DNA from: Chlorobiaceae bacterium
GTDB taxonomy: Bacteria > Bacteroidota > Chlorobiia > Chlorobiales > Chlorobiaceae
NCBI GenBank assembly: GCA_013335115.1
Contig: JAAXWQ010000001.1
Span: 1-64,000, forward strand
DNA: 64,000 bases
Direction of reading: 5' to 3'
Position numbers and translations under genes: made by a program. The notes under the pieces were generated by a model. It did no database searches and was not told where the DNA came from. It saw nothing but the letters and a program-made list of their open reading frames with translations. Numbering within the stretch: position 1 is the first letter of the stretch; each line of letters starts with the position of its first letter. This document shows positions 1-64,000 of this stretch, piece after piece.

Positions 1-127
1 TTGATTCGCTTCGCTCACCCGCAAGGGGCTTCCTCGCTTCGCTCGTCGTCTAAACTTCAGATACCAGTTTTGATTCGCTTCGCTCACCCGCAAGGGGCTT
101 CCTCGCTTCGCTCGTCGTCTAAACTTC
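1..127. repeat. Tandem 58-bp direct repeat (two copies)
   Basis: Two identical copies occupy 1-58 and 70-127, separated by an 11-bp spacer (period 69 bp). Each contains related short words (cttcgctc, gcttcgctcg) around a small CCGCAAGGGG core. The repeat lies just downstream of the minus-strand tRNA-Ser. The left edge is cut by the window, so further copies may exist. An open frame runs through it, but the protein would only be a translated repeat. Confidence 0.75.
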
Positions 128-221
128 CATCTGAAGTTTTCGAACCCTCCTTTCGGGTTCTCATCCCTCTCGTCTTGCCTTCTCAAAGCATTACAGAACG
201 ACAGGCTTTTCTCTTTCTTAC

Positions 222-312
222 TGGCGGAGAGGGAGGGATTCGAACCCTCGAGGGCTGTTACACCCTACCCGCTTTCCAGGCGAGCGCACTAGACCAACTA
301 TGCGACCTCTCC
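222..312 (-). tRNA. tRNA-Ser (anticodon GGA)
   Basis: On the minus strand a 7-bp acceptor stem pairs GGAGAGG (312-306) with CCTCTCC (232-226). It is followed by discriminator G and an encoded CCA (224-222). The anticodon loop is CTGGAAA, so the anticodon is GGA and reads UCC/UCU serine codons. The long variable arm (total about 91 nt) is typical of class II serine tRNAs. The T-arm GGTTCGAATCC is clear. It appears to be transcribed alone, divergent from guaB. Confidence 0.95.
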
Positions 313-501
313 GTTTCTATGGAGCGTCAATGTACAACGTATTTTCGTTTTTTAAAAACGTCATGCGCGGCGAGCGCTTAAATAATTGCATCCCTGATGG
401 AATTATCGGCTTATTTGGGGCCCTCATGAGCAGGTGGTCGTTGCCATTGCGGGCCCACTTTCGTAAATTGCCGGATTAATTTTTTGCCGCAATCTTTTTA
501 A

Positions 502-1998
<1,497 letters not shown>

Positions 1999-2013
1999 CA
2001 GCAGGTCCGATAC

Positions 2014-2049
2014 AAACAGAACAGCCCGGCTTGCCGGGCTGTTCTGTTT
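2014..2049. terminator. Bidirectional intrinsic terminator between guaB and bchT
   Basis: A perfect 16-bp inverted repeat (2014-2029 with 2034-2049) encloses a CTTG loop. The stem core is AGCCCGG/CCGGGCT and the flanks are A- and T-rich on both sides. It lies between the convergent guaB and bchT genes and can serve both strands. Confidence 0.9.
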
Positions 2050-2101
2050 GCAGGGAATATTCGTAGGGGCAGGCCCCTGTGCCTGCCCGCATTATTATCC
2101 A

Positions 2102-5100
2102 TTAATCATCAGCCATGCCTTCAAGGCGATCTTCCAGGTCAGCGTAGATCTCCTGCAGTTCGTTGATCATGTCCTGATCGGCTTTCCACATGCCCCTGCC
2201 ATGGGCCTCGAGCATCCTGCCGACGATGTTCTTGATCGCCTGCGGGTTCAACTCGGCGAGGCGTTCGCGCATGTTCGGGTCAAGCGCGTAGGTCTCGGCG
2301 GTCTTCTTGTAGACCCAGTCGTCGACGCTCTTGGTGACGGCATCCCAACCGAGCATGTAGGTCACGCGGTTACTGATCTCGCCGGCACCGCTGTGGCCGT
2401 GCTTGAGCATGCCCTCAAACCATTTCGGGTTCAGCAGCTTGGAACGGTACTCCACGCGCAACGACTTGTCGGCGTCATCAAGCTTGATGTCCGAGGTGAA
2501 GGACTCGACGTAGTTGAGCTTGATATCCGAGGTCTTGCTGTTCCTCCTGCGTGCGGCGAGCTGTAGCGACCCCGACGACGAGAAGTAGTGGTCGATGTCG
2601 GAAATACCGAACTCTGTGGAGTCCACCTGGTGCACGACGCGGTCGACTGAACCGAGCAGTTTCTGCAGGACCTCGGACTGCTTCTCACCCTTGCGGTTGC
2701 CGCCGTAGGCGCAGCTGTTGCGGCGGATGAAGAGGTCGTCAAGGTCGCTCTCGTTCTCCCATGCAGAATCCTCGATCATGTCGTCGACGTAGGTACCGTA
2801 AGCGCCCGGGGCCTGCGTGAACTGGCGCGAGGTGGCCGTCTCGAAGTCCATGCCTTCTGCCAGGGCCTCGTCGACATGCTTTTTGATGTAGTTCATGTCA
2901 TGCGGTTCGTTGGCCTTTGCCGCATCCTTGACCAGTTTGTCGAGCTGATCCATCAGGATGCCGAAGGCATCGCGGAAGATCGGGCTGAGCTGCATGAGCA
3001 CGTCGACGCGCGGACGGCGCAGCTTGTCGAGCGAGGTGAGGTTGTAGTGGCTGATCTTGCCGAAGGCGTCGTAGGCCGGTTCGGCACCCATGAGCCTGAT
3101 GACCACGGCCACCGCCTCACCTTTTGTCTTAATGGTGTCAAGTCCCCAGATCACCTCGGCGATGGTCTCGGGATAAACGCCATCGTTCTCGGCAAGGTGC
3201 TTGGCGATAAGTCCGTCGGCAATCTGGCTGCCACGCTTGAAGGCGGTTTCGGACGGGATGCGCCACGGGTCGATGGAGTGGATGTTGCGGCCCGAAGGCA
3301 GTACGTTCATGCCGTCCCTGACCAGGTCGCCGCCGGGGCCGGAAGGGATGTAACCTCCATTGAGAACCTTGACAAGGGCTTCCATCTCACCTTTGTTGTC
3401 GGAAAGTGCCTGGATCATCTGGCTCCCCTCCTGGATGATGCGCTGGATGAAGGGCACATCCTCCTGCGGGAGCTTGCTGCCTCCCGTGACCTGCTCGAAC
3501 ACCGACATCGGGTTCTTGCGGTCGAACATCACCAGCCTGACGAACTCCTTGCACGCCTCCTCAGCCCATTCGCGGAGTCGGATCGCCTCGTCATCGCCCT
3601 TGCGTGAGCGCGCCGTCAGCTCTTCGTAGCTGGCGAAGTGGCCGTTCCTGCCCGAGGTGGAGAGGAGGATGTAGGGCAGCGTGCGGCCGTTGTCCCCCCT
3701 GTTCTTGACGGTTTCGGTGATGGTGATGATCTGCGCGTCGATCGGGCTGGAATCGCCGAAGACGTGCAGCGAATTCGAGATAAGCCGGTTCTCGAGTTCG
3801 AGGATATAGATGTAGAGGCGGCTGACGAAATCCCCGAAAGCCTCGTCTGCTTTGCGCGGGCAGTCGTCGGTGAGGTTCAGCAGCTCGGCTTTGTCCATGA
3901 TCGCTTCCTGGACCGTTTCGATATCCTCGCTGATGTGGCCCTGGGCCTGCTGCCGCTCGCGATAGTCGGTGAGCAGGTCCTTGAGCGCGGGCAGCTCCTT
4001 GTAGAGGCCGGCCCTCGCCAGCGGAGGCACGACGTGCGATACCATGGTAGCCAGGCCGCGGCGCTTGGCGATGGTCGATTCGCTCGGGTTGTTGACCGGG
4101 TAGATGTAGAAGTGCGGGATCTCGCCAAGCAGGGCGTCGGGCCAGCAGTCGCCGGTCAGGCCGGTCTGCAGGCCGGGCATCCACTCGACGGAGCCGTGCA
4201 TGCCGACGTGTACCAGGGCCTGGGCGTCGAACTCGCGGCTCAGCCAGCGGTAGAAGGAGATGTACTGGTGGTGCGGGGTATTGGCCTTGTCGAAGAGCAG
4301 CTTCATCGGGTCGCCCTGCACGCCCATGCGCGGCTGGACGCCGATGTAGATGTTGCCGAAGCGCACGCCGCCGATGAACACCTCCTCGGTGCCACAGGGG
4401 ACGATCTCGCCCGGGAACGATCCCCAGCGCTCCTCGATCCGCTCGCGCTCATGGTAGGAGGCCAGCTCGTTGAACTTTTCCCTGCTGACCTTGATGGCGT
4501 CGGGCTTGTTCTGCATGATCTGATGGTCGGTCGCCCGGTCGAGCACCTCGAACAGCTTCTCGGGGCTTTCGGGCAGGGTGCCGACGTTGTACCCCTCTTT
4601 CTTGAGGCGCCCCAGGATCTGGAACAGCGTCCTGGGTACGTCGAGCAGCGCTGCGCTGGCCTTTTTGCCGAGTCCCGGCGGATAGTCGTAGACGACGAAG
4701 GCCACTTTCTTGTCCCTGTTCGGCGTGGCGCGTAGCCGCAGCCACTTCTTCGACATCAGCGCAAGCCTGTCGAGCCGCTCCTGCACGGTTTCGATCTTGC
4801 CGTCCTGCAACGCGCCGAGGATGATTGGCGAAATGGCGCCATCCATCTCCGGAATCGAGTAGGTGAAGGTCACCTGCATCGGGGAAACGCCGAGTTCGTG
4901 CCACGACTCGAAGTCCTGGATCAGCAGCGGCTGCGAAACGATGTAAGGCACATTGAGCTCGGTGAGGATCTCGTGACGCGCTTCAGCGGCGGTACCGGGC
5001 TTGGTCGAACCCGCAGGGCCGCCGACCAGGCCGAAGCCCATCATGTTGACGAGCAGGTCGAGTCCCTCCTTGACGAACCAGTCCCTGACGAGCACATGGC

Positions 5101-5926
5101 CTTCGACGCCCATGACGAACGCGGGATAGGCCGCGATGCCCTGTTTTTCGAGGGTCCGGATGGTGTTGTCGATGTAGGTCTTCTCCTGCAGGAGGTGCTT
5201 GCGGAAAAAGAGCAGGGCCACCTTCTGCGACTTGTCGAAGTTGATGCCACGCTTCTTTGACCAGGCCTTGAAACTTTTGAGGTCCTTGAAGTAAGCCGGG
5301 GCGTCGGGATGGTAGAGGCCCATGTTCGGCACGTCGACGATCGGATCGACCTTGACGTCAACCTGGAAATACTCCCTCAGGATGAGGCGGAACATGTTGG
5401 CGATATTCTCGGGGGTCGGCTGCAGCCAGTAGGAGTAGACCATCAGCCAGTTCTTGAAATCCTTGGCCTTGTTGGGCACCAGCGGCAGGATGGTCCTCAT
5501 GATTTTCATGAGCTTCATGTAGCCGTAAAGCGCGTCCTCGTCGCGGCCGTGGACCAGCATCTTGGCGATCTTCTTGACCATGTCGGGCATGCCGGACTTG
5601 CCTTCGCTGACGGCGTAGCTACCGACCTTGGTCAGTGCCATGGCCTCGGGCATGGATTCGAAGATGAAGATGGTCTTTTCGTTGGTCCCCTGTTCGAGTT
5701 GCTCCTTGAACCAGTCGATCTGCTCCTTGAAGTTGATCATGCTCATGAACACGCAGTCAGCTTCGCGGATGGCTGTCGCAGCTTCGGGATTCTGTTTTTC
5801 GAGATCGACGTCACTCAGCTGCACAAGGTCAGCGTCCTTTTCGATCATCCCCTTGATTTTCTTCCAGAGACCGGCGTTATACTGCTCCAGACCGACGATT
5901 GCCGTGATTTTACGACGAGTTGCCAT
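2102..5926 (-). CDS. bchT: Magnesium chelatase subunit H (BchT-type paralogue)
   Basis: This is the large porphyrin-binding subunit of Mg-chelatase, which inserts Mg2+ into protoporphyrin IX at the branch to (bacterio)chlorophyll. At 1274 residues it is the normal size for BchH/ChlH/CobN-type proteins. CobN/Mg-chelatase signatures run through the protein, for example VHVGMHGSVEWMPG and the C-terminal EAHGRGMW. Green sulfur bacteria carry three H paralogues (BchH, BchS, BchT). The one next to bchD and bchI in Chlorobaculum tepidum is BchT, so that name is chosen by synteny; automated annotation would say bchH. It follows bchD on the same strand after a 155-bp gap that contains a hairpin, so it may be expressed at a different level from bchID. 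Family certain; paralogue name likely. Confidence 0.93.
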   Translation of the reverse strand: MATRRKITAIVGLEQYNAGLWKKIKGMIEKDADLVQLSDVDLEKQNPEAATAIREADCVFMSMINFKEQIDWFKEQLEQGTNEKTIFIFESMPEAMALTKVGSYAVSEGKSGMPDMVKKIAKMLVHGRDEDALYGYMKLMKIMRTILPLVPNKAKDFKNWLMVYSYWLQPTPENIANMFRLILREYFQVDVKVDPIVDVPNMGLYHPDAPAYFKDLKSFKAWSKKRGINFDKSQKVALLFFRKHLLQEKTYIDNTIRTLEKQGIAAYPAFVMGVEGHVLVRDWFVKEGLDLLVNMMGFGLVGGPAGSTKPGTAAEARHEILTELNVPYIVSQPLLIQDFESWHELGVSPMQVTFTYSIPEMDGAISPIILGALQDGKIETVQERLDRLALMSKKWLRLRATPNRDKKVAFVVYDYPPGLGKKASAALLDVPRTLFQILGRLKKEGYNVGTLPESPEKLFEVLDRATDHQIMQNKPDAIKVSREKFNELASYHERERIEERWGSFPGEIVPCGTEEVFIGGVRFGNIYIGVQPRMGVQGDPMKLLFDKANTPHHQYISFYRWLSREFDAQALVHVGMHGSVEWMPGLQTGLTGDCWPDALLGEIPHFYIYPVNNPSESTIAKRRGLATMVSHVVPPLARAGLYKELPALKDLLTDYRERQQAQGHISEDIETVQEAIMDKAELLNLTDDCPRKADEAFGDFVSRLYIYILELENRLISNSLHVFGDSSPIDAQIITITETVKNRGDNGRTLPYILLSTSGRNGHFASYEELTARSRKGDDEAIRLREWAEEACKEFVRLVMFDRKNPMSVFEQVTGGSKLPQEDVPFIQRIIQEGSQMIQALSDNKGEMEALVKVLNGGYIPSGPGGDLVRDGMNVLPSGRNIHSIDPWRIPSETAFKRGSQIADGLIAKHLAENDGVYPETIAEVIWGLDTIKTKGEAVAVVIRLMGAEPAYDAFGKISHYNLTSLDKLRRPRVDVLMQLSPIFRDAFGILMDQLDKLVKDAAKANEPHDMNYIKKHVDEALAEGMDFETATSRQFTQAPGAYGTYVDDMIEDSAWENESDLDDLFIRRNSCAYGGNRKGEKQSEVLQKLLGSVDRVVHQVDSTEFGISDIDHYFSSSGSLQLAARRRNSKTSDIKLNYVESFTSDIKLDDADKSLRVEYRSKLLNPKWFEGMLKHGHSGAGEISNRVTYMLGWDAVTKSVDDWVYKKTAETYALDPNMRERLAELNPQAIKNIVGRMLEAHGRGMWKADQDMINELQEIYADLEDRLEGMADD

Positions 5927-5998
5927 AATGATACTAATCTATTGGCATTGATGGAATACCGCGTGCCGACCACATATCGGAATACACGTGTAAGATGA

Positions 5999-6012
5999 TA
6001 TACAAATGTATA
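5999..6012. promoter_or_regulatory. Palindromic A/T-rich site in the bchT leader
   Basis: The inverted repeat TATAC-AAAT-GTATA lies 73 bp upstream of the bchT start, between the bchD-bchT hairpin and the coding sequence. It could be an operator or part of a -10 region for an internal bchT promoter. Only the symmetry and position support this. Confidence 0.3.
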
Positions 6013-6036
6013 AAAGGCGCAATTAATTCCGAAGAA

Positions 6037-6067
6037 ATCATTTGCCGGTAAAGCACCGGCAAATGAT
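6037..6067 (-). terminator. Intercistronic hairpin between bchD and bchT
   Basis: A perfect 13-bp stem (6037-6049 with 6055-6067) encloses a 5-nt loop and sits 15 bp past the bchD stop. On the minus strand it is followed by a short TTTCTT run. It fits a partial terminator or mRNA-stabilising hairpin that would separate bchID expression from bchT. Confidence 0.65.
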
Positions 6068-6081
6068 ATATGAGAATGGGG

Positions 6082-7935
6082 TCAGCTGAGGGCGGCTTCG
6101 ACAATCTGTTCGGCCTTGGCGTTGGGAAGGTAGAAATACCTGCCGCCGAGCTTCTGCGCCAGCTTCGGCGCCTCGCCCCTCGAAAGGTAGTTCATCTGGG
6201 TATCGATCACGATGGAGGCGACGCCGTCCGCCTGGATGGAGAGGGCGATCGCTTCGATCTCCTTCTCGAGCTCCTCCTTGGGGGCCTTCTCGGCGTTCGG
6301 TTCGTAGGATGCCTGCAAAGGGATGTTGCCCCTGCCGTCGGTGATCATGACGAACATGATCTGGGAAATGCCCTTGGTGCGGGCCAGCTTGGCGGTCTCC
6401 CAGCCGGTGAACAGCGCTGAGGCCAGCGGGGTCCCACCACCCGTCGGCAGCACGTCCAGCTCCCGCTTGGCGCGGTCGACGCTCTGCGAAGGAGGCAGCA
6501 GCACCTGTGCCGATTTTCCCCTGAACGAGATCAGGGCGACCTGGTCGCGGTGCACGTAGGCGTTCTGGAGCAGGCTCGCCACGGCGCCCTTGGCCTGGCG
6601 CATGCGGTTCAGGGCCATCGATCCCGAGGCGTCCACCATGAAGATGAAGAGCGTTCCCGACTTGTCGCGGAACTTCTTGATCTTGACGTCCTCCTTGTTG
6701 ATGATGAGGGCGCCGGTCTTGATGCCCTTTTTGCGCTTCTCTTCCTTGCGGGTAGCCTGCCACGGGGCTGCCGAGATCAGGGTCGGGATCAGGGCGACCT
6801 TGCCGCTCTTCATCTCACCCTCCTGGGCGCGCACGAAGCGGCCACGGCGGTTGTTCAGCGCTTCGCCACGGCTTCCGGACTTTGCCTTCTTCTTGGAGGC
6901 GAGCGAGATGTTGAGGATGTTGTCCGGGAGTTCGGTCTCCATAGCCTCCATCATGAGCTCCTCGATCATGTCGGGGGTCTCCTCCTGCTCCTCTTCCGCA
7001 TCGGCGTCCGGGGTGTCTGCCGGTGCCTCCTCGTCCTCGGCCTCGGTCTCTTCCGGCGGCGGAGGTTCATCCGGCCCCTGCATCTCCTCCTCGGCCGCCT
7101 CGCGCTCCGGCATGCGGGTCGCACGAGGGACGAGCACGAGCTTGACGGCGAGCTTCAGGTCCTCGTCGTCCACCTCGGTGCGCTGGGCAAGCGCTGCGCT
7201 GGCGATGGCGCACCTGATCGAGAAAATGTCCACGCGGTTGCCCTCGACGCCGAGGCTGATGGCCGTCTGGATGAGCCCCTTGATCTGCTCCTTGGTCATG
7301 GAGACGTTCGGCAGCTGGACGCGTGCGGCCTCGATGAGGCCCCTGAGCATGCGCAGCTCGTCCTGGGTGTCCTCGGAATTGCGCTCGCCGAGCACCGTGC
7401 TGACAATCTTCTTGCGGGCACGGTAGTCATTCTGCGTCGCAAACGGCACGATGATGCCGACCCGGTCGAGCAGGCCCATGCGTACTTCGCCGTCGCTCGG
7501 GTCATAGGTGCCGACCAGCATGAAGTCCGCCGGGTGCACCTCGCTGAGGCCTTCGCGTTCGACGATGACCGCGCCGCGTGACATGGCATCCATGATGTGC
7601 GATACGGCCGAGCTGTCGAGCAGGCTGAGCGAATCGACGTAGAGTACCCCCTTGTGCGCCTTTGAGAGCACGCCGTGCTGCACGACGCGCAGGCCGGTCG
7701 CCAGGGTAGCTTCGAGGTCGACGCCGCCGATAAGGCGGTCTTCGGTCACGTTCAGCGGAAGATCCACGAAGGGAGTGCCTTCGGGAAGGATGTCCGCGAA
7801 TGCCCTCGCCAGCGTCGACTTGCCGGACCCGACGGCCGACGGGATAACGACGCCGCAAAGGGAGGGATCGACGGCCAGCAGCATGAGCGCCTGCTTGGCC
7901 AGATCCATTCCTACGATATCGGTAAATGCTATCAT
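6082..7935 (-). CDS. bchD: Magnesium chelatase ATPase subunit D
   Basis: BchD forms the AAA+ platform with BchI that drives Mg2+ insertion by the H subunit. The 617-residue product has an N-terminal AAA+ module (about 1-260), a long acidic proline-rich linker (about 275-325, runs of Glu, Asp and Pro), and a C-terminal von Willebrand A domain. The VWA MIDAS motif DASGS is at 435-439, with supporting GGGTPL near 500 and ITDGRG near 532. Many D subunits have a degenerate P-loop, but here GSGKST (36-41) looks intact. The start codon overlaps the bchI stop (ATGA at 7932-7935), indicating translational coupling. The bchT gene lies downstream. Confidence 0.95.
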   Translation of the reverse strand: MIAFTDIVGMDLAKQALMLLAVDPSLCGVVIPSAVGSGKSTLARAFADILPEGTPFVDLPLNVTEDRLIGGVDLEATLATGLRVVQHGVLSKAHKGVLYVDSLSLLDSSAVSHIMDAMSRGAVIVEREGLSEVHPADFMLVGTYDPSDGEVRMGLLDRVGIIVPFATQNDYRARKKIVSTVLGERNSEDTQDELRMLRGLIEAARVQLPNVSMTKEQIKGLIQTAISLGVEGNRVDIFSIRCAIASAALAQRTEVDDEDLKLAVKLVLVPRATRMPEREAAEEEMQGPDEPPPPEETEAEDEEAPADTPDADAEEEQEETPDMIEELMMEAMETELPDNILNISLASKKKAKSGSRGEALNNRRGRFVRAQEGEMKSGKVALIPTLISAAPWQATRKEEKRKKGIKTGALIINKEDVKIKKFRDKSGTLFIFMVDASGSMALNRMRQAKGAVASLLQNAYVHRDQVALISFRGKSAQVLLPPSQSVDRAKRELDVLPTGGGTPLASALFTGWETAKLARTKGISQIMFVMITDGRGNIPLQASYEPNAEKAPKEELEKEIEAIALSIQADGVASIVIDTQMNYLSRGEAPKLAQKLGGRYFYLPNAKAEQIVEAALS

Positions 7936-9152
7936 GCTGCTGCTTCGCCTTCTCCCAGGACTTTTGCAAGTTCGCGTTCGATCTTCTCACCGGCGTCGAC
8001 CGTCTCAAGCGGATCCTTGCGGAGGCGGTGGCGCAGGCAAAGGCCGGCGACCTCCTTCACATGGGCCATGGTGACCGTCGTCTTGCCCAGGTATGCGGCA
8101 TAGGCGTGGGCGGTACGGGTGATGGTCAGCTCGCCGCGGTGGCCGTCGATGCCGAGGTTCATGCAGAGCCTGGCGATGTCGGTCAGCACCTTGTCGTCCA
8201 TCGTCACCTGGGGCAGGAGATCCTGGGCTGCGACGATCTTCTTCTGCAGCTTCTGCTGGTCGCGGGTGACCTTCTTGACGTAGGATTCCGGATCCTCGTC
8301 GTATTCGCGGCGGCGCTTGACGATCTCGACCCTCTTGGCGACGTCGTTGATGGTGATGATTCGGGCGTGCAGGCCGAAACGGTCGAGCAGCTGCGGCCTG
8401 AGTTCACCCTCTTCGGGGTTGCCGGAGCCGACAAGCACGAAACGGGCAGGGTGGCGGATGCTGATACCTTCGCGTTCGACCACGTTCTTGCCGCTGGCGG
8501 CCACGTCGAGGAGCACGTCGACGAGGTGGTCGTCGAGCAGGTTGACCTCGTCGATATAAAGGAAGCCGCGGTTGGACTGGGCAAGCAGGCCGGGCTCGAA
8601 GGCCTTGACGCCGCTGGTGAGCGCCTTTTCGATATCGATGGTTCCGCAGACGCGGTCTTCGGTGGCGCCGAGCGGAAGGTCGACCACCGGGACGGGGATC
8701 ATCTCGGTCTTGACCTCTTCGGGATTGATGGCCGGGGTGCCCTTCTTGCCGCTCTCAGCCTCGACGTACTGCTCGACGGTACGGTTGTAGATATCGTCCT
8801 TGACTCGCGGAATGAGCGGGAGCACTTCAGCGAGCGCCCTGACCGTGGTGCTCTTGCCGGTGCCGCGGTGACCCATGACCAGAACGCCGCCGATCCTCGG
8901 ATCGATGATGTTCAGGATAAGGCTGAGCTTCATCTCCTCCTGGCCGACGATGGCAGTGAAAGGGAACGCCATTGCCGACTTCTTCTTCGAAGATGCCTTT
9001 TTCGCTTCAGGGGTTGCCGTTACCTTCGCCGGGGCGGTTGCCTTTGCCTTGGAAGGAGCAGCAGCCTTGGCTTTGGCCGGAGCGGCCGCCTTGGCAGGTG
9101 CAGCTGCCTTGGAGGAAGAGGTCTTCTTCGCAGCTTTCACAGTCTGGGTCAT
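7932..9152 (-). CDS. bchI: Magnesium chelatase ATPase subunit I
   Basis: BchI is the AAA+ ATPase of Mg-chelatase. The family core begins at Met61 (MAFPFTAIVGQE). Walker A GHRGTGKS is at 94-101, Walker B LYIDEVN near 198-204, and a sensor-like VGSGNPEEG follows. The first 60 residues are an unusual tail built almost only of Ala, Lys, Pro, Ser and Thr, resembling histone-H1-like basic tails. An internal start at 8972 would remove it, but the tail keeps an open frame, so the upstream start is kept. It is the first gene of the bchI-bchD pair, and its stop overlaps the bchD start. No strong Shine-Dalgarno is visible at 9152. Confidence 0.93.
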   Translation of the reverse strand: MTQTVKAAKKTSSSKAAAPAKAAAPAKAKAAAPSKAKATAPAKVTATPEAKKASSKKKSAMAFPFTAIVGQEEMKLSLILNIIDPRIGGVLVMGHRGTGKSTTVRALAEVLPLIPRVKDDIYNRTVEQYVEAESGKKGTPAINPEEVKTEMIPVPVVDLPLGATEDRVCGTIDIEKALTSGVKAFEPGLLAQSNRGFLYIDEVNLLDDHLVDVLLDVAASGKNVVEREGISIRHPARFVLVGSGNPEEGELRPQLLDRFGLHARIITINDVAKRVEIVKRRREYDEDPESYVKKVTRDQQKLQKKIVAAQDLLPQVTMDDKVLTDIARLCMNLGIDGHRGELTITRTAHAYAAYLGKTTVTMAHVKEVAGLCLRHRLRKDPLETVDAGEKIERELAKVLGEGEAAA

Positions 9153-9334
9153 AGTAGGATTGGATGGTTGATACCCGGCCCGGGACCTGCAGAGTTACTC
9201 GGCTTGCCCGGCTGAGGCTTGCTTGGTTGAGAACAAAATTCAACAATGAATCCTGAATTTATGCTTTTGGCATAGAGATAACAAACGCTTTTCACGATTG
9301 TTCCATGGAGCAATGCGGGTAGGGCCCGCCGGCC

Positions 9335-10729
9335 TCACCCGGCGGACTGCATGGCGTTGAACGCCGCCTCCCTGACGGTCTCGGAAAGCGTCGGGTGCGC
9401 GTGCACCGTCCTGACGATATCTGCCGCACTCATGCCGAACCTGCAGGCCAGCCCGAGCTCGCCGATCAGCTCGACGGCGTCATGGCCGATCAGGTGGCCA
9501 CCGAGCATGCGGCCGGTCGCTGCATCGAACACCAGCTTGACCATCCCCTCGAGTTGGCCGAAAGCGTTCGCTTTCCCCGAAGCGGCAAAGAGGGATCGGC
9601 CGATCCGCACCTCACGTCCGGACTTCACGGCGGCCTCTTCGGAGAGGCCGATCGAGGCTACCGAAGGCTGGGCGTAGACGCATCGGGGGATGAAGGCCTC
9701 GTCGAGGGGCTCGGGGGAGCCACCAACGATGGCCTCGACCGCGATCGACGCTTCGGCTGAAGCCTTGTGGGCGAGCAGCATGCCCCCGCGCACGTCCCCT
9801 ATGGCGTAGATGCCGGGAACGCTGGTCCGGCAGGATGCATCGGTGGTGATGAAGCCGCGATCGGTGGCCACGCCCGCCGCCTCCAGCCCGATGCCTTCGA
9901 TCGACCCGGTCACCCCGATGGCCACCAGCAGGTAATCGGCTTCGGCATGCTTCGCCTCCGACCCTTCGATGGCGATGTCGGCCGTAACGCCGGATTCCCC
10001 TCGCCGGACCTCCGCGACGCGCGCCCCGCAGAGCACGGTGATGCCCGCTTTTTCGAACGACCGACGCAGGATTCCGGAAACCTCCGCATCCTCGGGCGGC
10101 AACAGGCGCGGCATCATCTCGACAATGGTCACCTTCGCACCGGCCTTCGCATAGAACCAGGCCATCTCGACGCCGATCGCCCCGCCTCCGACGACGATCA
10201 TCGACGACGGCACCTCCTTCATGATGAGCGCCTCCCTGCTGGTGATCACCCGGTTCCCGTCGGGTTCGAGGCCCGGAAGCGCCCTCGGATGCGCGCCAGT
10301 GGCCAGGATGAGGTTGCGGGCCTCGACCGTCGAGGCCGACCCGTCGGCGGCGGTGACGCGTATGGCGGTGCCGCCGCAAAGCACGGCATCCCCATTCAGG
10401 ACCTCGACACCCGCCTTGCGGAGCATGTAGCCGACCGCCTTCGAGCTCTTCAGGGCGACGTTCCTGCTTCGCTTGACGGCTTGCGCGATATCGAACGATA
10501 CGCCGGTGGCGGCGACGCCGAACGATGACGGGTCCTTCACGAGTTCGTAGACTTCGGCGCTCCTGAGCAGCGCCTTGGTGGGAATGCACCCCCAATTGAC
10601 GCAGACGCCGCCGAGCGGCCCTTTTTCGACGAGGCACACCTTCATGCCGTGTCGGGCTGCGTGGAGGGCCGCCTCGTAGCCTCCGGGGCCGGAGCCGATG
10701 ACGGCGAGATCGAATGGTGCGTTGCCCAT
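9335..10729 (-). CDS. lpdA: Dihydrolipoamide dehydrogenase (E3)
   Basis: This FAD/NAD-linked disulfide oxidoreductase reoxidises dihydrolipoyl groups of 2-oxoacid dehydrogenase or glycine cleavage complexes. FAD-binding GSGPGG is at residues 12-17. The redox disulfide is Cys43/Cys48 in GVCVNWGCIPTKAL, and a second nucleotide-binding fold has GGGAIGVEMA. The C-terminal dimer domain ends with the catalytic VHAHPTLSE. The open frame extends to 10939, but that extension has no family character and overlaps the rluD-type gene. Starting at 10729 gives 464 residues with AGGAG 12 nt upstream; 10750 is the alternative start. No E1 or E2 gene is adjacent. Confidence 0.93.
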   Translation of the reverse strand: MGNAPFDLAVIGSGPGGYEAALHAARHGMKVCLVEKGPLGGVCVNWGCIPTKALLRSAEVYELVKDPSSFGVAATGVSFDIAQAVKRSRNVALKSSKAVGYMLRKAGVEVLNGDAVLCGGTAIRVTAADGSASTVEARNLILATGAHPRALPGLEPDGNRVITSREALIMKEVPSSMIVVGGGAIGVEMAWFYAKAGAKVTIVEMMPRLLPPEDAEVSGILRRSFEKAGITVLCGARVAEVRRGESGVTADIAIEGSEAKHAEADYLLVAIGVTGSIEGIGLEAAGVATDRGFITTDASCRTSVPGIYAIGDVRGGMLLAHKASAEASIAVEAIVGGSPEPLDEAFIPRCVYAQPSVASIGLSEEAAVKSGREVRIGRSLFAASGKANAFGQLEGMVKLVFDAATGRMLGGHLIGHDAVELIGELGLACRFGMSAADIVRTVHAHPTLSETVREAAFNAMQSAG

Positions 10730-10773
10730 GGCTGCTACAGGCTCCTGCATATGGCTTTGCGTTTGGATTATGG

Positions 10774-10800
10774 TTGCTACGGGCGATTGTTTGTTATATT
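10774..10800 (+). promoter_or_regulatory. Possible sigma-70 promoter for the pseudouridine synthase gene
   Basis: TTGCTA (10774-10779) and TATATT (10795-10800) are separated by 15 bp in the divergent lpdA/rluD gap, about 40 bp before the ATG. The spacer is short, so this is only a candidate. Confidence 0.3.
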
Positions 10801-10841
10801 GCCTCGGGTGCCGGGACACGGGCGCCTTTTTTTTTACGTAG

Positions 10842-11882
10842 ATGAAAATGCAAAAAGAGCCGCAAAAAACCGAACCGGAAGCGCTGGAACCAAAGAAGAT
10901 GACCATCCAGGTCAGCAAGGTCCAGACTCCGATGCGCATTGACCGCTACCTCGCCCAGCAAGTCGAGAACGCCACGCGCAACAAGGTGCAGGAGGCGATC
11001 GGGGAGCACCGGGTGCTGGTCAACAGCAAACCGGTCAAATCGAACTACCGGATCAAGTCCTGCGACCTCATCCAGATGACCTTCCTGAGGCCCCCGGCCC
11101 CCGAGCTGGCGCCGGAAGAGATCCCGCTCGACATCGTCTACGAGGACGACGACCTGCTGGTGGTCAACAAGGAGGCCGGCATGGTGGTGCATCCCGCATT
11201 CGGCAACTGGACCGGCACGCTGGCCAACGCCATCCTCCACCATCTGGGAAAAGATGCCGAAGAGCTTGATAAAAGCGGCCTGCGGCCGGGCATCGTGCAC
11301 CGGCTCGACAAAGACACCTCGGGCCTGATCATCATCGCCCGAAACCCGACGGCACTGCACCGGCTGGCCACGCAATTCGCCCGGCGGCAGGTCGGCAAGG
11401 TCTACAAGGCGATCGTCTGGGGAGTACCGGAACCCCGGTCGGGCACCATCCGCACCAACATAGGGCGGTCGCACAAAAACCGGAAGGTGATGGCCAATTT
11501 CCCTTTCGAAGGGCTCGAGGGCAAACATGCCATCACGGATTACGAGCTCACCGAAGACCTTCGCTGGTTCTCGCTCGTCAGCCTGACGCTGCATACCGGC
11601 AGGACGCACCAGATCAGGGCACACCTCCAGCATATCGGCCACCCGATTCTCGGCGACGCAACCTACGGCGGGGGCACCCCCCGGAACCTTCCCTTCAGCA
11701 AAGGCGAGCAGTTCACCAGGAACCTGCTGGAAGCGATGCTGAGACAGGCGCTGCATGCAGAAACCCTGACCTTCCGCCAGCCGACGACGGGAGAACCGCT
11801 CTCCTTCACCGCCCCCCTTCCGGCGGACATGATGGAGACGCTCGACAGGATCAGGGCTCTTTCGACGTCGAACCATTTATAA
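10842..11882 (+). CDS. rluD: RluA-family RNA pseudouridine synthase (RluD-like)
   Basis: The product isomerises specific uridines in large-subunit rRNA to pseudouridine. An N-terminal S4 RNA-binding domain (about residues 28-80) is followed by the catalytic domain. The family signature HRLDKDTSG contains the catalytic Asp156, and TGRTHQIRAH lies near 250. The 346-residue length fits RluD/RluC/RluA proteins. The RluD assignment rests on the S4 domain plus this architecture; the exact target uridines cannot be read from sequence. It is divergent from lpdA. Confidence 0.88.
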   Translation: MKMQKEPQKTEPEALEPKKMTIQVSKVQTPMRIDRYLAQQVENATRNKVQEAIGEHRVLVNSKPVKSNYRIKSCDLIQMTFLRPPAPELAPEEIPLDIVYEDDDLLVVNKEAGMVVHPAFGNWTGTLANAILHHLGKDAEELDKSGLRPGIVHRLDKDTSGLIIIARNPTALHRLATQFARRQVGKVYKAIVWGVPEPRSGTIRTNIGRSHKNRKVMANFPFEGLEGKHAITDYELTEDLRWFSLVSLTLHTGRTHQIRAHLQHIGHPILGDATYGGGTPRNLPFSKGEQFTRNLLEAMLRQALHAETLTFRQPTTGEPLSFTAPLPADMMETLDRIRALSTSNHL

Positions 11883-11938
11883 TAACGCCGACCTGGTCCA
11901 GGCCGCTGGCGCTGAACAACGAACTTCACCGTGAACGC

Positions 11939-12517
11939 ATGAAAATCATCGGAATCAACGGCAGCCCCCGTCGCGAGGGCAACACCTCTCGCATGGTCGC
12001 GACCCTGTTCGACACCCTGCACGAGGAGGGCATCGAAACCGAACTGCTCCAGGTCGGGGGCACCGACATCAGGGGGTGCCGCTCCTGCTACGCCTGCATC
12101 CGGAACAAGGACCACAAGTGCTCCTCGAAAGACGACGGCTTCAACGGGATCTTCGAAAAAATGATCGAAGCGGATGGCATGGTGCTCGCTTCGCCCACCT
12201 ATTTCGCCGACATCACCCCTGAGCTCAAAGCACTGATCGACCGGTCGGGCTTCGTTTCGAGGGCCAACGGAGGGCTGTTCCGGCACAAGGTCGGCGCAGG
12301 AGTCGTCAGCCTCCGCAGGGGCGGTGGCATCCACGCCTACGACAGCATCAACCACCTCTTCCAGATCTGCCAGATGTTCATCGTCGGCTCGACCTACTGG
12401 AACCTCGGCTTCGGAGGACGCGAGGGCGACGAGGTACTCAAGGACAACGAAGGACTCGAAAACATGCGCGACCTTGGCCGCTCGATGGCGTTCCTGCTCA
12501 GGAAGCTCCACGGCTGA
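11939..12517 (+). CDS. Iron-sulfur flavoprotein / NADPH-dependent FMN reductase family
   Basis: This 192-residue flavodoxin-fold protein binds FMN through the N-terminal loop GINGSPRREGNTSR. It also has the compact cluster motif C47-x2-C50-x2-C53-x7-C61, which binds a [4Fe-4S] cluster in the Isf family of anaerobes. A typical WNLGFG and NEGLENMRDLG segment closes the fold. Such proteins are proposed to transfer electrons or reduce oxygen species in anaerobes; the substrate here is unknown. It lies 56 bp after the pseudouridine synthase and 34 bp before the peptidase gene, so co-transcription is possible. Confidence 0.85.
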   Translation: MKIIGINGSPRREGNTSRMVATLFDTLHEEGIETELLQVGGTDIRGCRSCYACIRNKDHKCSSKDDGFNGIFEKMIEADGMVLASPTYFADITPELKALIDRSGFVSRANGGLFRHKVGAGVVSLRRGGGIHAYDSINHLFQICQMFIVGSTYWNLGFGGREGDEVLKDNEGLENMRDLGRSMAFLLRKLHG

Positions 12518-12551
12518 CCACCCGAACCTTATCCACGGACAAACGCGATAC

Positions 12552-14756
12552 ATGACGGAACGATCGATATATTCAGGCCTCCTGCAGGCCACCCTGGTTT
12601 TTTGTACCTTCTTCCCCGTTGCCGCCGCATCGGGTGCAGAGCGGACAGGCACCCCTGCACCAACCGGCAGGAGCGTGGAAAGCCTCTGCGGCAAAAAGGT
12701 CGCCGACCCATACCGACCGCTCGAAAACCTCGCCGACCCCCGCGTGCAGCGATGGTTCCGCCAGGAATCCGAACGCGCCAGGGCAACACTCGACGCCATA
12801 CCGGGCCGGGCCGGGCTGATCGCAAAGATGGTCGATTTCGACAGCCGCAGGAGCGCCAAGGTCTACAGCCTTTCGATCACCGACAACGACCGCTACTTCT
12901 ACCTCAAGCAGACCCCTGCCGACGAAACCGGCAGGCTTTTTGTCCGTGATGGCTTCAAGGGTCGTGAACGGGAGCTGTTCAACCCGACGACCTTTTCGGA
13001 CGGCAGCGGGGCCTCGTTCGTCATCAGCGGCGTGACGCCGAACATCGATGGTTCGAAAATCGCCATGACCGTCTCGCCGAACGGATCCGAGAACTCGATC
13101 CTGATCGTCATGGAGGTCGCCAGCGGCCACATCTACCCGGAGCGGATCGACCGTTGCTGGTTCGCCTCCCCGTCCTGGCTGCCGGATGGGGAAACGTTCC
13201 TCTACAACCGCCTGAACCCCGGCTCGCTGCACGATAAGGATCGTGAAAAAGACAGCCGCATCTTCGTGCATCGTGCCGGAACGAACCCCTCGACCGACAT
13301 CGAGGTCTTCTCACGTACGGCCAACCCGGAGCTCGGCATCCGCCCCGAGGACATCCCTGCGCTCCATTACGACCACAAGAGCGGCTACCTGTTCGCCTTC
13401 ACCGAAAGCGTCGACCCCAGGGTCAACGCATGGTACGCGCCATTCCAGCCCGTCACGGGCCCCGCCATCCCGTGGAAACGTCTGTTCCGGCCGACCGACG
13501 AGGTGTACGACTTCACCGCAACGAAAAGCGACATCTACCTCTACACGCCGAAAAACGCCCCGCGCTACCAGCTGCTGAAAACCTCGCTGGCGGCCCCGGA
13601 CCCGGAGCATGCCCGGACCGTCATCCCCGAACGCGGAGACGCGACCCTCAGCGGCTTCTCCGTAACCAGCAAAGGCCTGTTCTACACCCTCTCCTTCAAC
13701 GGGGTGAAGGAGGAGTTGCACCGCCTTGACGAAGCCGGCGGAAGCGACGAGATGATCACCCTGCCTTTCGACGCCGGCACGATCAGCATGGGTTCGAAAG
13801 GGTTCGACAAGCCGGACCTCTGGACCCTTATCGGCGGATGGGCCCACGACTTCCGGCGCTACCGCTACGACAGCGACTCCAGGTCGTTCACCGACGAGAC
13901 CCTCTCATCCCCTGTCAAATACCCTGAATACCATGACCTGACGGTCGAAGAGGTGATGGTACCATCGCACGACGGCGTCATGGTCCCCCTCTCGCTCATC
14001 CACGCCAGGGGGTTGCAGCGGAACGGCAGGAACCCGGTGCTCATCTACGGCTACGGAGCGTACGGCAACTCCATCACGCCGTTCTTCTCCCCCGGCCTGC
14101 TACTCTGGACGGCAAAGGGTGGCGTGCTGGCCGTGGCCCACGTCCGCGGTGGCGGCGAACTCGGCGACGCCTGGCACAAAGCCGGCATGAAAGGCAGCAA
14201 GCCGAACACCTGGAAGGACCTGATCGCCTGCGCGGAGCACCTCGTCAGGCAGGGCTACACCTCGCCGAAGCATATCGCCATCAACGCCGCGAGCGCCGGC
14301 GGCATCCTGGTCGGCAGGGCGATGACCGAACGCCCGGACCTGTTCGCCGCGGCGATGCCGCAGGTCGGCCTGTTGAATGCGGTTCGGGGCGAAGAGTCGC
14401 CGAACGGCCCTGCGAACGTGCCGGAATTCGGAAGCGTGACCAATCCGCAGGAGTGCCGTACCCTCCTCGAAATGGACGCCTACCTGCACCTGAAAAAAGG
14501 GGTCCGCTACCCCGCGGCCCTCGTCACCGCCGGCATGAACGACCCGAGGGTCATCGCCTGGGAGCCCGCAAAGTTCGCGGCGCGCCTCCAGGCCTCGACC
14601 GCGTCGAAGAGGCCGGTGCTCTTCTTCACCGACTTCGAGGCGGGCCACGGCATAGGCGACAGGAAAACCAAGCAGTTCGAATCCCTCGCCGACATCCTCA
14701 GCTTCGGCCTCTGGCAGACCGGCCACCCGGAGTTCCTGCCCGCATCGGGGAAATAA
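12552..14756 (+). CDS. Prolyl oligopeptidase family serine peptidase (S9A), exported
   Basis: The 734-residue product cleaves short peptides, usually after proline. An N-terminal signal segment (about residues 1-29, ending ...AAASGA) predicts export to the periplasm. A seven-bladed propeller domain (about 45-440) precedes the alpha/beta hydrolase domain. The catalytic triad can be placed at Ser581 (AASAGG), Asp664 (AGMNDPR) and His699 (EAGHGIGD). The usual Gly-Gly-Ser context is Ala-Ala-Ser here. The open frame begins at 12324 inside the previous gene; the ATG at 12552 gives the signal peptide and is chosen. Confidence 0.9.
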   Translation: MTERSIYSGLLQATLVFCTFFPVAAASGAERTGTPAPTGRSVESLCGKKVADPYRPLENLADPRVQRWFRQESERARATLDAIPGRAGLIAKMVDFDSRRSAKVYSLSITDNDRYFYLKQTPADETGRLFVRDGFKGRERELFNPTTFSDGSGASFVISGVTPNIDGSKIAMTVSPNGSENSILIVMEVASGHIYPERIDRCWFASPSWLPDGETFLYNRLNPGSLHDKDREKDSRIFVHRAGTNPSTDIEVFSRTANPELGIRPEDIPALHYDHKSGYLFAFTESVDPRVNAWYAPFQPVTGPAIPWKRLFRPTDEVYDFTATKSDIYLYTPKNAPRYQLLKTSLAAPDPEHARTVIPERGDATLSGFSVTSKGLFYTLSFNGVKEELHRLDEAGGSDEMITLPFDAGTISMGSKGFDKPDLWTLIGGWAHDFRRYRYDSDSRSFTDETLSSPVKYPEYHDLTVEEVMVPSHDGVMVPLSLIHARGLQRNGRNPVLIYGYGAYGNSITPFFSPGLLLWTAKGGVLAVAHVRGGGELGDAWHKAGMKGSKPNTWKDLIACAEHLVRQGYTSPKHIAINAASAGGILVGRAMTERPDLFAAAMPQVGLLNAVRGEESPNGPANVPEFGSVTNPQECRTLLEMDAYLHLKKGVRYPAALVTAGMNDPRVIAWEPAKFAARLQASTASKRPVLFFTDFEAGHGIGDRKTKQFESLADILSFGLWQTGHPEFLPASGK

Positions 14757-14871
14757 GGGTGGACATTTGCGAAGACATGAAAAGTATGGATTCGAGGTGT
14801 TGTCCCCGGCAGTTTGTATAGATAGTACACAACGTTCCGCAATTGCCTGTGTCAGGAATGTCGCGAACACA

Positions 14872-14884
14872 TCTCAGAATGAGA
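14872..14884. promoter_or_regulatory. Putative enhancer (UAS) palindrome of the EPS regulator
   Basis: TCTCA-GAA-TGAGA is a perfect 5-bp inverted repeat with a 3-bp spacer. It is centred 130 bp upstream of the -24 GG of the sigma-54 promoter at 15007. The same word with different spacers occurs upstream of two other sigma-54-like promoters (52585 and 61392). Confidence 0.65.
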
Positions 14885-15006
14885 CAACCCGAGATTAGCC
14901 ACTGATTTTTTGCGCCGAAGCTACGATTCCCTGTTTACCCCCTCCACGCATGTTCTCCGACCATCGGGTTCAAAATCCTGATGCAGCGGCACGTGCGCAA
15001 AACAGA

Positions 15007-15022
15007 TGGCACGGTAATTGCT
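15007..15022 (+). promoter_or_regulatory. Sigma-54 (RpoN) promoter of the EPS run
   Basis: TGGCACG-GTAA-TTGCT matches the -24/-12 consensus TGGCACG-N4-TTGCW at every position. It lies 125 bp upstream of the SLBB gene start. Such promoters need an AAA+ enhancer-binding protein, and the palindrome at 14872 is the likely site. Confidence 0.82.
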
Positions 15023-15146
15023 GATAATCACCTATTGACAGTTGCGGTCTCTGTCGGCGACGCGCGACTGTTTGCATCGCAGCCTATTCGTATCGGCTGC
15101 CGAAGATAGATGCCGGCGTTTACTGAAAACCATCTGAGGCAGAGTT

Positions 15147-15701
15147 ATGTACATCATTTCCAAACGTCTCGTCACGGCCATTCTCGCCGGCAATCTCATC
15201 AGCATATCAGCCTTGCCGGCATCTACGGTTGCAGCTGCACCTTTCGATTCCCTCACGAGCGTATTGACCAGCGGTGAAAAAACCGATACGGTCCTGAACT
15301 CATCAGGGACGACGGACCAGGCCATCCGCTCATCGCCCTATTTCACCGACAGAGAGGGAAACATCCTCATGAACGTGAACATCTGGGGAAACGTTGCGCG
15401 TTCCGGCACACTGAGCGTTCCCGAGGGAACGGATATCGGCACGGCGCTTTCAATGGCGGGAGGGCCAAGCAATTCGGCAAAACTGTCGGAGGTTCGGGTA
15501 AACCGGGCACGGACCGATCAGAACGGCCAGTCGACCTACCTTGTCAACCTCTCCGATTATGTCAGGAACGGCGATCGTTCGGGGCTCCTCGAACTGAATC
15601 CGGGAGACACCATCATCGTGCCGGAATCCCGGAAACTTGGTGTCCTTGGCATCCTTGGGATCATCGCCACAGGCGCGACCATTTATTCCGTGACCCGATG
15701 A
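15147..15701 (+). CDS. SLBB-domain polysaccharide export protein
   Basis: The 184-residue product has a signal peptide (about 1-30, ...TVAAA) and one SLBB-type ligand-binding domain (about 75-160, VNIWGNVARSGTLSVPEGT). A short hydrophobic C-terminal segment (LGILGIIATGATIYSVT) follows. SLBB domains occur in Wza-type outer-membrane exporters, but the N-terminal Poly_export domain and outer-membrane helix of Wza are absent. It may be a periplasmic adaptor, with the secretin elsewhere. A GAGG Shine-Dalgarno lies 7 nt before ATG. It is the first gene after the sigma-54 promoter. Confidence 0.78.
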   Translation: MYIISKRLVTAILAGNLISISALPASTVAAAPFDSLTSVLTSGEKTDTVLNSSGTTDQAIRSSPYFTDREGNILMNVNIWGNVARSGTLSVPEGTDIGTALSMAGGPSNSAKLSEVRVNRARTDQNGQSTYLVNLSDYVRNGDRSGLLELNPGDTIIVPESRKLGVLGILGIIATGATIYSVTR

Positions 15702-15757
15702 CCCGGTGGCCATACCTCTATCCATACAATTTTGCGATTTAAACGCGGGAGTAACCC

Positions 15758-17176
15758 ATGATTGACCTGAATCAGCAAACAAGCAGGGAACACGATTTCC
15801 GGAACCTGCTGCTTTCCTTCTGGCGCGGCAAATTCATCATCGCAGCAGTCATGCTCCTGACGGTGGCCGGTGCGTTCGCCAGCTACTATTTCACTGCCCC
15901 GATCTACAACGCCAGTGCCATGATCATGGTGAAGTCCCCTGACAAGGATCGGCTGATCAGAGATGGCGAAGGGCAGAGCACAGAATTTGAATTGCCGACA
16001 AGCGTCGAGCTGCTCAAGTCCTATCCGCTCGCAGAAGCCACCGTGCAACGGCTCATGGACAGCCCCGAGCACTGGCAGCTGAGGCTGTTCGGCAGGAAGC
16101 TGACGAAAGGGATGTTGTCCGCAGCTGGCAGGACAAACCCGGACAGCATGAAGACCAGGCACTATGCCGAAGCCCTGCAGGGAGCATTGAAAGCAGAACG
16201 AATCCGGGGGACGAACCTGATCGAAGTGTCCATCAATAACCCCAATCCGTCGGAAGCGGCATTGATTGCCAATACGGTATGCGAAGTCTACCGGGACAAA
16301 AACGCTGAATGGAGCGCCACACAGGATATCTCCGTAAGCAGGATCATCGAACGACAGATTATCGAACAGGAAGAGAAGATGCTCAGGTCGGAAAATTCGC
16401 TTCAGGCGTACATGAAAAACAATGCAGTCTATGAACCGACCGGTAATGTCGCCGATCTGCAGAGATCGTTTACGAAGGCATCCGAAGAATACGAAACGAA
16501 CAGGGTACAGCATGAGATCCTCCGAAAGCAACTGGAATTTATCGAACAATCGCTTTCGGAAGAGGAGCTCACGTTCAGCAAGGATATGCAGAAAGACATC
16601 GGCGACCAGCTCCGTTCGATGCGCAATGAGATCAGGGATCGAGAGAAAACCTATATCGAGCTGGCCATGAAGAAGGGGGAGAAAACCCCGGAAGCCGAAA
16701 CGGCACGGGCGCAACTGCTCAGATTCAAGACCCAGGTCGACCAGATCAACCGGAAGAAAATCGCAGGAAAGATCGCCAATTCGAACAACACCCAGAAATA
16801 CCGCTTCGATCTTCTCGCCTCGAAAATGCAGGTCAACGTTCGCCTGGCCGAACTGGAAAACAGCGCCAACGAATACCTGCGCCTGAAACAACAGTACCAG
16901 GAGCAGTTGAACTCGCTTCCGGCCAAGCAGATCAACTATGCGAAGCTCTCCCTGGACAACGAGATAGCAAAAAAAACCTATGCATTCCTGAAAGAAAAAC
17001 TCGACGAGTCGAGAATCAAGGCGGCCTCGAACATCGGCGGGGTAGTGATCATCAAGCGTGCGTACAAACCATGGGCCCCGGAATCACCGAAGCTACTCAA
17101 TCATCTGGCGATCGGCATCGGCGGGGGCCTGCTCCTGGGCATGTTCGTCGTCGTGATGAAAGAAAAAATAGCATGA
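15758..17176 (+). CDS. Wzz/GumC-type polysaccharide chain-length determinant
   Basis: This inner-membrane polysaccharide co-polymerase sets polymer length and spans the periplasm. One TM segment is near residues 28-48 and a second at the C-terminus (about 440-462). They bracket a long periplasmic region rich in coiled coil (about 200-400, many Glu, Lys and Gln). There is no cytoplasmic Walker kinase domain after TM2, so any BY-kinase partner is separate. GGGAG precedes ATG by 6 nt. It works with the Wzy-type polymerase at 29530. Confidence 0.87.
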   Translation: MIDLNQQTSREHDFRNLLLSFWRGKFIIAAVMLLTVAGAFASYYFTAPIYNASAMIMVKSPDKDRLIRDGEGQSTEFELPTSVELLKSYPLAEATVQRLMDSPEHWQLRLFGRKLTKGMLSAAGRTNPDSMKTRHYAEALQGALKAERIRGTNLIEVSINNPNPSEAALIANTVCEVYRDKNAEWSATQDISVSRIIERQIIEQEEKMLRSENSLQAYMKNNAVYEPTGNVADLQRSFTKASEEYETNRVQHEILRKQLEFIEQSLSEEELTFSKDMQKDIGDQLRSMRNEIRDREKTYIELAMKKGEKTPEAETARAQLLRFKTQVDQINRKKIAGKIANSNNTQKYRFDLLASKMQVNVRLAELENSANEYLRLKQQYQEQLNSLPAKQINYAKLSLDNEIAKKTYAFLKEKLDESRIKAASNIGGVVIIKRAYKPWAPESPKLLNHLAIGIGGGLLLGMFVVVMKEKIA

Positions 17177-17281
17177 ATCCCCCAGGCACCAACGACTGAT
17201 GCTTTGCCGGGGAAAAAGCTGTCAACCATGACTTTCCGGCGACCGTGGCGGTCTTGATCAAACTCGCAATCAATCCAACCC

Positions 17282-18052
17282 ATGAAAGCAGTCATTCTGG
17301 CAGGCGGTTTCGGAACCCGGATCAGCGAAGAATCGGCGCTGAAGCCGAAGCCGATGATCGACATCGGTGGCTGGCCGATCCTCTGGCACATCATGAAACT
17401 CTACGCTCATTACGGGGTCAACGAGTTTGTGATCTGCCTTGGATACAAGGGCTACATGATCAAGGAGTATTTCAACAATTACTTCCTGCATATGACCGAC
17501 GTAACGTTCGATATGGCTCACAACAGCATGGAGGTACACGCAAAGAAAGCGGACCCATGGAAGGTCACGCTTGTCGATACCGGGGACAAGTCGCAGACCG
17601 GCGGCCGGCTGAAACGAGTCGCCGGGTATCTCGAACTGGACGAGCCGTTCTTCTTCACGTATGGCGACGGCGTCGCCAGCATCGATCTCGGCAAGGAACT
17701 CGAATTCCACCGGCAGCACGGAAAGCTTGCCACCGTCTGTGCGGTGCTGCCTCCCGGACGTTTCGGCGCCCTTACCTGCGAGGGCAACACGGTTAAACGA
17801 TTCCAGGAGAAGCCGGTTGGCGACGGATTCGCCATCAACGGAGGCTTTTTCGTGCTCCAGCCCGAAGTCATAGACTATATCGAAGAGGACGGAACGTCGT
17901 GGGAGCACGAGTCCATGAAAAAGCTGGCGGAACACGGCCAACTTGCCGCATACGAACACCACGGCTTCTGGCACCCCATGGACACGCTACGAGACAAGCA
18001 CCACCTTGAATCCCTCTGGGAACAAGGAGTGGCCCCATGGAAAGTCTGGTAA
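17282..18052 (+). CDS. rfbF: Glucose-1-phosphate cytidylyltransferase
   Basis: RfbF makes CDP-glucose from CTP and glucose-1-phosphate, the entry to CDP-hexose sugars. At 256 residues it matches the family. The N-terminal nucleotide-binding signature LAGGFGTRISEES is followed by KPKPMIDIGG. FFTYGDGVA carries the metal-binding Asp, and the RfbF-specific ending EHHGFWHPMDTLRD is present. No CDP-glucose 4,6-dehydratase (RfbG) is found in the window. The following genes therefore use an unusual downstream set, or that enzyme is encoded elsewhere. Confidence 0.95.
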   Translation: MKAVILAGGFGTRISEESALKPKPMIDIGGWPILWHIMKLYAHYGVNEFVICLGYKGYMIKEYFNNYFLHMTDVTFDMAHNSMEVHAKKADPWKVTLVDTGDKSQTGGRLKRVAGYLELDEPFFFTYGDGVASIDLGKELEFHRQHGKLATVCAVLPPGRFGALTCEGNTVKRFQEKPVGDGFAINGGFFVLQPEVIDYIEEDGTSWEHESMKKLAEHGQLAAYEHHGFWHPMDTLRDKHHLESLWEQGVAPWKVW

Positions 18053-18062
18053 AGGGTCATCA

Positions 18063-19262
18063 ATGAGGCAATCATGTGATTATCTGGTCATCGGGGCCGG
18101 AGTGGTCGGGGTCGGCATCGCCCGGGAGCTGGCGGTCCGCCAGCCCGGCTCGAAAATCGTCCTGATCGAAAAAGAGCCTGCCCAGGCGATGCATGCCAGC
18201 GGCAGGAACAGCGGCGTGCTGCATGCCGGATTCTACTATACCGCAGACAGCCTGAAGGCACGTTTTTCACGTGACGGCAACAGGGCACTGACCGAATATT
18301 GCGACCGTAACGGCCTTCCCATCAGGAAATGCGGCAAGATCGTTGTCGCCCAGACCGAAAAGGAAGTTCCGCTCCTCGACGAACTGATGAGACGGGCGGA
18401 GCGGAACGGCGTCGAACTCGACAAGATATCGGAAGATGAGGCCCGCAGGATCGAGCCAAAGGTGCGGACAACCGGCTTTGCGCTGTATTCACCGAGCACC
18501 TCGTCGGTCAATCCGAAGCAGGTGGTCGAACAGATGCTGCAGGACGCCAGAGCCACCGGAGTCGACTGTTGTTTCGGGGCGCGGTACCTTGGCCGTTCCG
18601 GCTCAAGGGTCCAGACGTCGGTCGGAAGCATCGATGCCCGCTATGTCGTCAACGCCGCCGGGCTTTACGCGGACAAGATTGCCAGGGATTACGGCTTCTC
18701 CGAGGGATACTACCTGCTTCCGTTCAAAGGTCTGTACCTCTATTCATCCCACCCGAAAGGCAGCCTGTCGACCCACATCTACCCGGTTCCCAACCTGGCC
18801 AATCCGTTCCTCGGAGTCCATTTCACGGTTGCCGTTGACGGGGCCGTCAAGATAGGCCCGACAGCAATACCGGCTTTCTGGCCGGAACAGTACCGGGGGA
18901 TGGAAAATTTCAGGCTTTCGGAATTCACCGAAACACTTGCCCACCAGCTTGGGCTGATGGCCCGGCCGGGATTCCAGTTCCACCGCCTCGCCTTCGAAGA
19001 GCTTCGGAAATACTCCCGGCCGTTCATGGCCCGCCAGTCATTCATGCTTGCCGACGGGTTCACAGAAAAGTCATTCGCGGATTGGGGGATTCCGGGCATC
19101 AGGGCGCAGCTGGTCAGGAAAAAGAGCAACACCCTGGAAATGGATTTCGTCATCGAAGGCGATGATCGTTCAATGCATGTGCTCAATGCGGTATCGCCGG
19201 CTTTTACCTGTTCGATGCCGTTTTCGAGCTTTGTCGTCGACCGGATAGAATCATTGCAATAA
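18063..19262 (+). CDS. FAD-dependent oxidoreductase, LhgO/DAO family
   Basis: The 399-residue product has a dinucleotide-binding GAGVVG at 11-16 and the family motif ASGRNSGVLHAGFYY. Both are characteristic of L-2-hydroxyglutarate oxidase-like enzymes (LhgO/YgaF). LhgO oxidises a 2-hydroxyacid with FAD. Placement between CDP-glucose synthesis and sugar epimerase genes suggests an oxidation on a sugar or a sugar-acid donor, which is inference. The open frame extends 40 codons upstream into rfbF; the ATG at 18063, 11 bp after the rfbF stop, is the sensible start. Confidence 0.85.
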   Translation: MRQSCDYLVIGAGVVGVGIARELAVRQPGSKIVLIEKEPAQAMHASGRNSGVLHAGFYYTADSLKARFSRDGNRALTEYCDRNGLPIRKCGKIVVAQTEKEVPLLDELMRRAERNGVELDKISEDEARRIEPKVRTTGFALYSPSTSSVNPKQVVEQMLQDARATGVDCCFGARYLGRSGSRVQTSVGSIDARYVVNAAGLYADKIARDYGFSEGYYLLPFKGLYLYSSHPKGSLSTHIYPVPNLANPFLGVHFTVAVDGAVKIGPTAIPAFWPEQYRGMENFRLSEFTETLAHQLGLMARPGFQFHRLAFEELRKYSRPFMARQSFMLADGFTEKSFADWGIPGIRAQLVRKKSNTLEMDFVIEGDDRSMHVLNAVSPAFTCSMPFSSFVVDRIESLQ

Positions 19263-19282
19263 CCACCTAACGAAGAAGATTC

Positions 19283-20347
19283 ATGAACGTACTTGTCACC
19301 GGGAATGCCGGCTACATCGGGCCCGTGCTTGCCAAGCATCTCAGGGCCAGCAGGCCCGGCATCGGGCTCACCGGTTACGATGCCGGGTATTTCGCCCATT
19401 GCCTGACAAATGCCCGCTACTTGCCCGAGTTCGACTATGACCGTCAGTACTGGGGCGACATGCGGGTGTTCACGCCGGAACTGCTCGATGACGTCGATGC
19501 TGTCGTGCATCTTGCGGCAATTTCAAACGACCCCATGGGCAAGCGTTTCGAAAGCGTGACCGCCGACATCAACTTCAACGCCGGCATCACCATGGCGAAG
19601 GAAGCCCGCGCGAGGGGGGTGAAAAATTTTGTCTTCGCTTCGAGTTGCAGCATGTACGGCTATGCCGAAGGCGGCCCGCGCACCGAAAATGACGAACTGA
19701 ACCCCCTGACGGCCTACGCCCGCTCCAAAGTAGCCATGGAGCAGGGACTCGCAACACTTGCCGGCGACGGCTTCACCGTTACCGCATTGCGCTTTGCCAC
19801 GGCTTGCGGCATGTCTGACCGCCTGCGCCTCGACCTGGTGCTGAACGATTTCGTAGCCTGCGCTGTCACGTCGGGGGAGATCACGGTCCTGAGCGACGGC
19901 AGCCCGTGGCGGCCGCTGATCAATGTCCGGGACATGTCCCGGGCCATCGACTGGGCGATCGACAGGCCTGCCTCTCATGGCGGGGCGTTCCTGGCCGTCA
20001 ATGCCGGCAGCGGGGCCTGGAACTACCAGGTAAAGGAGCTGGCCCGGGCCGTGGCTGAAGTGGTGCCGGGCACCAAAGTAGCAATCAATGAACATGCCCA
20101 GCCGGACAAACGCTCGTACCGGGTCGACTTCACCCGTTTCAGCCAGCTCGCTCCCGACCACCAGCCCCGGGTGACGCTGGAAGAGGCCATCAGGGAGCTC
20201 AAGGACGGCCTGGATGGGATGAAATTCAACGATGCAGATTTCCGGAACTCGAAATACATGCGCCTTCGGACCCTTGAGGGGCATATCGGTGCAGGACGCC
20301 TTGACGAGCACCTGGCATGGACCGGCATGCACCTCCATGCCTGCTGA
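19283..20347 (+). CDS. NAD-dependent epimerase/dehydratase (extended SDR)
   Basis: The 354-residue extended short-chain dehydrogenase has the NAD-binding TGNAGYIGPV at the N-terminus. It also has the DVDAVVHLAA strand and the catalytic Tyr-x3-Lys (YARSK), with a preceding SSCSMYG. It acts on a nucleotide sugar as epimerase, dehydratase or reductase. It lacks the RfbG hallmarks. Its neighbours (RfbF, RfbC-like, SAF-domain protein) suggest a CDP-linked substrate. The exact reaction is not determinable. Confidence 0.85.
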   Translation: MNVLVTGNAGYIGPVLAKHLRASRPGIGLTGYDAGYFAHCLTNARYLPEFDYDRQYWGDMRVFTPELLDDVDAVVHLAAISNDPMGKRFESVTADINFNAGITMAKEARARGVKNFVFASSCSMYGYAEGGPRTENDELNPLTAYARSKVAMEQGLATLAGDGFTVTALRFATACGMSDRLRLDLVLNDFVACAVTSGEITVLSDGSPWRPLINVRDMSRAIDWAIDRPASHGGAFLAVNAGSGAWNYQVKELARAVAEVVPGTKVAINEHAQPDKRSYRVDFTRFSQLAPDHQPRVTLEEAIRELKDGLDGMKFNDADFRNSKYMRLRTLEGHIGAGRLDEHLAWTGMHLHAC

Positions 20348-20388
20348 CCGAGAAAATCGACAACCACAAACAGGAATACAGTCCCGAA

Positions 20389-20934
20389 ATGAACTTCACT
20401 GAAACTCCGCTCAAAGGCGCTTATCTCATCGATATCCGCAAAATGGAGGACGATCGCGGCTTCTTCGGCCGTTCGTGGTGCGCCAACGAAATGGAGGCCC
20501 ACGGGCTCAACGCCCGGGTCTGCCAGGCCAATACCTCCCGCAGCATGCACAAGGGAACACTACGGGGGATGCACTACCAGAAGCCTCCGTACCAGGAGAC
20601 GAAACTGATCCGGTGTACCAGCGGCAGCATCTACGATGTCATCATCGACCTGAGGGTTGGCTCTGCGACTTACCAGAAGTGGTTCGGGATCGAATTGTCC
20701 CGGAAAAACTACCGGATGCTGTATGTGCCCGAGGGCTTCGCCCATGGATTCATCACGCTGGAGGACGACTGCGAGGTGACCTATCTGGTCACCGAGTTCT
20801 ATGCCCCGGGTGCCGAAGCCGGCATACGGTGGAACGATCCCGCATTCGGCATCTCCTGGCCGCTCGAACCCGTGTCGATGTCGGAGAAGGACCGCATGCA
20901 TCCTGATTACAACATCCAGACAGTATCCGCATGA
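20389..20934 (+). CDS. rfbC: dTDP-4-dehydrorhamnose 3,5-epimerase family (RfbC-like)
   Basis: The 181-residue cupin has the RfbC family signatures RGMHYQ (catalytic His) and VPEGFAHGF, with DLRVGS between them. RfbC epimerises C3 and C5 of 4-keto-6-deoxy sugars. No RmlA/B/D set is present, so the substrate is more likely the CDP-linked sugar of this cluster. The ATG at 20389 gives the normal RfbC N-terminus (MNFTETPLKGA); the longer frame overlaps the previous gene. Its stop overlaps the next start by 4 bp. Confidence 0.88.
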   Translation: MNFTETPLKGAYLIDIRKMEDDRGFFGRSWCANEMEAHGLNARVCQANTSRSMHKGTLRGMHYQKPPYQETKLIRCTSGSIYDVIIDLRVGSATYQKWFGIELSRKNYRMLYVPEGFAHGFITLEDDCEVTYLVTEFYAPGAEAGIRWNDPAFGISWPLEPVSMSEKDRMHPDYNIQTVSA

Positions 20935-22226
20935 TGATCATCGACACGGCCCTCAGGAAGAGGGAGGAAGCCGGGAACCCGATAAATGTCGGCATGATCG
21001 GAGCAGGGTTCATGGGCAGGGGCATTGCGCTGCAGATCATGAACTCCGTCCCCGGCATGCGACTCGTCGCCATCGCGAACCATCACCTCGCCGGGGCTGA
21101 ACGTGCCTACCGCGAGGCCGGGCTCGATGATGCCCGCACGGTCGGGAGCATTTCGGAACTTCAGGACAACATCGCGGCGGGAAGGTGCTCGGTGACCGAA
21201 AACGCCGAGTTGCTCTGCGATGCCGACGGCATCGACGCCATCATCGAGGTCACGGGCACCATCGAGTATGCAGCCAGGCTGGTCTTGCGGGCGATACAGA
21301 ACGCCAAGCATGTGATCCTGATGAACGCGGAACTCGACGGCACCGTCGGCCCCATCCTCAAGGTGTATGCCGACAAGGCGGGAGTCGTGCTTACCGCCGC
21401 GGATGGCGATCAGCCTGGAGTAGAAGGAAATCTCTTCCGCTTCGTGCGCTCCATCGGCGTAAAGCCGGTCCTGTGCGGCAACATCAAGGGGCTTCACGAC
21501 CCCTACAGGAACCCGACGACCCAGGAGGGATTTGCGAAGAAATGGGGGCAAAAGCCATCCATGGTAACCTCCTTTGCCGACGGGACCAAGATCTCCTTCG
21601 AGCAGGCGATCGTGGCCAACGCCACGGGCATGGGAGCGGGAAAACGGGGCATGTTCGGCCCAACGGTTGAGCCTGGCACTCCGTTGATGAAGGCCGCCGG
21701 CAGCCTCTATCCGCTCGAAGCCCTCCTGGACGGGGACGGCATCGTCGATTACGTCGTCGGCGCCGAGCCGGGACCTGGCGTCTTCGTGCTCGGAACGCAC
21801 GACCATCCGCTCCAAAAGCATTACCTGAACCTGTACAAACTCGGGGAAGGGCCACTGTACCTGTTCTACACGCCGTACCATCTCTGTCATTTCGAGGCCC
21901 CCCTGACCGTGGCCCGGGCAGTCCTGTTCAACGATGCCGCACTGACGCCGCTGGGCGCGCCAAGGGTCGAGGTAGTCGCCGCGGCGAAAACCGGTCTCAA
22001 GGCAGGCTGCATGCTTGACGGCATCGGGCAGTACATGACCTACGGGCTCTGTGAGAATTATCATACGGCAAGGCACGAACGCCTGCTACCGATAGGCATA
22101 GCAGAAGGATGCGTGCTGAAAAGGGATATCGCCAGGGACGAGTGCATCACCCGTGAAGATGTCGAACTGCCGGCAGGGCGCCTCTGTGACCGGCTGCGGC
22201 AGGAGCAGGAGGCCTTTTTCTCCTGA
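20931..22226 (+). CDS. SAF-domain NAD(P)-dependent oxidoreductase (homoserine dehydrogenase-like)
   Basis: The 431-residue product has a Rossmann fold (VGMIGAGFMGRG, about 20-31) and a middle region resembling homoserine dehydrogenase-like DRL proteins (ITAADGDQPG type). It ends in a SAF domain (about 355-425, LPIGIAEGCVLKRDI). Such proteins recur next to rfbF/rfbC-type sugar genes. Their chemistry is unsettled, and a reduction or chain modification on a CDP-sugar is plausible. It is translationally coupled to the RfbC-like gene (ATGA). Confidence 0.75.
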   Translation: MMIIDTALRKREEAGNPINVGMIGAGFMGRGIALQIMNSVPGMRLVAIANHHLAGAERAYREAGLDDARTVGSISELQDNIAAGRCSVTENAELLCDADGIDAIIEVTGTIEYAARLVLRAIQNAKHVILMNAELDGTVGPILKVYADKAGVVLTAADGDQPGVEGNLFRFVRSIGVKPVLCGNIKGLHDPYRNPTTQEGFAKKWGQKPSMVTSFADGTKISFEQAIVANATGMGAGKRGMFGPTVEPGTPLMKAAGSLYPLEALLDGDGIVDYVVGAEPGPGVFVLGTHDHPLQKHYLNLYKLGEGPLYLFYTPYHLCHFEAPLTVARAVLFNDAALTPLGAPRVEVVAAAKTGLKAGCMLDGIGQYMTYGLCENYHTARHERLLPIGIAEGCVLKRDIARDECITREDVELPAGRLCDRLRQEQEAFFS

Positions 22227-22370
22227 ACAGGAACGGCTATCCGGGCATCCTGACAGACATCGCGCGACACCTTGCCGTCGCAGAAAAGTCCGCACGATGC
22301 CTCAGGTACGTTATGGATCCGCCAACATGATGGACACTTTTAACCGCCGGAGCCATACATCCAGGCGGGC

Positions 22371-24407
22371 ATGAACAACAAGCGCGACCATATGACCTAC
22401 CGAAAAGATATCGATGGCCTGCGTGCCGTGGCGGTATTGGCGGTGGTCTTGTATCACGCAGGCATACCCGGGTTTTCAGGTGGTTATGTCGGTGTTGATG
22501 TGTTTTTCGTCATTTCAGGCTTCCTGATCACCTCGATCATCCTGAAGGACATCCATGCCAGCAGGTTTTCTGTCGCCTTGTTTTATGAACGGCGAATCAG
22601 AAGGATATTTCCGGCACTTTTTCCCGTGATATTCTGCTCGATGGTTGCCGGAGGTATGCTTTTTTATTCTGATTCCTACCGGGATTTCGGCACCAGCATG
22701 ATGGCAACGACACTGTTCACCTCGAATATTCTTTTCTGGAAAGAGGCGGATTACTTCGCCGCGTCAGCACTGACCAAACCACTGCTCCACACCTGGTCGC
22801 TGTCGGTCGAAGAGCAGTTCTATATTTTTTTCCCGCTGCTGCTTGCCGCAATCCACCGCTTTTTGAAAGGACGCTACCTCCCGGTCATCCTTTCGCTGGC
22901 TGTACTTTCTTTCCTGATCGGGGTCTACAGTACCCAGATGTTCAGGGTTGCCGCATTCTATCTGCTCCCGACGCGGGCATGGGAACTGCTTGCAGGATCG
23001 GTTATCTCGCTCGGCATCATACCGGTACCCAAGAGGATGGCCTGGAAAAACCTCGAATCCATCATCGGTTTCGGGCTGGTACTTTCCGGCATATTCATGT
23101 ACGATGACCTGACCCTTTTTCCCGGTGTGGCCGCACTCGCTCCTGTCGCGGGAACCACGATGATCATTCACAGCGGCATTGATACCGGAGGCTTTCTGCA
23201 TCGGATTTTCAGTTTCCGGCCCATGGTTTTCATCGGCCTGATTTCCTACTCCCTCTACCTGTGGCACTGGCCAATCCTGGTGTTTGTCAAATACACGGTA
23301 TTTCGGGACCTGACCGTCGGAGAGATTGCGTTAATGCTTCTGGCGATATTTATCGCTGCTTCGGCATCGTACCTCTTTGTCGAACAACCGTTCAGAAGGG
23401 GAAAAACATTACCGGCTGACCGAAAGCAACTGTTCGGCTTGGCGCTCCTGATCATGGCCGCAACGACAAGCGCCGGTTTTTTCATTCGTTACCAGAACGG
23501 GATGCCCTATCGTTATCCCGAGGCGGAATTGAAAACGGACAGCATCATCCAGAATATGAGCACCGACCCCCAGTGGCTTAATTTCGATGCGAACATCAGG
23601 GAGATAGAAAAACTGGACAACGGTGGCGTGCCCGCAGTTATTGGAGCCGAAAACACCCCGCGTGTTTTTGTCCTCTGGGGTGATTCCCATGCCAAGTCCC
23701 TGGTCACCGCCCTATCGGAAAGCGCCAGATCGTTCGGGGTGTCCGGATATGATATCGCCATCGGCAATGTCATTCGGCCATTGCTTGGTATGGAGACGAA
23801 CGGTTCGCCTACCGGAACAGAAGCCCGGTTCAACCAGAGCGTCATCGATTTCGTCAAAGCCCACCCGGAAATCAAGGTGGTGATCCTGGCAGGCTACTGG
23901 ACCGCGAATCGACGTTTGAGCGACGTTTCCGGAAAATATCATGGAGCACCATCAACCGAACAGCTGATGGAAACCGGCCTGGTAAGAACGGTCGACGCAT
24001 TGCTGGCACTCGGGCGCCAGGTCGTCCTGGTCAACGACCTACCGATCCTGAAAGACGATCCCCGCCGGTTCCTGTACGTTGCATTCAGGTTTAATCATGA
24101 ACCCGACTTCAGTCCGATCGCACCAAGCTTCGAGGATTATCAGCACACGAACCGGTATTTCCTGACGCTGTTTGATACGCTTGCAATGCGCCCGGGCGTA
24201 AAGGTCGTGCGACTGGAATCAATGCTCTATGACAAGAACCAGCGGCTTATGGTCATGCGACAAGGCGCGTCGCTCTATGTCGACGACGACCATCTGTCGA
24301 CCATAGGATCGAAATACGTCTCGCCGCTCTTCGACCCGGTTTTCAGAGGAATTGCTTTCCCGTCGACAACCCTGCATACGAAAAGAACGTCGAATCTTGA
24401 ACTGTAG
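22371..24407 (+). CDS. OafA/YrhL-type O-acyltransferase with C-terminal SGNH domain
   Basis: This 678-residue inner-membrane protein transfers acetyl or acyl groups to polysaccharide. The N-terminal acyltransferase-3 domain (about 10-365) starts with YRKDIDGLRAVAVLAVVLYH and has about ten membrane segments. The periplasmic SGNH-hydrolase-like domain carries GDSH (Ser439, His440) and a C-terminal DDDHLS with His641, giving a complete Ser-Asp-His set. This architecture is typical of O-antigen and EPS O-acetyltransferases. ATGs at 22371 and 22392 are both possible. Confidence 0.9.
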   Translation: MNNKRDHMTYRKDIDGLRAVAVLAVVLYHAGIPGFSGGYVGVDVFFVISGFLITSIILKDIHASRFSVALFYERRIRRIFPALFPVIFCSMVAGGMLFYSDSYRDFGTSMMATTLFTSNILFWKEADYFAASALTKPLLHTWSLSVEEQFYIFFPLLLAAIHRFLKGRYLPVILSLAVLSFLIGVYSTQMFRVAAFYLLPTRAWELLAGSVISLGIIPVPKRMAWKNLESIIGFGLVLSGIFMYDDLTLFPGVAALAPVAGTTMIIHSGIDTGGFLHRIFSFRPMVFIGLISYSLYLWHWPILVFVKYTVFRDLTVGEIALMLLAIFIAASASYLFVEQPFRRGKTLPADRKQLFGLALLIMAATTSAGFFIRYQNGMPYRYPEAELKTDSIIQNMSTDPQWLNFDANIREIEKLDNGGVPAVIGAENTPRVFVLWGDSHAKSLVTALSESARSFGVSGYDIAIGNVIRPLLGMETNGSPTGTEARFNQSVIDFVKAHPEIKVVILAGYWTANRRLSDVSGKYHGAPSTEQLMETGLVRTVDALLALGRQVVLVNDLPILKDDPRRFLYVAFRFNHEPDFSPIAPSFEDYQHTNRYFLTLFDTLAMRPGVKVVRLESMLYDKNQRLMVMRQGASLYVDDDHLSTIGSKYVSPLFDPVFRGIAFPSTTLHTKRTSNLEL

Positions 24408-24497
24408 CCCATTGCCAAAGGAACATCAATCCAGTCCGCAGGTAGCCGGCTCATCCCCGGTGGCCATAAGCATACACGAGATAGACTGCACCGCGTC

Positions 24498-25802
24498 ATG
24501 AAGATCCTGATGATAGCTTCTGGAGATTTCTTCTCTTCCTATGGTGGAGGCCAGGTCTATGTAAAGCACCTTGTCGATGAACTCATCGACCGAGGGGTTG
24601 ATATCGCCATCGCCATGCGCCCCTCAGACAACAGCACGGTATCCGGAACCTGTAGGTATCGCGAGGTTCCCGTACACCGCTATCGGCTTGATGGCCGTGA
24701 GGAGGGTTATGAAACACCGGAATCACTGCTTACCTGCATACGGCCGGATGTTGTCCATGTGCATGGGGATAAAGCGGCGTTCGCCCGGGCCTGCCACGTA
24801 GCCGGCATTCCCTGTGTGATCACGGTCCACCATGGCGGTATTATTTGCCCTGCCGGAACCCTGCTGGATCATCGCGACCGCATCTGCAGTGTCACGGCAA
24901 GCTCCCGGAATTGCCTGCCGTGTGTCCTGCATATCATCCGGGGAGGCCTGGCCGCCTGGCCTATCCTTCGACTGATGCCGACGAGGTTCCAGCTCGCCGC
25001 AGGGAAACGACTGCACCGAATGCCGTTCATTCCCTATCTCACCCCGGTCGGGTCCGTCCCTCTCTGGATACGGGAAAAACTGGGGGAATGGGAGGAGATC
25101 AAACGTGATGCGACCCTGCTGGTAGCACCTTCGGAATCAATAGCCGGATATCTGCAGCGAAACGGAGCTGCACCGGAACGGATCAGCGTCGTTCCCCATG
25201 GAATTCCGATTCCAAAGCCGATAGCTCCTGTAAATCCGGTGCGTGACGGTACGCTTCGATTCTATTTCGTGGGGCGGATCTGCCATGTCAAAGGCTTGCA
25301 CCGACTCATCGAGGCTTTTTCAGGAATCGATTCTGATAACGTCGAACTACATGTCATCGGGGAACCCGCCAACAAGTCGGAGCAACGCTACACAGACCGT
25401 TTGAGAAAATCAAGCCGTTCCGATCTCAGGATTATCTGGCATGGCAAGATCGACAACGAGCGCCTTTACGAACAGACCATGGGCTATGACGTCATGGTAC
25501 ATCCCGCAATTTTTCTTGAAGTATTCGGCCTGAACATTGCCGAAGCGCTCGCATCGGGAAAGCCGGTTGTGGCGACCCGTAGCGGCGGGCCGGAAATGCA
25601 GGTCAGGGATGGCGTCAACGGATTTCTGGTCGCACCCAATGACGCCATCGCATTGAGACGGTCCATGGAGCGGTTCGTCAACGAACCTGCGCTCGCCAGG
25701 AGGATGAGCGCTGTTGCGGCCAAGGATGTCATTGCACTGCGGGAACACACAGATACGCTGCTCAGCAGGTTAGGGCAAGCGGCGGGAGGCGATGGCACAT
25801 GA
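24498..25802 (+). CDS. GT4 family glycosyltransferase
   Basis: The 434-residue GT-B enzyme has the N-terminal GGGQVYVKHL loop and a C-terminal Rossmann domain. Its E-x7-E donor motif lies in FLEVFGLNIAEALASG, and the retaining-GT4 KPVVATRSGG follows. It has a Cys-rich insertion (CPAGTLLDHRDRICS ... CLPC), seen in a subset of EPS GT4 enzymes. Its stop overlaps the next start (ATGA). Confidence 0.88.
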   Translation: MKILMIASGDFFSSYGGGQVYVKHLVDELIDRGVDIAIAMRPSDNSTVSGTCRYREVPVHRYRLDGREEGYETPESLLTCIRPDVVHVHGDKAAFARACHVAGIPCVITVHHGGIICPAGTLLDHRDRICSVTASSRNCLPCVLHIIRGGLAAWPILRLMPTRFQLAAGKRLHRMPFIPYLTPVGSVPLWIREKLGEWEEIKRDATLLVAPSESIAGYLQRNGAAPERISVVPHGIPIPKPIAPVNPVRDGTLRFYFVGRICHVKGLHRLIEAFSGIDSDNVELHVIGEPANKSEQRYTDRLRKSSRSDLRIIWHGKIDNERLYEQTMGYDVMVHPAIFLEVFGLNIAEALASGKPVVATRSGGPEMQVRDGVNGFLVAPNDAIALRRSMERFVNEPALARRMSAVAAKDVIALREHTDTLLSRLGQAAGGDGT

Positions 25803-26749
25803 ATACCGCACCGGTGAAGGTTTCCGTCATCATCGTCTCATTCAACACGCGGGAGATTCTCAGGAATTGCCTGCAGTCGATCCGGCGTGCATATTTTGGA
25901 TTCAGTCATGAGATCATTGTCATTGACAACAACTCAATTGACGGCTCTGCCGAGATGGTAAAACATGAGTTCCCTCATGCCATCCTGGTGGAAAATGACC
26001 ACAACAACCTGTTTTCGAAAGCAAACAATCAGGGCGCGGCGATTGCGCAGGGCGAGTATCTGCTTCTGCTGAACAGCGATACACTCGTCGAAAACGGAAA
26101 CATCGAAAAACTGGCCGGGCTTCTTGATACCTCCTCGGGCAACATCGCCTGTGCCGGGCCGGTCGTGCTCAACGAAAACCGCAGCCAGCAAAGCGCGGGA
26201 TATCCATTGCCATCCATACAGGAGCGGATTAGTGCTGTTTTCCATCTGAACAGGCTCCTTCCAAGATTTGCGTCAAGAATCATACTACCGAAGGGAACTC
26301 CAGGGATTTATGATGAGACGCACCGTACCGGCTGGGTTTCGGGATGCTGCATGCTGGTGAGAAGCGATGTCTACAGGATGCTCGGCGGCCTGAACGAGGG
26401 GCTGGAGTTCTATGGCGAAGAGCCTGAATTCTGCATGAGGCTTGAACAGAACGGTTTTGAGACCTGGCTGGTACAGGATGCGTCGATCATACATCTCGGA
26501 GGCCAGTCAAGCGGGCATGAACAGGCATCGTTTCTTCAGGATCCGAACGGCTCGCTCAGGCGTTATGCCGCATTGCAGCAATACACGGTGGGCCTGAGGC
26601 AATCCATCATCATGTCGCGTATCGTCCTGGCTGCAGCATGGCTCAAGTATGCGCTCTCCGGAAACAGGCGCCGGGAGTATTTCAAAACCGCGATATCCCA
26701 TGAACAGGCCGTGATCGCCTATATGAAGAAACTGCTCTCAGGTAAATGA
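25799..26749 (+). CDS. GT2 family glycosyltransferase (rhamnosyltransferase WbbL-like)
   Basis: The 316-residue GT-A enzyme begins VSVIIVSFNTREILRNCL. It has NSDT in place of the classical DxD and FYGEEPEFCMRLEQNGF in the acceptor half, a pattern typical of WbbL-like cytoplasmic rhamnosyltransferases. The sugar cannot be assigned. Both ends overlap neighbours by 4 bp, so it is tightly coupled between two GT4 genes. Confidence 0.87.
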   Translation: MNTAPVKVSVIIVSFNTREILRNCLQSIRRAYFGFSHEIIVIDNNSIDGSAEMVKHEFPHAILVENDHNNLFSKANNQGAAIAQGEYLLLLNSDTLVENGNIEKLAGLLDTSSGNIACAGPVVLNENRSQQSAGYPLPSIQERISAVFHLNRLLPRFASRIILPKGTPGIYDETHRTGWVSGCCMLVRSDVYRMLGGLNEGLEFYGEEPEFCMRLEQNGFETWLVQDASIIHLGGQSSGHEQASFLQDPNGSLRRYAALQQYTVGLRQSIIMSRIVLAAAWLKYALSGNRRREYFKTAISHEQAVIAYMKKLLSGK

Positions 26750-27903
26750 ACCAGGATTGCCAATCGCCAACAGGCCGAGCGGGCAAAAGGCTGCTTATCG
26801 ACTGTAATTCCATGGTAGTGCGGAGAGGTATGCACTACCTGTCTGGTATCGGTCGAAGCACAAGGGAGTTGCTCCATGCCTTGGCGGGCATGGAACAGCT
26901 CCCTTTTGAAATCGTCATGTTCACCCAGCATGTCCGGGGAAGTATTCCCGGGAGGACGCTGCCGTTCCGGCACCTGAATTTCCCCATGCCTGCCGGCACG
27001 AAATTCGATGGGCTGCTCCAGGGGCTACCTGTTCTCGATTTTGCCGTTCGGCATGAGGCGTTGCACATTCCACACAATTATGCCCAGGTGCATAATCCGG
27101 AAAAAACGCTGGTCACCATGCACGACACCCTCTTTTTCAGTTCACCCGAGCAACGTCTCGGGCATGACTTCGCGAAGACGCATTATCCCAGACTGGCCAG
27201 GTCTTGCAAGGCCATCATCACCTGTTCCCGGAGTTCCAAGGACGACATCGTACATTATATGGGAGTTCCCCCTGAAAAGGTAACGGTGGTCCCGTGGGGA
27301 GTCGACCGATCGGTGTTTTTCCCGATAGACAAGCCCGAGGCCAGGAAAGCTGTCCGTGCGTCCACCGGCCAGGAGCGTCCGTTTTTCATTTCGGTTTCCT
27401 GCAGCGATGGACGAAAAAATACGTCGGCGCTCATGCACGCCTACCGTCTCGCTTTGCAGGAACGCATCGACCATGACCTCCTGCTGGTATGGGAACGGCC
27501 TCCCGAGCAGTACCTGCATGAATTCGGACGTGAGATCGCCTCTGGACGGATACGTCTGTTATCGAATGTCGACGACGCGCTACTGGTGCAACTGTACGCT
27601 GCAGCCACGGCGAGCTGGTTTCCGTCCAGATATGAAGGCTTCGGACTGCCGGTACTCGAATCCATGGCTTGCGGAACCCCTGTGGTAACGTGCAGGAACA
27701 GCTCTTTGATCGAAGTAGGCGGTTCCGCCGCACTTTTCGTCGCCCCGGATGACCTGCGGGATATGGCTGACATGATGACCGAATTCGACAAGGGATTCAG
27801 CCGATATGACGAGTTGGTTTCGCGATCGCTGGCCCACGTCTCAACATTCACCTGGGAGCGTACCGCCACCGCTTATGTGGAATTTTACCAGAAAAACATG
27901 TAG
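26746..27903 (+). CDS. GT4 family glycosyltransferase (mannosyltransferase-like)
   Basis: The 385-residue GT-B enzyme has HDTLFFSSPEQRLG and CSRSSKDDIVHYMGV in the central region. The donor-binding motif is PSRYEGFGLPVLESMACG (E-x7-E), followed by TPVVTCRNSS. This matches the WbaZ/MtfB-like branch of GT4, but the sugar is not assignable. It is coupled by ATGA to the upstream GT2, and a 484-bp gap follows. Confidence 0.87.
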   Translation: MNQDCQSPTGRAGKRLLIDCNSMVVRRGMHYLSGIGRSTRELLHALAGMEQLPFEIVMFTQHVRGSIPGRTLPFRHLNFPMPAGTKFDGLLQGLPVLDFAVRHEALHIPHNYAQVHNPEKTLVTMHDTLFFSSPEQRLGHDFAKTHYPRLARSCKAIITCSRSSKDDIVHYMGVPPEKVTVVPWGVDRSVFFPIDKPEARKAVRASTGQERPFFISVSCSDGRKNTSALMHAYRLALQERIDHDLLLVWERPPEQYLHEFGREIASGRIRLLSNVDDALLVQLYAAATASWFPSRYEGFGLPVLESMACGTPVVTCRNSSLIEVGGSAALFVAPDDLRDMADMMTEFDKGFSRYDELVSRSLAHVSTFTWERTATAYVEFYQKNM

Positions 27904-28387
27904 GCCTACCGGCACGAAACCACCGGTCCGACCAGATGAGCAGACCCTGAACAGCCTCTGGCGCCGGATCACCAAGAGCACCGGGACCCACACGTCGTCC
28001 CTGGCGTTATTGTTTTCGTCCTGTCCATGACTGACGGAGTTACACTCCCCTGCCATCCTGCGATGGTTGTCCTGTCCTGCCCCCGCCCACAACCGCTGTC
28101 GTCACTCACTCGCCGACAAAAAACCACACATTCTCCCCGCGCCTCACGGTCTGGCATACCATTTGATGTGTATTTCGTATGGCCGCAAGAAAAAACCTGC
28201 ATTGAGGCGGCCGAACCAGCCGCATCGCATCACAACGGCAAAGCCTTGCAGGTGTTTTTTGGTCCTCAACATCTCAATTAGAGACTCGTTGTGAGAATGG
28301 CTGGAAAACCTGAATCACCCTGCCGCTGGCAACAAGGAAACGGGACAGGCAAGAAGGCTCGATAAACTGCGCAAAACATGAGGCGTC
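27904..28387. other. Gap inside the EPS run, no gene seen
   Basis: None of the short frames across these 484 bp has family character or a ribosome binding site. A weak sigma-54-like match (28152-28167, TGGCATA-CCAT-TTGAT) has no enhancer palindrome and is not accepted. The gap splits the otherwise tightly coupled glycosyltransferase run and may be a deletion scar or hold an internal promoter. Confidence 0.5.
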
Positions 28388-29527
28388 ATGAGAGTGTTGC
28401 TCTCCATACCGTGCATGAATCGTGGCGGCACCGAAATGCAGACCCTGTACCTGGCAAAAGCACTGCGCGAAGCCGGCCATACCGTCGGGATTGTCTGCTG
28501 TTTCGAAATCGACCGCGCGGTGGTCGACGAATTCGCAGGGGCTGGCTGCCGTGTTGAACAGTTGGGGCTCCAGCGCAATATTCCTGCGTTCCGCTTCATC
28601 AGCGTCATGAAATCGTTTTACCAGGCCGAGGATCCCGACGTTCTGCATATCCAGTACATGACGCCCGGGGCGCTTTCGATCCTGGCCGCAAAGCTTGCCG
28701 GAGTGTCCAGGATTTTCGCCACGGTACACCAGCCCTACACCCTCGGGCATGGACACAAGGCACTGCTTTTTCTTAAAGCTTCGGCACATTTCTGCGAACA
28801 TTTCATGGCGGTGTCGAAGGTTGTGGAGGCGTCCTGGTTCGGAAACATCAGCGACTGCCCCCCGAATCATCCTCACGGCCGTCCCCGAATGAAGCACTGC
28901 ACGCTGTACAATACCGTTGACACCGAAAAAGTCGCACAACTGTCGGCACGCCAGGACACCGCCGGGTTCAGGCTCGCCTATGGGCTGCATAACGCCTTCG
29001 TTTTTGGATATGTGGGCAGGCTGAGCCACGAGAAAGGTGTAGACATCCTGTTGGAGGCATTCGGGGCGCTTTCACGGAAAACAGCAGAGGCCGGGCTTCT
29101 TGTTGTCGGCGATGGAACCGAACGCGCAACGATCGAAGAGCGGTTCGGCTCGGAAATCTGGTGGAATCGGGTAGCGTTTGCCGGATCCCAGACATGGGAA
29201 TCGGCTATGCGTCACCTGTCGGTCATGGATGCGGTCGTCGTGCCATCCCGTTTCGAAGGCTTCGGGCTCAGCGCCGTCGAGGCCATGGCGGCATCCAAGG
29301 CCGTTGTTGCTTCTGATACCGGCGGACTGTCGGAAATAATAGAACACGGCGTCAACGGGTTGCTTTTCGCCAACGGTGATGTCGACGAACTGGCAGGAGT
29401 GATGGAGTCCCTGATTCGAGACAGGGACCTGACCTCCAGCCTGGCCCGTAACGCCAGGCTAAGGGCGATGGATTTCGATGTGCGCGTATTCAACGGGATA
29501 GTTCAAAATCTTTACCAGCACCATTGA
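28388..29527 (+). CDS. GT4 family glycosyltransferase
   Basis: The 379-residue GT-B enzyme has the N-terminal MNRGGTEMQTLYLAKAL loop, GYVGRLSHEKGVDILLEAF and the donor motif PSRFEGFGLSAVEAMAAS. The Arg/Lys and E-x7-E residues of retaining GT4 enzymes are present. It begins the second half of the plus-strand EPS run, 2 bp before the polymerase gene. Confidence 0.88.
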   Translation: MRVLLSIPCMNRGGTEMQTLYLAKALREAGHTVGIVCCFEIDRAVVDEFAGAGCRVEQLGLQRNIPAFRFISVMKSFYQAEDPDVLHIQYMTPGALSILAAKLAGVSRIFATVHQPYTLGHGHKALLFLKASAHFCEHFMAVSKVVEASWFGNISDCPPNHPHGRPRMKHCTLYNTVDTEKVAQLSARQDTAGFRLAYGLHNAFVFGYVGRLSHEKGVDILLEAFGALSRKTAEAGLLVVGDGTERATIEERFGSEIWWNRVAFAGSQTWESAMRHLSVMDAVVVPSRFEGFGLSAVEAMAASKAVVASDTGGLSEIIEHGVNGLLFANGDVDELAGVMESLIRDRDLTSSLARNARLRAMDFDVRVFNGIVQNLYQHH

Positions 29528-29529
29528 CC

Positions 29530-30723
29530 ATGGAAGACAAGCAGTTTTATGGATTTTATCGATGGGTGTTCTCCGTGCCCCTCCTACCCTATATTTGCGC
29601 TACGTTCCCATCCCTTCCACAAACGGTAGGGCCGTTTGTGGTCACTGGCGTGGCATGGGTGATCATGCTTGCCGTCACCCTCTATTACCTGTTTGCGCTC
29701 CCTCTCAAAGGCAGATTCCCGATCAAATTCTGGCTCCCCTGGACGCTGTTCCTTGCCGTGTACCTCTGTATCGACTTTTCATTCTATGGGCTGCAACTGA
29801 CATTACAATATATACTACCGGTCATGATCGGCATCACCTCTTCCGGCTTTACCTACACCACCAAACGGCTGGAATGGATGTATAAAAGCCTGGTGCGGGT
29901 CACGGTGGTCATCGGCATACTCTTCACCTTCAGATATCTGCTCATGGGAGGCGCAGCACCGATGGCCGGGACTACGCCCATGTTCCTTACCGTAGTAGCA
30001 GCGTTGACCATTGGAATATTCTACCAAACAAAGAAAACGCAATTCCTGATGGGCTATGTCTGCATATCCATCATCCCGCTTATACTCATGACCAGGATGG
30101 GAATTGCAGCCATGCTGATCATTTTCATATTCCATTTTGCCAACAGAGGCATTACCTCCAGAATCACCGTCGGCCTGATTGGCATATTGGCCATCTGGGC
30201 TATTTTCAACTCAAAAGGATTTCAGGAAAAAACATTCAAAGGAGGCAACGGAAACGTTTCCGAGTTATCCATAAATTATTACGATCCGGGCGAGTCGATG
30301 AACACAAGCGGCAGGGCAGGATTCCTGGAATATTACGAAAAAGGCCTCTCAAACGCACCATTGCTAGGCAATGGACCGAGATCAGACCTGTATATCATGA
30401 AAGATCTATGGGGGGGCAATGTCGCAAGCGAAGCCCACAACGACTATATCGCGGTACGCTATAATTATGGATATATCGGCCTCGGGTTACTGCTATTCGG
30501 CTTCGCCATGACATTCTTCTCCACCTATGTACAGCTACTCAAAGAACTTGATGCATACAAATCACTGGTACAGTCAAGCGTACTGGTCCTGACCGTAGCA
30601 TTCCTGGTTTACATGTATTCTGACAACATACTTAAAACGACGGTATTTTTCACCAACCTCTATTTTATCCTCATAGGATTGGCATATGCCAAATTCGACA
30701 CAAAACAGGGGGCAATACGATGA
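29530..30723 (+). CDS. Wzy-type O-antigen/EPS polymerase or ligase
   Basis: This 397-residue protein has about ten to twelve hydrophobic segments. A large periplasmic loop (about 225-320) ends in SEAHNDYIAV, a Wzy_C/WaaL hallmark. In an EPS locus with a Wzz-type protein it is best read as the polymerase joining undecaprenyl-linked repeat units in the periplasm. The DNA is clearly more A/T-rich than the flanking genes, common for wzy genes moved by transfer. ATG at 29530 is preferred over an upstream TTG at 29524. It overlaps the next gene by ATGA. Confidence 0.85.
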   Translation: MEDKQFYGFYRWVFSVPLLPYICATFPSLPQTVGPFVVTGVAWVIMLAVTLYYLFALPLKGRFPIKFWLPWTLFLAVYLCIDFSFYGLQLTLQYILPVMIGITSSGFTYTTKRLEWMYKSLVRVTVVIGILFTFRYLLMGGAAPMAGTTPMFLTVVAALTIGIFYQTKKTQFLMGYVCISIIPLILMTRMGIAAMLIIFIFHFANRGITSRITVGLIGILAIWAIFNSKGFQEKTFKGGNGNVSELSINYYDPGESMNTSGRAGFLEYYEKGLSNAPLLGNGPRSDLYIMKDLWGGNVASEAHNDYIAVRYNYGYIGLGLLLFGFAMTFFSTYVQLLKELDAYKSLVQSSVLVLTVAFLVYMYSDNILKTTVFFTNLYFILIGLAYAKFDTKQGAIR

Positions 30724-31652
30724 ATATATCGGTTGTCATACCACTGTACAACAAGCGGGATACCATTTGGAGAACTATTGATTCCGTGCTTGAACAAACA
30801 TATCCGGCACAGGAAATCATCGTCGTAGATGACGGATCGACCGATTCCGGCGGGCAAGGTATAGAAGAAATGAACATTCCGACCCTCAGGATGATCAGGC
30901 AGGATAATGCTGGCGTGTCCGCCGCGAGGAACCGCGGCTATATCGCGGCAATGTCGGAATGGGTCGCATTCATCGATGGCGATGACGAGTGGCATCCCGA
31001 CTTCCTGAAAACCATCTCCGAAATGGCCGTATCGTTTCCCGGGTATGAAGTTTATGCAACGGCATACCTTGCCGGAGACGATCAAGGCTACACACAGCCG
31101 ATCAGGTTGAACAAGTTGCCATTCGATGGCGAGTGCGGAGTGCTCGAAAATTATTTCGACATGGCAGCCTGCTCAGATCCGCCGTTATGGTCGTCGGCAC
31201 TCTGTGTGCAACGTGAAGCGCTGGAACTTGTCGGAGGATTTCCGTTGCATATCCGTTCTGGCGAAGACCTCCTGACCTGGGCACGCCTTGCCGCCAGGAA
31301 GCCTCCGGTCTACTGCACCCGTCCGCTGGCGGTGTTCTGGCAGGACCGGGCACACACCTACGACGAGAAGCCGAACCGTCTCCCGGAACCTGAAGACCCT
31401 GTAGGCAAAGCCCTGGAAAGACTGAAAAATGCGGGCAATGGCAATGTGCGGCATATCAACCGTTACCTGTCGATGTGGCACAAGATGCGTTCGTCGATCT
31501 ACCTGCGGCTCGGATTCCATGGCCGCGCATTCATGGAGGCGCTGAAGGGGATTTACCACCATCCGTCGAACAGCAAGCTCTACGCCTACCTCATGCTGTG
31601 TTTCATTCCAACGGCATCGGCAAACCGATGCTTCAAACGATTCGGGCGCTGA
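30720..31652 (+). CDS. GT2 family glycosyltransferase
   Basis: The 310-residue GT-A enzyme begins MNISVVIPLYNKRDTIWRTI. It has IIVVDDGSTD for the nucleotide and FIDGDDEWHP as the metal-binding DxD region. The C-terminal part (about 230-300) is helical and basic, often membrane-associated. It is coupled by ATGA to the polymerase gene. Confidence 0.88.
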   Translation: MNISVVIPLYNKRDTIWRTIDSVLEQTYPAQEIIVVDDGSTDSGGQGIEEMNIPTLRMIRQDNAGVSAARNRGYIAAMSEWVAFIDGDDEWHPDFLKTISEMAVSFPGYEVYATAYLAGDDQGYTQPIRLNKLPFDGECGVLENYFDMAACSDPPLWSSALCVQREALELVGGFPLHIRSGEDLLTWARLAARKPPVYCTRPLAVFWQDRAHTYDEKPNRLPEPEDPVGKALERLKNAGNGNVRHINRYLSMWHKMRSSIYLRLGFHGRAFMEALKGIYHHPSNSKLYAYLMLCFIPTASANRCFKRFGR

Positions 31653-31656
31653 CCGT

Positions 31657-32865
31657 ATGAGCAGCAAAGCAAACATAGCCGCCGTGCACACCGATTTCAG
31701 GCTCTACTGGCCATCGCGCCTCGTCGCGCTTGGCGAGGCCGTTGCGAGCCGGGGCGGGAAACTCTCCGTCATCGAGGTCGCCGGCAAAGGGTCGCCGTAC
31801 AGTTTCGATGCTACGTCCGGCAAAGATTCGGGCATCGCCTGGACACAACTCTTCGAAAACCGTCCCATGGAGGAGATCGAAGCTTCAGAAGCCGTGTCGG
31901 GCATCATGGACAGGCTCGATGCTCTTGATCCGGATGTGGTACTGGCGGGCTCTATCGCATTTCCATCCGGAGCAGCTGCGACCAGATGGTGCACAAAGCA
32001 CAGGCGCCCCCTGGTGGTTTTCGATGATGCACGGCTCGATGATGTCCCGCGTCCGGGATATGTCGATTGGGTGAAACGCCAGGTCTACAGCCACGTCGAT
32101 GCCATAGTAGTCCCCGCACCGTCACACGATGCGACCTATCGTCATTTCGGATTCGCCGCTGAGCGTTTGTTCCATGGGGTCAATGCTGTCGACAACGCAT
32201 TCTTCGGAAGTGGCAGGGCAACTCCCGTCGAGAACCTCCCGCCGTCGCCGTTCCTGTTGTGCGTCGGCAGGCAGATACCGATAAAGAACTGCGCATTGCT
32301 CCTCAAGGCGTTCATGGCCATCGCCGAGCAACCCGAATCACGGGCGTGGAACCTGGTCTTCGTCGGCGAAGGGACCGAGCACGATACGCTGACAAAACTT
32401 GCTGGAGCATTGCACGGCAAGCGGGTCCATTTCGTGCCATTCAACTCCCAGGAGAAACTGTCCTGGTATTACCAGGCGGCATCGGCCATGGTATTGCCAA
32501 GCCTCAGGGAAACATGGGGACTGGTGGTCAACGAGGCCATGGCGGCAGGCCTCCCGGTGCTGGTAAGCAACCGATGCGGTTGCGCCGAAACGCTGGTACA
32601 CGACGGGGAGAATGGATTCGTGTTCGACCCGGAGCGCATCGAGTCGATTTCTGAGAGTTTGCTGAAGTTCTTCGCCCTTGACCGGGCAAAGAGGTCGGTT
32701 ATGGCCGAGAGGTCCCGCGCCATCGTCGCGGACTGGGGCCTGGAGCGTTTTTGCCAGGGCATGTTGGCTGCGTCGGGTTACGTGCAATCGCACGGCAAGC
32801 GGAAGGGCTCACTGGCCGGCAGGATAATCATGGAATTCTGGAATGGCCGCTATCGCCCCGTATGA
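31657..32865 (+). CDS. GT4 family glycosyltransferase
   Basis: The 402-residue GT-B enzyme has LLCVGRQIPIKNCALLLKAF, the donor motif PSLRETWGLVVNEAMAAG and LPVLVSNRCGCAETLV. All fit retaining GT4 enzymes. It starts 4 bp after the upstream GT2 gene and ends 1 bp before the next GT4. Confidence 0.87.
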   Translation: MSSKANIAAVHTDFRLYWPSRLVALGEAVASRGGKLSVIEVAGKGSPYSFDATSGKDSGIAWTQLFENRPMEEIEASEAVSGIMDRLDALDPDVVLAGSIAFPSGAAATRWCTKHRRPLVVFDDARLDDVPRPGYVDWVKRQVYSHVDAIVVPAPSHDATYRHFGFAAERLFHGVNAVDNAFFGSGRATPVENLPPSPFLLCVGRQIPIKNCALLLKAFMAIAEQPESRAWNLVFVGEGTEHDTLTKLAGALHGKRVHFVPFNSQEKLSWYYQAASAMVLPSLRETWGLVVNEAMAAGLPVLVSNRCGCAETLVHDGENGFVFDPERIESISESLLKFFALDRAKRSVMAERSRAIVADWGLERFCQGMLAASGYVQSHGKRKGSLAGRIIMEFWNGRYRPV

Positions 32866-32866
32866 C

Positions 32867-34096
32867 ATGAAGATACTCCAACTGCACAACCATTACGGGA
32901 GCCACTCTGGCGAATCGACCGTGCTCGATGCGCATGCCGGGATTTTGAAAAGCCACGGTCATGACGTGCGCGCGTACACGCGGAGCAGCGTCGAACTCGA
33001 ACGCATGCGTTTCGGCAGGGCCAGGGCTTTTTTCGCAGCGCTGTACAACCCCGCCTCCATTCGCAAGGTGCTCGATCTCATCGATTCATTCAGCCCCGAC
33101 CTGGTCCATATCCATAACCTGTTCCCGCTCCTGTCGCCTTCGGTGTTGCCCGCGATCGCCCGAAAAGGCATCCCGATCGTGATGACGGTGCACAATTACC
33201 GGCTGGTGTGCCCGAACGGCCTTTTTTTCAACGGCGACGGCATCTGCGAACGGTGCGCCGGAGGGAACGAGTGGCAGTGCCTTCGCCATAATTGCGAAGC
33301 GGCTGTCCTGAAAAGCCTCGGATACAGCGTGCGCAATACCTGGGCGAGGATTGCCGGATACTATTCCCGGCATGTGGATGCGTTCCTCTGCCTTACGGAA
33401 TTCCAGAAGCGCAAGATCGTCGAAAACGGCATCCCGGAACGGCGGTGCCACGTATTGCCCAATTTCATCCAACCAATTGAAGAGCACGAACCTGCCGACT
33501 CAGGCACGGCAGACGACAGGGACGGCCTCTTTTTCATCGGCAGGCTCAATCGCCAGAAAGGAGCCGACATCGTCATCGAGGCCGCCAGGCGCTGCCCCAG
33601 GATCCGGTTTTCCCTTGCCGGGGATCCCGATCCGCTATGCGTTGATCTGGGAGCCCTGCCTTCGAACACCCGATGGTTCGGCGTGGTCGACGGCATCGAA
33701 AAGAGCTCGATGTTCAGGAAATCACGGGCGCTCCTGTTCGCAAGCCGATCGTATGAAGGCTTCCCGATGGTCTTCCTCGAGGCGATGCAGCATGGAACCC
33801 CGGTAATAGCGCCACGCCTTGCCGGGTATCCGGAGATCGTTCGGGACGGGGAAAACGGCCTCCTGTTTGACCCTGAAGATCCGGAAGGGCTGGCCGGTGC
33901 AGTCAGGAAAATCTGCGGCGATCCGGCAGTGGCGGAACGGCTGGGGTTGCGTGGCAGGAAAATGCTTGAAGACGAATACGGCAGCGACATCTGGTACCGG
34001 CAATATATGGAGCTCATTGGCGGTATTCGCCGAAATCCCTCGTCCAGCCCAGACACCGTTGAAGCATGTCATGCAGGAATCGCCCGCCCCCCGTAG
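32867..34096 (+). CDS. GT4 family glycosyltransferase
   Basis: The 409-residue GT-B enzyme begins MKILQLHNHYGSHSGEST. It has a Cys-containing loop (CPNGLFFNGDGICERCAGG), FFIGRLNRQKGADIVIEAA and the donor motif ASRSYEGFPMVFLEAMQHG. The open frame begins 8 codons earlier inside the preceding gene; the ATG at 32867 restores the family N-terminus. A gap of about 240 bp with no gene follows. Confidence 0.88.
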   Translation: MKILQLHNHYGSHSGESTVLDAHAGILKSHGHDVRAYTRSSVELERMRFGRARAFFAALYNPASIRKVLDLIDSFSPDLVHIHNLFPLLSPSVLPAIARKGIPIVMTVHNYRLVCPNGLFFNGDGICERCAGGNEWQCLRHNCEAAVLKSLGYSVRNTWARIAGYYSRHVDAFLCLTEFQKRKIVENGIPERRCHVLPNFIQPIEEHEPADSGTADDRDGLFFIGRLNRQKGADIVIEAARRCPRIRFSLAGDPDPLCVDLGALPSNTRWFGVVDGIEKSSMFRKSRALLFASRSYEGFPMVFLEAMQHGTPVIAPRLAGYPEIVRDGENGLLFDPEDPEGLAGAVRKICGDPAVAERLGLRGRKMLEDEYGSDIWYRQYMELIGGIRRNPSSSPDTVEACHAGIARPP

Positions 34097-34336
34097 CCTT
34101 GCAGGAAGATGAACCTGCCGAACACGCCGGACCCGGAAACACCGGGCGGCCATGTCCGGCACCAGAAGCCCCCTCCCCCCTACGCCTTTTACCCCCTGGC
34201 TGTTCCCTGAAGTTCCCGCTGTGGTTCAATCCGATCCACCGGTATACCGATGGCCAGATAGTGGTGCCCGGCAATGTTTGCGAACCGGACGATTCCATGA
34301 TGGCACGTCGATCCGCAACCATTAAAAGCTACCACT

Positions 34337-35194
34337 ATGGACGCACTCGACGCATTGACAGAACAACGTTTTCCCGTCGGACGTGTCCTGGTCAGTTTGA
34401 CAGGGGCCGACGAAGCGATCCTTAAAATTGCCGAGTCGATCAGGACCGGCCGTCCCGGTTATCTCTGCTTCATAGACAGCCGAACGGCGCATCTGGCCAA
34501 TTACGATGAAAGCTATTGCCACATCCAGAACCGTTCGATGTTCACCTTTCCGGACGGCATGCCGGTCGTATGGCACGCCAGGCGCCTGGGAAATGAAGAG
34601 ATTACCAAGGTTTCCGGAAAAGACTTTATGGATAAGGTGTTTGCCGTTTCCGCGAAGCATGGCTTTTCCCACTACTTCTTCGGGAGCACGCCGGAAGTCA
34701 TCGACAGGATCGGCAAGAATCTTGGCAGGATGTATCCCGGGCTCAACATCGTCGGCGCGGTCTCCCCTCCGTTCCAGCCAGTGGAAGCATTCGACATCGA
34801 CGGGCTCGCCGCCGAGCTGAACCGCGTGCGTCCGACCTTCTTCTGGTGCGGACTTGGTGCCCCGAAACAGGAACAGCTGATAGCCAGGCTCCAGCCGAAA
34901 CTGCAGGCCACGGTCTGCGCCGGCGTAGGCCTGGCTTTCGAATACCTCGCAGGCACGGTGCAGCGCGCACCATCGTGGATGTGCCGGACGGGGCTCGAAT
35001 GGGTCTATCGCCTCGCCCAGCATCCGCAACAGCTCCCCCGTGTCATCAAACCGATCATCTGGATGTTCAGTGACCCGACACTCCTGGCCACCGGGAGACG
35101 TGCCGCGATGATCAACAGCAGGCCACCCCGGACCAGCACGATATCGGTTCAGGCCGGAAGACCCCCCGCCCCCGAAGCCACCAAGCAGATGTAA
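34337..35194 (+). CDS. WecG/TagA/CpsF family glycosyltransferase (GT26)
   Basis: GT26 enzymes add the second sugar (for example ManNAcA or ManNAc) to an undecaprenyl-PP-linked first sugar. The 285-residue product has the family motifs FPDGMPVVWHARRLG and FFGSTPEVIDRI, then FFWCGLGAPKQEQ and a GVGLAFEYLAGTVQRAP segment. The C-terminus (GLEWVYRLAQHPQQLPR) is the membrane-binding tail. This fits an assembly line begun by the WecA/MraY-like transferase at 44785. Confidence 0.92.
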   Translation: MDALDALTEQRFPVGRVLVSLTGADEAILKIAESIRTGRPGYLCFIDSRTAHLANYDESYCHIQNRSMFTFPDGMPVVWHARRLGNEEITKVSGKDFMDKVFAVSAKHGFSHYFFGSTPEVIDRIGKNLGRMYPGLNIVGAVSPPFQPVEAFDIDGLAAELNRVRPTFFWCGLGAPKQEQLIARLQPKLQATVCAGVGLAFEYLAGTVQRAPSWMCRTGLEWVYRLAQHPQQLPRVIKPIIWMFSDPTLLATGRRAAMINSRPPRTSTISVQAGRPPAPEATKQM

Positions 35195-35220
35195 ACCATG
35201 GTTCACCATCAAATCAAGTC

Positions 35221-35937
35221 ATGAAAGCTGTCATTCTGGCCGGAGGGTTGGGGTCCCGACTCCAACCGCTCACCCAAATCATTCCGAAGCCGCTGCTTCC
35301 CATAGGAGAAAAGTCAATACTTCAGATCCAGATCGAGCGGCTTGCCGCATTCGGGTTCAAGGAGATTTACCTGGCGACAAACTACAAATCCGACTACATC
35401 GAGCGATTTTTCGGCAACGGTTCGGAATTCGGCGTCACGCTCTCGGTCAGCAGGGAAAAAACGCCTTTGGGCACGGTCGGCCCCCTCGGCCTGATCCGCG
35501 AACACCTTGACGCTCCGTTCGTCGTCATGAATGGAGACATCCTGAGCCTCGTCGATTTCGGCAGGCTCTACGACTACGCACTGTCGCACGATGCCCTGCT
35601 GACGCTGGCGATCAAGAAAGAGATCACCCCCTTCGATTTCGGCAACATCTTTTTCGAGGAAGAACGCGTTACCGGAATCGAGGAGAAACCGGATATCGTC
35701 ATGCATATCCTCGCAGGCATCTACGTCATGAAGCCGGAAATTTTCCGGTTCATTCCCGACAAGGAATTTTTCGGAATGGACACGCTGATCAAATCGATGC
35801 TCGAACAGGGCGCACCCGTGGTCAAATACGACCTGAATGACTACTGGCTCGATATCGGGCGGATCGACGACTACTACACCGCCCAGAGCGAGTACAACAG
35901 GCTCTCAGGCAACACGGAACGGGAGCGTGGGGTATAA
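35221..35937 (+). CDS. Sugar-phosphate nucleotidyltransferase
   Basis: The 238-residue enzyme has the N-terminal LAGGLGSRLQPLTQIIPKPLLP signature, a PLGTVGPLGLI strand, VVMNGDILS with the metal Asp, and EEKPDIV. It activates a sugar-1-phosphate with NTP. It is short, with no left-handed helix domain, and resembles the catalytic domain of HddC/mannose-1-phosphate guanylyltransferase-type enzymes. Neither sugar nor nucleotide can be assigned. Confidence 0.87.
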   Translation: MKAVILAGGLGSRLQPLTQIIPKPLLPIGEKSILQIQIERLAAFGFKEIYLATNYKSDYIERFFGNGSEFGVTLSVSREKTPLGTVGPLGLIREHLDAPFVVMNGDILSLVDFGRLYDYALSHDALLTLAIKKEITPFDFGNIFFEEERVTGIEEKPDIVMHILAGIYVMKPEIFRFIPDKEFFGMDTLIKSMLEQGAPVVKYDLNDYWLDIGRIDDYYTAQSEYNRLSGNTERERGV

Positions 35938-36015
35938 AGCTCCGTCCCGAACGGTGTATCGGCGCGGGCATCTGCGCCGCCGTGCACATTTCAATCAAAC
36001 CAAACTAAAATCTCC

Positions 36016-36993
36016 ATGAAAAACACAGTACTGGTGAGCGGTGGATCCGGATACATCGGGTCCGTCCTGGTAAGGTTGTTGCTTGAAAAAGGATACCGCG
36101 TCCGGGTACTGGACAACCTCCTGTTCGGCGGCGTCCCCATTATCGACCTGCTCAACAACGACGCGTTCGAATTCATGAAAGGTGATATCCGTCACCAGGA
36201 GGATGTCCGCCGCGCCATGCAGGACATAAGCCACGTCGTCCATCTTGCCGCGATCGTCGGGGACCCGGCCTGTACCAGGGAGCCGGAGCTTGCCCGGGAG
36301 GTGAATTTCGGAGGGAGTCGCCTGATGTACGATATCGCCAACGAGCTCGGCGTGCAGCGCTTCGTTTTTGCCTCGACCTGCAGCAACTACGGTAAAATGA
36401 CGGATCCAGAGTCGTTCGTGGATGAATCTTCTCCGCTTGCGCCCGTTTCCGTGTATGCCCAAACGAAGGTGATGGTCGAGGATTATCTGCTCTCGCAACC
36501 GGGGACAAACGCATGCAAACCGACCTTGCTCCGGTTTGCGACCGTCTATGGCCTCTCATCAAGGCTGCGTTTCGACCTGACGGTCAACGAGTTCTCGAAG
36601 GAGTTGGCCCTGGGCAGGGAACTGGTCGTGTTCGGGGAGCAGTTCTGGCGCCCATACTGCCATGTCGTCGACCTCTGCCGCTCGGTGCTTGCGGTGCTTG
36701 ATGCCGAGCAGGAAAAGGTCGCGTTCGAGGTTTTCAACGTCGGCGATTCATCGGAGAACTACCAGAAACAGATGATCGTGGGCGAAATCCTCAAGCAGCT
36801 CCCGGAAAGCCGCATCCGCTATGTGGCAAGAAACGAAGACCCGAGGGACTACCGCGTGGCGTTCGAAAAGATCAGGGACCGTCTTGGTTTCGGCATCTCC
36901 AAAACCGTTCCGGACGGCATCAGGCAGGTCGTCCAGGCGGTGCGTGACGGGTTCATCCCAGACCCCGATACGAGCGATTTCCGTAACAGCTGA
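36016..36993 (+). CDS. NAD-dependent epimerase/dehydratase (extended SDR)
   Basis: The 325-residue nucleotide-sugar SDR has NAD-binding SGGSGYIGSVLVRLLL, the VVHLAAIVGDPAC strand, a STCSNYGKM serine region and YAQTK as the catalytic Tyr-x3-Lys. It resembles the epimerase at 19283 (both have an AA-I-GDPA/SNDP segment and a YA-x2-K motif). The two could share a reaction on different donors. It lies between the nucleotidyltransferase and the aminotransferase, suggesting an amino-sugar pathway. Confidence 0.86.
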   Translation: MKNTVLVSGGSGYIGSVLVRLLLEKGYRVRVLDNLLFGGVPIIDLLNNDAFEFMKGDIRHQEDVRRAMQDISHVVHLAAIVGDPACTREPELAREVNFGGSRLMYDIANELGVQRFVFASTCSNYGKMTDPESFVDESSPLAPVSVYAQTKVMVEDYLLSQPGTNACKPTLLRFATVYGLSSRLRFDLTVNEFSKELALGRELVVFGEQFWRPYCHVVDLCRSVLAVLDAEQEKVAFEVFNVGDSSENYQKQMIVGEILKQLPESRIRYVARNEDPRDYRVAFEKIRDRLGFGISKTVPDGIRQVVQAVRDGFIPDPDTSDFRNS

Positions 36994-37005
36994 ACCAGGA
37001 GCAAT

Positions 37006-38166
37006 ATGTACAGGATTCCGTTATTCGACCTCAATTTCGGTATCGAGGAGGAACAGGCCGTCATTGAGACGCTCCGATCCAAATGGATCTCGACCGGCCC
37101 GAAGACCTCGGCGTTCGAAGAAAAATTCGGCAACATGCTCGGCACGGCCCACGCTTTGGCTGTATCGAACTGCACCGTCGCCCTGCATCTGGCGATGCAA
37201 GTCCTCGGCATAGGTCCGGGTGACGAAGTGATCTGCCCCTCGCTGACGTTCGTCGCCACCGTCAACGCGATCAGGTATGTCGGCGCGGTGCCGGTGTTTG
37301 CCGATATCACGGGCGAATCCGACCCGACCATCTCTCCTGAGGATATCCATCGCAAGATCACTCCACGCACGAGGGCTATCATCGTCATGCACTACGCAGG
37401 CTTCCCCTGCGCGATGGAGCAGATCATGGGAATCGCCGGCGAACATGGCCTCAAAGTGGTTGAAGATGCCTGCCATGCGCCGTTATCTGAATACGCAGGC
37501 AAAAAGCTGGGCACCATCGGCGATGTCGGCTGTTTCAGCTTTTTTTCGAACAAGAACATCAGCACCGGGGAAGGAGGAATGTTGGTGACCAATGACGACC
37601 GTCTCTTCGAACACGCAAAACTGCTGCGTTCGCATGGCATGACGACGCTCTCGTACGAGCGCTCCACCGGCCATAGCTCCGGTTACGACGTCGTCGCGCC
37701 GGGCTACAATTACCGCATGGACGATATACGGGCATCCATTGGCCTGGTCCAGCTCGACAAACTGAAGGCCGACCTGGGGCGCAGGGCGCAGGTGCGCTCA
37801 TGGTACGAAGAGGCGCTGGCCTCCGTACCGGGCTTGAGCGTCCCGTTTGCCGGGCACGACGGCTTCGTCTCGAACTACATTTTCACCGTCGTGCTCGACA
37901 GCCGGTTCGAGGGCCGAAGGGATGGAGTACGCGAAGCGCTGCATGAGGCGGGCATACAGACCAGCATGCATTATCCGCCGGCCCACCGGTTGTCGATATT
38001 CAGCGACGGTTCGGATTCTTTGTCGATGACTGAAAGCGTCGCCGCCAGGCTGATGACCCTGCCGATGCATTCGGGGGTATCCCTCCAGGATGTCCGCTTC
38101 ATCGCCGGCACCCTGAGACGGCTCATTGAGCGATCACCATTACCTGATCGGGAAATAAAACCGTGA
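37006..38166 (+). CDS. DegT/DnrJ/EryC1/StrS family sugar aminotransferase
   Basis: This 386-residue PLP enzyme transfers an amino group to a keto nucleotide sugar. The PLP lysine is Lys183 (SFFSNKNISTGEGG). The preceding VEDACHAP holds the ring-stacking Asp/His pair, and YNYRMDDIRASIG is the usual dimer segment. AGGAG precedes ATG by 4 nt. It is the last plus-strand gene of the EPS run. Confidence 0.92.
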   Translation: MYRIPLFDLNFGIEEEQAVIETLRSKWISTGPKTSAFEEKFGNMLGTAHALAVSNCTVALHLAMQVLGIGPGDEVICPSLTFVATVNAIRYVGAVPVFADITGESDPTISPEDIHRKITPRTRAIIVMHYAGFPCAMEQIMGIAGEHGLKVVEDACHAPLSEYAGKKLGTIGDVGCFSFFSNKNISTGEGGMLVTNDDRLFEHAKLLRSHGMTTLSYERSTGHSSGYDVVAPGYNYRMDDIRASIGLVQLDKLKADLGRRAQVRSWYEEALASVPGLSVPFAGHDGFVSNYIFTVVLDSRFEGRRDGVREALHEAGIQTSMHYPPAHRLSIFSDGSDSLSMTESVAARLMTLPMHSGVSLQDVRFIAGTLRRLIERSPLPDREIKP

Positions 38167-38239
38167 GGTCGTATCAACCATTCTCACCACAGGGCACCTC
38201 TATTAATTTGTTCCGAAACCCGATTGCCGCGTTGCTCCC

Positions 38240-38277
38240 GACCACTCGGGATCGAAATCCTCATCCCGACTGGTCGG
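38240..38277. terminator. Inverted repeat between the convergent EPS runs
   Basis: An imperfect hairpin joins CGACCA/TGGTCG (outer) and GGGAT/ATCCC (inner). It lies in the 201-bp gap between the plus run ending at 38166 and the minus run ending at 38368. There is no T-tract, so termination is suggested mainly by position. Confidence 0.4.
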
Positions 38278-38367
38278 CACTCCGGTTTCTGAGCTCCGTC
38301 CGCCTTATCCTCGATCTTCCCACGACAATACATAGAGGCACCCTACACGTAAAATCATCAGAATGTA

Positions 38368-39090
38368 TTATTGGCTCTTCGTAATATTTAAATAGCCCCG
38401 TTTAAATCCCTTACAAGTATTAGCAAAAAGACGCAATTTTGTTTCGACCGAGGAATTTCCAGACGTCCAATACAAAAGAGCAGACTTAAAGTCCCCAGAC
38501 TTATCCCCATCAATCCTGATCCTTGGCATAATCAGTCCGGAAGTCATTTCCCGCAGAGCCCCGGGATAAGCCCCATATTGATGTTCAAACCCCGCATTGC
38601 GGGCAATTTCACGAAGTTGCGGATACCAGTATCCCCATGGCCATGCCAGATGATGTGGCAACGACCTGGGCAATGAGCTCACCACTTGATAAGAACATTC
38701 CAGATCTCGTCCCCAACGGGACAGGTCTTCATGAAGTACATGCACATGCGAATGCGACGCATAATAAGATCCATCAGGAGTTGAATCAATATCACCGGCA
38801 GATATATAATCATCATCACTCCCGTCCAACTGCTTTGAAATAAGGAAACTCAACGTTGGAACAGAAAGATTTCCAGCAATATCCAATGCACGAAGCGAGC
38901 TTTTCAGGCCATCATCAATAGTCACCAAAACACTTTTATCATTCACCTCGACACTATCCGCAGGCTTTATAAAACAAAAACCCTGATCCTGCATCCAGCA
39001 CAGCTGATCAGAAAACTCGCTCAAAGTTATTCCCAATACATCACCATGGCCTTTATGACGATAAAAATTATGATACATAAGTATTATCAT
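38368..39090 (-). CDS. Polysaccharide deacetylase family protein (NodB-like, CE4)
   Basis: The 240-residue NodB-fold protein has VTIDDG (residues about 56-61; first Asp as base, second Asp for metal) and ASHSHVH as the metal His pair. A PWGYWYP segment stands where RxPY is usual. It would de-N-acetylate EPS or a lipid-linked sugar. There is no signal peptide, so it may act in the cytoplasm. A GGAGG box 6 nt before the ATG at 39090 decides the start. The gene is distinctly A/T-rich. It overlaps the upstream small frame by ATGA. Confidence 0.78.
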   Translation of the reverse strand: MIILMYHNFYRHKGHGDVLGITLSEFSDQLCWMQDQGFCFIKPADSVEVNDKSVLVTIDDGLKSSLRALDIAGNLSVPTLSFLISKQLDGSDDDYISAGDIDSTPDGSYYASHSHVHVLHEDLSRWGRDLECSYQVVSSLPRSLPHHLAWPWGYWYPQLREIARNAGFEHQYGAYPGALREMTSGLIMPRIRIDGDKSGDFKSALLYWTSGNSSVETKLRLFANTCKGFKRGYLNITKSQ

Positions 39091-39380
39091 CTCCCGCCTC
39101 CATAAAAAATTAATAGAAACCAACCATGCTTCGATAACTCAAGCCGTCCCCATAGAGCAGACGAGAAATAACCCACCTCGCCTGCCATTTCATCAACAAG
39201 CTCATAGGGATAATCAAATGCACTGAGACCCGGAACTTCGTCGTCCGGATTTGGAATGACCATAAACTCTTGTGCATGGCTGGGCTTCCATGGATTCCCA
39301 CCGGTCCGCTGAGCGGCGGTTGCCATGCTTGCCCCACAAGCACAGGGAATAGAGGACAGCATGCCATGGCCCACGTTCAA
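39087..39380 (-). CDS. Small hypothetical protein between flippase and deacetylase
   Basis: This 97-residue frame is not recognised. Its start overlaps the ABC flippase stop (39377-39380, ATGA) and its stop overlaps the deacetylase start in the same way. Both overlaps are typical of real coupled genes. The middle (PNPDDEVPGLSAFDYPYELVDEM) is acidic and has no known motif. It could be a remnant of a larger transferase gene. Confidence 0.45.
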   Translation of the reverse strand: MNVGHGMLSSIPCACGASMATAAQRTGGNPWKPSHAQEFMVIPNPDDEVPGLSAFDYPYELVDEMAGEVGYFSSALWGRLELSKHGWFLLIFYGGGR

Positions 39381-41227
39381 GAAGAAATCGTATCAAGCAG
39401 GGGAATGGGACTTCCGATCATGTCGGCATAGGTGCCGCTACGCAAAATCCTGCCGTCGGCCAGTTCTATGATGCGGGTACAGCCTTTGAGGGTGGTGAGC
39501 CGATGCGCAATCATGATGATGGTAATTTCCCGGTCAAGCGTCTCGATGGCATGCATGACCGCAGCCTCCGTTTCATTATCGAGTGCGCTGGTCGCCTCGT
39601 CGAGAACGATCACGTCTGCATGCTTGTACAGAGCCCGGGCGATGCCTATCCGCTGTCGTTGACCACCTGAAAGGCGCACTCCCCTCTCGCCGACGACGGT
39701 CTGGTATTTTTTCGGCCACGACTCGATGATGTCTCCGATCTGCGCCAGGCGCGCGGCAACACGGACCCGGCTCCTGTCGATCTCCTCGGTTGGTATGCCG
39801 AAAACGATGTTCTCTTCGACGGTATTGTCCGAAAGGAATATGGCCTGTGGCACGTGGGCGATATGCGCCTGCCAGGTACGGCGATTGCCGTCCTGTATCG
39901 ACGTCCTGTCGATCAGCAGCGATCCCGCTGTCGGGGACAACAGTCCCATGATGATGTCGAGCATGGTGCTTTTCCCGCTGCCGGTCGTACCGATGATACC
40001 GATACGGCTCCCTTTGGGGATAGTGAGGTCGATGTCACGCAGGACCCAAGGAGTATCTTCGCCATAGCGGTATGAGAGCCCCTTGAGTTCGATCTTCTGC
40101 TGGTAACCGATCGGTTTTGCCGGAGGCTTGTCTGCATAATCGGGCAAAGGCTGCTCGAGCAGTTCAAGAGCTTCGACAAGTGAGGCGAGACGCCCCTGGG
40201 TATCAGACCATCCTGTATAGGCTTGCTGAAGAAGCGGAAGCAGGCGTTGCGCGCCGATTGCAATAGCTCCCAAAACGGGAATCGCACTCACCATGCCATT
40301 CGACTCTACCGACATGAGATAGGCCAGAAGGGCGATAAGGAGCATCCCAAGCGCTTCCAGCACATACCTGGGGCTGATACTGATGAAGATGTTGGCACTC
40401 TGCGCCTTTCTCAACAAGAGGTCGGCATTCCTGTAAACACGCGTGTAGATCTCCTGGCATCCGTCGATAAGAACATCCCTGATACCGCCAAGCCCTTCCT
40501 GCAAGGACTTGATGACGTTGGTGTGCCCCTGGCTGATGCGAAGTCCGTTGTTTTGCAATCGATGGCGCGTAAAAAAGATAATAACCGCATAGATCGAGCC
40601 GAACCCGGCAAAAGCTGAAAACGCGATGAGCGGCTCTATGACGATCAGTGTCGAAACAATCGTGACCATCATGATAACCGCGCTACTGAACGTCAGGACA
40701 TTGTTCAGGGATGCGGTTACGGCGCCGGTTTTTTCTATGATACCACTGATTACCTTGCTGCTGTTCCTCGACAGGTGCACCGAGTATGGCTGATACAGGG
40801 TTTTGCGGTAAATGGCGTAACTGAGGTCACCCCCTGCCGCAAATGACAGGCGAGTATTCGCCCAGATCAACGTAAGACGCATGATACCGGAAATAACCGC
40901 AGCGACTCCGAAGGTGATTGCCAGAGGAAGAATCAGTTGTCTCGGTTCAGTCAAGCCAAGCAGGCTAATGAAAGGCCTGGCGAAACGGTGGTCGAACATT
41001 TTCTCCGGCGAAGACAGAACGGCAAGGAACGGTAATACTGCGCCAAGACTCATAATTTCAGCGAACGAGGAGGCAATCATGAACAAACACAAAAAGCCAA
41101 CCTGGAATTTGCGCCTTTTTGAAAGATGCGACCATAGCCGGAGCAACAGCCTGATGATGTTATGTTGGTTCTGTACCACGACGATGGTTGTCTGATTATC
41201 GATCCGGACGGCCTTGCCTGTAGGCAT
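39377..41227 (-). CDS. ABC transporter, PglK-like lipid-linked oligosaccharide flippase
   Basis: The 616-residue half-transporter fuses six TM segments (about 40-330) to a nucleotide-binding domain. It has Walker A GTTGSGKST, signature LSGGQRQRIG, Walker B VIVLDEATSALD and a switch His in AHRL. The TM domain has the spacing of PglK/MsbA-type exporters (SFAEIMSLGAVLPFL near 60). In this locus, which shows no Wzx flippase, it is the best candidate for turning over undecaprenyl-PP repeat units. Its 5-prime end overlaps fcl by about 30 bp. Confidence 0.86.
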   Translation of the reverse strand: MPTGKAVRIDNQTTIVVVQNQHNIIRLLLRLWSHLSKRRKFQVGFLCLFMIASSFAEIMSLGAVLPFLAVLSSPEKMFDHRFARPFISLLGLTEPRQLILPLAITFGVAAVISGIMRLTLIWANTRLSFAAGGDLSYAIYRKTLYQPYSVHLSRNSSKVISGIIEKTGAVTASLNNVLTFSSAVIMMVTIVSTLIVIEPLIAFSAFAGFGSIYAVIIFFTRHRLQNNGLRISQGHTNVIKSLQEGLGGIRDVLIDGCQEIYTRVYRNADLLLRKAQSANIFISISPRYVLEALGMLLIALLAYLMSVESNGMVSAIPVLGAIAIGAQRLLPLLQQAYTGWSDTQGRLASLVEALELLEQPLPDYADKPPAKPIGYQQKIELKGLSYRYGEDTPWVLRDIDLTIPKGSRIGIIGTTGSGKSTMLDIIMGLLSPTAGSLLIDRTSIQDGNRRTWQAHIAHVPQAIFLSDNTVEENIVFGIPTEEIDRSRVRVAARLAQIGDIIESWPKKYQTVVGERGVRLSGGQRQRIGIARALYKHADVIVLDEATSALDNETEAAVMHAIETLDREITIIMIAHRLTTLKGCTRIIELADGRILRSGTYADMIGSPIPLLDTISS

Positions 41228-42299
41228 CGCAAATGCTTTTTATCCCTGCATCCAGCGCTATGCCGTAACGCCAGCCCAACCGCGTCATCCTTGAAACATC
41301 AAGCAGTTTCCTCGGAGTCCCGTCGGGTTTCGATGCGTCGAATAACACCTTTCCCTGATATCCAATGATGCCGATGATCATGTCTGCCAGTTCGCGTATG
41401 GAGAGATCTTCCCCGGTCCCGATATTGACATGCGTGTTCCGTACCTCTCCCCCCGCCGTCATGGAAACATCTGGAAACCGGACGTGCTCCATCATGAACA
41501 CACAGGCATCGGCGAGGTCGTCGCTGTGCAGGAACTCCCGCCTTGGAGTCCCTGAACCCCATAATGTGACCACCGGAACGTTGTCGGGCCCGATGGAGAG
41601 CCCATGCCTTTCGAGTACCGCCAGGATCTCCGTCCATGTCGAACCTCCGTCGACTCCACCTATCGGATGCCGATCGAGATCCGCCTTCACGGCATCACGG
41701 TCGTCGGCCATAAGGCAGCTACCCAGATGGAATTTCCTGATCATGGCAGGCAGCACGTGCGACGTTTCGAGATCATGGTTGTCGTTAGGGCCGTAAAGGT
41801 TCGTGGGCATGACCGATAAATAATTGGTATCGTACTGCAGGTTGTAACTCTCGCACAGTTTCATCCCAGAGATCTTGGCGATGGCGTATGGCTCGTTGGT
41901 GTACTCGAGCTCTCCGGTGAGCAGGCACGCTTCGGGCATCGGCTGCGGAGCATGTTTGGGGTAGATGCAGGAGGAACCGAGGAACAGGATATTGCGGATT
42001 CCGGCCAGGAAGCAGCCGTGGATAATATTGGTCTCTACGGCAAGATTCTCATAGATGAATTCAGCCCGACAGGTCGTATTGGCCATGATTCCGCCGACCT
42101 TTGCCGCCGCCATGAACACATAATCGGGCTTCCGGTCCGCCAGAAAACCGAAAACCGCCTTCTGGTCGAGAAGATCAAGTTCGGAGCGATCGCAGACCAG
42201 AATCTCGTCATAACCCCCCTGATGAAGCCGGCGTACTATCGCCGAACCGACCAGACCCTGGTGGCCCGCGACGAATATTCTCCTGTTTGCATGTGTCAT
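41196..42299 (-). CDS. fcl: GDP-L-fucose synthase
   Basis: Fcl epimerises and reduces GDP-4-keto-6-deoxymannose to GDP-L-fucose using NADPH. At 367 residues it is somewhat longer than the usual 310-330. GHQGLVGSAI binds NADPH, and LGSSCIYPKHAPQPM and PYAIAKISGMKLCE carry the Ser, Tyr and Lys catalytic residues. It pairs with gmd on the same strand, although a glycosyltransferase and a gene remnant lie between them. Confidence 0.93.
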   Translation of the reverse strand: MTHANRRIFVAGHQGLVGSAIVRRLHQGGYDEILVCDRSELDLLDQKAVFGFLADRKPDYVFMAAAKVGGIMANTTCRAEFIYENLAVETNIIHGCFLAGIRNILFLGSSCIYPKHAPQPMPEACLLTGELEYTNEPYAIAKISGMKLCESYNLQYDTNYLSVMPTNLYGPNDNHDLETSHVLPAMIRKFHLGSCLMADDRDAVKADLDRHPIGGVDGGSTWTEILAVLERHGLSIGPDNVPVVTLWGSGTPRREFLHSDDLADACVFMMEHVRFPDVSMTAGGEVRNTHVNIGTGEDLSIRELADMIIGIIGYQGKVLFDASKPDGTPRKLLDVSRMTRLGWRYGIALDAGIKSICDAYRQGRPDR

Positions 42300-42326
42300 T
42301 GAAAGAGGATCCCCCGGTCTTGATGA

Positions 42327-43364
42327 TTATTTAACCCCTCGAAATTGAAGCCTGAGCTTTCCGCTTCGAATCCGGTTCAGCACCGAACAGAACACGTTGC
42401 CGATGTCCATATTCAGTCGGCAAACCGAAAGAACGGCATAGTAGACCGGCCACCCTTTCAGATACGCCCTGACCTTACTGCTCCCGAATATGTCGTCCCC
42501 CAACAGATGCCTTACGGCGTCGGCATGTTCCCTGTAAAATGACTTCCCTCCCTGAAGAAGGCACCCTGCAACAAGGACGAGCCCCTGCGCTTTGAATCCA
42601 TACATGACCTCGGGATCACGATACACGCCTGATTCCTCAAACAGGCTATCCAGAAACTGATGACAGCCGAACGACTCCTGAAGTTTGAGCAACGTCATCG
42701 TCCTGGTGGTCGAATCCGTATTTATCCGGTACGCATGGACCTTCTTCGTGCAACGTGAGATCCGGTCAGCGCCCAAGACGAACTGGTAGTGCAGCAGCAT
42801 GTCCATGCCGACGAGAACCGGCAAAAAGGTAATTTTCCTTTTTGTCAGCAATTCCGACCTGTACAGCTTTCCGTGGTAAAGAAAATCCATGTACCAGACG
42901 GACCGGTTCAGATACTCCGCATTGCCGATACACGAAAAATCGGGCATGCCGACGTCCCCCTCGATAATCCCTTCCATGGTCATCCTGACGATATTGCCGA
43001 TGACGATATCTGCCCTGTCACGCAACGCGCAGGCCGCCAGTTCACGAAGTGCCCCCGGAAGTAGCATATCGTCGCCGTCGATGATGGTGAAGTACTCCCC
43101 GGTCAACGCTGCGAGGCCTGCCTCCAGGCCTTCACCGATCGAGCTCTTCTCCTTGCGGTTGTAAACCGGCCGGACTCTTCCGTCTCGTCCGGCATAGTCC
43201 AGAACAATACGTTCTGTCGAATCCTCAGAGATCCCGTTGAGTACGGCGATGAGCTCGATGGCGGGATAGTCCTGGGACAGGATGGAATCCAGCGTGGCGG
43301 AAAGATATTGTTCCGCATTGTAGAGCGTCGTCACTACCGAAATCTTTGCCGTATCTCCTGTCAT
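42327..43364 (-). CDS. GT2 family glycosyltransferase
   Basis: The 345-residue GT-A enzyme begins with ISVVTTLYNAEQYLSATLDS and has FTIIDGDDML as the DxD region. A C-terminal helical part ends in basic residues. It sits between gmd and fcl, so it may transfer fucose or a related GDP-sugar (inference). Its start overlaps the truncated GT4 by ATGA. Confidence 0.88.
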   Translation of the reverse strand: MTGDTAKISVVTTLYNAEQYLSATLDSILSQDYPAIELIAVLNGISEDSTERIVLDYAGRDGRVRPVYNRKEKSSIGEGLEAGLAALTGEYFTIIDGDDMLLPGALRELAACALRDRADIVIGNIVRMTMEGIIEGDVGMPDFSCIGNAEYLNRSVWYMDFLYHGKLYRSELLTKRKITFLPVLVGMDMLLHYQFVLGADRISRCTKKVHAYRINTDSTTRTMTLLKLQESFGCHQFLDSLFEESGVYRDPEVMYGFKAQGLVLVAGCLLQGGKSFYREHADAVRHLLGDDIFGSSKVRAYLKGWPVYYAVLSVCRLNMDIGNVFCSVLNRIRSGKLRLQFRGVK

Positions 43365-43639
43365 GATCCAGTGGATTTATTGCCGTTCATTGACGCAGGC
43401 ACCTTTTCATAAAGCCGTGCATAGAGTCCGCAAACAACGGAATAGTCGAAGTTCCTTATCGCCTTTTCCCGCGTATTCCGCCCAAGCATCCTCGTCGAAA
43501 GTTCGTTTTCAACAACCCGCTTGATGCCTCGGGCAAGATCTTCGATGTCATACCTTTGAGCAAGCCAGCCCGTCTCCCGCTGCCCGAAAACCATCAGTTC
43601 CAGCAGGGAATGTCGAGTTGAAACCCGGTGTCCCGGCAT
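43361..43639 (-). pseudogene. C-terminal remnant of a GT4 glycosyltransferase
   Basis: The 92-residue frame matches only the last quarter of a GT4 enzyme: STRHSLLEL, then [21 protein letters not shown] and a helical tail. The donor E-x7-E region and the whole N-terminal domain are missing. The remnant begins 20 bp after the gmd stop. A deletion that removed most of a glycosyltransferase gene is the simplest reading. The remaining stop still overlaps the GT2 start. Confidence 0.72.
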
Positions 43640-43658
43640 ATGCGCCGGATGTCCCTTG

Positions 43659-44696
43659 TCAATACCCGCGTTTACTGACTTTTTCCCAGTCGGACCGGGC
43701 CATCATACGCACCAGTTCCCCGAATTTCACCTGCGGCGCCCAGCCAAGGATATCTCTGGCTTTCTTCGGGTCGCCAATCAACAGGTCAACCTCGGTCGGA
43801 CGGTAGTATGAAGGGTCAACGACGACCCGGACCCTGCCGCTCCGCGCATCCAGCCCACGCTCGGAAGCGCCCGTACCTTGCCACTCGATCTCGATGCCGA
43901 GCTCGCTGAAGGCAAGTTCGACAAACTCCCTGACCGTATGCGTCTCTCCGGTAGCCAGCACGTAATCGTCCGGTTCGGGTTGCTGCAGCATGCGCCACAT
44001 GCCTTCAACGTATTCCGGGGCATACCCCCAGTCGCGCTTCGCATCGAGGTTACCGAGGGACAGCGTCTCCTGGAGGCCTGCCCTGATACGGGCTGCCGCC
44101 CGGGTGATCTTGCGGGTGACAAACGTCTCTCCCCGCCTCGGGGACTCATGATTGAACAGGATGCCGTTGCAGGCAAAGATTCCATAGGCTTCACGGTAAT
44201 TGACCATGATCCAGTACCCGTAGAGTTTAGCGACTCCGTATGGTGAGCGCGGATAGAATGGCGTGTTTTCGTTTTGCGGAATCTCCCGGACCTTCCCGAA
44301 CAGTTCACTGGTGGACGCCTGGTAGAAACGGGTGCTGATGCGCGTCTCCCTGATGGAGTCGAGGAAGCGCAGCGTACCGAGCGCGTCGACCTGTGCCGTG
44401 TAATCCGGCATGTCGAAGGAGACTTTCACATGGCTCTGGGCGGCAAGGTTGTAGATCTCGTCAGGCTGGATCTTTTCGAGCAAGCGGTTGAGGTTGCTGG
44501 TATCGGTAAGGTCGCCGTGGTGGAAATGGAAGCCTTTCCCGGCGTGTCCTCCATTGATGATATGGTCGATACGCCCGGTATTGAAACTGCTGCTCCTGCG
44601 GACAATCCCATGTACTTCATAGCCCTTTTCAAGCAGAAGTTCCGCCAGGTAGGAACCGTCCTGGCCGGTAACGCCGGTGATGAGTGCTTTTTTCAT
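43659..44696 (-). CDS. gmd: GDP-mannose 4,6-dehydratase
   Basis: Gmd converts GDP-mannose to GDP-4-keto-6-deoxymannose, the precursor of GDP-fucose, rhamnose and other sugars. At 345 residues it is typical. [15 protein letters not shown] binds [13 protein letters not shown] carries Thr/Ser and Glu of the catalytic set, and [10 protein letters not shown] holds Tyr and Lys. [16 protein letters not shown] is diagnostic for Gmd. The open frame begins 76 codons upstream; ATG at 44696 is the canonical start. Confidence 0.95.
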
Positions 44697-44784
44697 GAAA
44701 TGGAAACGTGAAATCGGTATTGCTTGACAACTCCGCCGACGATGGTCGGGGCACCTCCTGCATGGCCCGCCAGCAACACCAGCA

Positions 44785-45996
44785 TCAGCGCCTCTCCTGC
44801 GCCGGTACGATATGCGCTCCGTTGCCTGCACGAAGCTGCCGCAGCCACCTGAGGATGCTGAACAGGCCTTTGCCGGTAGTTGAAGAGATGGCGTAGAACA
44901 GAAACCAGGAAACGAAAAGGGCAAAGATCAGGTAATCGGGCACCCGCAACAAGGTCGCCGCGATTGCGAAAAGAGAGAACAGGATCGAAATGGACATAAT
45001 GAGCATCACCACTCCGGCATGGGTGAAACCCATATCCTGGAGCGTATGGTGGAAATGGCTCCTGTCTGGTGAAAATGGGCTCTTGCCGGCAACAATCCTT
45101 TTCGCCATGACCGTCAGGGTGTCGGTCACCGGTGCGGCCAGGACGATGAGTGCCGCCACCGGCGATACGATTCCTCCCGGCTTCTGGCTCAGCTCGACCG
45201 AAAAAAAAGCCAGGACGAAACCGAGCGTCATGCTGCCCGCATCCCCCATGAACAGCCTTGAGGGATACCAGTTGAAACGCAGGAAAGCGGCCAGGGCACC
45301 GGCAAAGGCAAGGCTCAGGAGCATGAAAGAGCCCATGTCGTTCATCCATGAAAGGACGGCGAACGAAAGGAACGCGATCAGGGAAGTCGTGCCGGCAAGC
45401 CCGTCAAGCCCGTCGATCATGTTGATTGCATTGATCACGCCGAGAACGCAGAACACCGTAACCGGAATGACCAGCACCCCGGTGCTGATGGCGCCAAATC
45501 CGAGCAGGTTACCGAAAGAGAGGAGCTGCATTCCGGGGAAATTGATCATGGTTACGACGGTGGCGGTAATCTGAACCGCAAAACGCCACTTGAAACTGAT
45601 ATCGAAACGGTCATCGACCACCCCGACGACCAGGATCATCAGGATGGATACAATCAGGCCGATATACTTGGAGACGGGGAAAAACAGCACGATGGTGACA
45701 AGGACGCCGGCAATGATACCGATACCGCCGACCAGGGGTTTGGCCACGCTATGAACCTTGCGGCTGTTGTCAGGCATGTCAAGCAATTTCAGCTTCGCCG
45801 CAGACGCGGAAAGGCCGCTGATGGATACATACGCCACGAGCAGAGAAACGACGTAGACCTTTGCATGTTCAAGAGAGGACTCGAAAAAGTGTGCCAAGTG
45901 CTGATAATCGTCCGTCGCGAAAGACGGAGAGACGCCGGAAGCAGAGCGTCCCGTGAGGAATAGCCCAAGAAACAGAAACAAGAGATAGTGTGACAT
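44785..45996 (-). CDS. WecA/MraY family undecaprenyl-phosphate sugar-1-phosphate transferase
   Basis: This inner-membrane enzyme starts repeat-unit assembly by moving a sugar-1-phosphate (usually GlcNAc-1-P) to undecaprenyl phosphate. Eleven or so TM segments, [11 protein letters not shown] (the paired Asp), [27 protein letters not shown] and [12 protein letters not shown] are all WecA hallmarks. An extra N-terminal stretch (about 1-45) before the first family helix looks like an added signal or TM segment. AGGA lies 8 nt before the ATG. A sigma-54 promoter lies 47 bp upstream. Confidence 0.93.
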
Positions 45997-46042
45997 GCAG
46001 CTGATCCTGATAAGCTTGTCGATCGATCACCTGCTTATCAAT

Positions 46043-46058
46043 TGCAACAATCATGCCA
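46043..46058 (-). promoter_or_regulatory. Sigma-54 promoter of the minus-strand EPS run
   Basis: Read on the minus strand, TGGCATG-ATTG-TTGCA matches the -24/-12 consensus (TGGCAYR-N4-TTGCW). It shares its first 14 bases with the promoter-like site at 61256. It lies 47 bp upstream of the WecA-like start. A TGAGA half-site at 46196-46200 is centred about 137 bp upstream, near the distance of the full palindromes elsewhere. Confidence 0.8.
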
Positions 46059-46219
46059 GATTAGACATCACATTATTTATCAAAGACTTAAAACATCACA
46101 GGCATCGCCATCACGGCTTAAGAAACCAGCACTGGAATCAAAATGAAACAGCTGTACCGTATCAGCTTAATACAGGGCACCGCGATTTATTGCCGTGAGA
46201 AGCCCGAGGAAAAGGCGGA

Positions 46220-46240
46220 CGGTGCCCGGATAGGGCACCG
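46220..46240. terminator. GC-rich hairpin downstream of alkD
   Basis: A perfect 8-bp stem, CGGTGCCC/GGGCACCG, has a 5-nt loop and lies downstream of the alkD stop. No T-tract follows, so it may terminate or stabilise the uup-alkD transcript. Confidence 0.4.
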
Positions 46241-46473
46241 GACTTCATCGCCCGCCGGTGTTACCAGGCAATGGCAACGATGGCCACATGAGGATGCGGG
46301 AAAAAGAGCGTGAGGATGTCCAGAGAATTGTACACCACGGGTGATACGGCGTAAATGGAGACGGCCGGATTGACCGATTAAGGGCGGAAAGCCTAATCGT
46401 CTTGAGGCAGGCAGGTCAGTCAGGGGCAGCGGACAAGTCGGATGAAGCAAAAACACCATATTCCGAAGAAAGG

Positions 46474-47184
46474 CTACACCTTTCCTTTGAGATATTTCTG
46501 CCGCAACTGTTCAGGAAACCGCTCGATGGCGTAGCGGAGCATGGTCCGGGGCATACGGGGGCCGAGGCGGGTAAGAAAGGCTTCGAGCAGGGGGCGGTCA
46601 CGTTTACCAACCTCACGCAGCATCCAGCCCGTCGCCTTGTGGATGAGTTCCTCGGGATCGTCGAGCAGGGCTTCGGCGATGGCGAGGGTATCGATGAGTT
46701 CATCCTGCCGGATGAAATGAAAAGTCGAGACGATGGCGATGCGGCGCTCCCACAGGCTTGCCGACCCGGCGAAGCGGTAGAGCGCCGAACGGTCGCGCTC
46801 CTGAAGGTGCCGTCCGACAATATGCGGAGCCGAAATATCGACCAGGTCCCAGTTGTTGATGCGCGCGGCCTGGGCGCAATAGATGCCGTAGATCGACTCA
46901 CGTCCCGGTTCGTCGGCTTTCCTGTAGCGCTCGATGAGGATCAGCAGGGCAAGCAGCCGGTCCTCGTGCCACGGGGAGGCGAGCAGGCTGACGGCGTCAT
47001 GCAACCCGGCCTGCGGAAACTCCCGGCAGAGCTTGCGGAGCAAGGGCACCCGGATCCCCCGAAAGCGGTCGCCTTCACCGTACTGGCCCGGCCCGGTCTT
47101 GAAAAACCACTGCAGGATGCCCGCATCCCTTTCGTCCGCCAGGGCGTTGAGCTTCGATTGGATATGGCCGATCGTCGTCTCCAT
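46474..47184 (-). CDS. DNA alkylation repair protein (AlkD family)
   Basis: The 236-residue all-helical HEAT-like repeat glycosylase removes alkylated purines from DNA. Family hallmarks include FFKTGPGQYGEGDRFRGIRVP near the N-terminus, NNWDLVDISAPHIVG (the catalytic Asp of the WDLVD motif), SLWERRIAIVSTFHFIR and HKATGWMLREVGKRD. It follows the ABC-F gene after 17 bp, suggesting co-transcription. Confidence 0.92.
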   Translation of the reverse strand: METTIGHIQSKLNALADERDAGILQWFFKTGPGQYGEGDRFRGIRVPLLRKLCREFPQAGLHDAVSLLASPWHEDRLLALLILIERYRKADEPGRESIYGIYCAQAARINNWDLVDISAPHIVGRHLQERDRSALYRFAGSASLWERRIAIVSTFHFIRQDELIDTLAIAEALLDDPEELIHKATGWMLREVGKRDRPLLEAFLTRLGPRMPRTMLRYAIERFPEQLRQKYLKGKV

Positions 47185-47201
47185 GGCATCGGGGTTCGGG
47201 T

Positions 47202-49100
47202 TCAGGCAAACTCCGCCAGCTCGGACCAGCGGGCCATGTCGCGGTCAAGCTTTGCCTGGAGCGAATGCAGTTCGTCGCCGAGTCGCTGGACGGCCTGGAA
47301 GTCGGAGGAGGACGCCGAAAGCTCGGCAGTGATCTCCGTCTGGCGCTTTTCGGCTTTGGCGATGGCCGCTTCGAGCTGCTCCATCTCCCGCTTCTCCTTG
47401 CCGCTGATCTTTCTCGGGTTCGACGACGGAACCGGTGCTGGCTTCGGGGGCTCGGGAGCTTTTTTTGCCGGCGCAGCATCTTCTTTCGAGCCTGCGGCTG
47501 CTGCGGCTTTCATTTCGAGGTAGACGCTGTAGTTGCCGGGATATCGCTTGACGACGCCATCGCCCTCGAAGACGAAAACGTGCTCGACCGTCCGGTCGAG
47601 GAAGTATCGGTCGTGGCTGACCACCATGAGGCAGCCGGCGTAGGAGTCGAGGTAATCTTCAAGTACGCGCAGTGTCGGGATGTCGAGGTCGTTGGTCGGC
47701 TCGTCGAGCAGCAGCACGTTTGGCGAGGCGATGAGCTGGCGAAGCAGGTAGAGGCGCCGACGCTCGCCGCCCGAAAGCGTCTTGATGTAGTTGTACTGGG
47801 CGGCAGGGGAAAAGAGGAAGCGCTCGAGCATCTTCGAGGCCGAGACCTGCGAACCGTCCTTCGTCGTGATCTGCTCGGCGATCTCCTTGATATATTCGAT
47901 CACCCGCTTCGAGTCGTCGAGCTCCCGGCTCTCCTGGTCGTAATAGCCGAGCCTGACGGTCGTACCGATCTCCACATGGCCGCAATCGGGCGCGACACGG
48001 CCGGCGATCATGTCGAACAGCGTGGTCTTCCCTGAGCCGTTCGGGCCGATGATGCCGATCCGGTCCCCCTTTTCGAGGAGGTACTCGAAGTTGGCGAGCA
48101 GGCGCCGGGAGCCGTACGATTTCGAGACCTGGTGGAACTCCACGATCCGGTTGCCGAGCCGACCGGAACCGAAACCGATCTCGAGATCCTGCTTCTTCTC
48201 CTTGGCGGGGGCATAGACCAGCGACTCTGCCCGCTGCATCCTCGCCTTCTGCTTGGTCGTGCGGGCTTTGGCTCCGGTGCGCATCCACTCGAGCTCCTGG
48301 CGGGCAAGCGCGTTGCGCTTGCGTTCGTCCCGCTCCTCCTGCGCCTCCATCTCGGCCTTCTGGACCAGGTAGCTGGCATATCCGCCGGAAAATGTCAGGG
48401 CCGTCTTTCCGTCGAGCTCGATCATGCGCGTCGCCACACGGTCAAGGAAATAGCGGTCGTGCGTGATCAGGAGCACCGCACCCGAATAGCGCCTGATGTA
48501 GTTTTCCAGCCATTCGACGCTGTCGGCGTCAAGGTGGTTGGTCGGCTCGTCGAGGATGAGCGCGTCGCTCGGCACCACCAGGGCGTGCGCGAGGGCCACC
48601 CGCTTGCGCTGGCCGCCCGAAAGCGTCCCCATGCGGGCCGTCAGGTCGTTGAGCCCCAGTTTGCCGAGCACCACCTTGGCGTTGGACTCGAGCTCCCATC
48701 CCCCGCAGGCGTCGATTTCGTGGGACAGCTCGCTCATCCTCTCGATGAGGGCCGTATGGTCGCAGTGCTCATCTTCGAGTTGCGTGCAGACCAGCTCGTA
48801 TTCGCAGATCAGCCCCATGGTGCGGTCACTCGATTTCAGCACGGCCTCCAGCACGGTATCGTCCGGTTCGAACGCCGAATCCTGGGGAAGGTAGATGATC
48901 CGCTTCTCTTTCGAGACCATCACCTTGCCGGTGTCGGTCGTTTCAACCCCGGCCAGGATCTTGAGCAGCGTACTCTTGCCGCTACCGTTGGCGCCGATGA
49001 TGCCGATCTTGTCGCTGTCGTCGATGCCGAACGAAACCTCCGCGAACAACCGCTTCAGGCCGTATGTCTTGCCTATCCCCTCAACCGTCAGTAGAACCAT
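47202..49100 (-). CDS. uup: ABC-F family ATP-binding protein (Uup-like)
   Basis: The 632-residue cytoplasmic ABC-F ATPase has two nucleotide-binding domains and no membrane part. Walker A motifs are GANGSGKST and GPNGSGKTT. Signatures are LSGGQRKRVA and LSGGERRRLY, each with LDEPTN after it. A C-terminal coiled coil (about 560-632) identifies the Uup branch, which acts on ribosomes or branched DNA intermediates. The open frame extends 141 codons further; the ATG at 49100 begins the family sequence (MVLLTVEGIGKTYG). Confidence 0.9.
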   Translation of the reverse strand: MVLLTVEGIGKTYGLKRLFAEVSFGIDDSDKIGIIGANGSGKSTLLKILAGVETTDTGKVMVSKEKRIIYLPQDSAFEPDDTVLEAVLKSSDRTMGLICEYELVCTQLEDEHCDHTALIERMSELSHEIDACGGWELESNAKVVLGKLGLNDLTARMGTLSGGQRKRVALAHALVVPSDALILDEPTNHLDADSVEWLENYIRRYSGAVLLITHDRYFLDRVATRMIELDGKTALTFSGGYASYLVQKAEMEAQEERDERKRNALARQELEWMRTGAKARTTKQKARMQRAESLVYAPAKEKKQDLEIGFGSGRLGNRIVEFHQVSKSYGSRRLLANFEYLLEKGDRIGIIGPNGSGKTTLFDMIAGRVAPDCGHVEIGTTVRLGYYDQESRELDDSKRVIEYIKEIAEQITTKDGSQVSASKMLERFLFSPAAQYNYIKTLSGGERRRLYLLRQLIASPNVLLLDEPTNDLDIPTLRVLEDYLDSYAGCLMVVSHDRYFLDRTVEHVFVFEGDGVVKRYPGNYSVYLEMKAAAAAGSKEDAAPAKKAPEPPKPAPVPSSNPRKISGKEKREMEQLEAAIAKAEKRQTEITAELSASSSDFQAVQRLGDELHSLQAKLDRDMARWSELAEFA

Positions 49101-49250
49101 GATCCTCGTCCGCCCCTCGCTTTGATGCCTTGAAAAAGTCCAAATATAGGCAAATGAAGCTCCTTCCCTCCGTATATAAACGGGGAATCGCTTCCGTATA
49201 AGGTATATTTCGAACAAAACAGGTTTTTCATCCACCAGACCCCGCCGCGA

Positions 49251-49805
49251 ATGAGCATACTCGAAGGAACGCTCTCCTGGACCAGCGTGCCCGTCCCGCC
49301 TGTCCTGAAAAGCCTTGGATTGCAGGAGCAGCAGGCCGTGGCCGACTTCGCCCGCGCCGTGGTCGACGAGAAGACCGACGGCTTCGATGAGCTGTACCAG
49401 GCCATCGGCACGATCGTACGCTACATCCCGCACTTCATCGTCATTCCGCTCATGGTGGACCACATCAGGCCGCAAATATCGGCAGGAGTGTGCCGGACGA
49501 TGGGTGTCGAGCAGGCGATCCATTACGCCAACGACCTTCCGCTCGAATATTTCAGTGAAGTCTCACGCCACCTCGACAGCGAGATGATGGCCCGCATCCT
49601 CGAAAAAATGAAACGGAACCATGCGGAAAAAGTCATCCAGTATGAACTCAGGCATCACCTGAACCACATGCTCGAGATTTCCGGGCACCTCGAAAACCGC
49701 ATGCTCGAGTTCGTCGCCCGCCAGGTCACCCTGCCCGACCGGCCGGAAGAGCTTGAAACCCATCCCCACCGGGAGGTCATCGAAAAGCTGCGCGCCCTGC
49801 AGTGA
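49251..49805 (+). CDS. Conserved-looking hypothetical protein, helical
   Basis: The 184-residue product is not recognised with certainty. It is almost entirely helical, with short repeated helix pairs (about 65-150, such as AIHYANDLPLEYFSEVSRHLDSEMMARILEKM). These recall the N-terminal helical domain of MgtE magnesium transporters, but the resemblance is weak. It has no signal peptide or TM segment. It is divergent from the ABC-F gene across 150 bp. Confidence 0.6.
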   Translation: MSILEGTLSWTSVPVPPVLKSLGLQEQQAVADFARAVVDEKTDGFDELYQAIGTIVRYIPHFIVIPLMVDHIRPQISAGVCRTMGVEQAIHYANDLPLEYFSEVSRHLDSEMMARILEKMKRNHAEKVIQYELRHHLNHMLEISGHLENRMLEFVARQVTLPDRPEELETHPHREVIEKLRALQ

Positions 49806-49884
49806 CTATTGATGCGTGACGCGTGACGAGCGGCTGGAGAGAGAAACGCACGAAGGCACGCCCATGTGACGGTTGCCCGCCGGG

Positions 49885-50340
49885 CTAATGAAGGTCGCGT
49901 TTCTCGGAGCTGGAGACGAGTTTGTGCAGGATGCCGATGACCATGAGGGAGGCGAGCACCAGGCCGTAGTGCCACGCGTTGAACAGCTGTTCTGCGTTCT
50001 GGCCGGCGGAGGCGACCTTGACCGGCTCAACGATAAGCTGGCGTAGCAACGTGATCATGGCGACCTCGATGAACACCACCAGGTGGAACACGCCGTTCTG
50101 GACGTAATTGATTTCAGCGGAGATGAGGCTGGAGAGGGTCCAGACGATGAACAGGGTGCCCAGCGCCTGGAGGAACCCGTGGGCAAGCTGGTTGAGCTGG
50201 ACGGCACGCACGACCGCCATGACGAACTCCCACAGCACCATCAGGCTCGCCATGACGAGCGCTATGGCAAGCAGCACGTGGAGGAAATGGTTGAATGCCT
50301 GCAGCGCCCAGACCAGGCGCTCTTCGAAGGATCCTTTCAT
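49885..50340 (-). CDS. PsiE-family (phosphate-starvation-inducible) membrane protein
   Basis: The 151-residue protein has four TM helices (about 18-40, 52-72, 80-100 and 120-140). It also has the family segments LIVEPVKVASAG and LGTLFIVWTLSSLISAEI. Function in bacteria is unknown; the family name comes from E. coli PsiE. The open frame begins at 50391; the ATG at 50340 is nearest the family start. Confidence 0.75.
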   Translation of the reverse strand: MKGSFEERLVWALQAFNHFLHVLLAIALVMASLMVLWEFVMAVVRAVQLNQLAHGFLQALGTLFIVWTLSSLISAEINYVQNGVFHLVVFIEVAMITLLRQLIVEPVKVASAGQNAEQLFNAWHYGLVLASLMVIGILHKLVSSSEKRDLH

Positions 50341-50546
50341 GGGGTGCTCAGATTGCCGTGGATGAATCCCCTGCAGACAAGGGGGGCTCACGGAATGCCG
50401 TTGCTTCGCCTGCTCTTCAAATTTTACGAGAAAAACAGGGACAATGCAACGGTTTCGACCATTTCGATGAAAAAAGGAAGGTGATTAGCATACCGTCAGG
50501 TCCTGGCCGCCGGGATTGCCCCGGCAGCCGTTCGTTCCCTCGCCCA

Positions 50547-50906
50547 TTACCGGACGATCACCCTGATGTTCCCGGCCAGACTGCTGATATTCTGGGCGGA
50601 GATCACGTTGAGGCTCGACATGCCGTTCACCGATGCCGCCATGCCCGCAGCTTCGGAACTGCCGAAAACGTTGGTGTTGGAAAAGCCGAAGCCGATGCCG
50701 CGGGAGCTGTTGACGGCGACATCGGTCTGGTGGACATTTCCGAAAGTCCTGGCCAAGCCGACGGCGTATCCCTGACCGATGGTCCGTGCCTGGATCTGGT
50801 TGAACTGCTCGACCGACCACGGGTCAATCGCGAAGACAGGAACAGCCGCCAGGCAGAGCCCTGCGATTGCCATTGCATGCAGGGCGACGTAAGATCTTTT
50901 TTTCAT
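50547..50906 (-). CDS. Small secreted protein, Ser/Gly/Asn-rich
   Basis: The 119-residue product has a signal peptide (MKKRSYVALHAMAIAGLCL ... VFA, about 1-27). Its mature part is rich in Ser, Gly, Asn and Ala (GFGFSNTNVFGSSEAAGM), and a hydrophobic valine-rich end follows. No known family is recognised. An AGGA box 8 nt before the ATG at 50906 decides the start. With the two genes upstream on the same strand it forms a group of small exported proteins. Confidence 0.65.
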   Translation of the reverse strand: MKKRSYVALHAMAIAGLCLAAVPVFAIDPWSVEQFNQIQARTIGQGYAVGLARTFGNVHQTDVAVNSSRGIGFGFSNTNVFGSSEAAGMAASVNGMSSLNVISAQNISSLAGNIRVIVR

Positions 50907-50957
50907 TTCGACCATCCTTTGTGTCTTTGGGTTTTCGTCGATTGCATGAAGACTGAA

Positions 50958-51878
50958 TCATTCATGCGTCGCCTTGTACTCCTTCTTGCGGATCACAGTG
51001 CCGTTGCCGTTGCCATTGCCGTTGCCGTTCGGCTTCTCCTTGCCATCCCTGTTCTCCTTTATCTCAGGCACCTGGACGCCGGGCACCGACTTGCCGAAAC
51101 AGCGCACCAGGTCGATCGGGCTCTCCTTGTCCTGGAGCACGATCAGGAACGTGCAGCCGACGATGGCCGTAGGCACCGTCACGCCGCCTGAGGCAGACAA
51201 CCCGGTCGCCACGCCGGTAAGCGCCCCAAGCGGTCCGTTGATCAGGCCGGAAATGACCGGCGAGACGGACACGCCACGGCTTTTCGCATCGACTCCGATT
51301 CCGAACGAGATCAGATCGGGGTAGGAGAGCAGGAGCACGTCATAGCCCTGCAACTCGCTCAGGCATCCGACATAGTGGGTCGCATCATAGATGATGGTCG
51401 GAAGATCGACCTCGTCGCCGCTGTTCTTGAGGCTCTGCACCGTCAGGGAGCCAACGACCCGTCCTTTGGCGACGCCATTGAAATCGAACAGGATCTTCCT
51501 GTTCTTCGAATCTGGTTTTCTTGACAGTTCGGCCGCGTTGTAGATAACTTTCGTCGAACCGCTTTCGCCTTTCCCTACCTTGTGGACCGCCGTTGAGAAG
51601 AAATATTGCGAAAGCACGGGAAGTCCGGCAATCTGCGCAGGCTTTCCGAGGACGCTGAACAGCGTCGGAGAGACGACCGGCGCCGTGACGGTGCCAGGCA
51701 TGTAGGCCTGCTGCGGTGATGCTTCGAAGGTCTGCGTAATGCTGCTGGTACCACTTGCTGCAGTAGCCTCAGTGCCAGCGACCGCACCGGAGTTGTTGGC
51801 CCCAACCGTGGTTTCTGCAAACGCATCGTTGCCATGCAACATGAGCACCAGGCCGGCGACGGCAAGAATCTTTTTCAT
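50958..51878 (-). CDS. Secreted hypothetical protein with NG-repeat tail
   Basis: The 306-residue product has a signal peptide (about 1-22, ...NDAFA). A Thr/Ser/Ala-rich N-terminal region follows, then a mixed domain (about 95-265). The tail is an imperfect Asn-Gly dipeptide repeat (NGNGNGNGNG near 287-297) followed by lysines. The repeat is coded by a 6-bp microsatellite at 51000-51033. It lies downstream of the small secreted gene at 52319 and a hairpin. No family is recognised. Confidence 0.65.
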   Translation of the reverse strand: MKKILAVAGLVLMLHGNDAFAETTVGANNSGAVAGTEATAASGTSSITQTFEASPQQAYMPGTVTAPVVSPTLFSVLGKPAQIAGLPVLSQYFFSTAVHKVGKGESGSTKVIYNAAELSRKPDSKNRKILFDFNGVAKGRVVGSLTVQSLKNSGDEVDLPTIIYDATHYVGCLSELQGYDVLLLSYPDLISFGIGVDAKSRGVSVSPVISGLINGPLGALTGVATGLSASGGVTVPTAIVGCTFLIVLQDKESPIDLVRCFGKSVPGVQVPEIKENRDGKEKPNGNGNGNGNGTVIRKKEYKATHE

Positions 51879-51896
51879 TGTTTTACTGTTTAATAG

Positions 51897-51929
51897 CACT
51901 CCTCCGCAACATCACGTTGCAGAGGAGTG
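51897..51929 (-). terminator. Hairpin between two secreted-protein genes
   Basis: A 14-bp stem with one mismatch (51897-51910 with 51916-51929) has a 5-nt loop, in the minus-strand gap between the genes at 52319 and 51878. It is followed by A/T-rich sequence. It may attenuate read-through so that the first small protein is made in excess. Confidence 0.55.
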
Positions 51930-51953
51930 TCTGTTGATTGGCGTAACCGTCGA

Positions 51954-52319
51954 TCAGTTGTTGATCAGGTTTGCAACCGTCAGGGAGCCTGCCGTCGAAC
52001 CGCCCCTCCAGGAAGCGCCACCGGCAAGGCCGCCGGAAACTGCCGTCATGTTGACGGTTTGACGCTGGATGCCGAAGCTCGATGCGCCGGAAGATGAGCC
52101 GTGCATGCCGAGGTCCTTCGCATATTCGTTGGCGCTCACCAGGGTGAACGAGCTGTTGTTCACGTTGGCGAAGTTGGCTCCGCCGCCGGCAACGATGGCG
52201 TTACCAACGGTATTGAAATCGAAGGCCGTGATCTGGCCGCCCGAGAATGCGGCGAATGACGGAGTCGAGCCGATTGCCATGGCGGCTGCGAAGGCCACCG
52301 CTGCGATTGTCTTTTTCAT
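51954..52319 (-). CDS. Small secreted Gly/Ser/Asn-rich protein
   Basis: The 121-residue product has a classic signal peptide (MKKTIAAVAFAAAMAIGS ... FA). Its mature part is rich in Gly, Ser, Asn and Ala (for example SGGLAGGASWRGG). GGAG lies 7 nt before the ATG at 52319. It is the first gene after a sigma-54-like promoter and enhancer palindromes. Its composition recalls matrix or surface fibre subunits, but no family is recognised. Confidence 0.7.
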   Translation of the reverse strand: MKKTIAAVAFAAAMAIGSTPSFAAFSGGQITAFDFNTVGNAIVAGGGANFANVNNSSFTLVSANEYAKDLGMHGSSSGASSFGIQRQTVNMTAVSGGLAGGASWRGGSTAGSLTVANLINN

Positions 52320-52429
52320 AACAGTTCTCCTGAATGTGTTCATGGTAACTTGATTATCATATATCTGGACACTACCCTGCGCTCTCCCTTGTCGGGCTTC
52401 ACAGAACGTTGACCAGCCACGGTTGTTAG

Positions 52430-52445
52430 GTCAATAAGCGTGCCA
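52430..52445 (-). promoter_or_regulatory. Sigma-54-like promoter of the small secreted-protein genes
   Basis: On the minus strand, TGGCACG-CTTA-TTGAC has a perfect -24 half; the -12 half has GA where GC is preferred. It lies 111 bp upstream of the ATG at 52319. The palindrome at 52585 is centred about 147 bp further upstream. Confidence 0.62.
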
Positions 52446-52564
52446 GACACTATGGGAAGGTCTCAGAAGAGCGAGAAACGCACCGGTTTGCAAACAGGTA
52501 ATGCGGACGCGCCGGGGATTGCAGGCAACGAGAGGGCTCGAGCAACGGGAAGGTGAGAAATCCA

Positions 52565-52597
52565 TCTCAAAGTGAATGCAAACATCTCATACTGAGA
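52565..52597. promoter_or_regulatory. Tandem enhancer palindromes upstream of the secreted-protein genes
   Basis: TCTCA-TAC-TGAGA (52585-52597) is perfect. A second, weaker TCTCA-AAG-TGAAT (52565-52577) lies 20 bp away, two helical turns on the same face. The pair sits between the secreted-protein operon and the divergent SDR gene at 52688. Confidence 0.6.
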
Positions 52598-52687
52598 AAA
52601 CGGCGCACGAAGGGGTAACTCCCGGCAGGAATACAGGGATATGATTCTATCTTCAGGAACAGGCATCAACAACCGGAACACAAGGAT

Positions 52688-53398
52688 ATGGAGACCATAA
52701 CAGACCGCAAGGTCATGATCATTACCGGTGCCTCAACCGGTATCGGTGAGGCGACCGCGAAACGGGCCGTCGAGGCGGGTTGGAATGTGGTGCTGGCCGC
52801 TCGATCTGCCGAAAGGTTGAAGACGCTGGAGGCGGAGCTCGGCAGCGACCGGGCAATCGCGGTAGCCTGCGATGTGTCAAAGTGGGAGTCCCAGCAAGAG
52901 ATGGTACGCAAGGCACTCGAACGCTTCGGCAGGATCGACGCGGCATTCGCCAATGCCGGTTTTTCGAAAGGTTCGAACTTCTATGGAGGTGAGGACAAGC
53001 CTGAAGAGTGGCGGGAGATGGTGCTGACCAACGTCTACGGGGCAGCCGTCACCGCCCGCCTCATACTGCCGGAACTGGTCAAGACAAAGGGACACTTCCT
53101 GGTCACCGGCTCGGTCGTCGGACGCACCACATCGATCCGCAACCTTTATTCGGCCACCAAATGGGCAGTGACCGGCATGGCGCAGGCAATCCGCAACGAG
53201 ATGGCCTGCACCGGAATCCGGGTTACCCTCATCGAGCCAGGCGTGGTCGACACGCCGTTCTGGGAGCAGCTCCAGAAGCCCTCGGATGCAGTGCTTCAAC
53301 CGGACGACATAGCGCGTGCTGTCATCTTCGCCGTCAGCCAGCCGCCCCACGTCGACGTGAACGAGATCCTGATCCGCCCCACCGGCCAACCGCTCTAG
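52688..53398 (+). CDS. SDR family NAD(P)-dependent oxidoreductase
   Basis: The 236-residue classical short-chain dehydrogenase has GASTGIGEA (cofactor), the NAG motif (ANAGFS), Ser in TGSVVG and Tyr-x3-Lys as YSATK, plus EPGVVDTPF. The substrate is unknown. It is divergent from the secreted-protein genes and convergent with the Spy-like gene. Confidence 0.9.
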   Translation: METITDRKVMIITGASTGIGEATAKRAVEAGWNVVLAARSAERLKTLEAELGSDRAIAVACDVSKWESQQEMVRKALERFGRIDAAFANAGFSKGSNFYGGEDKPEEWREMVLTNVYGAAVTARLILPELVKTKGHFLVTGSVVGRTTSIRNLYSATKWAVTGMAQAIRNEMACTGIRVTLIEPGVVDTPFWEQLQKPSDAVLQPDDIARAVIFAVSQPPHVDVNEILIRPTGQPL

Positions 53399-53411
53399 GG
53401 AGGGGGGGACG

Positions 53412-53912
53412 TTACCAGCGGCCGCCTTTGTGCATCCCGCGGGACTCCTTCATCCTGAGCAATGCCTCGACCTGCTTCCGGTCGAGCACGGATGCCACCT
53501 CCCTCAGGTGCCGGCTCTGAAGCAGCGCCATCTTTTCATGCTGCTTGCCGATCATGCCGGAGATCTCTGAAATCTTCCGCTCGTCCGGCTTCCGGCTTAC
53601 GGACTCCCGCGCAAGGTCGTCCTGCAGGCGAAAATGCTCCTGGCGCAAAGAAGCGACCTCCTGGAAATGCTCCTGGCGAAGGTCACGGAGGCGGGCATCC
53701 TGCTTGTCGGTGAGGCCAAGCGCCTGCTTCATCGAGAAGCATTGACGGCCCATGCCGCCACGTGCCGGTCCGTAGCCGGGCATGAACCCGGGTGCGCCGA
53801 CCTGAGGGGCGGGTGGCGGGGGCAGGACGGGTGCTGGTTCGGCGGCGCGGACCGTCACGCTACCGGCACAAAGAAGTCCGGTCAGGAGTGCTGAAGCAAT
53901 CTGTCTGTTCAT
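53412..53912 (-). CDS. Periplasmic Spy/CpxP-like protein (LTxxQ type)
   Basis: The 166-residue product has a signal peptide (about 1-24, ...TVRAA) and a Pro-rich linker (PVLPPPPAP). A helical domain contains LTDKQDARLRDLRQEHF, the LTxxQ-like motif of periplasmic chaperones and metal-sensor proteins such as Spy, CpxP and ZraP. The segment LRQEHF occurs twice within about 14 residues. It ends in a His/Lys/Gly-rich tail. A role in envelope stress is inferred from family. Confidence 0.75.
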   Translation of the reverse strand: MNRQIASALLTGLLCAGSVTVRAAEPAPVLPPPPAPQVGAPGFMPGYGPARGGMGRQCFSMKQALGLTDKQDARLRDLRQEHFQEVASLRQEHFRLQDDLARESVSRKPDERKISEISGMIGKQHEKMALLQSRHLREVASVLDRKQVEALLRMKESRGMHKGGRW

Positions 53913-54060
53913 CGTATTATCTGTTCATGGTTGATCGAATATCGCCGTCTCCGGCTTCCCGGTGACCGCCTCGACCAATAAGACGCCATGAAGCATCAAA
54001 ATCCTGCGTTCGAAAACGAGAACACGAAAAAGCCCCCCCCCTGCCATCAACTAGCAACTA

Positions 54061-54486
54061 TCAAATGGCCTGCCGATGGTACTCCAGGGACCAGAGGTTC
54101 TTTGTGGTATCAAGCAGGGTGATCTTCACGCCGTAGCCCTCCCTCAGGAAGCTGATGATATCACGGTTGTCCCGGAAGGAGCTGAAATTCTCCTCGTGGG
54201 CAAACTTGCCGGCGTAATGGCTGAACACTTCGTCCCTCCGGCCAAGCGTCTGGAAGGTGACCATGACCACATGCTCCACCGTCGACACGCTGACGACCTT
54301 CCTGCTCCGGTAAAGGTCCAGCCATTCGGGCTTGCTGCTACCGGCTATCCTGAAGGTGTCCGATACGGTTTGCCCCACACCCGGCGCGGCGACGGACGGC
54401 TCGTCGTGCCGGGCGGTGCACGCACCAAGCAAGGCAATAATCAAGACCAGCGCCGACGCCGACGAAACCACACCCTTTCCTTCCAT
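54061..54486 (-). CDS. Small predicted lipoprotein (intact copy)
   Basis: The 141-residue product has a signal sequence ending in the lipobox ALLGAC, predicting a lipid-anchored envelope protein. The conserved C-terminal part includes SFLREGYGVKITLLD and NLWSLEYHRQAI. No function is recognised. AGGAGG lies 9 nt before the ATG at 54486. A frameshifted relative lies at 61512-61935. Confidence 0.7.
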   Translation of the reverse strand: MEGKGVVSSASALVLIIALLGACTARHDEPSVAAPGVGQTVSDTFRIAGSSKPEWLDLYRSRKVVSVSTVEHVVMVTFQTLGRRDEVFSHYAGKFAHEENFSSFRDNRDIISFLREGYGVKITLLDTTKNLWSLEYHRQAI

Positions 54487-54674
54487 ATTCCCGTTCCTCC
54501 TGTTTGACCGATCTCCCTGCTTCATACCATTAACTTCCAACAGCGAATGAACTTACAACAATTTTCCCATAAAACGGGCAATCAAACTGCGTTGATTATC
54601 CCCAATCGCCGAAAGAGCCTGAGGGTTCCCAGGATAAGCAGGAGTTTTTGCGGGTGATTGCGTATTTTGACCAG
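54061..54674. repeat. Direct repeat copy A (about 614 bp)
   Basis: This segment and 61512-62110 are homologous in the same orientation. Each carries a small lipoprotein gene plus about 100 bp of nearly identical DNA running to GACCAG. The two copies bound the chitosan-like operon. Copy A keeps the intact lipoprotein gene. Confidence 0.85.
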
Positions 54675-55080
54675 TTCTTTGAGTTGGGTGAGGAAGGAGG
54701 GGAACAGCGCCTGCACCTCATGCAGGCGCTCGTCAAGCTGGTTGGTGTTCTGCTCGCGGCAAACCACCTGTGCAAGCTCGTCCTCGCTGCACTTGAGCAG
54801 GGCATCAATGGACTTGCCGGTCACCGTAAGCTGGGCGAGGTAATGGTTGAGGGTGACCCGGTGAACTTTGAGCTTCTGGGCAATCTGGAACTTGTTGGCT
54901 CCCTCGGCCCTGAGTTGGATGATCCGTCAAATTTGCAGCATGGTGATTGGTCAATTTGCCATAGTACCTCAGGGTTTTACGTGAGGCACCAAAATCACCA
55001 ATCAATCGCCGATTACCTTGTCCGGAGGTGTACCGTATATGACGGAATGTCAGGTAGCCAATCCGTGCTCCGTCCACCAG
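54660..55080 (-). pseudogene. Transposase remnants (IS21 IstA-like)
   Basis: Read across frames on the minus strand, there is a helix-turn-helix segment (NKFQIAQKLKVHRVTLNHYL), then RLHEVQALFPSFLTQLKEL, which resembles the N-terminal part of IstA transposases. Upstream in another frame lies a second fragment (FGASRKTLRYYGKL), also transposase-like. The catalytic core is absent and the frames are broken. The debris lies just inside repeat copy A, marking a rearranged boundary. Confidence 0.6.
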
Positions 55081-55132
55081 AACTCGTCAGGCAATCTCGC
55101 TCCGGAGTGTACACTTTGCCCCGTAATATTCA

Positions 55133-55182
55133 AGCAAGGGATCGGCATCCCTGTTTCCGATGTATCCAATAATTCCACACAT
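55133..55182 (-). pseudogene. 5-prime fragment of glmS (glucosamine-6-phosphate synthase)
   Basis: The minus strand from 55182 reads MCGIIGYIGNRDADPLLE, the invariant GlmS N-terminus with the catalytic Cys2 of class II glutamine amidotransferases. Homology stops after about 17 codons and unrelated sequence follows. It lies 104 bp downstream of the chitosanase-like gene and in the same orientation. It suggests that a glmS gene, supplying UDP-GlcNAc precursor, once ended or followed this operon. Confidence 0.7.
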
Positions 55183-55285
55183 ACCAAAAAGAGGATTAAG
55201 GATTAATGACTGAACGTCATAATGCTGTGGATTGCGCACGCTACTCAAGAGCGCGTTTCTTTCTGAGCTGGATACCGATGCTGCT

Positions 55286-56167
55286 TCAGCGGTTTAAAGC
55301 ATCAACACGGGGCCCCGTGGAAGCTGCGGAAACCTGGGGGATTGGATGCCCGCAAAGATTCAGCATGACACTTGCTCCACCTATATGGGAAAGCATCCTC
55401 TGCGTAAGCGACTGGATGGATGGCAGGTTGCGAGGCCATGGGTACTGATTGCCTGAACCGGGAAATATGATATAGAGTATCTGTCCGAGCGGATGGGAGG
55501 GACCAGTTCTGGCTGATACCTGCTTCCCTCCAAGGCGAGCGGCCAGTGCAATTGAGATCTCACCCAGTGGGTGCTTCCGCGGGCCGATGTCTGCAACTAC
55601 AAATCCTGAGGTATAGCCGTTGTCAAGGTTAATGGCTACACCATAATCACCAATTGCCCCAACTCCATGCATACCGGCGAATGTTTCGGGAAAGACTATG
55701 TATGGTATTCGTGACGCATCAACATAACGACGAGGATCTGTTTCGGACCACCGTAAGTCTTTTAAGGCGGTCATGGAGAGATAGTATCCGGCATAGGGTC
55801 CAGATTTCATGATGTATGGTCTGCTGCTATCGGACGGATCGCGAACCAGAACGGTGCCCCACCATGCTTGGCCGGGATATCCAGCATTGGCGAGGTCGTC
55901 AAGACCTGTATTTCGGGGATGGTAGGCGGTCGGAGCACCATCTGCGTCTATGGTCATGAATCCGGTAACATAACCATAGGCGCTTTTGTCCTGCAGGGCA
56001 TAAATCTTGGTCCCCCGATACTTCTTCCATGCCTGGGGTTTCCGCACCGCCGCTTGAACATCAGAGATCACCATAGTGAAAAGCAAGACCCCGAACAGCA
56101 GCATTACCAGCATGAAATGAAGTCTGGAATCTGCAGGATCTCTGTCTGAAATAGGATTATAACCCAT
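55286..56167 (-). CDS. GH75-like chitosanase, membrane-anchored or exported
   Basis: The 293-residue product has a hydrophobic segment at about 18-38 (signal anchor or late signal peptide). The catalytic domain carries motifs of glycoside hydrolase family 75: FMTIDADGAPTAYHP, GLDDLANAG, then GAIGDYGVAI and VADIGP followed by LGEISIALAARLG. GH75 enzymes cleave chitosan, so this may trim or release a partially deacetylated GlcNAc polymer made by the upstream genes. It is the last gene of the operon, 22 bp after the deacetylase. The family call is by motif only. Confidence 0.7.
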   Translation of the reverse strand: MGYNPISDRDPADSRLHFMLVMLLFGVLLFTMVISDVQAAVRKPQAWKKYRGTKIYALQDKSAYGYVTGFMTIDADGAPTAYHPRNTGLDDLANAGYPGQAWWGTVLVRDPSDSSRPYIMKSGPYAGYYLSMTALKDLRWSETDPRRYVDASRIPYIVFPETFAGMHGVGAIGDYGVAINLDNGYTSGFVVADIGPRKHPLGEISIALAARLGGKQVSARTGPSHPLGQILYIIFPGSGNQYPWPRNLPSIQSLTQRMLSHIGGASVMLNLCGHPIPQVSAASTGPRVDALNR

Positions 56168-56189
56168 TGGTACTTACGAAATTTAGGTG

Positions 56190-58661
56190 TTAGACAAGAT
56201 CCACAGTGTCTTTGACAAGAAGACTTCCTTCCGGGGTGAAGACTGAAACCAGTGCTGACTCGCCAAGACGCTGTAACTTGCCACAGGCTGAACACTCATA
56301 GGAACTCCAGAAAAAGTGGGTGATATTCTCAGCCCCACATAGCGGGCATTGAACTAAAACCGCTTCATGGAGTCGTGATTCAATGAAAGACCAGAAGCTT
56401 ACGTCAAAGCCGTCGGCACGAGCACGTTCAAGAAGCGCCCATCCCTGAGGTGTGAGCGTGACATTGCGGTCGTCTATTTCGGCATAGCCGAGCAGGCAGA
56501 CTTCATGGAAATACTTCAAGGCTAGTGATTTCCACTCCCTTGAGCCCGAAACGACACCATAAAGGCGCGGCATAGGCGACCCGGGATTGGAAATGGCATC
56601 AAGCACCAAGACAATCCTGTTCTGATGGATACCCCGGGCATCGTAACTGCGAAGCATGCTGCAGATCTGTTCTGATGATGTGCCGTCAAGCAACCCCGCA
56701 CGGACTTTCTGCTCGATGTCATTCCAGCGTATCTTTCCCTGCTCCTGGACGGCATCAATACCTTCCAAATGATGCTGGTCAGCCTTGCGCCCGAAGACTG
56801 GAATGGCAACCATATTGAAGATAACAGCCATCAACATGGTAAATCCACCGGGCAGAACAGGTATGTTATGAAAGGTAAGGCTGCCTGTTGAGGGCCTGAT
56901 AAAGGGCTTTAGTCCTTGGCCGCCAAACACACGGTTGATTGAATTGAGGCCTTGTTCATCAAGGAAAGGCACACCGACCTGGTTCCCGAAAATCACATGA
57001 TAGGATGAAAAGCCAATGCCGTTGCTTCCCTTTGAAAGGAGATCAATGATGGCTGAGAGGGACTCCTGCGAAATATGGCGGCCGTTGGATGGCCCAACAA
57101 GTCTCATGACAAGGGGCTTTTCTCCTGCTTTGATCCGGAAGGAGGTCATGGTCCTGCCAATCAATTCCCGGTCTTCAGGGGTGCCGGAAATCTCGACACT
57201 TGGCACAAGGAAATCAAATACTTGCGCAAGCAGGGGTATCTCCTGGCCTGAGAGTTCGGCATCGGTGAAATTGAACACGCGTTCTCCCAGAAGTTCTGCA
57301 GAATATTCCACTTTCGACTTCCCTGCCGTCTTGACAGCCTCGCCTACAGTGGCGGCATAATCATAAATTTTTGTGCTCCGCCAGTTGACCCAGGAGTTGT
57401 AATATTTGGTCAGCAGGTCAGTGAGGGTCGGTTTGGTAGCCAGCCCTTGTGACTTTGCGAATGCTTCAATGCTTTGGCTGCTGAAATCATAATCATGGCC
57501 AGTGTAGGAGAGGCCGTCAAGATGGATGCCGTCTATTTTATAGTTCCTGACCAGATCGGTAATTGTGGACTTCATGTATGTTGCAACTTCCGGGTTCGCT
57601 GGAGACATCCAGTTTGCTGAAAGACGACCATTCTGAGCGGTCATGGCCCATGTGTGGTGTTTTCTCAGTGCCTGGGTATCCGAAAGTGCTGGCAACCATG
57701 CGTGTATCTTTACCGTCGGCACTTGCTGGCGTAGCAATGCGAGGGTTTTTTCAAACATGTTATTGGCGCTTTTGGGGCCATAATAATAGTTCCCTTGTGC
57801 GTCTTTGGCCATGAGAAACACATCGGTAATCGATGTCCTTGCAATGTTGGCGGCAATGTATTCGGGAGAAAGCGTCTCTTTACTGAAATCAACCCAGACG
57901 GCATACCGGCTCAGTTTTTGGGTCTGCGTTTCAGCAACATATTGATCGGCTGTGACAAATCGGCCTCCTTCTTTTTTCACAAAATCGATAAAGTTCCTGA
58001 TTGCATTCGGACAGATTGCCGCATTTTTTGGGTGGAGCAGGATGACTGCTGGCTGTCCAAGTTTGCTTTTGCTACGGTAGAGCTCCTTGAGAGCATCCTC
58101 AAACTGCTTTTCACTCATATGCTGCTCAACGATAAGGTCATAATCGGAGGCAAGCATATTACCGCGGCGAATATCGGAAATGGGCAGTTCAGTCAGTACA
58201 CGCTGCGCCTCCCAATGTTCAGAATCTGAGCTATCGTAGAGAAAGCCTTGCGCTTTTAGTGATTTCATGACCCGCTCGTCATATTCCATGTAGGGCGCAC
58301 GAAACCAGACAACCTGCTTTTTGGTGATCGATTCGAGAAGAGTTTTGGACATTCGGATTTCACTATCCAGAGCGTCCTGTGAAATTTGGGGCAGATGCGG
58401 GTGAGCATATGAATGAGAACCGATGGTATTGCCTGCCCGGGCAAGCGTGTCGACAAGCTCGGGGTAGGCGAGAGCAAATTTCCCGGTAAAAAAGTAGGTA
58501 GCTGGAACAGCAATGTTCAAAGTTTTGAGTGCCGCAATATCGCCATCAAGTTCGGTATCGAAGGTGAGTAGCACCGGTACAGGCACGGGTTGAGCTGCGC
58601 AGTTTGTGGACGATGCAAACATTGACACAAACAGGCATACCAACGCAAATATGCTTTTCAT
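56190..58661 (-). CDS. Polysaccharide deacetylase plus glycoside hydrolase with TM and C-terminal zinc ribbon
   Basis: The 823-residue product starts with a signal sequence. A NodB deacetylase domain (about 30-250) has LTFDTE where LTFDDG is usual, HSYAHPH as the zinc His pair, RAPYMEYD and LLHP. Next comes a TIM-barrel-like domain (about 260-560, DGIHLDGLSY), as in PgaB/PelA hydrolase halves. A TM segment (about 602-624) follows, then a winged-helix-like region and a zinc ribbon with Cys at 772, 775, 790 and 793. The tail would therefore be cytoplasmic. GGAG 6 nt upstream decides the ATG at 58661. PgaB-like proteins normally end after the hydrolase domain, so the fusion is unusual. Confidence 0.78.
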   Translation of the reverse strand: MKSIFALVCLFVSMFASSTNCAAQPVPVPVLLTFDTELDGDIAALKTLNIAVPATYFFTGKFALAYPELVDTLARAGNTIGSHSYAHPHLPQISQDALDSEIRMSKTLLESITKKQVVWFRAPYMEYDERVMKSLKAQGFLYDSSDSEHWEAQRVLTELPISDIRRGNMLASDYDLIVEQHMSEKQFEDALKELYRSKSKLGQPAVILLHPKNAAICPNAIRNFIDFVKKEGGRFVTADQYVAETQTQKLSRYAVWVDFSKETLSPEYIAANIARTSITDVFLMAKDAQGNYYYGPKSANNMFEKTLALLRQQVPTVKIHAWLPALSDTQALRKHHTWAMTAQNGRLSANWMSPANPEVATYMKSTITDLVRNYKIDGIHLDGLSYTGHDYDFSSQSIEAFAKSQGLATKPTLTDLLTKYYNSWVNWRSTKIYDYAATVGEAVKTAGKSKVEYSAELLGERVFNFTDAELSGQEIPLLAQVFDFLVPSVEISGTPEDRELIGRTMTSFRIKAGEKPLVMRLVGPSNGRHISQESLSAIIDLLSKGSNGIGFSSYHVIFGNQVGVPFLDEQGLNSINRVFGGQGLKPFIRPSTGSLTFHNIPVLPGGFTMLMAVIFNMVAIPVFGRKADQHHLEGIDAVQEQGKIRWNDIEQKVRAGLLDGTSSEQICSMLRSYDARGIHQNRIVLVLDAISNPGSPMPRLYGVVSGSREWKSLALKYFHEVCLLGYAEIDDRNVTLTPQGWALLERARADGFDVSFWSFIESRLHEAVLVQCPLCGAENITHFFWSSYECSACGKLQRLGESALVSVFTPEGSLLVKDTVDLV

Positions 58662-58692
58662 GATAGGCTCCATATAAATGATTACAAGATGA

Positions 58693-60054
58693 TCACCAGG
58701 TGTTTTTGCGATCCTGAATTTCGTGCGTATAGGCTACGATGCGCATATAACTCAAGAAAATACGGTAGGGCTGTGTTGTGAATGATGCCAGTGCTAGCGA
58801 TGGTGTAAGCATCCGAGCCTGCATCAAGGGAATAATTCCCTGGAATGCACTGATGCATTCCAAAATCAGCATGTATAAAAGACCTAGCTGGAGGAAAAGG
58901 AGTGGCAGGGCGGAAATAATGACGAGGATCGGATAGATCGCAAGGAAAAACAATTCCAGAAATGCGCTGCCATACCCGATAAAAAGAGACCATGGCAGCC
59001 AGAACATGGTGATGGGACCACCAACATCTGAAAACATCATACCCTTGTGCTCCCGGTACACCTGCAAATGCCCCCTAGACCAGCGCAGACGTTGTTTCTT
59101 CAGCCCTTTCCATTTCGTCATTGCTGACGTATATGACACAGCCCTCGGCTCGTAGATTGCCCGATAACCAAGTTCCATCATCTCTAGTGTGATATCGAAA
59201 TCCTCAGCTAGAGTCCTGCTCTTGTATCCTCCGGTTTCAAGCAGCACGCTGCGCCGAAAGGCGGTTGCAGGGCCAGGGCAGATGCTTACGGCGCCCCCTG
59301 ACTTGAACTGAGCGGCTTTTATGATGCTCTGACCATAGATATACTCTATGGTCTGCATCTTGAGCAGATAGCTGTTGTGTCGTTTTGGTAGAACCATCCC
59401 GGCAACGGCCCCAACGGTAGGATCGGTGAAACCTTCTACAAGGTATCGAAGGATTTTAGGGTCAAGTGATGAATCGGAATCGGTAAAAAAAATGATTTCG
59501 CCTTTCGCCTTTTCAATCCCGCGGTTCAGAGCTTCGACTTTCCCTCTGTTGGTGCTCAACCGTATGACTGAAACATCATAGCGCTCGATGATTGGAAGAG
59601 TAAGATCACGCGAGCCGTCATCAACGATGATGATTTCATATGCAGGATAGTCGAGCGCCATTGCCGATTCAATGCATTGGGCGATACTTTCTTCCTCATT
59701 AAAAGAGGGGATGATGACAGATACAAACGGCAGGAAGCTGTTTCTCTTGCTTTTCTTTTGGGGAAGCATGGTCAGCCCGATGAAAAACAGGAAAGGAACC
59801 AACGATCCAACAAGGTAAATAAGGAAAAACATGTCGAGGATCTTATGCATCCATTCCGGAAACGAATGGGTTGCTTCGCCCCACAGGCGAACATTGAGAG
59901 AATCGACCCAGGCAGGCATGAAAGACCATATCACGACTGCGAAAATTATGGAAACCAGGGCAGACAGCAGGACGCCTGCAGGATATCTGATCCGAAAGGG
60001 GGTATCTGTAGCCTCCGCCGCACGGGAGGGATATATTGATGCAGTCTGGTTCAT
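58693..60054 (-). CDS. Processive GT2 polysaccharide synthase (PgaC/NodC/HAS-like)
   Basis: This 453-residue inner-membrane synthase polymerises a beta-linked sugar, most likely GlcNAc by analogy with PgaC and NodC. Two N-terminal TM segments (about 26-48 and 73-95) precede the GT-A domain, which has VSVIIPSFNEE, DDGS, DSDS, SICPGPATAFRR and AEDFDIT. The QRLRW (QxxRW) processivity motif comes next, followed by about three C-terminal TM segments. AAGGAG lies 5 nt before the ATG at 60054. It sits 28 bp after the barrel gene and 31 bp before the deacetylase. Confidence 0.87.
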   Translation of the reverse strand: MNQTASIYPSRAAEATDTPFRIRYPAGVLLSALVSIIFAVVIWSFMPAWVDSLNVRLWGEATHSFPEWMHKILDMFFLIYLVGSLVPFLFFIGLTMLPQKKSKRNSFLPFVSVIIPSFNEEESIAQCIESAMALDYPAYEIIIVDDGSRDLTLPIIERYDVSVIRLSTNRGKVEALNRGIEKAKGEIIFFTDSDSSLDPKILRYLVEGFTDPTVGAVAGMVLPKRHNSYLLKMQTIEYIYGQSIIKAAQFKSGGAVSICPGPATAFRRSVLLETGGYKSRTLAEDFDITLEMMELGYRAIYEPRAVSYTSAMTKWKGLKKQRLRWSRGHLQVYREHKGMMFSDVGGPITMFWLPWSLFIGYGSAFLELFFLAIYPILVIISALPLLFLQLGLLYMLILECISAFQGIIPLMQARMLTPSLALASFTTQPYRIFLSYMRIVAYTHEIQDRKNTW

Positions 60055-60082
60055 TACTTCTCCTTAGGGGTTTACATGGATT

Positions 60083-61057
60083 TCAAAGAATTGGAAACCA
60101 GCAGGCAAGACCTGCCTTTACATCATGTATCAGAAGATGCTGAGGCTCAAAGGCGTTGACGAGCAGATACTCTGCATAGACAGACAGTTTGCCGGGAAGA
60201 ACACGGTCAAGAACCAGTCTTGCCCCAGGGCCGTACTGAACATTGTTGAACCAGGAAGCTTTGTTCCACTCCTTAGTAAGGAAATCATTAACCAGATCAA
60301 CGGTGAGATAGGGTTCGAAAGCGACTTTCCCAATATCTACCCCTGTACCAATTTTGGAAGAGAGCGAACCGAGAAGGAAATTATCTTGACCTTTGGCACT
60401 GAAGGCGGAGGTATGCCATGCAAACTCACCCCAGTTTTCCGTCCAGATGCCGAACTTCTTGTTGAGTGGTTTTTCTTTTGAAAACCAAAAGGAAACACCG
60501 GTCTTCACATTCTGCCGGTCTACAGTAGCCGGAACCCTTTCTTTCGTATTGTCGAATGATGAGGTCATCACCTCATATTCAGAAAACAGGGCTGTGCTTA
60601 TTCCCCCGATATACTCTCCAGATTCGTTCATGAATGAATGCTCGGTGGTAAGCTTCACTCCTGCCGCAAAGATCTGGTTATTATTCCAGTACGACTTGTT
60701 CCATGATTTTTCTCCAAAATCATAGGTTACACTCGTGCGAGCATACGGGGTAAGGCAAAATGTTTCACTGAGGTAGTGCCGTGCTTCGAGAGTCACGGGA
60801 AGAGAAAAAAGGTAATACCCGCTACCGGTTGAGATGTTGCTTTCATCACGGGTATTATCGAAATTATATTTGGTATAGTATGTGTCAAGACCTACATCGA
60901 GATGTATGCCGTCAGCAGGCTTCTGATACCGGTCAACTGCGAATGCCGAGCCATAATGTACAGAGATCCCTGCCCCGTCGACCGCTGATGCGGTCCCCGG
61001 GGCGCAGAGGCTTGCCAGAAGGCAGGCGGTTCCGGTTACTTTTGCTATGATGCTCAT
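60083..61057 (-). CDS. Outer-membrane beta-barrel protein, putative polysaccharide exporter
   Basis: The 324-residue product has a signal peptide (about 1-25, ...TASA). The rest is amphipathic alternating strands rich in Tyr, Phe and Trp at regular spacing (YYTKYNF, LPVTLEARHYL, KSYWNNNQIFAAG), ending in a hydrophobic WFPIL. This is the pattern of a monomeric outer-membrane barrel. It has no TPR part like PgaA or PelB. It is the first gene of the operon, so export of the polymer is the natural role, inferred from context. Confidence 0.7.
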   Translation of the reverse strand: MSIIAKVTGTACLLASLCAPGTASAVDGAGISVHYGSAFAVDRYQKPADGIHLDVGLDTYYTKYNFDNTRDESNISTGSGYYLFSLPVTLEARHYLSETFCLTPYARTSVTYDFGEKSWNKSYWNNNQIFAAGVKLTTEHSFMNESGEYIGGISTALFSEYEVMTSSFDNTKERVPATVDRQNVKTGVSFWFSKEKPLNKKFGIWTENWGEFAWHTSAFSAKGQDNFLLGSLSSKIGTGVDIGKVAFEPYLTVDLVNDFLTKEWNKASWFNNVQYGPGARLVLDRVLPGKLSVYAEYLLVNAFEPQHLLIHDVKAGLACWFPIL

Positions 61058-61255
61058 GGTTATGTGTACTTTTTTTTCACTTCAAGATCCCGAGTGAGAA
61101 CTGCAAGGTTAGTATGGGCTGTATGCTGTTGTGTGGACGATAGGCATGGACTCCATGATGCCCCGGGTTACCGCTAAGCTTTACAGGTGAAGCGTGCCTT
61201 CCCGCCAAATACCAGAACTCAACCTCAGAAAAATCGGCCCGGCTGCGCATCCTTT

Positions 61256-61271
61256 AACAACAATCATGCCA
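61256..61271 (-). promoter_or_regulatory. Sigma-54-like promoter of the chitosan-like operon
   Basis: On the minus strand, TGGCATG-ATTG-TTGTT has a good -24 half; the -12 half has GT where GC is preferred. Its first 14 bases equal those of the promoter at 46043. It lies about 200 bp upstream of the barrel gene, with the enhancer palindrome 128 bp further upstream. Confidence 0.6.
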
Positions 61272-61372
61272 AACCTGAATTAAAAAAGGTAAACCATTTA
61301 CAGAAAATATCTTATCAAATCACTTGAACCCGTCCTCCACGCGCATCTATCCGTTTGAAACCAATAACTGAT

Positions 61373-61404
61373 CGGCATTATGAGAAAAACATCTCACCAT
61401 GAGA
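61373..61404. promoter_or_regulatory. Enhancer palindromes upstream of the chitosan-like operon
   Basis: TCTCA-CCA-TGAGA (61392-61404) is perfect. A neighbouring CGGCA-TTA-TGAGA (61373-61385) keeps one full half-site 19 bp away. The arrangement mirrors the tandem sites at 52565-52597. Confidence 0.6.
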
Positions 61405-61448
61405 ACCCCCAGGCCCAATCGAAAATGACCGTGCGCAGAAGAGCAAAT

Positions 61449-61480
61449 GCAAAAAGCCGGGAGATACCCCGGCTTTTTGC
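61449..61480. terminator. Strong bidirectional intrinsic terminator
   Basis: A perfect 13-bp inverted repeat (61449-61461 with 61468-61480) has a 6-nt loop, with A- and T-runs inside the stem ends. It closes the minus-strand lipoprotein copy B and insulates the operon promoter region. Confidence 0.88.
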
Positions 61481-61511
61481 GTGATCATCTATAATGTACT
61501 GGCGGTGCCCG

Positions 61512-61935
61512 TCAGATAGCCTGGCGGTGATATTCGAGGGACCAGAGGTTCCTTGCGGGATCGAGCAGGGTGATCTTCACGCCGTAGCCCTCCCTCAGGA
61601 AGCTGATGATATCGCGGTTGTCGCAAAATGAGACGAATTTCTCGTTTTTGGCAACTTTTCGCGTAATAATTGAACACTTCGTCCCTCCGACCGAGCGTCT
61701 GGATGGTGACCATGACCACGTGGTCCACCCTCGACACGTTGACGACGTGCCCGTTCCGGTAGAGGTCCAGCCATTCCGGCTTTCTGTTGCCGGCCACCCT
61801 GAATGCGCCTGATACGGCCTGCCCGCCACCAGGCGCGGCGACAGGCGTATCGTCGTGCCGGACGGCACAAGCACCGGGCAAGGCCGGAATCATGAACACC
61901 GCCAACGCCGACGAAACTACACCCCTTCCATCCAT
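61512..61935 (-). pseudogene. Frameshifted lipoprotein copy
   Basis: The N-terminal half (signal sequence, lipobox-like ALPGAC, KPEWLDLYRNG) matches the intact gene at 54061 in one frame up to GRRDEVF. The conserved end (DNRDIISFLREGYGVKITLL) is in another frame. A short length change around 61652-61670 separates them. The intact copy at 54061 shows what the joined frame should be. A shifted but expressed product cannot be excluded. Confidence 0.75.
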
Positions 61936-62110
61936 ATACCCTTCCCCCTGTTTGGCAGACCCCCTGATTTACGCCATTAAGTCACAACGGCGAATGAACT
62001 TACAAGAAAACGAGCAATCAAACTCCGTTGATTATCCCCAATCGCCGAAAGAGCCTGAGGGTTCCCAGGATAAGCATGAGTTTTTGCGGGTGATTGCGTA
62101 TTTTGACCAG
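61512..62110. repeat. Direct repeat copy B (about 599 bp)
   Basis: Homologous to 54061-54674 in the same orientation. The last 100 bp (around 62010-62110) are nearly identical, differing at a few bases. Homology stops abruptly after GACCAG, just before the alpha/beta hydrolase gene. Confidence 0.85.
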
Positions 62111-62153
62111 GCTGCCTGCGGGTGGCGCGTGTAGGACAACAACCTCCCGGGTT

Positions 62154-63020
62154 ATGGCTCTTCAGGACAAGTATATCGTCATCGGCGGCCATCGGCATCG
62201 TTACCTCGAGGCTGGTCGGCAGGGCCCGCCCATGCTTCTCGTACATGGCATCTCTTCGTCGCTGGACTATTTCGGCCCGTCGATCCCGCTGCTCGCGAAA
62301 TCCTTCCGCCTGCTGGCTATCGACCTCCTCGGATTCGGAGGTTCCGACAAGCCGAAAGGAAAGGCCTGGTCACTGTCGCTGTATGCCGACCTGATCCGTG
62401 GGTTCATCGAGAAAACCGGCGCCGGTTCGGATGGCCCGGTATTGGCCACAGGGCATTCGATGGGCGGAAAGTACCTCCTTGCTACTGCACTGATCCATCC
62501 GGGAACCTTCAGCAAGCTGGTACTGAGCAATACAGACGGGTTCATCACCCTGCCATCATTCGCCCGGGCACTGAGCCTGCCGGGTGTGCGGCATATCCTG
62601 AAACCGATCGTCACCCGACGGGATATCGCTGAAAAAATGCTCGCTGCCGCGGTACACCGGATGGACAAGGTCGCCCCGGATACCTACCGCAGGATACTGG
62701 AGGTCGCCCTTGACCACGACGCCTTCGAAACGGTCATGGGCCTGAACCGCAACCTCATGAACCTCGACCTGAAACGAACGGGGCTCAGGGCGCGGCTGAA
62801 GGAACTTGACATCCCTACGCTGATCATCTGGGGGGACCGGGACCGGTACATGTCGCCGAAATACGCACAGATCGCCCTGCGGGAGATCCCTGGGTCCAGA
62901 CTTGTCATGATCGGGGATTGCGGGCACTCGCCCATGCTCGAACACCCCGAAGAGTTCACCGCTGCAATCAGGGAGTTCGTCTTTTCTGAACCTCAAACGG
63001 ATAACAACCCATGCTCATAA
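62154..63020 (+). CDS. Alpha/beta hydrolase
   Basis: The 288-residue hydrolase has the oxyanion region LLVHGISSS, nucleophile elbow GHSMGG, acid in IWGDRDRYM and His in [10 protein letters not shown], giving a complete triad. The substrate is unknown. Starts at 62154 and 62094 are both open; the latter lies inside repeat copy B, so 62154 is chosen. It overlaps the tmk start by 10 bp, so they form an operon. Confidence 0.88.
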
Positions 63021-63664
63021 CGTTCGAGGGTATCGACGGGGCCGGCAAATCGACCCAGGTCACCAGACTGAAACGACGCCTCCAGGAGTCGGGCCGCGAG
63101 GTCCTCACGCTCCGGGAACCGGGAGGGACGGAGGTGTGTGAGAACATCCGGGAGCTGCTGCTCCAGAGCAAGCACGACATTACGCCGGTCGCCGAGTTGC
63201 TGCTCTTCGCCGCAAGCCGCGCCGAACTGGTGGAAAAGGTCGTCCGGCCGGCACTCGACAAAGGGGCCGTCGTCATCCTTGACCGATTCTCGGACTCGAC
63301 CACGGCCTACCAGGGCTACGGTCGCGGCCTCAGCCTCGAAATGCTGGAAGAGGTCAACCGGATCGCCACCTTCGGCCTGCAGCCGGACATCACCTTCTAC
63401 CTCGACCTTTCCCCCGAGGATGCCATGATCAGGAAGTTTTCGGAGAAGTCGCTGCCCCTGGCTTTCGACTCCGGGGAGCTCGACCGCATGGAGAGTTCCG
63501 GCCTCGAGTTTTACCGGCGGGTACGCGAAGGGTACCTCCGCCTCCAGGAAGCCCATCCGGATCGCATCCTGCTGCTCGACGCCCGCCTCCCCCCCTCGAC
63601 GCTCCAGGAGACGATCTCCGCGCATGTGGCACATCGGGAGGCTTCACCGGCAAGGATTCCATAA
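63011..63664 (+). CDS. tmk: Thymidylate kinase
   Basis: Tmk phosphorylates dTMP to dTDP for DNA synthesis. The 217-residue product has the P-loop GIDGAGKST (7-15), the DR(Y/F/H) motif as [13 protein letters not shown], and REPGGTE for nucleotide binding. No E. coli-type lid Arg cluster is obvious. It is co-transcribed with the hydrolase gene. Confidence 0.95.
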
Positions 63665-63799
63665 AAACGGCGTCAGTTGACGTAACGGGAAACGCTTGGG
63701 CACCTGTTCGGCGTTGTAATTTAAAGTCGTTTCTTGAGCCATTTTTTTTCGTAACTTTAATGTCATAGTACTTCGTTATTTTCCTTCAGCCGGCTTTGC

Positions 63800-64000
63800 A
63801 TGCACAACACTATCGTCAAGGAAAGAAGTCTTCGTACCTGCAACTTCCCGATCACCCTGCAGGACATCAGAACGCTCAAGGAGCTCTATCGCCTCAAGGC
63901 CGAGACGAGGGATCTGCGCGAACCCATCGTGAAGAACATCATGAAGCAGCGGGTGGTCGGCAAGGGGTGCCTGGAGTCCCTGAAGAACGCTCTCTACTCA
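63800..64000 (+). CDS. Start of an unidentified protein, cut by the window end
   Basis: An open frame from the ATG at 63800 runs to the window edge for 67 codons. The peptide ([14 protein letters not shown], then [18 protein letters not shown]) is basic and helical and has no signal peptide or recognised motif. No clear Shine-Dalgarno is visible. Coding preference resembles the neighbours. Confidence 0.55.

Follow-up and report, generated by a model that had tools for sequence, protein, structure and literature searches.

A four-gene operon of Chlorobiaceae with the predicted parts of a synthase-dependent exopolysaccharide system and a GH75 chitosanase-like enzyme

The described systems closest to the operon reported here synthesize and modify amino-sugar or related polymers. 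PgaABCD of E. coli, which produces poly-beta-1,6-GlcNAc (PNAG), unites in one operon a GT2 synthase, an outer-membrane barrel and a periplasmic protein that joins a CE4 deacetylase to a hydrolase domain of the PgaB type, a set that our operon shares. In Pel (PelA-G), too, a polymer is synthesized, deacetylated and hydrolysed, and exported. The cellulose and alginate operons include a hydrolase or lyase for their own polymer (BcsZ and AlgL, respectively), and NodBC resembles our operon in placing a GT2 enzyme and a CE4 deacetylase on beta-1,4 GlcNAc chains. The main text of a survey of synthase-dependent exopolysaccharide systems (PMC7112194) is silent on chitosanases and on Chlorobi, and our literature search turned up neither a chitosan exopolysaccharide from green sulfur bacteria nor biochemical data on enzymes of this clade.

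The window, that is, the whole stretch of DNA analysed, comprises 64,000 nucleotides of a Chlorobiaceae bacterium (contig JAAXWQ010000001.1) with a genome of 2.1 Mb that is 99.6% complete. On its minus strand, four ORFs form a single tight unit, separated according to their coordinates by 28, 19 and 22 bp. Gene 1 (60083..61057, 324 aa) encodes a putative outer-membrane exporter in which a signal peptide precedes a beta-barrel with 12 predicted strands, gene 2 (58693..60054, 453 aa) a membrane processive GT2 synthase, gene 3 (56190..58673, 827 aa) a CE4 N-deacetylase continued by a PgaB-like GHL10/13 domain, a transmembrane helix and a zinc-ribbon tail, and gene 4 (55286..56167, 293 aa) an exported GH75 chitosanase-like enzyme. 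An earlier note, made from the sequence alone, had proposed this minus-strand order of barrel, GT2 with QxxRW, deacetylase-hydrolase and GH75, and all four ORFs were recovered, with matching family assignments for genes 2 to 4 and a predicted barrel for gene 1; its spacing of 22-31 bp is corrected by the values above. The operon contains no additional gene, the upstream ORFs all being shorter than 60 aa, and no RNA element was found in the operon region. A pattern scan located a promoter-like site upstream of the operon (61377-61405) and, directly upstream on the minus strand, a strong 14-bp intrinsic-terminator-like hairpin (61449..61480), which forms the boundary between the operon and the gene at 61489-61935. 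This hairpin was the sole notable match of the scan, whose total counts did not exceed the shuffle mean. Elsewhere in the window, a separate surface-glycan cluster with GT4 and GT2 glycosyltransferases and a nucleotidyltransferase lies on the plus strand (24498-35937).

Gene 2 matched the GT2 family (PF00535, 3.6e-36), and the alignment revealed the full processive-GT2 motif set (DDGS, DSD, AED and QRLRW). The QxxRW motif, QRLRW at residues 321-325, has its Q, R and W invariant among orthologues, and hydropathy indicates two N-terminal and about three C-terminal membrane helices. Gene 2 has the DD, DxD, ED and QxxRW motifs together with the membrane helices of a processive GT2 of the PgaC/NodC/BcsA type. 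Its best-scoring NCBIfam model was PgaC_IcaA (TIGR03937), with 175.6 bits against a cut-off of 422.3, and it scored 115 bits against a cut-off of 550 for NodC (TIGR04242), failing both equivalogs; the positive controls E. coli PgaC and NodC reached 648 and 751 bits on their respective models. Gene 2 lies outside the PgaC and NodC equivalogs, and the earlier note's proposal thereby withstood its own refutation test on the grouping of the synthase. Its identity across the alignment is 28% to PgaC and 29% to NodC (33% to NodC locally), and because the two are equidistant, gene 2 does not distinguish a beta-1,4 from a beta-1,6 linkage.

Gene 3 matched Pfam models for CE4 deacetylase (1.8e-22), GHL10 (3.1e-14) and GHL13 (4.7e-7). 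The CE4 domain (about residues 34-250) contains the motifs TFDxx, H(S/T)xxH, RxPY and LxH, the first as a DxE variant, with invariant residues D39, T40 and E41; H87, S88 and H91; R125, P127 and Y128; and L212 and H214. It is followed by the PgaB-like GHL10/13 hydrolase domain (about residues 255-590). The protein failed the PgaB equivalog (TIGR03938, 30.5 bits, cut-off 321.9). The best PDB match of its predicted structure (mean pLDDT 66) in Foldseek was E. coli PgaB (4f9j/4f9d, E=2e-14 to 4e-14), and the second domain of the model aligned to the C-terminal hydrolase domain of PgaB with a TM(target) of 0.71; the AlphaFold models were built on only 7-8 sequences. Gene 3 had been described as PgaB/PelA-like: the likeness to PgaB holds at the level of the fold, and the likeness to PelA was rejected because the structural match is PgaB. 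The HDD motif of PgaB contains a probable catalytic aspartate, D474 in Bordetella (PMC5933820). D386 of gene 3 (GIHLD) falls in or beside this motif in a weak profile alignment, and may tentatively be regarded as its equivalent.

Gene 3 extends about 200 residues past the hydrolase domain, a region overlooked by the earlier note. Hydropathy places a transmembrane helix at residues 606-624, followed by GRK, and the C-terminal tail (window 56190-56860) carries a putative zinc ribbon of four cysteines (C776, C779, C794 and C797) that are invariant among orthologues, its Pfam zinc-ribbon matches being weak. Because the enzyme domains would lie outside the inner membrane and the transmembrane helix intervenes, the predicted topology makes the tail probably cytosolic. 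Downstream of the operon in three Chlorobium genomes is a separate gene of 256-262 aa with the same kind of tail, at 43-48% identity (L060:11478-12266, L061:4926-5714 and L062:6123-6893). Contig C10 carries a tail-less paralogue of gene 3, 40% identical, which adjoins a gene for a GT2 of 700 aa both there and in other members of the family, at a locus that includes neither GH75 nor barrel. This second, simpler deacetylase-hydrolase with its adjacent GT2 (G000:C10:18950-22830; L035:8952-12828) appears to belong to another uncharacterised polysaccharide system.

Gene 4 has a hydrophobic segment at its N-terminus, as judged by hydropathy. It scored 25.6 bits (1.6e-5) against the GH75 model PF07335, 1.4 bits below the 27-bit cut-off, and matched the solved viral GH75 chitosanase V-Csn (7tvm) in phmmer with 4.3e-22 over 198 residues. 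The active-site acids of V-Csn, D34, D36, D148 and E157 (PMC9485262), correspond to D74, D76, D193 and E203 of gene 4, which are invariant in the 8 orthologues. The V-Csn match and the four retained acids make the sequence-based assignment to GH75 firm, and uphold the earlier GH75-like annotation of the last gene, the PF07335 score being slightly sub-threshold. The family also has GH75-like genes in G100 and G005 and a Pfam match in G023, all of them stand-alone and part of no such operon. Inside a type IV secretion cluster on a Vibrio aerogenes plasmid, a GH75 gene with 48% identity to gene 4 runs on the opposite strand (L041:11938-12687), and 11 IMG/VR viral contigs (L091-L101) contain GH75 relatives of 35-40% identity. 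A defence or phage role was discarded, as PADLOC returned zero matches and annotated phages had zero GH75 matches.

Gene 1 has an N-terminal signal peptide and 12 beta-strands in its AlphaFold2 model (mean pLDDT 69). It matched nothing in Pfam or NCBIfam, TPR included, and blastp against PgaA was not significant (E=6). Foldseek returned generic outer-membrane barrels (OmpG, autotransporter domains, CymA and FapF; TM of about 0.4) and no match specific to polysaccharide porins, the confidence of the model being moderate. An outer-membrane barrel is thus a credible class for gene 1 on the strength of the model, with no specific exporter type indicated by Foldseek. The absence of TPR domains from the porin, as originally proposed, agrees with a 324-aa protein consisting of the barrel alone.

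The occurrence of the operon was investigated by searching each gene separately across the family (close-type GH75, GT2 and barrel), and the long gene 3 across the phylum. All four genes were present in the identical 8 of 86 Chlorobiaceae genomes (G000, G019, G047, G045, G049, G024, G071 and G044), and never apart; the gene 1 barrel is confined within the family to these carriers. Two sets of 8 among 86 would coincide exactly with a chance probability of about 2e-11, shared ancestry and joint transfer being ignored. In seven genomes, from two genera, the genes adjoin one another in a constant order, while in G045 the cluster is divided between two contigs, with transposase genes adjoining the break. 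The neighbourhood survey thus found the association of the four genes to be conserved. No full-length gene 3 was found outside the 8 carriers among 394 sampled Bacteroidota genomes. Beyond Bacteroidota, where phyla were very thinly sampled, one contig scan with weak N-terminal patterns returned Chlorobiaceae only, plus one unrelated GT2, and plasmid records contained zero relatives of the barrel or of the long gene 3. Named relatives identified by a synthase search were a Chlorobiaceae MAG, Chlorobium sp. N1, C. phaeovibrioides BrKhr17 and a Chlorobium MAG; the genus of the window (g1) is distinct from that of the named Chlorobium genomes (g2). Comparison with G047 gave dN/dS values of 0.06-0.15 for the operon, with synonymous sites near saturation, indicating that the four genes are under purifying selection and arguing against a degenerate operon.

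The GC content of the operon in the window and in G019 is 49%, compared with 58% nearby. In five of six Chlorobium loci it lies within about two points of the flanks, the exception being G049 (55% versus 63%). The window and G019 sequences are nested among Chlorobium ones in a GT2 tree (supports 94/96 and 91/92) in which the rooting of the operon sequences is uncertain. Synonymous divergence between the window and G019 is 0.10-0.12 for the operon, and 0.85, 0.57 and 0.40 for the neighbouring SDR, heavy-metal-resistance-like and TMK genes. Because of the low GC of the operon and its low synonymous divergence between the window and G019, these data fit a horizontal acquisition in the window's genus, with recent exchange.

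An imperfect direct repeat of about 600 bp flanks the operon (left 54061-54674, right 61512-62110; 81-95% by segment) and is single copy in G019. The repeat contains a small lipoprotein-like gene. Its left copy and a scrap of glmS lie within about 1.2 kb of sequence missing from G019 at the corresponding place. The downstream debris (54585-55182), also not in G019, consists of this glmS-start scrap and a helix-turn-helix-like gene remnant. An IS21-type transposase remnant, suspected by eye between the neighbouring gene and the operon, gave only weak helix-turn-helix matches and was left unnamed. The glmS-start-like remnant (MCGIIGYIGNRDA...) runs outside the operon from 55182 down to about 55126 on the minus strand, amounting to 13-19 codons in translation, and its best DNA match to the intact glmS on another contig (C1:301471-303303) is 30 bp at 87%. 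No glmS adjoins the operon in the other operon neighbourhoods examined. This fragment had been read as support for a GlcNAc-based precursor; a scrap of this length, seen in the window genome only and with an intact copy elsewhere, was discarded as evidence for an operon-linked precursor.

We hypothesize that these genes specify a compact exopolysaccharide system of the synthase-dependent kind with a partly deacetylated chitin, or chitosan-like, product, and assign this reading a probability of roughly 0.55. The product is suggested chiefly by the specificity of GH75: enzymes of this family cleave beta-1,4-linked glucosamine chains, and our best guess is therefore a chitosan-like beta-1,4 GlcN/GlcNAc polymer. 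From its family, the GT2 enzyme would build the chain at the inner membrane from UDP-GlcNAc, or from a comparable nucleotide-activated N-acetylhexosamine, and extrude it. The fold and conserved motifs of gene 3 suggest a membrane-anchored CE4 domain that deacetylates the chain in the periplasm, and an attached PgaB-like domain that would bind the deacetylated product and nick it. The secreted GH75 enzyme may then cut well-deacetylated stretches, either setting the chain length or clearing stranded periplasmic polymer, as in the comparison with BcsZ and AlgL, and the small TPR-less barrel could serve as the exit for the product. More speculatively, the zinc-ribbon tail might connect the periplasmic enzyme with regulation and so stand in for PgaD/c-di-GMP control. 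The complete version, a true chitosan-secretion machine with a beta-1,4 GlcN/GlcNAc product, a stand-alone synthase, two hydrolases, a new TPR-less barrel and regulation via the cytosolic zinc-ribbon tail of a transmembrane deacetylase, is plausible but less likely than not. If true, it would add one more type of synthase-dependent exopolysaccharide system to those for cellulose, alginate, PNAG and Pel.

The PgaC_IcaA model as the best NCBIfam match of the synthase (175.6 bits), together with PgaB as the top structural match of gene 3, could also be explained by a strongly diverged Pga-type system, in which the product would be PNAG with part of its acetyl groups removed, or something closely similar, and the GH75 enzyme would have changed its preference to beta-1,6 linkages or come to tolerate them. 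This is unlikely, given that the PgaB and PgaC equivalog cut-offs were all missed by more than half, that PgaD-like and PgaA-like genes are absent from the operon, and that the GT2 is equally far from PgaC and NodC; in addition, we know of no beta-1,6 activity in GH75.

Peptidoglycan deacetylases also belong to CE4, and GH75 genes are found on their own in plasmids and viral contigs, so that the GH75 enzyme and the deacetylase might act in peptidoglycan remodelling or in the use of external chitosan, their adjacency to the synthase being incidental. The strict co-occurrence with GT2 and barrel in 8 genomes, with order kept, makes this very improbable, as does the phototrophic life of green sulfur bacteria, to which polymer degradation is of little use. 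A different amino-sugar polymer (a galactosaminoglycan, or else a glycan that is mixed or lipid-linked), with both hydrolases acting on its deacetylated stretches, would suit the varied substrates of the GT2, CE4 and GHL families, donor specificity being unreadable from these sequences, and the comparable deacetylase/hydrolase logic of Pel (GalNAc), as outlined in PMC12022489. Chitosan is, however, the substrate of characterised GH75 enzymes (PMC9485262), and Pel-type components are absent among the four proteins, which leaves such a polymer rather improbable.

If the operon indeed makes and trims a chitosan-like polymer, the four-gene cassette would be a tractable tool and would enlarge the known range of synthase-dependent exopolysaccharide systems. 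The polymer could also account for the attachment of some green sulfur bacteria to surfaces, partner cells or extracellular sulfur. Industrial chitosan is derived from crustacean chitin, and well-defined bacterial producers are scarce.

Comparison of the operon with PgaABCD shows that its synthase and deacetylase fall below the PgaC and PgaB equivalog cut-offs, that PgaD is missing and GH75 added, and that its deacetylase bears a transmembrane helix and zinc-ribbon tail. PgaA has a periplasmic TPR region, whereas the barrel of the operon, with 12 predicted strands, has none. The operon differs from Pel in its GT2 of the PgaC/NodC type and in a gene 3 that resembles PgaB rather than PelA; Pfam and NCBIfam scans detected no PelA, PelF or PelB homologues among the four proteins. 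The role proposed for gene 4 is that of BcsZ and AlgL, but the synthase, hydrolase family and exporter of the cellulose and alginate systems all differ from those of the operon. NodBC is set apart by the sub-threshold NodC score (115 versus 550 bits) and by the added hydrolases and outer-membrane barrel of the operon. The nearest GT2 relatives seen outside the family, at about 32-36% local identity, are fused CE4-GT2 or GH18-CE4-GT2 proteins from plasmid records of other phyla (Kocuria, Sphingomonas and Prevotella), which unite a similar enzyme combination in a single polypeptide, with a GH18 chitinase-type domain in two of the three instead of GHL10; neither GH75 nor an operon-type barrel was seen beside these genes. 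V-Csn shares the GH75 family and the four active-site acids with gene 4, but is a stand-alone viral gene in no synthesis operon. The claimed distinctness from Pga and Pel is therefore borne out by the failed equivalogs, the lack of a TPR porin and of any Pel match, and the extra GH75. Because these defining features were tested and failed, the operon is, as judged from its sequence, a synthase-dependent exopolysaccharide system of new composition and a member of neither group. It would work like a Pga/Pel-type system, with a PgaB-like fold, an added GH75 enzyme and a simpler exporter.
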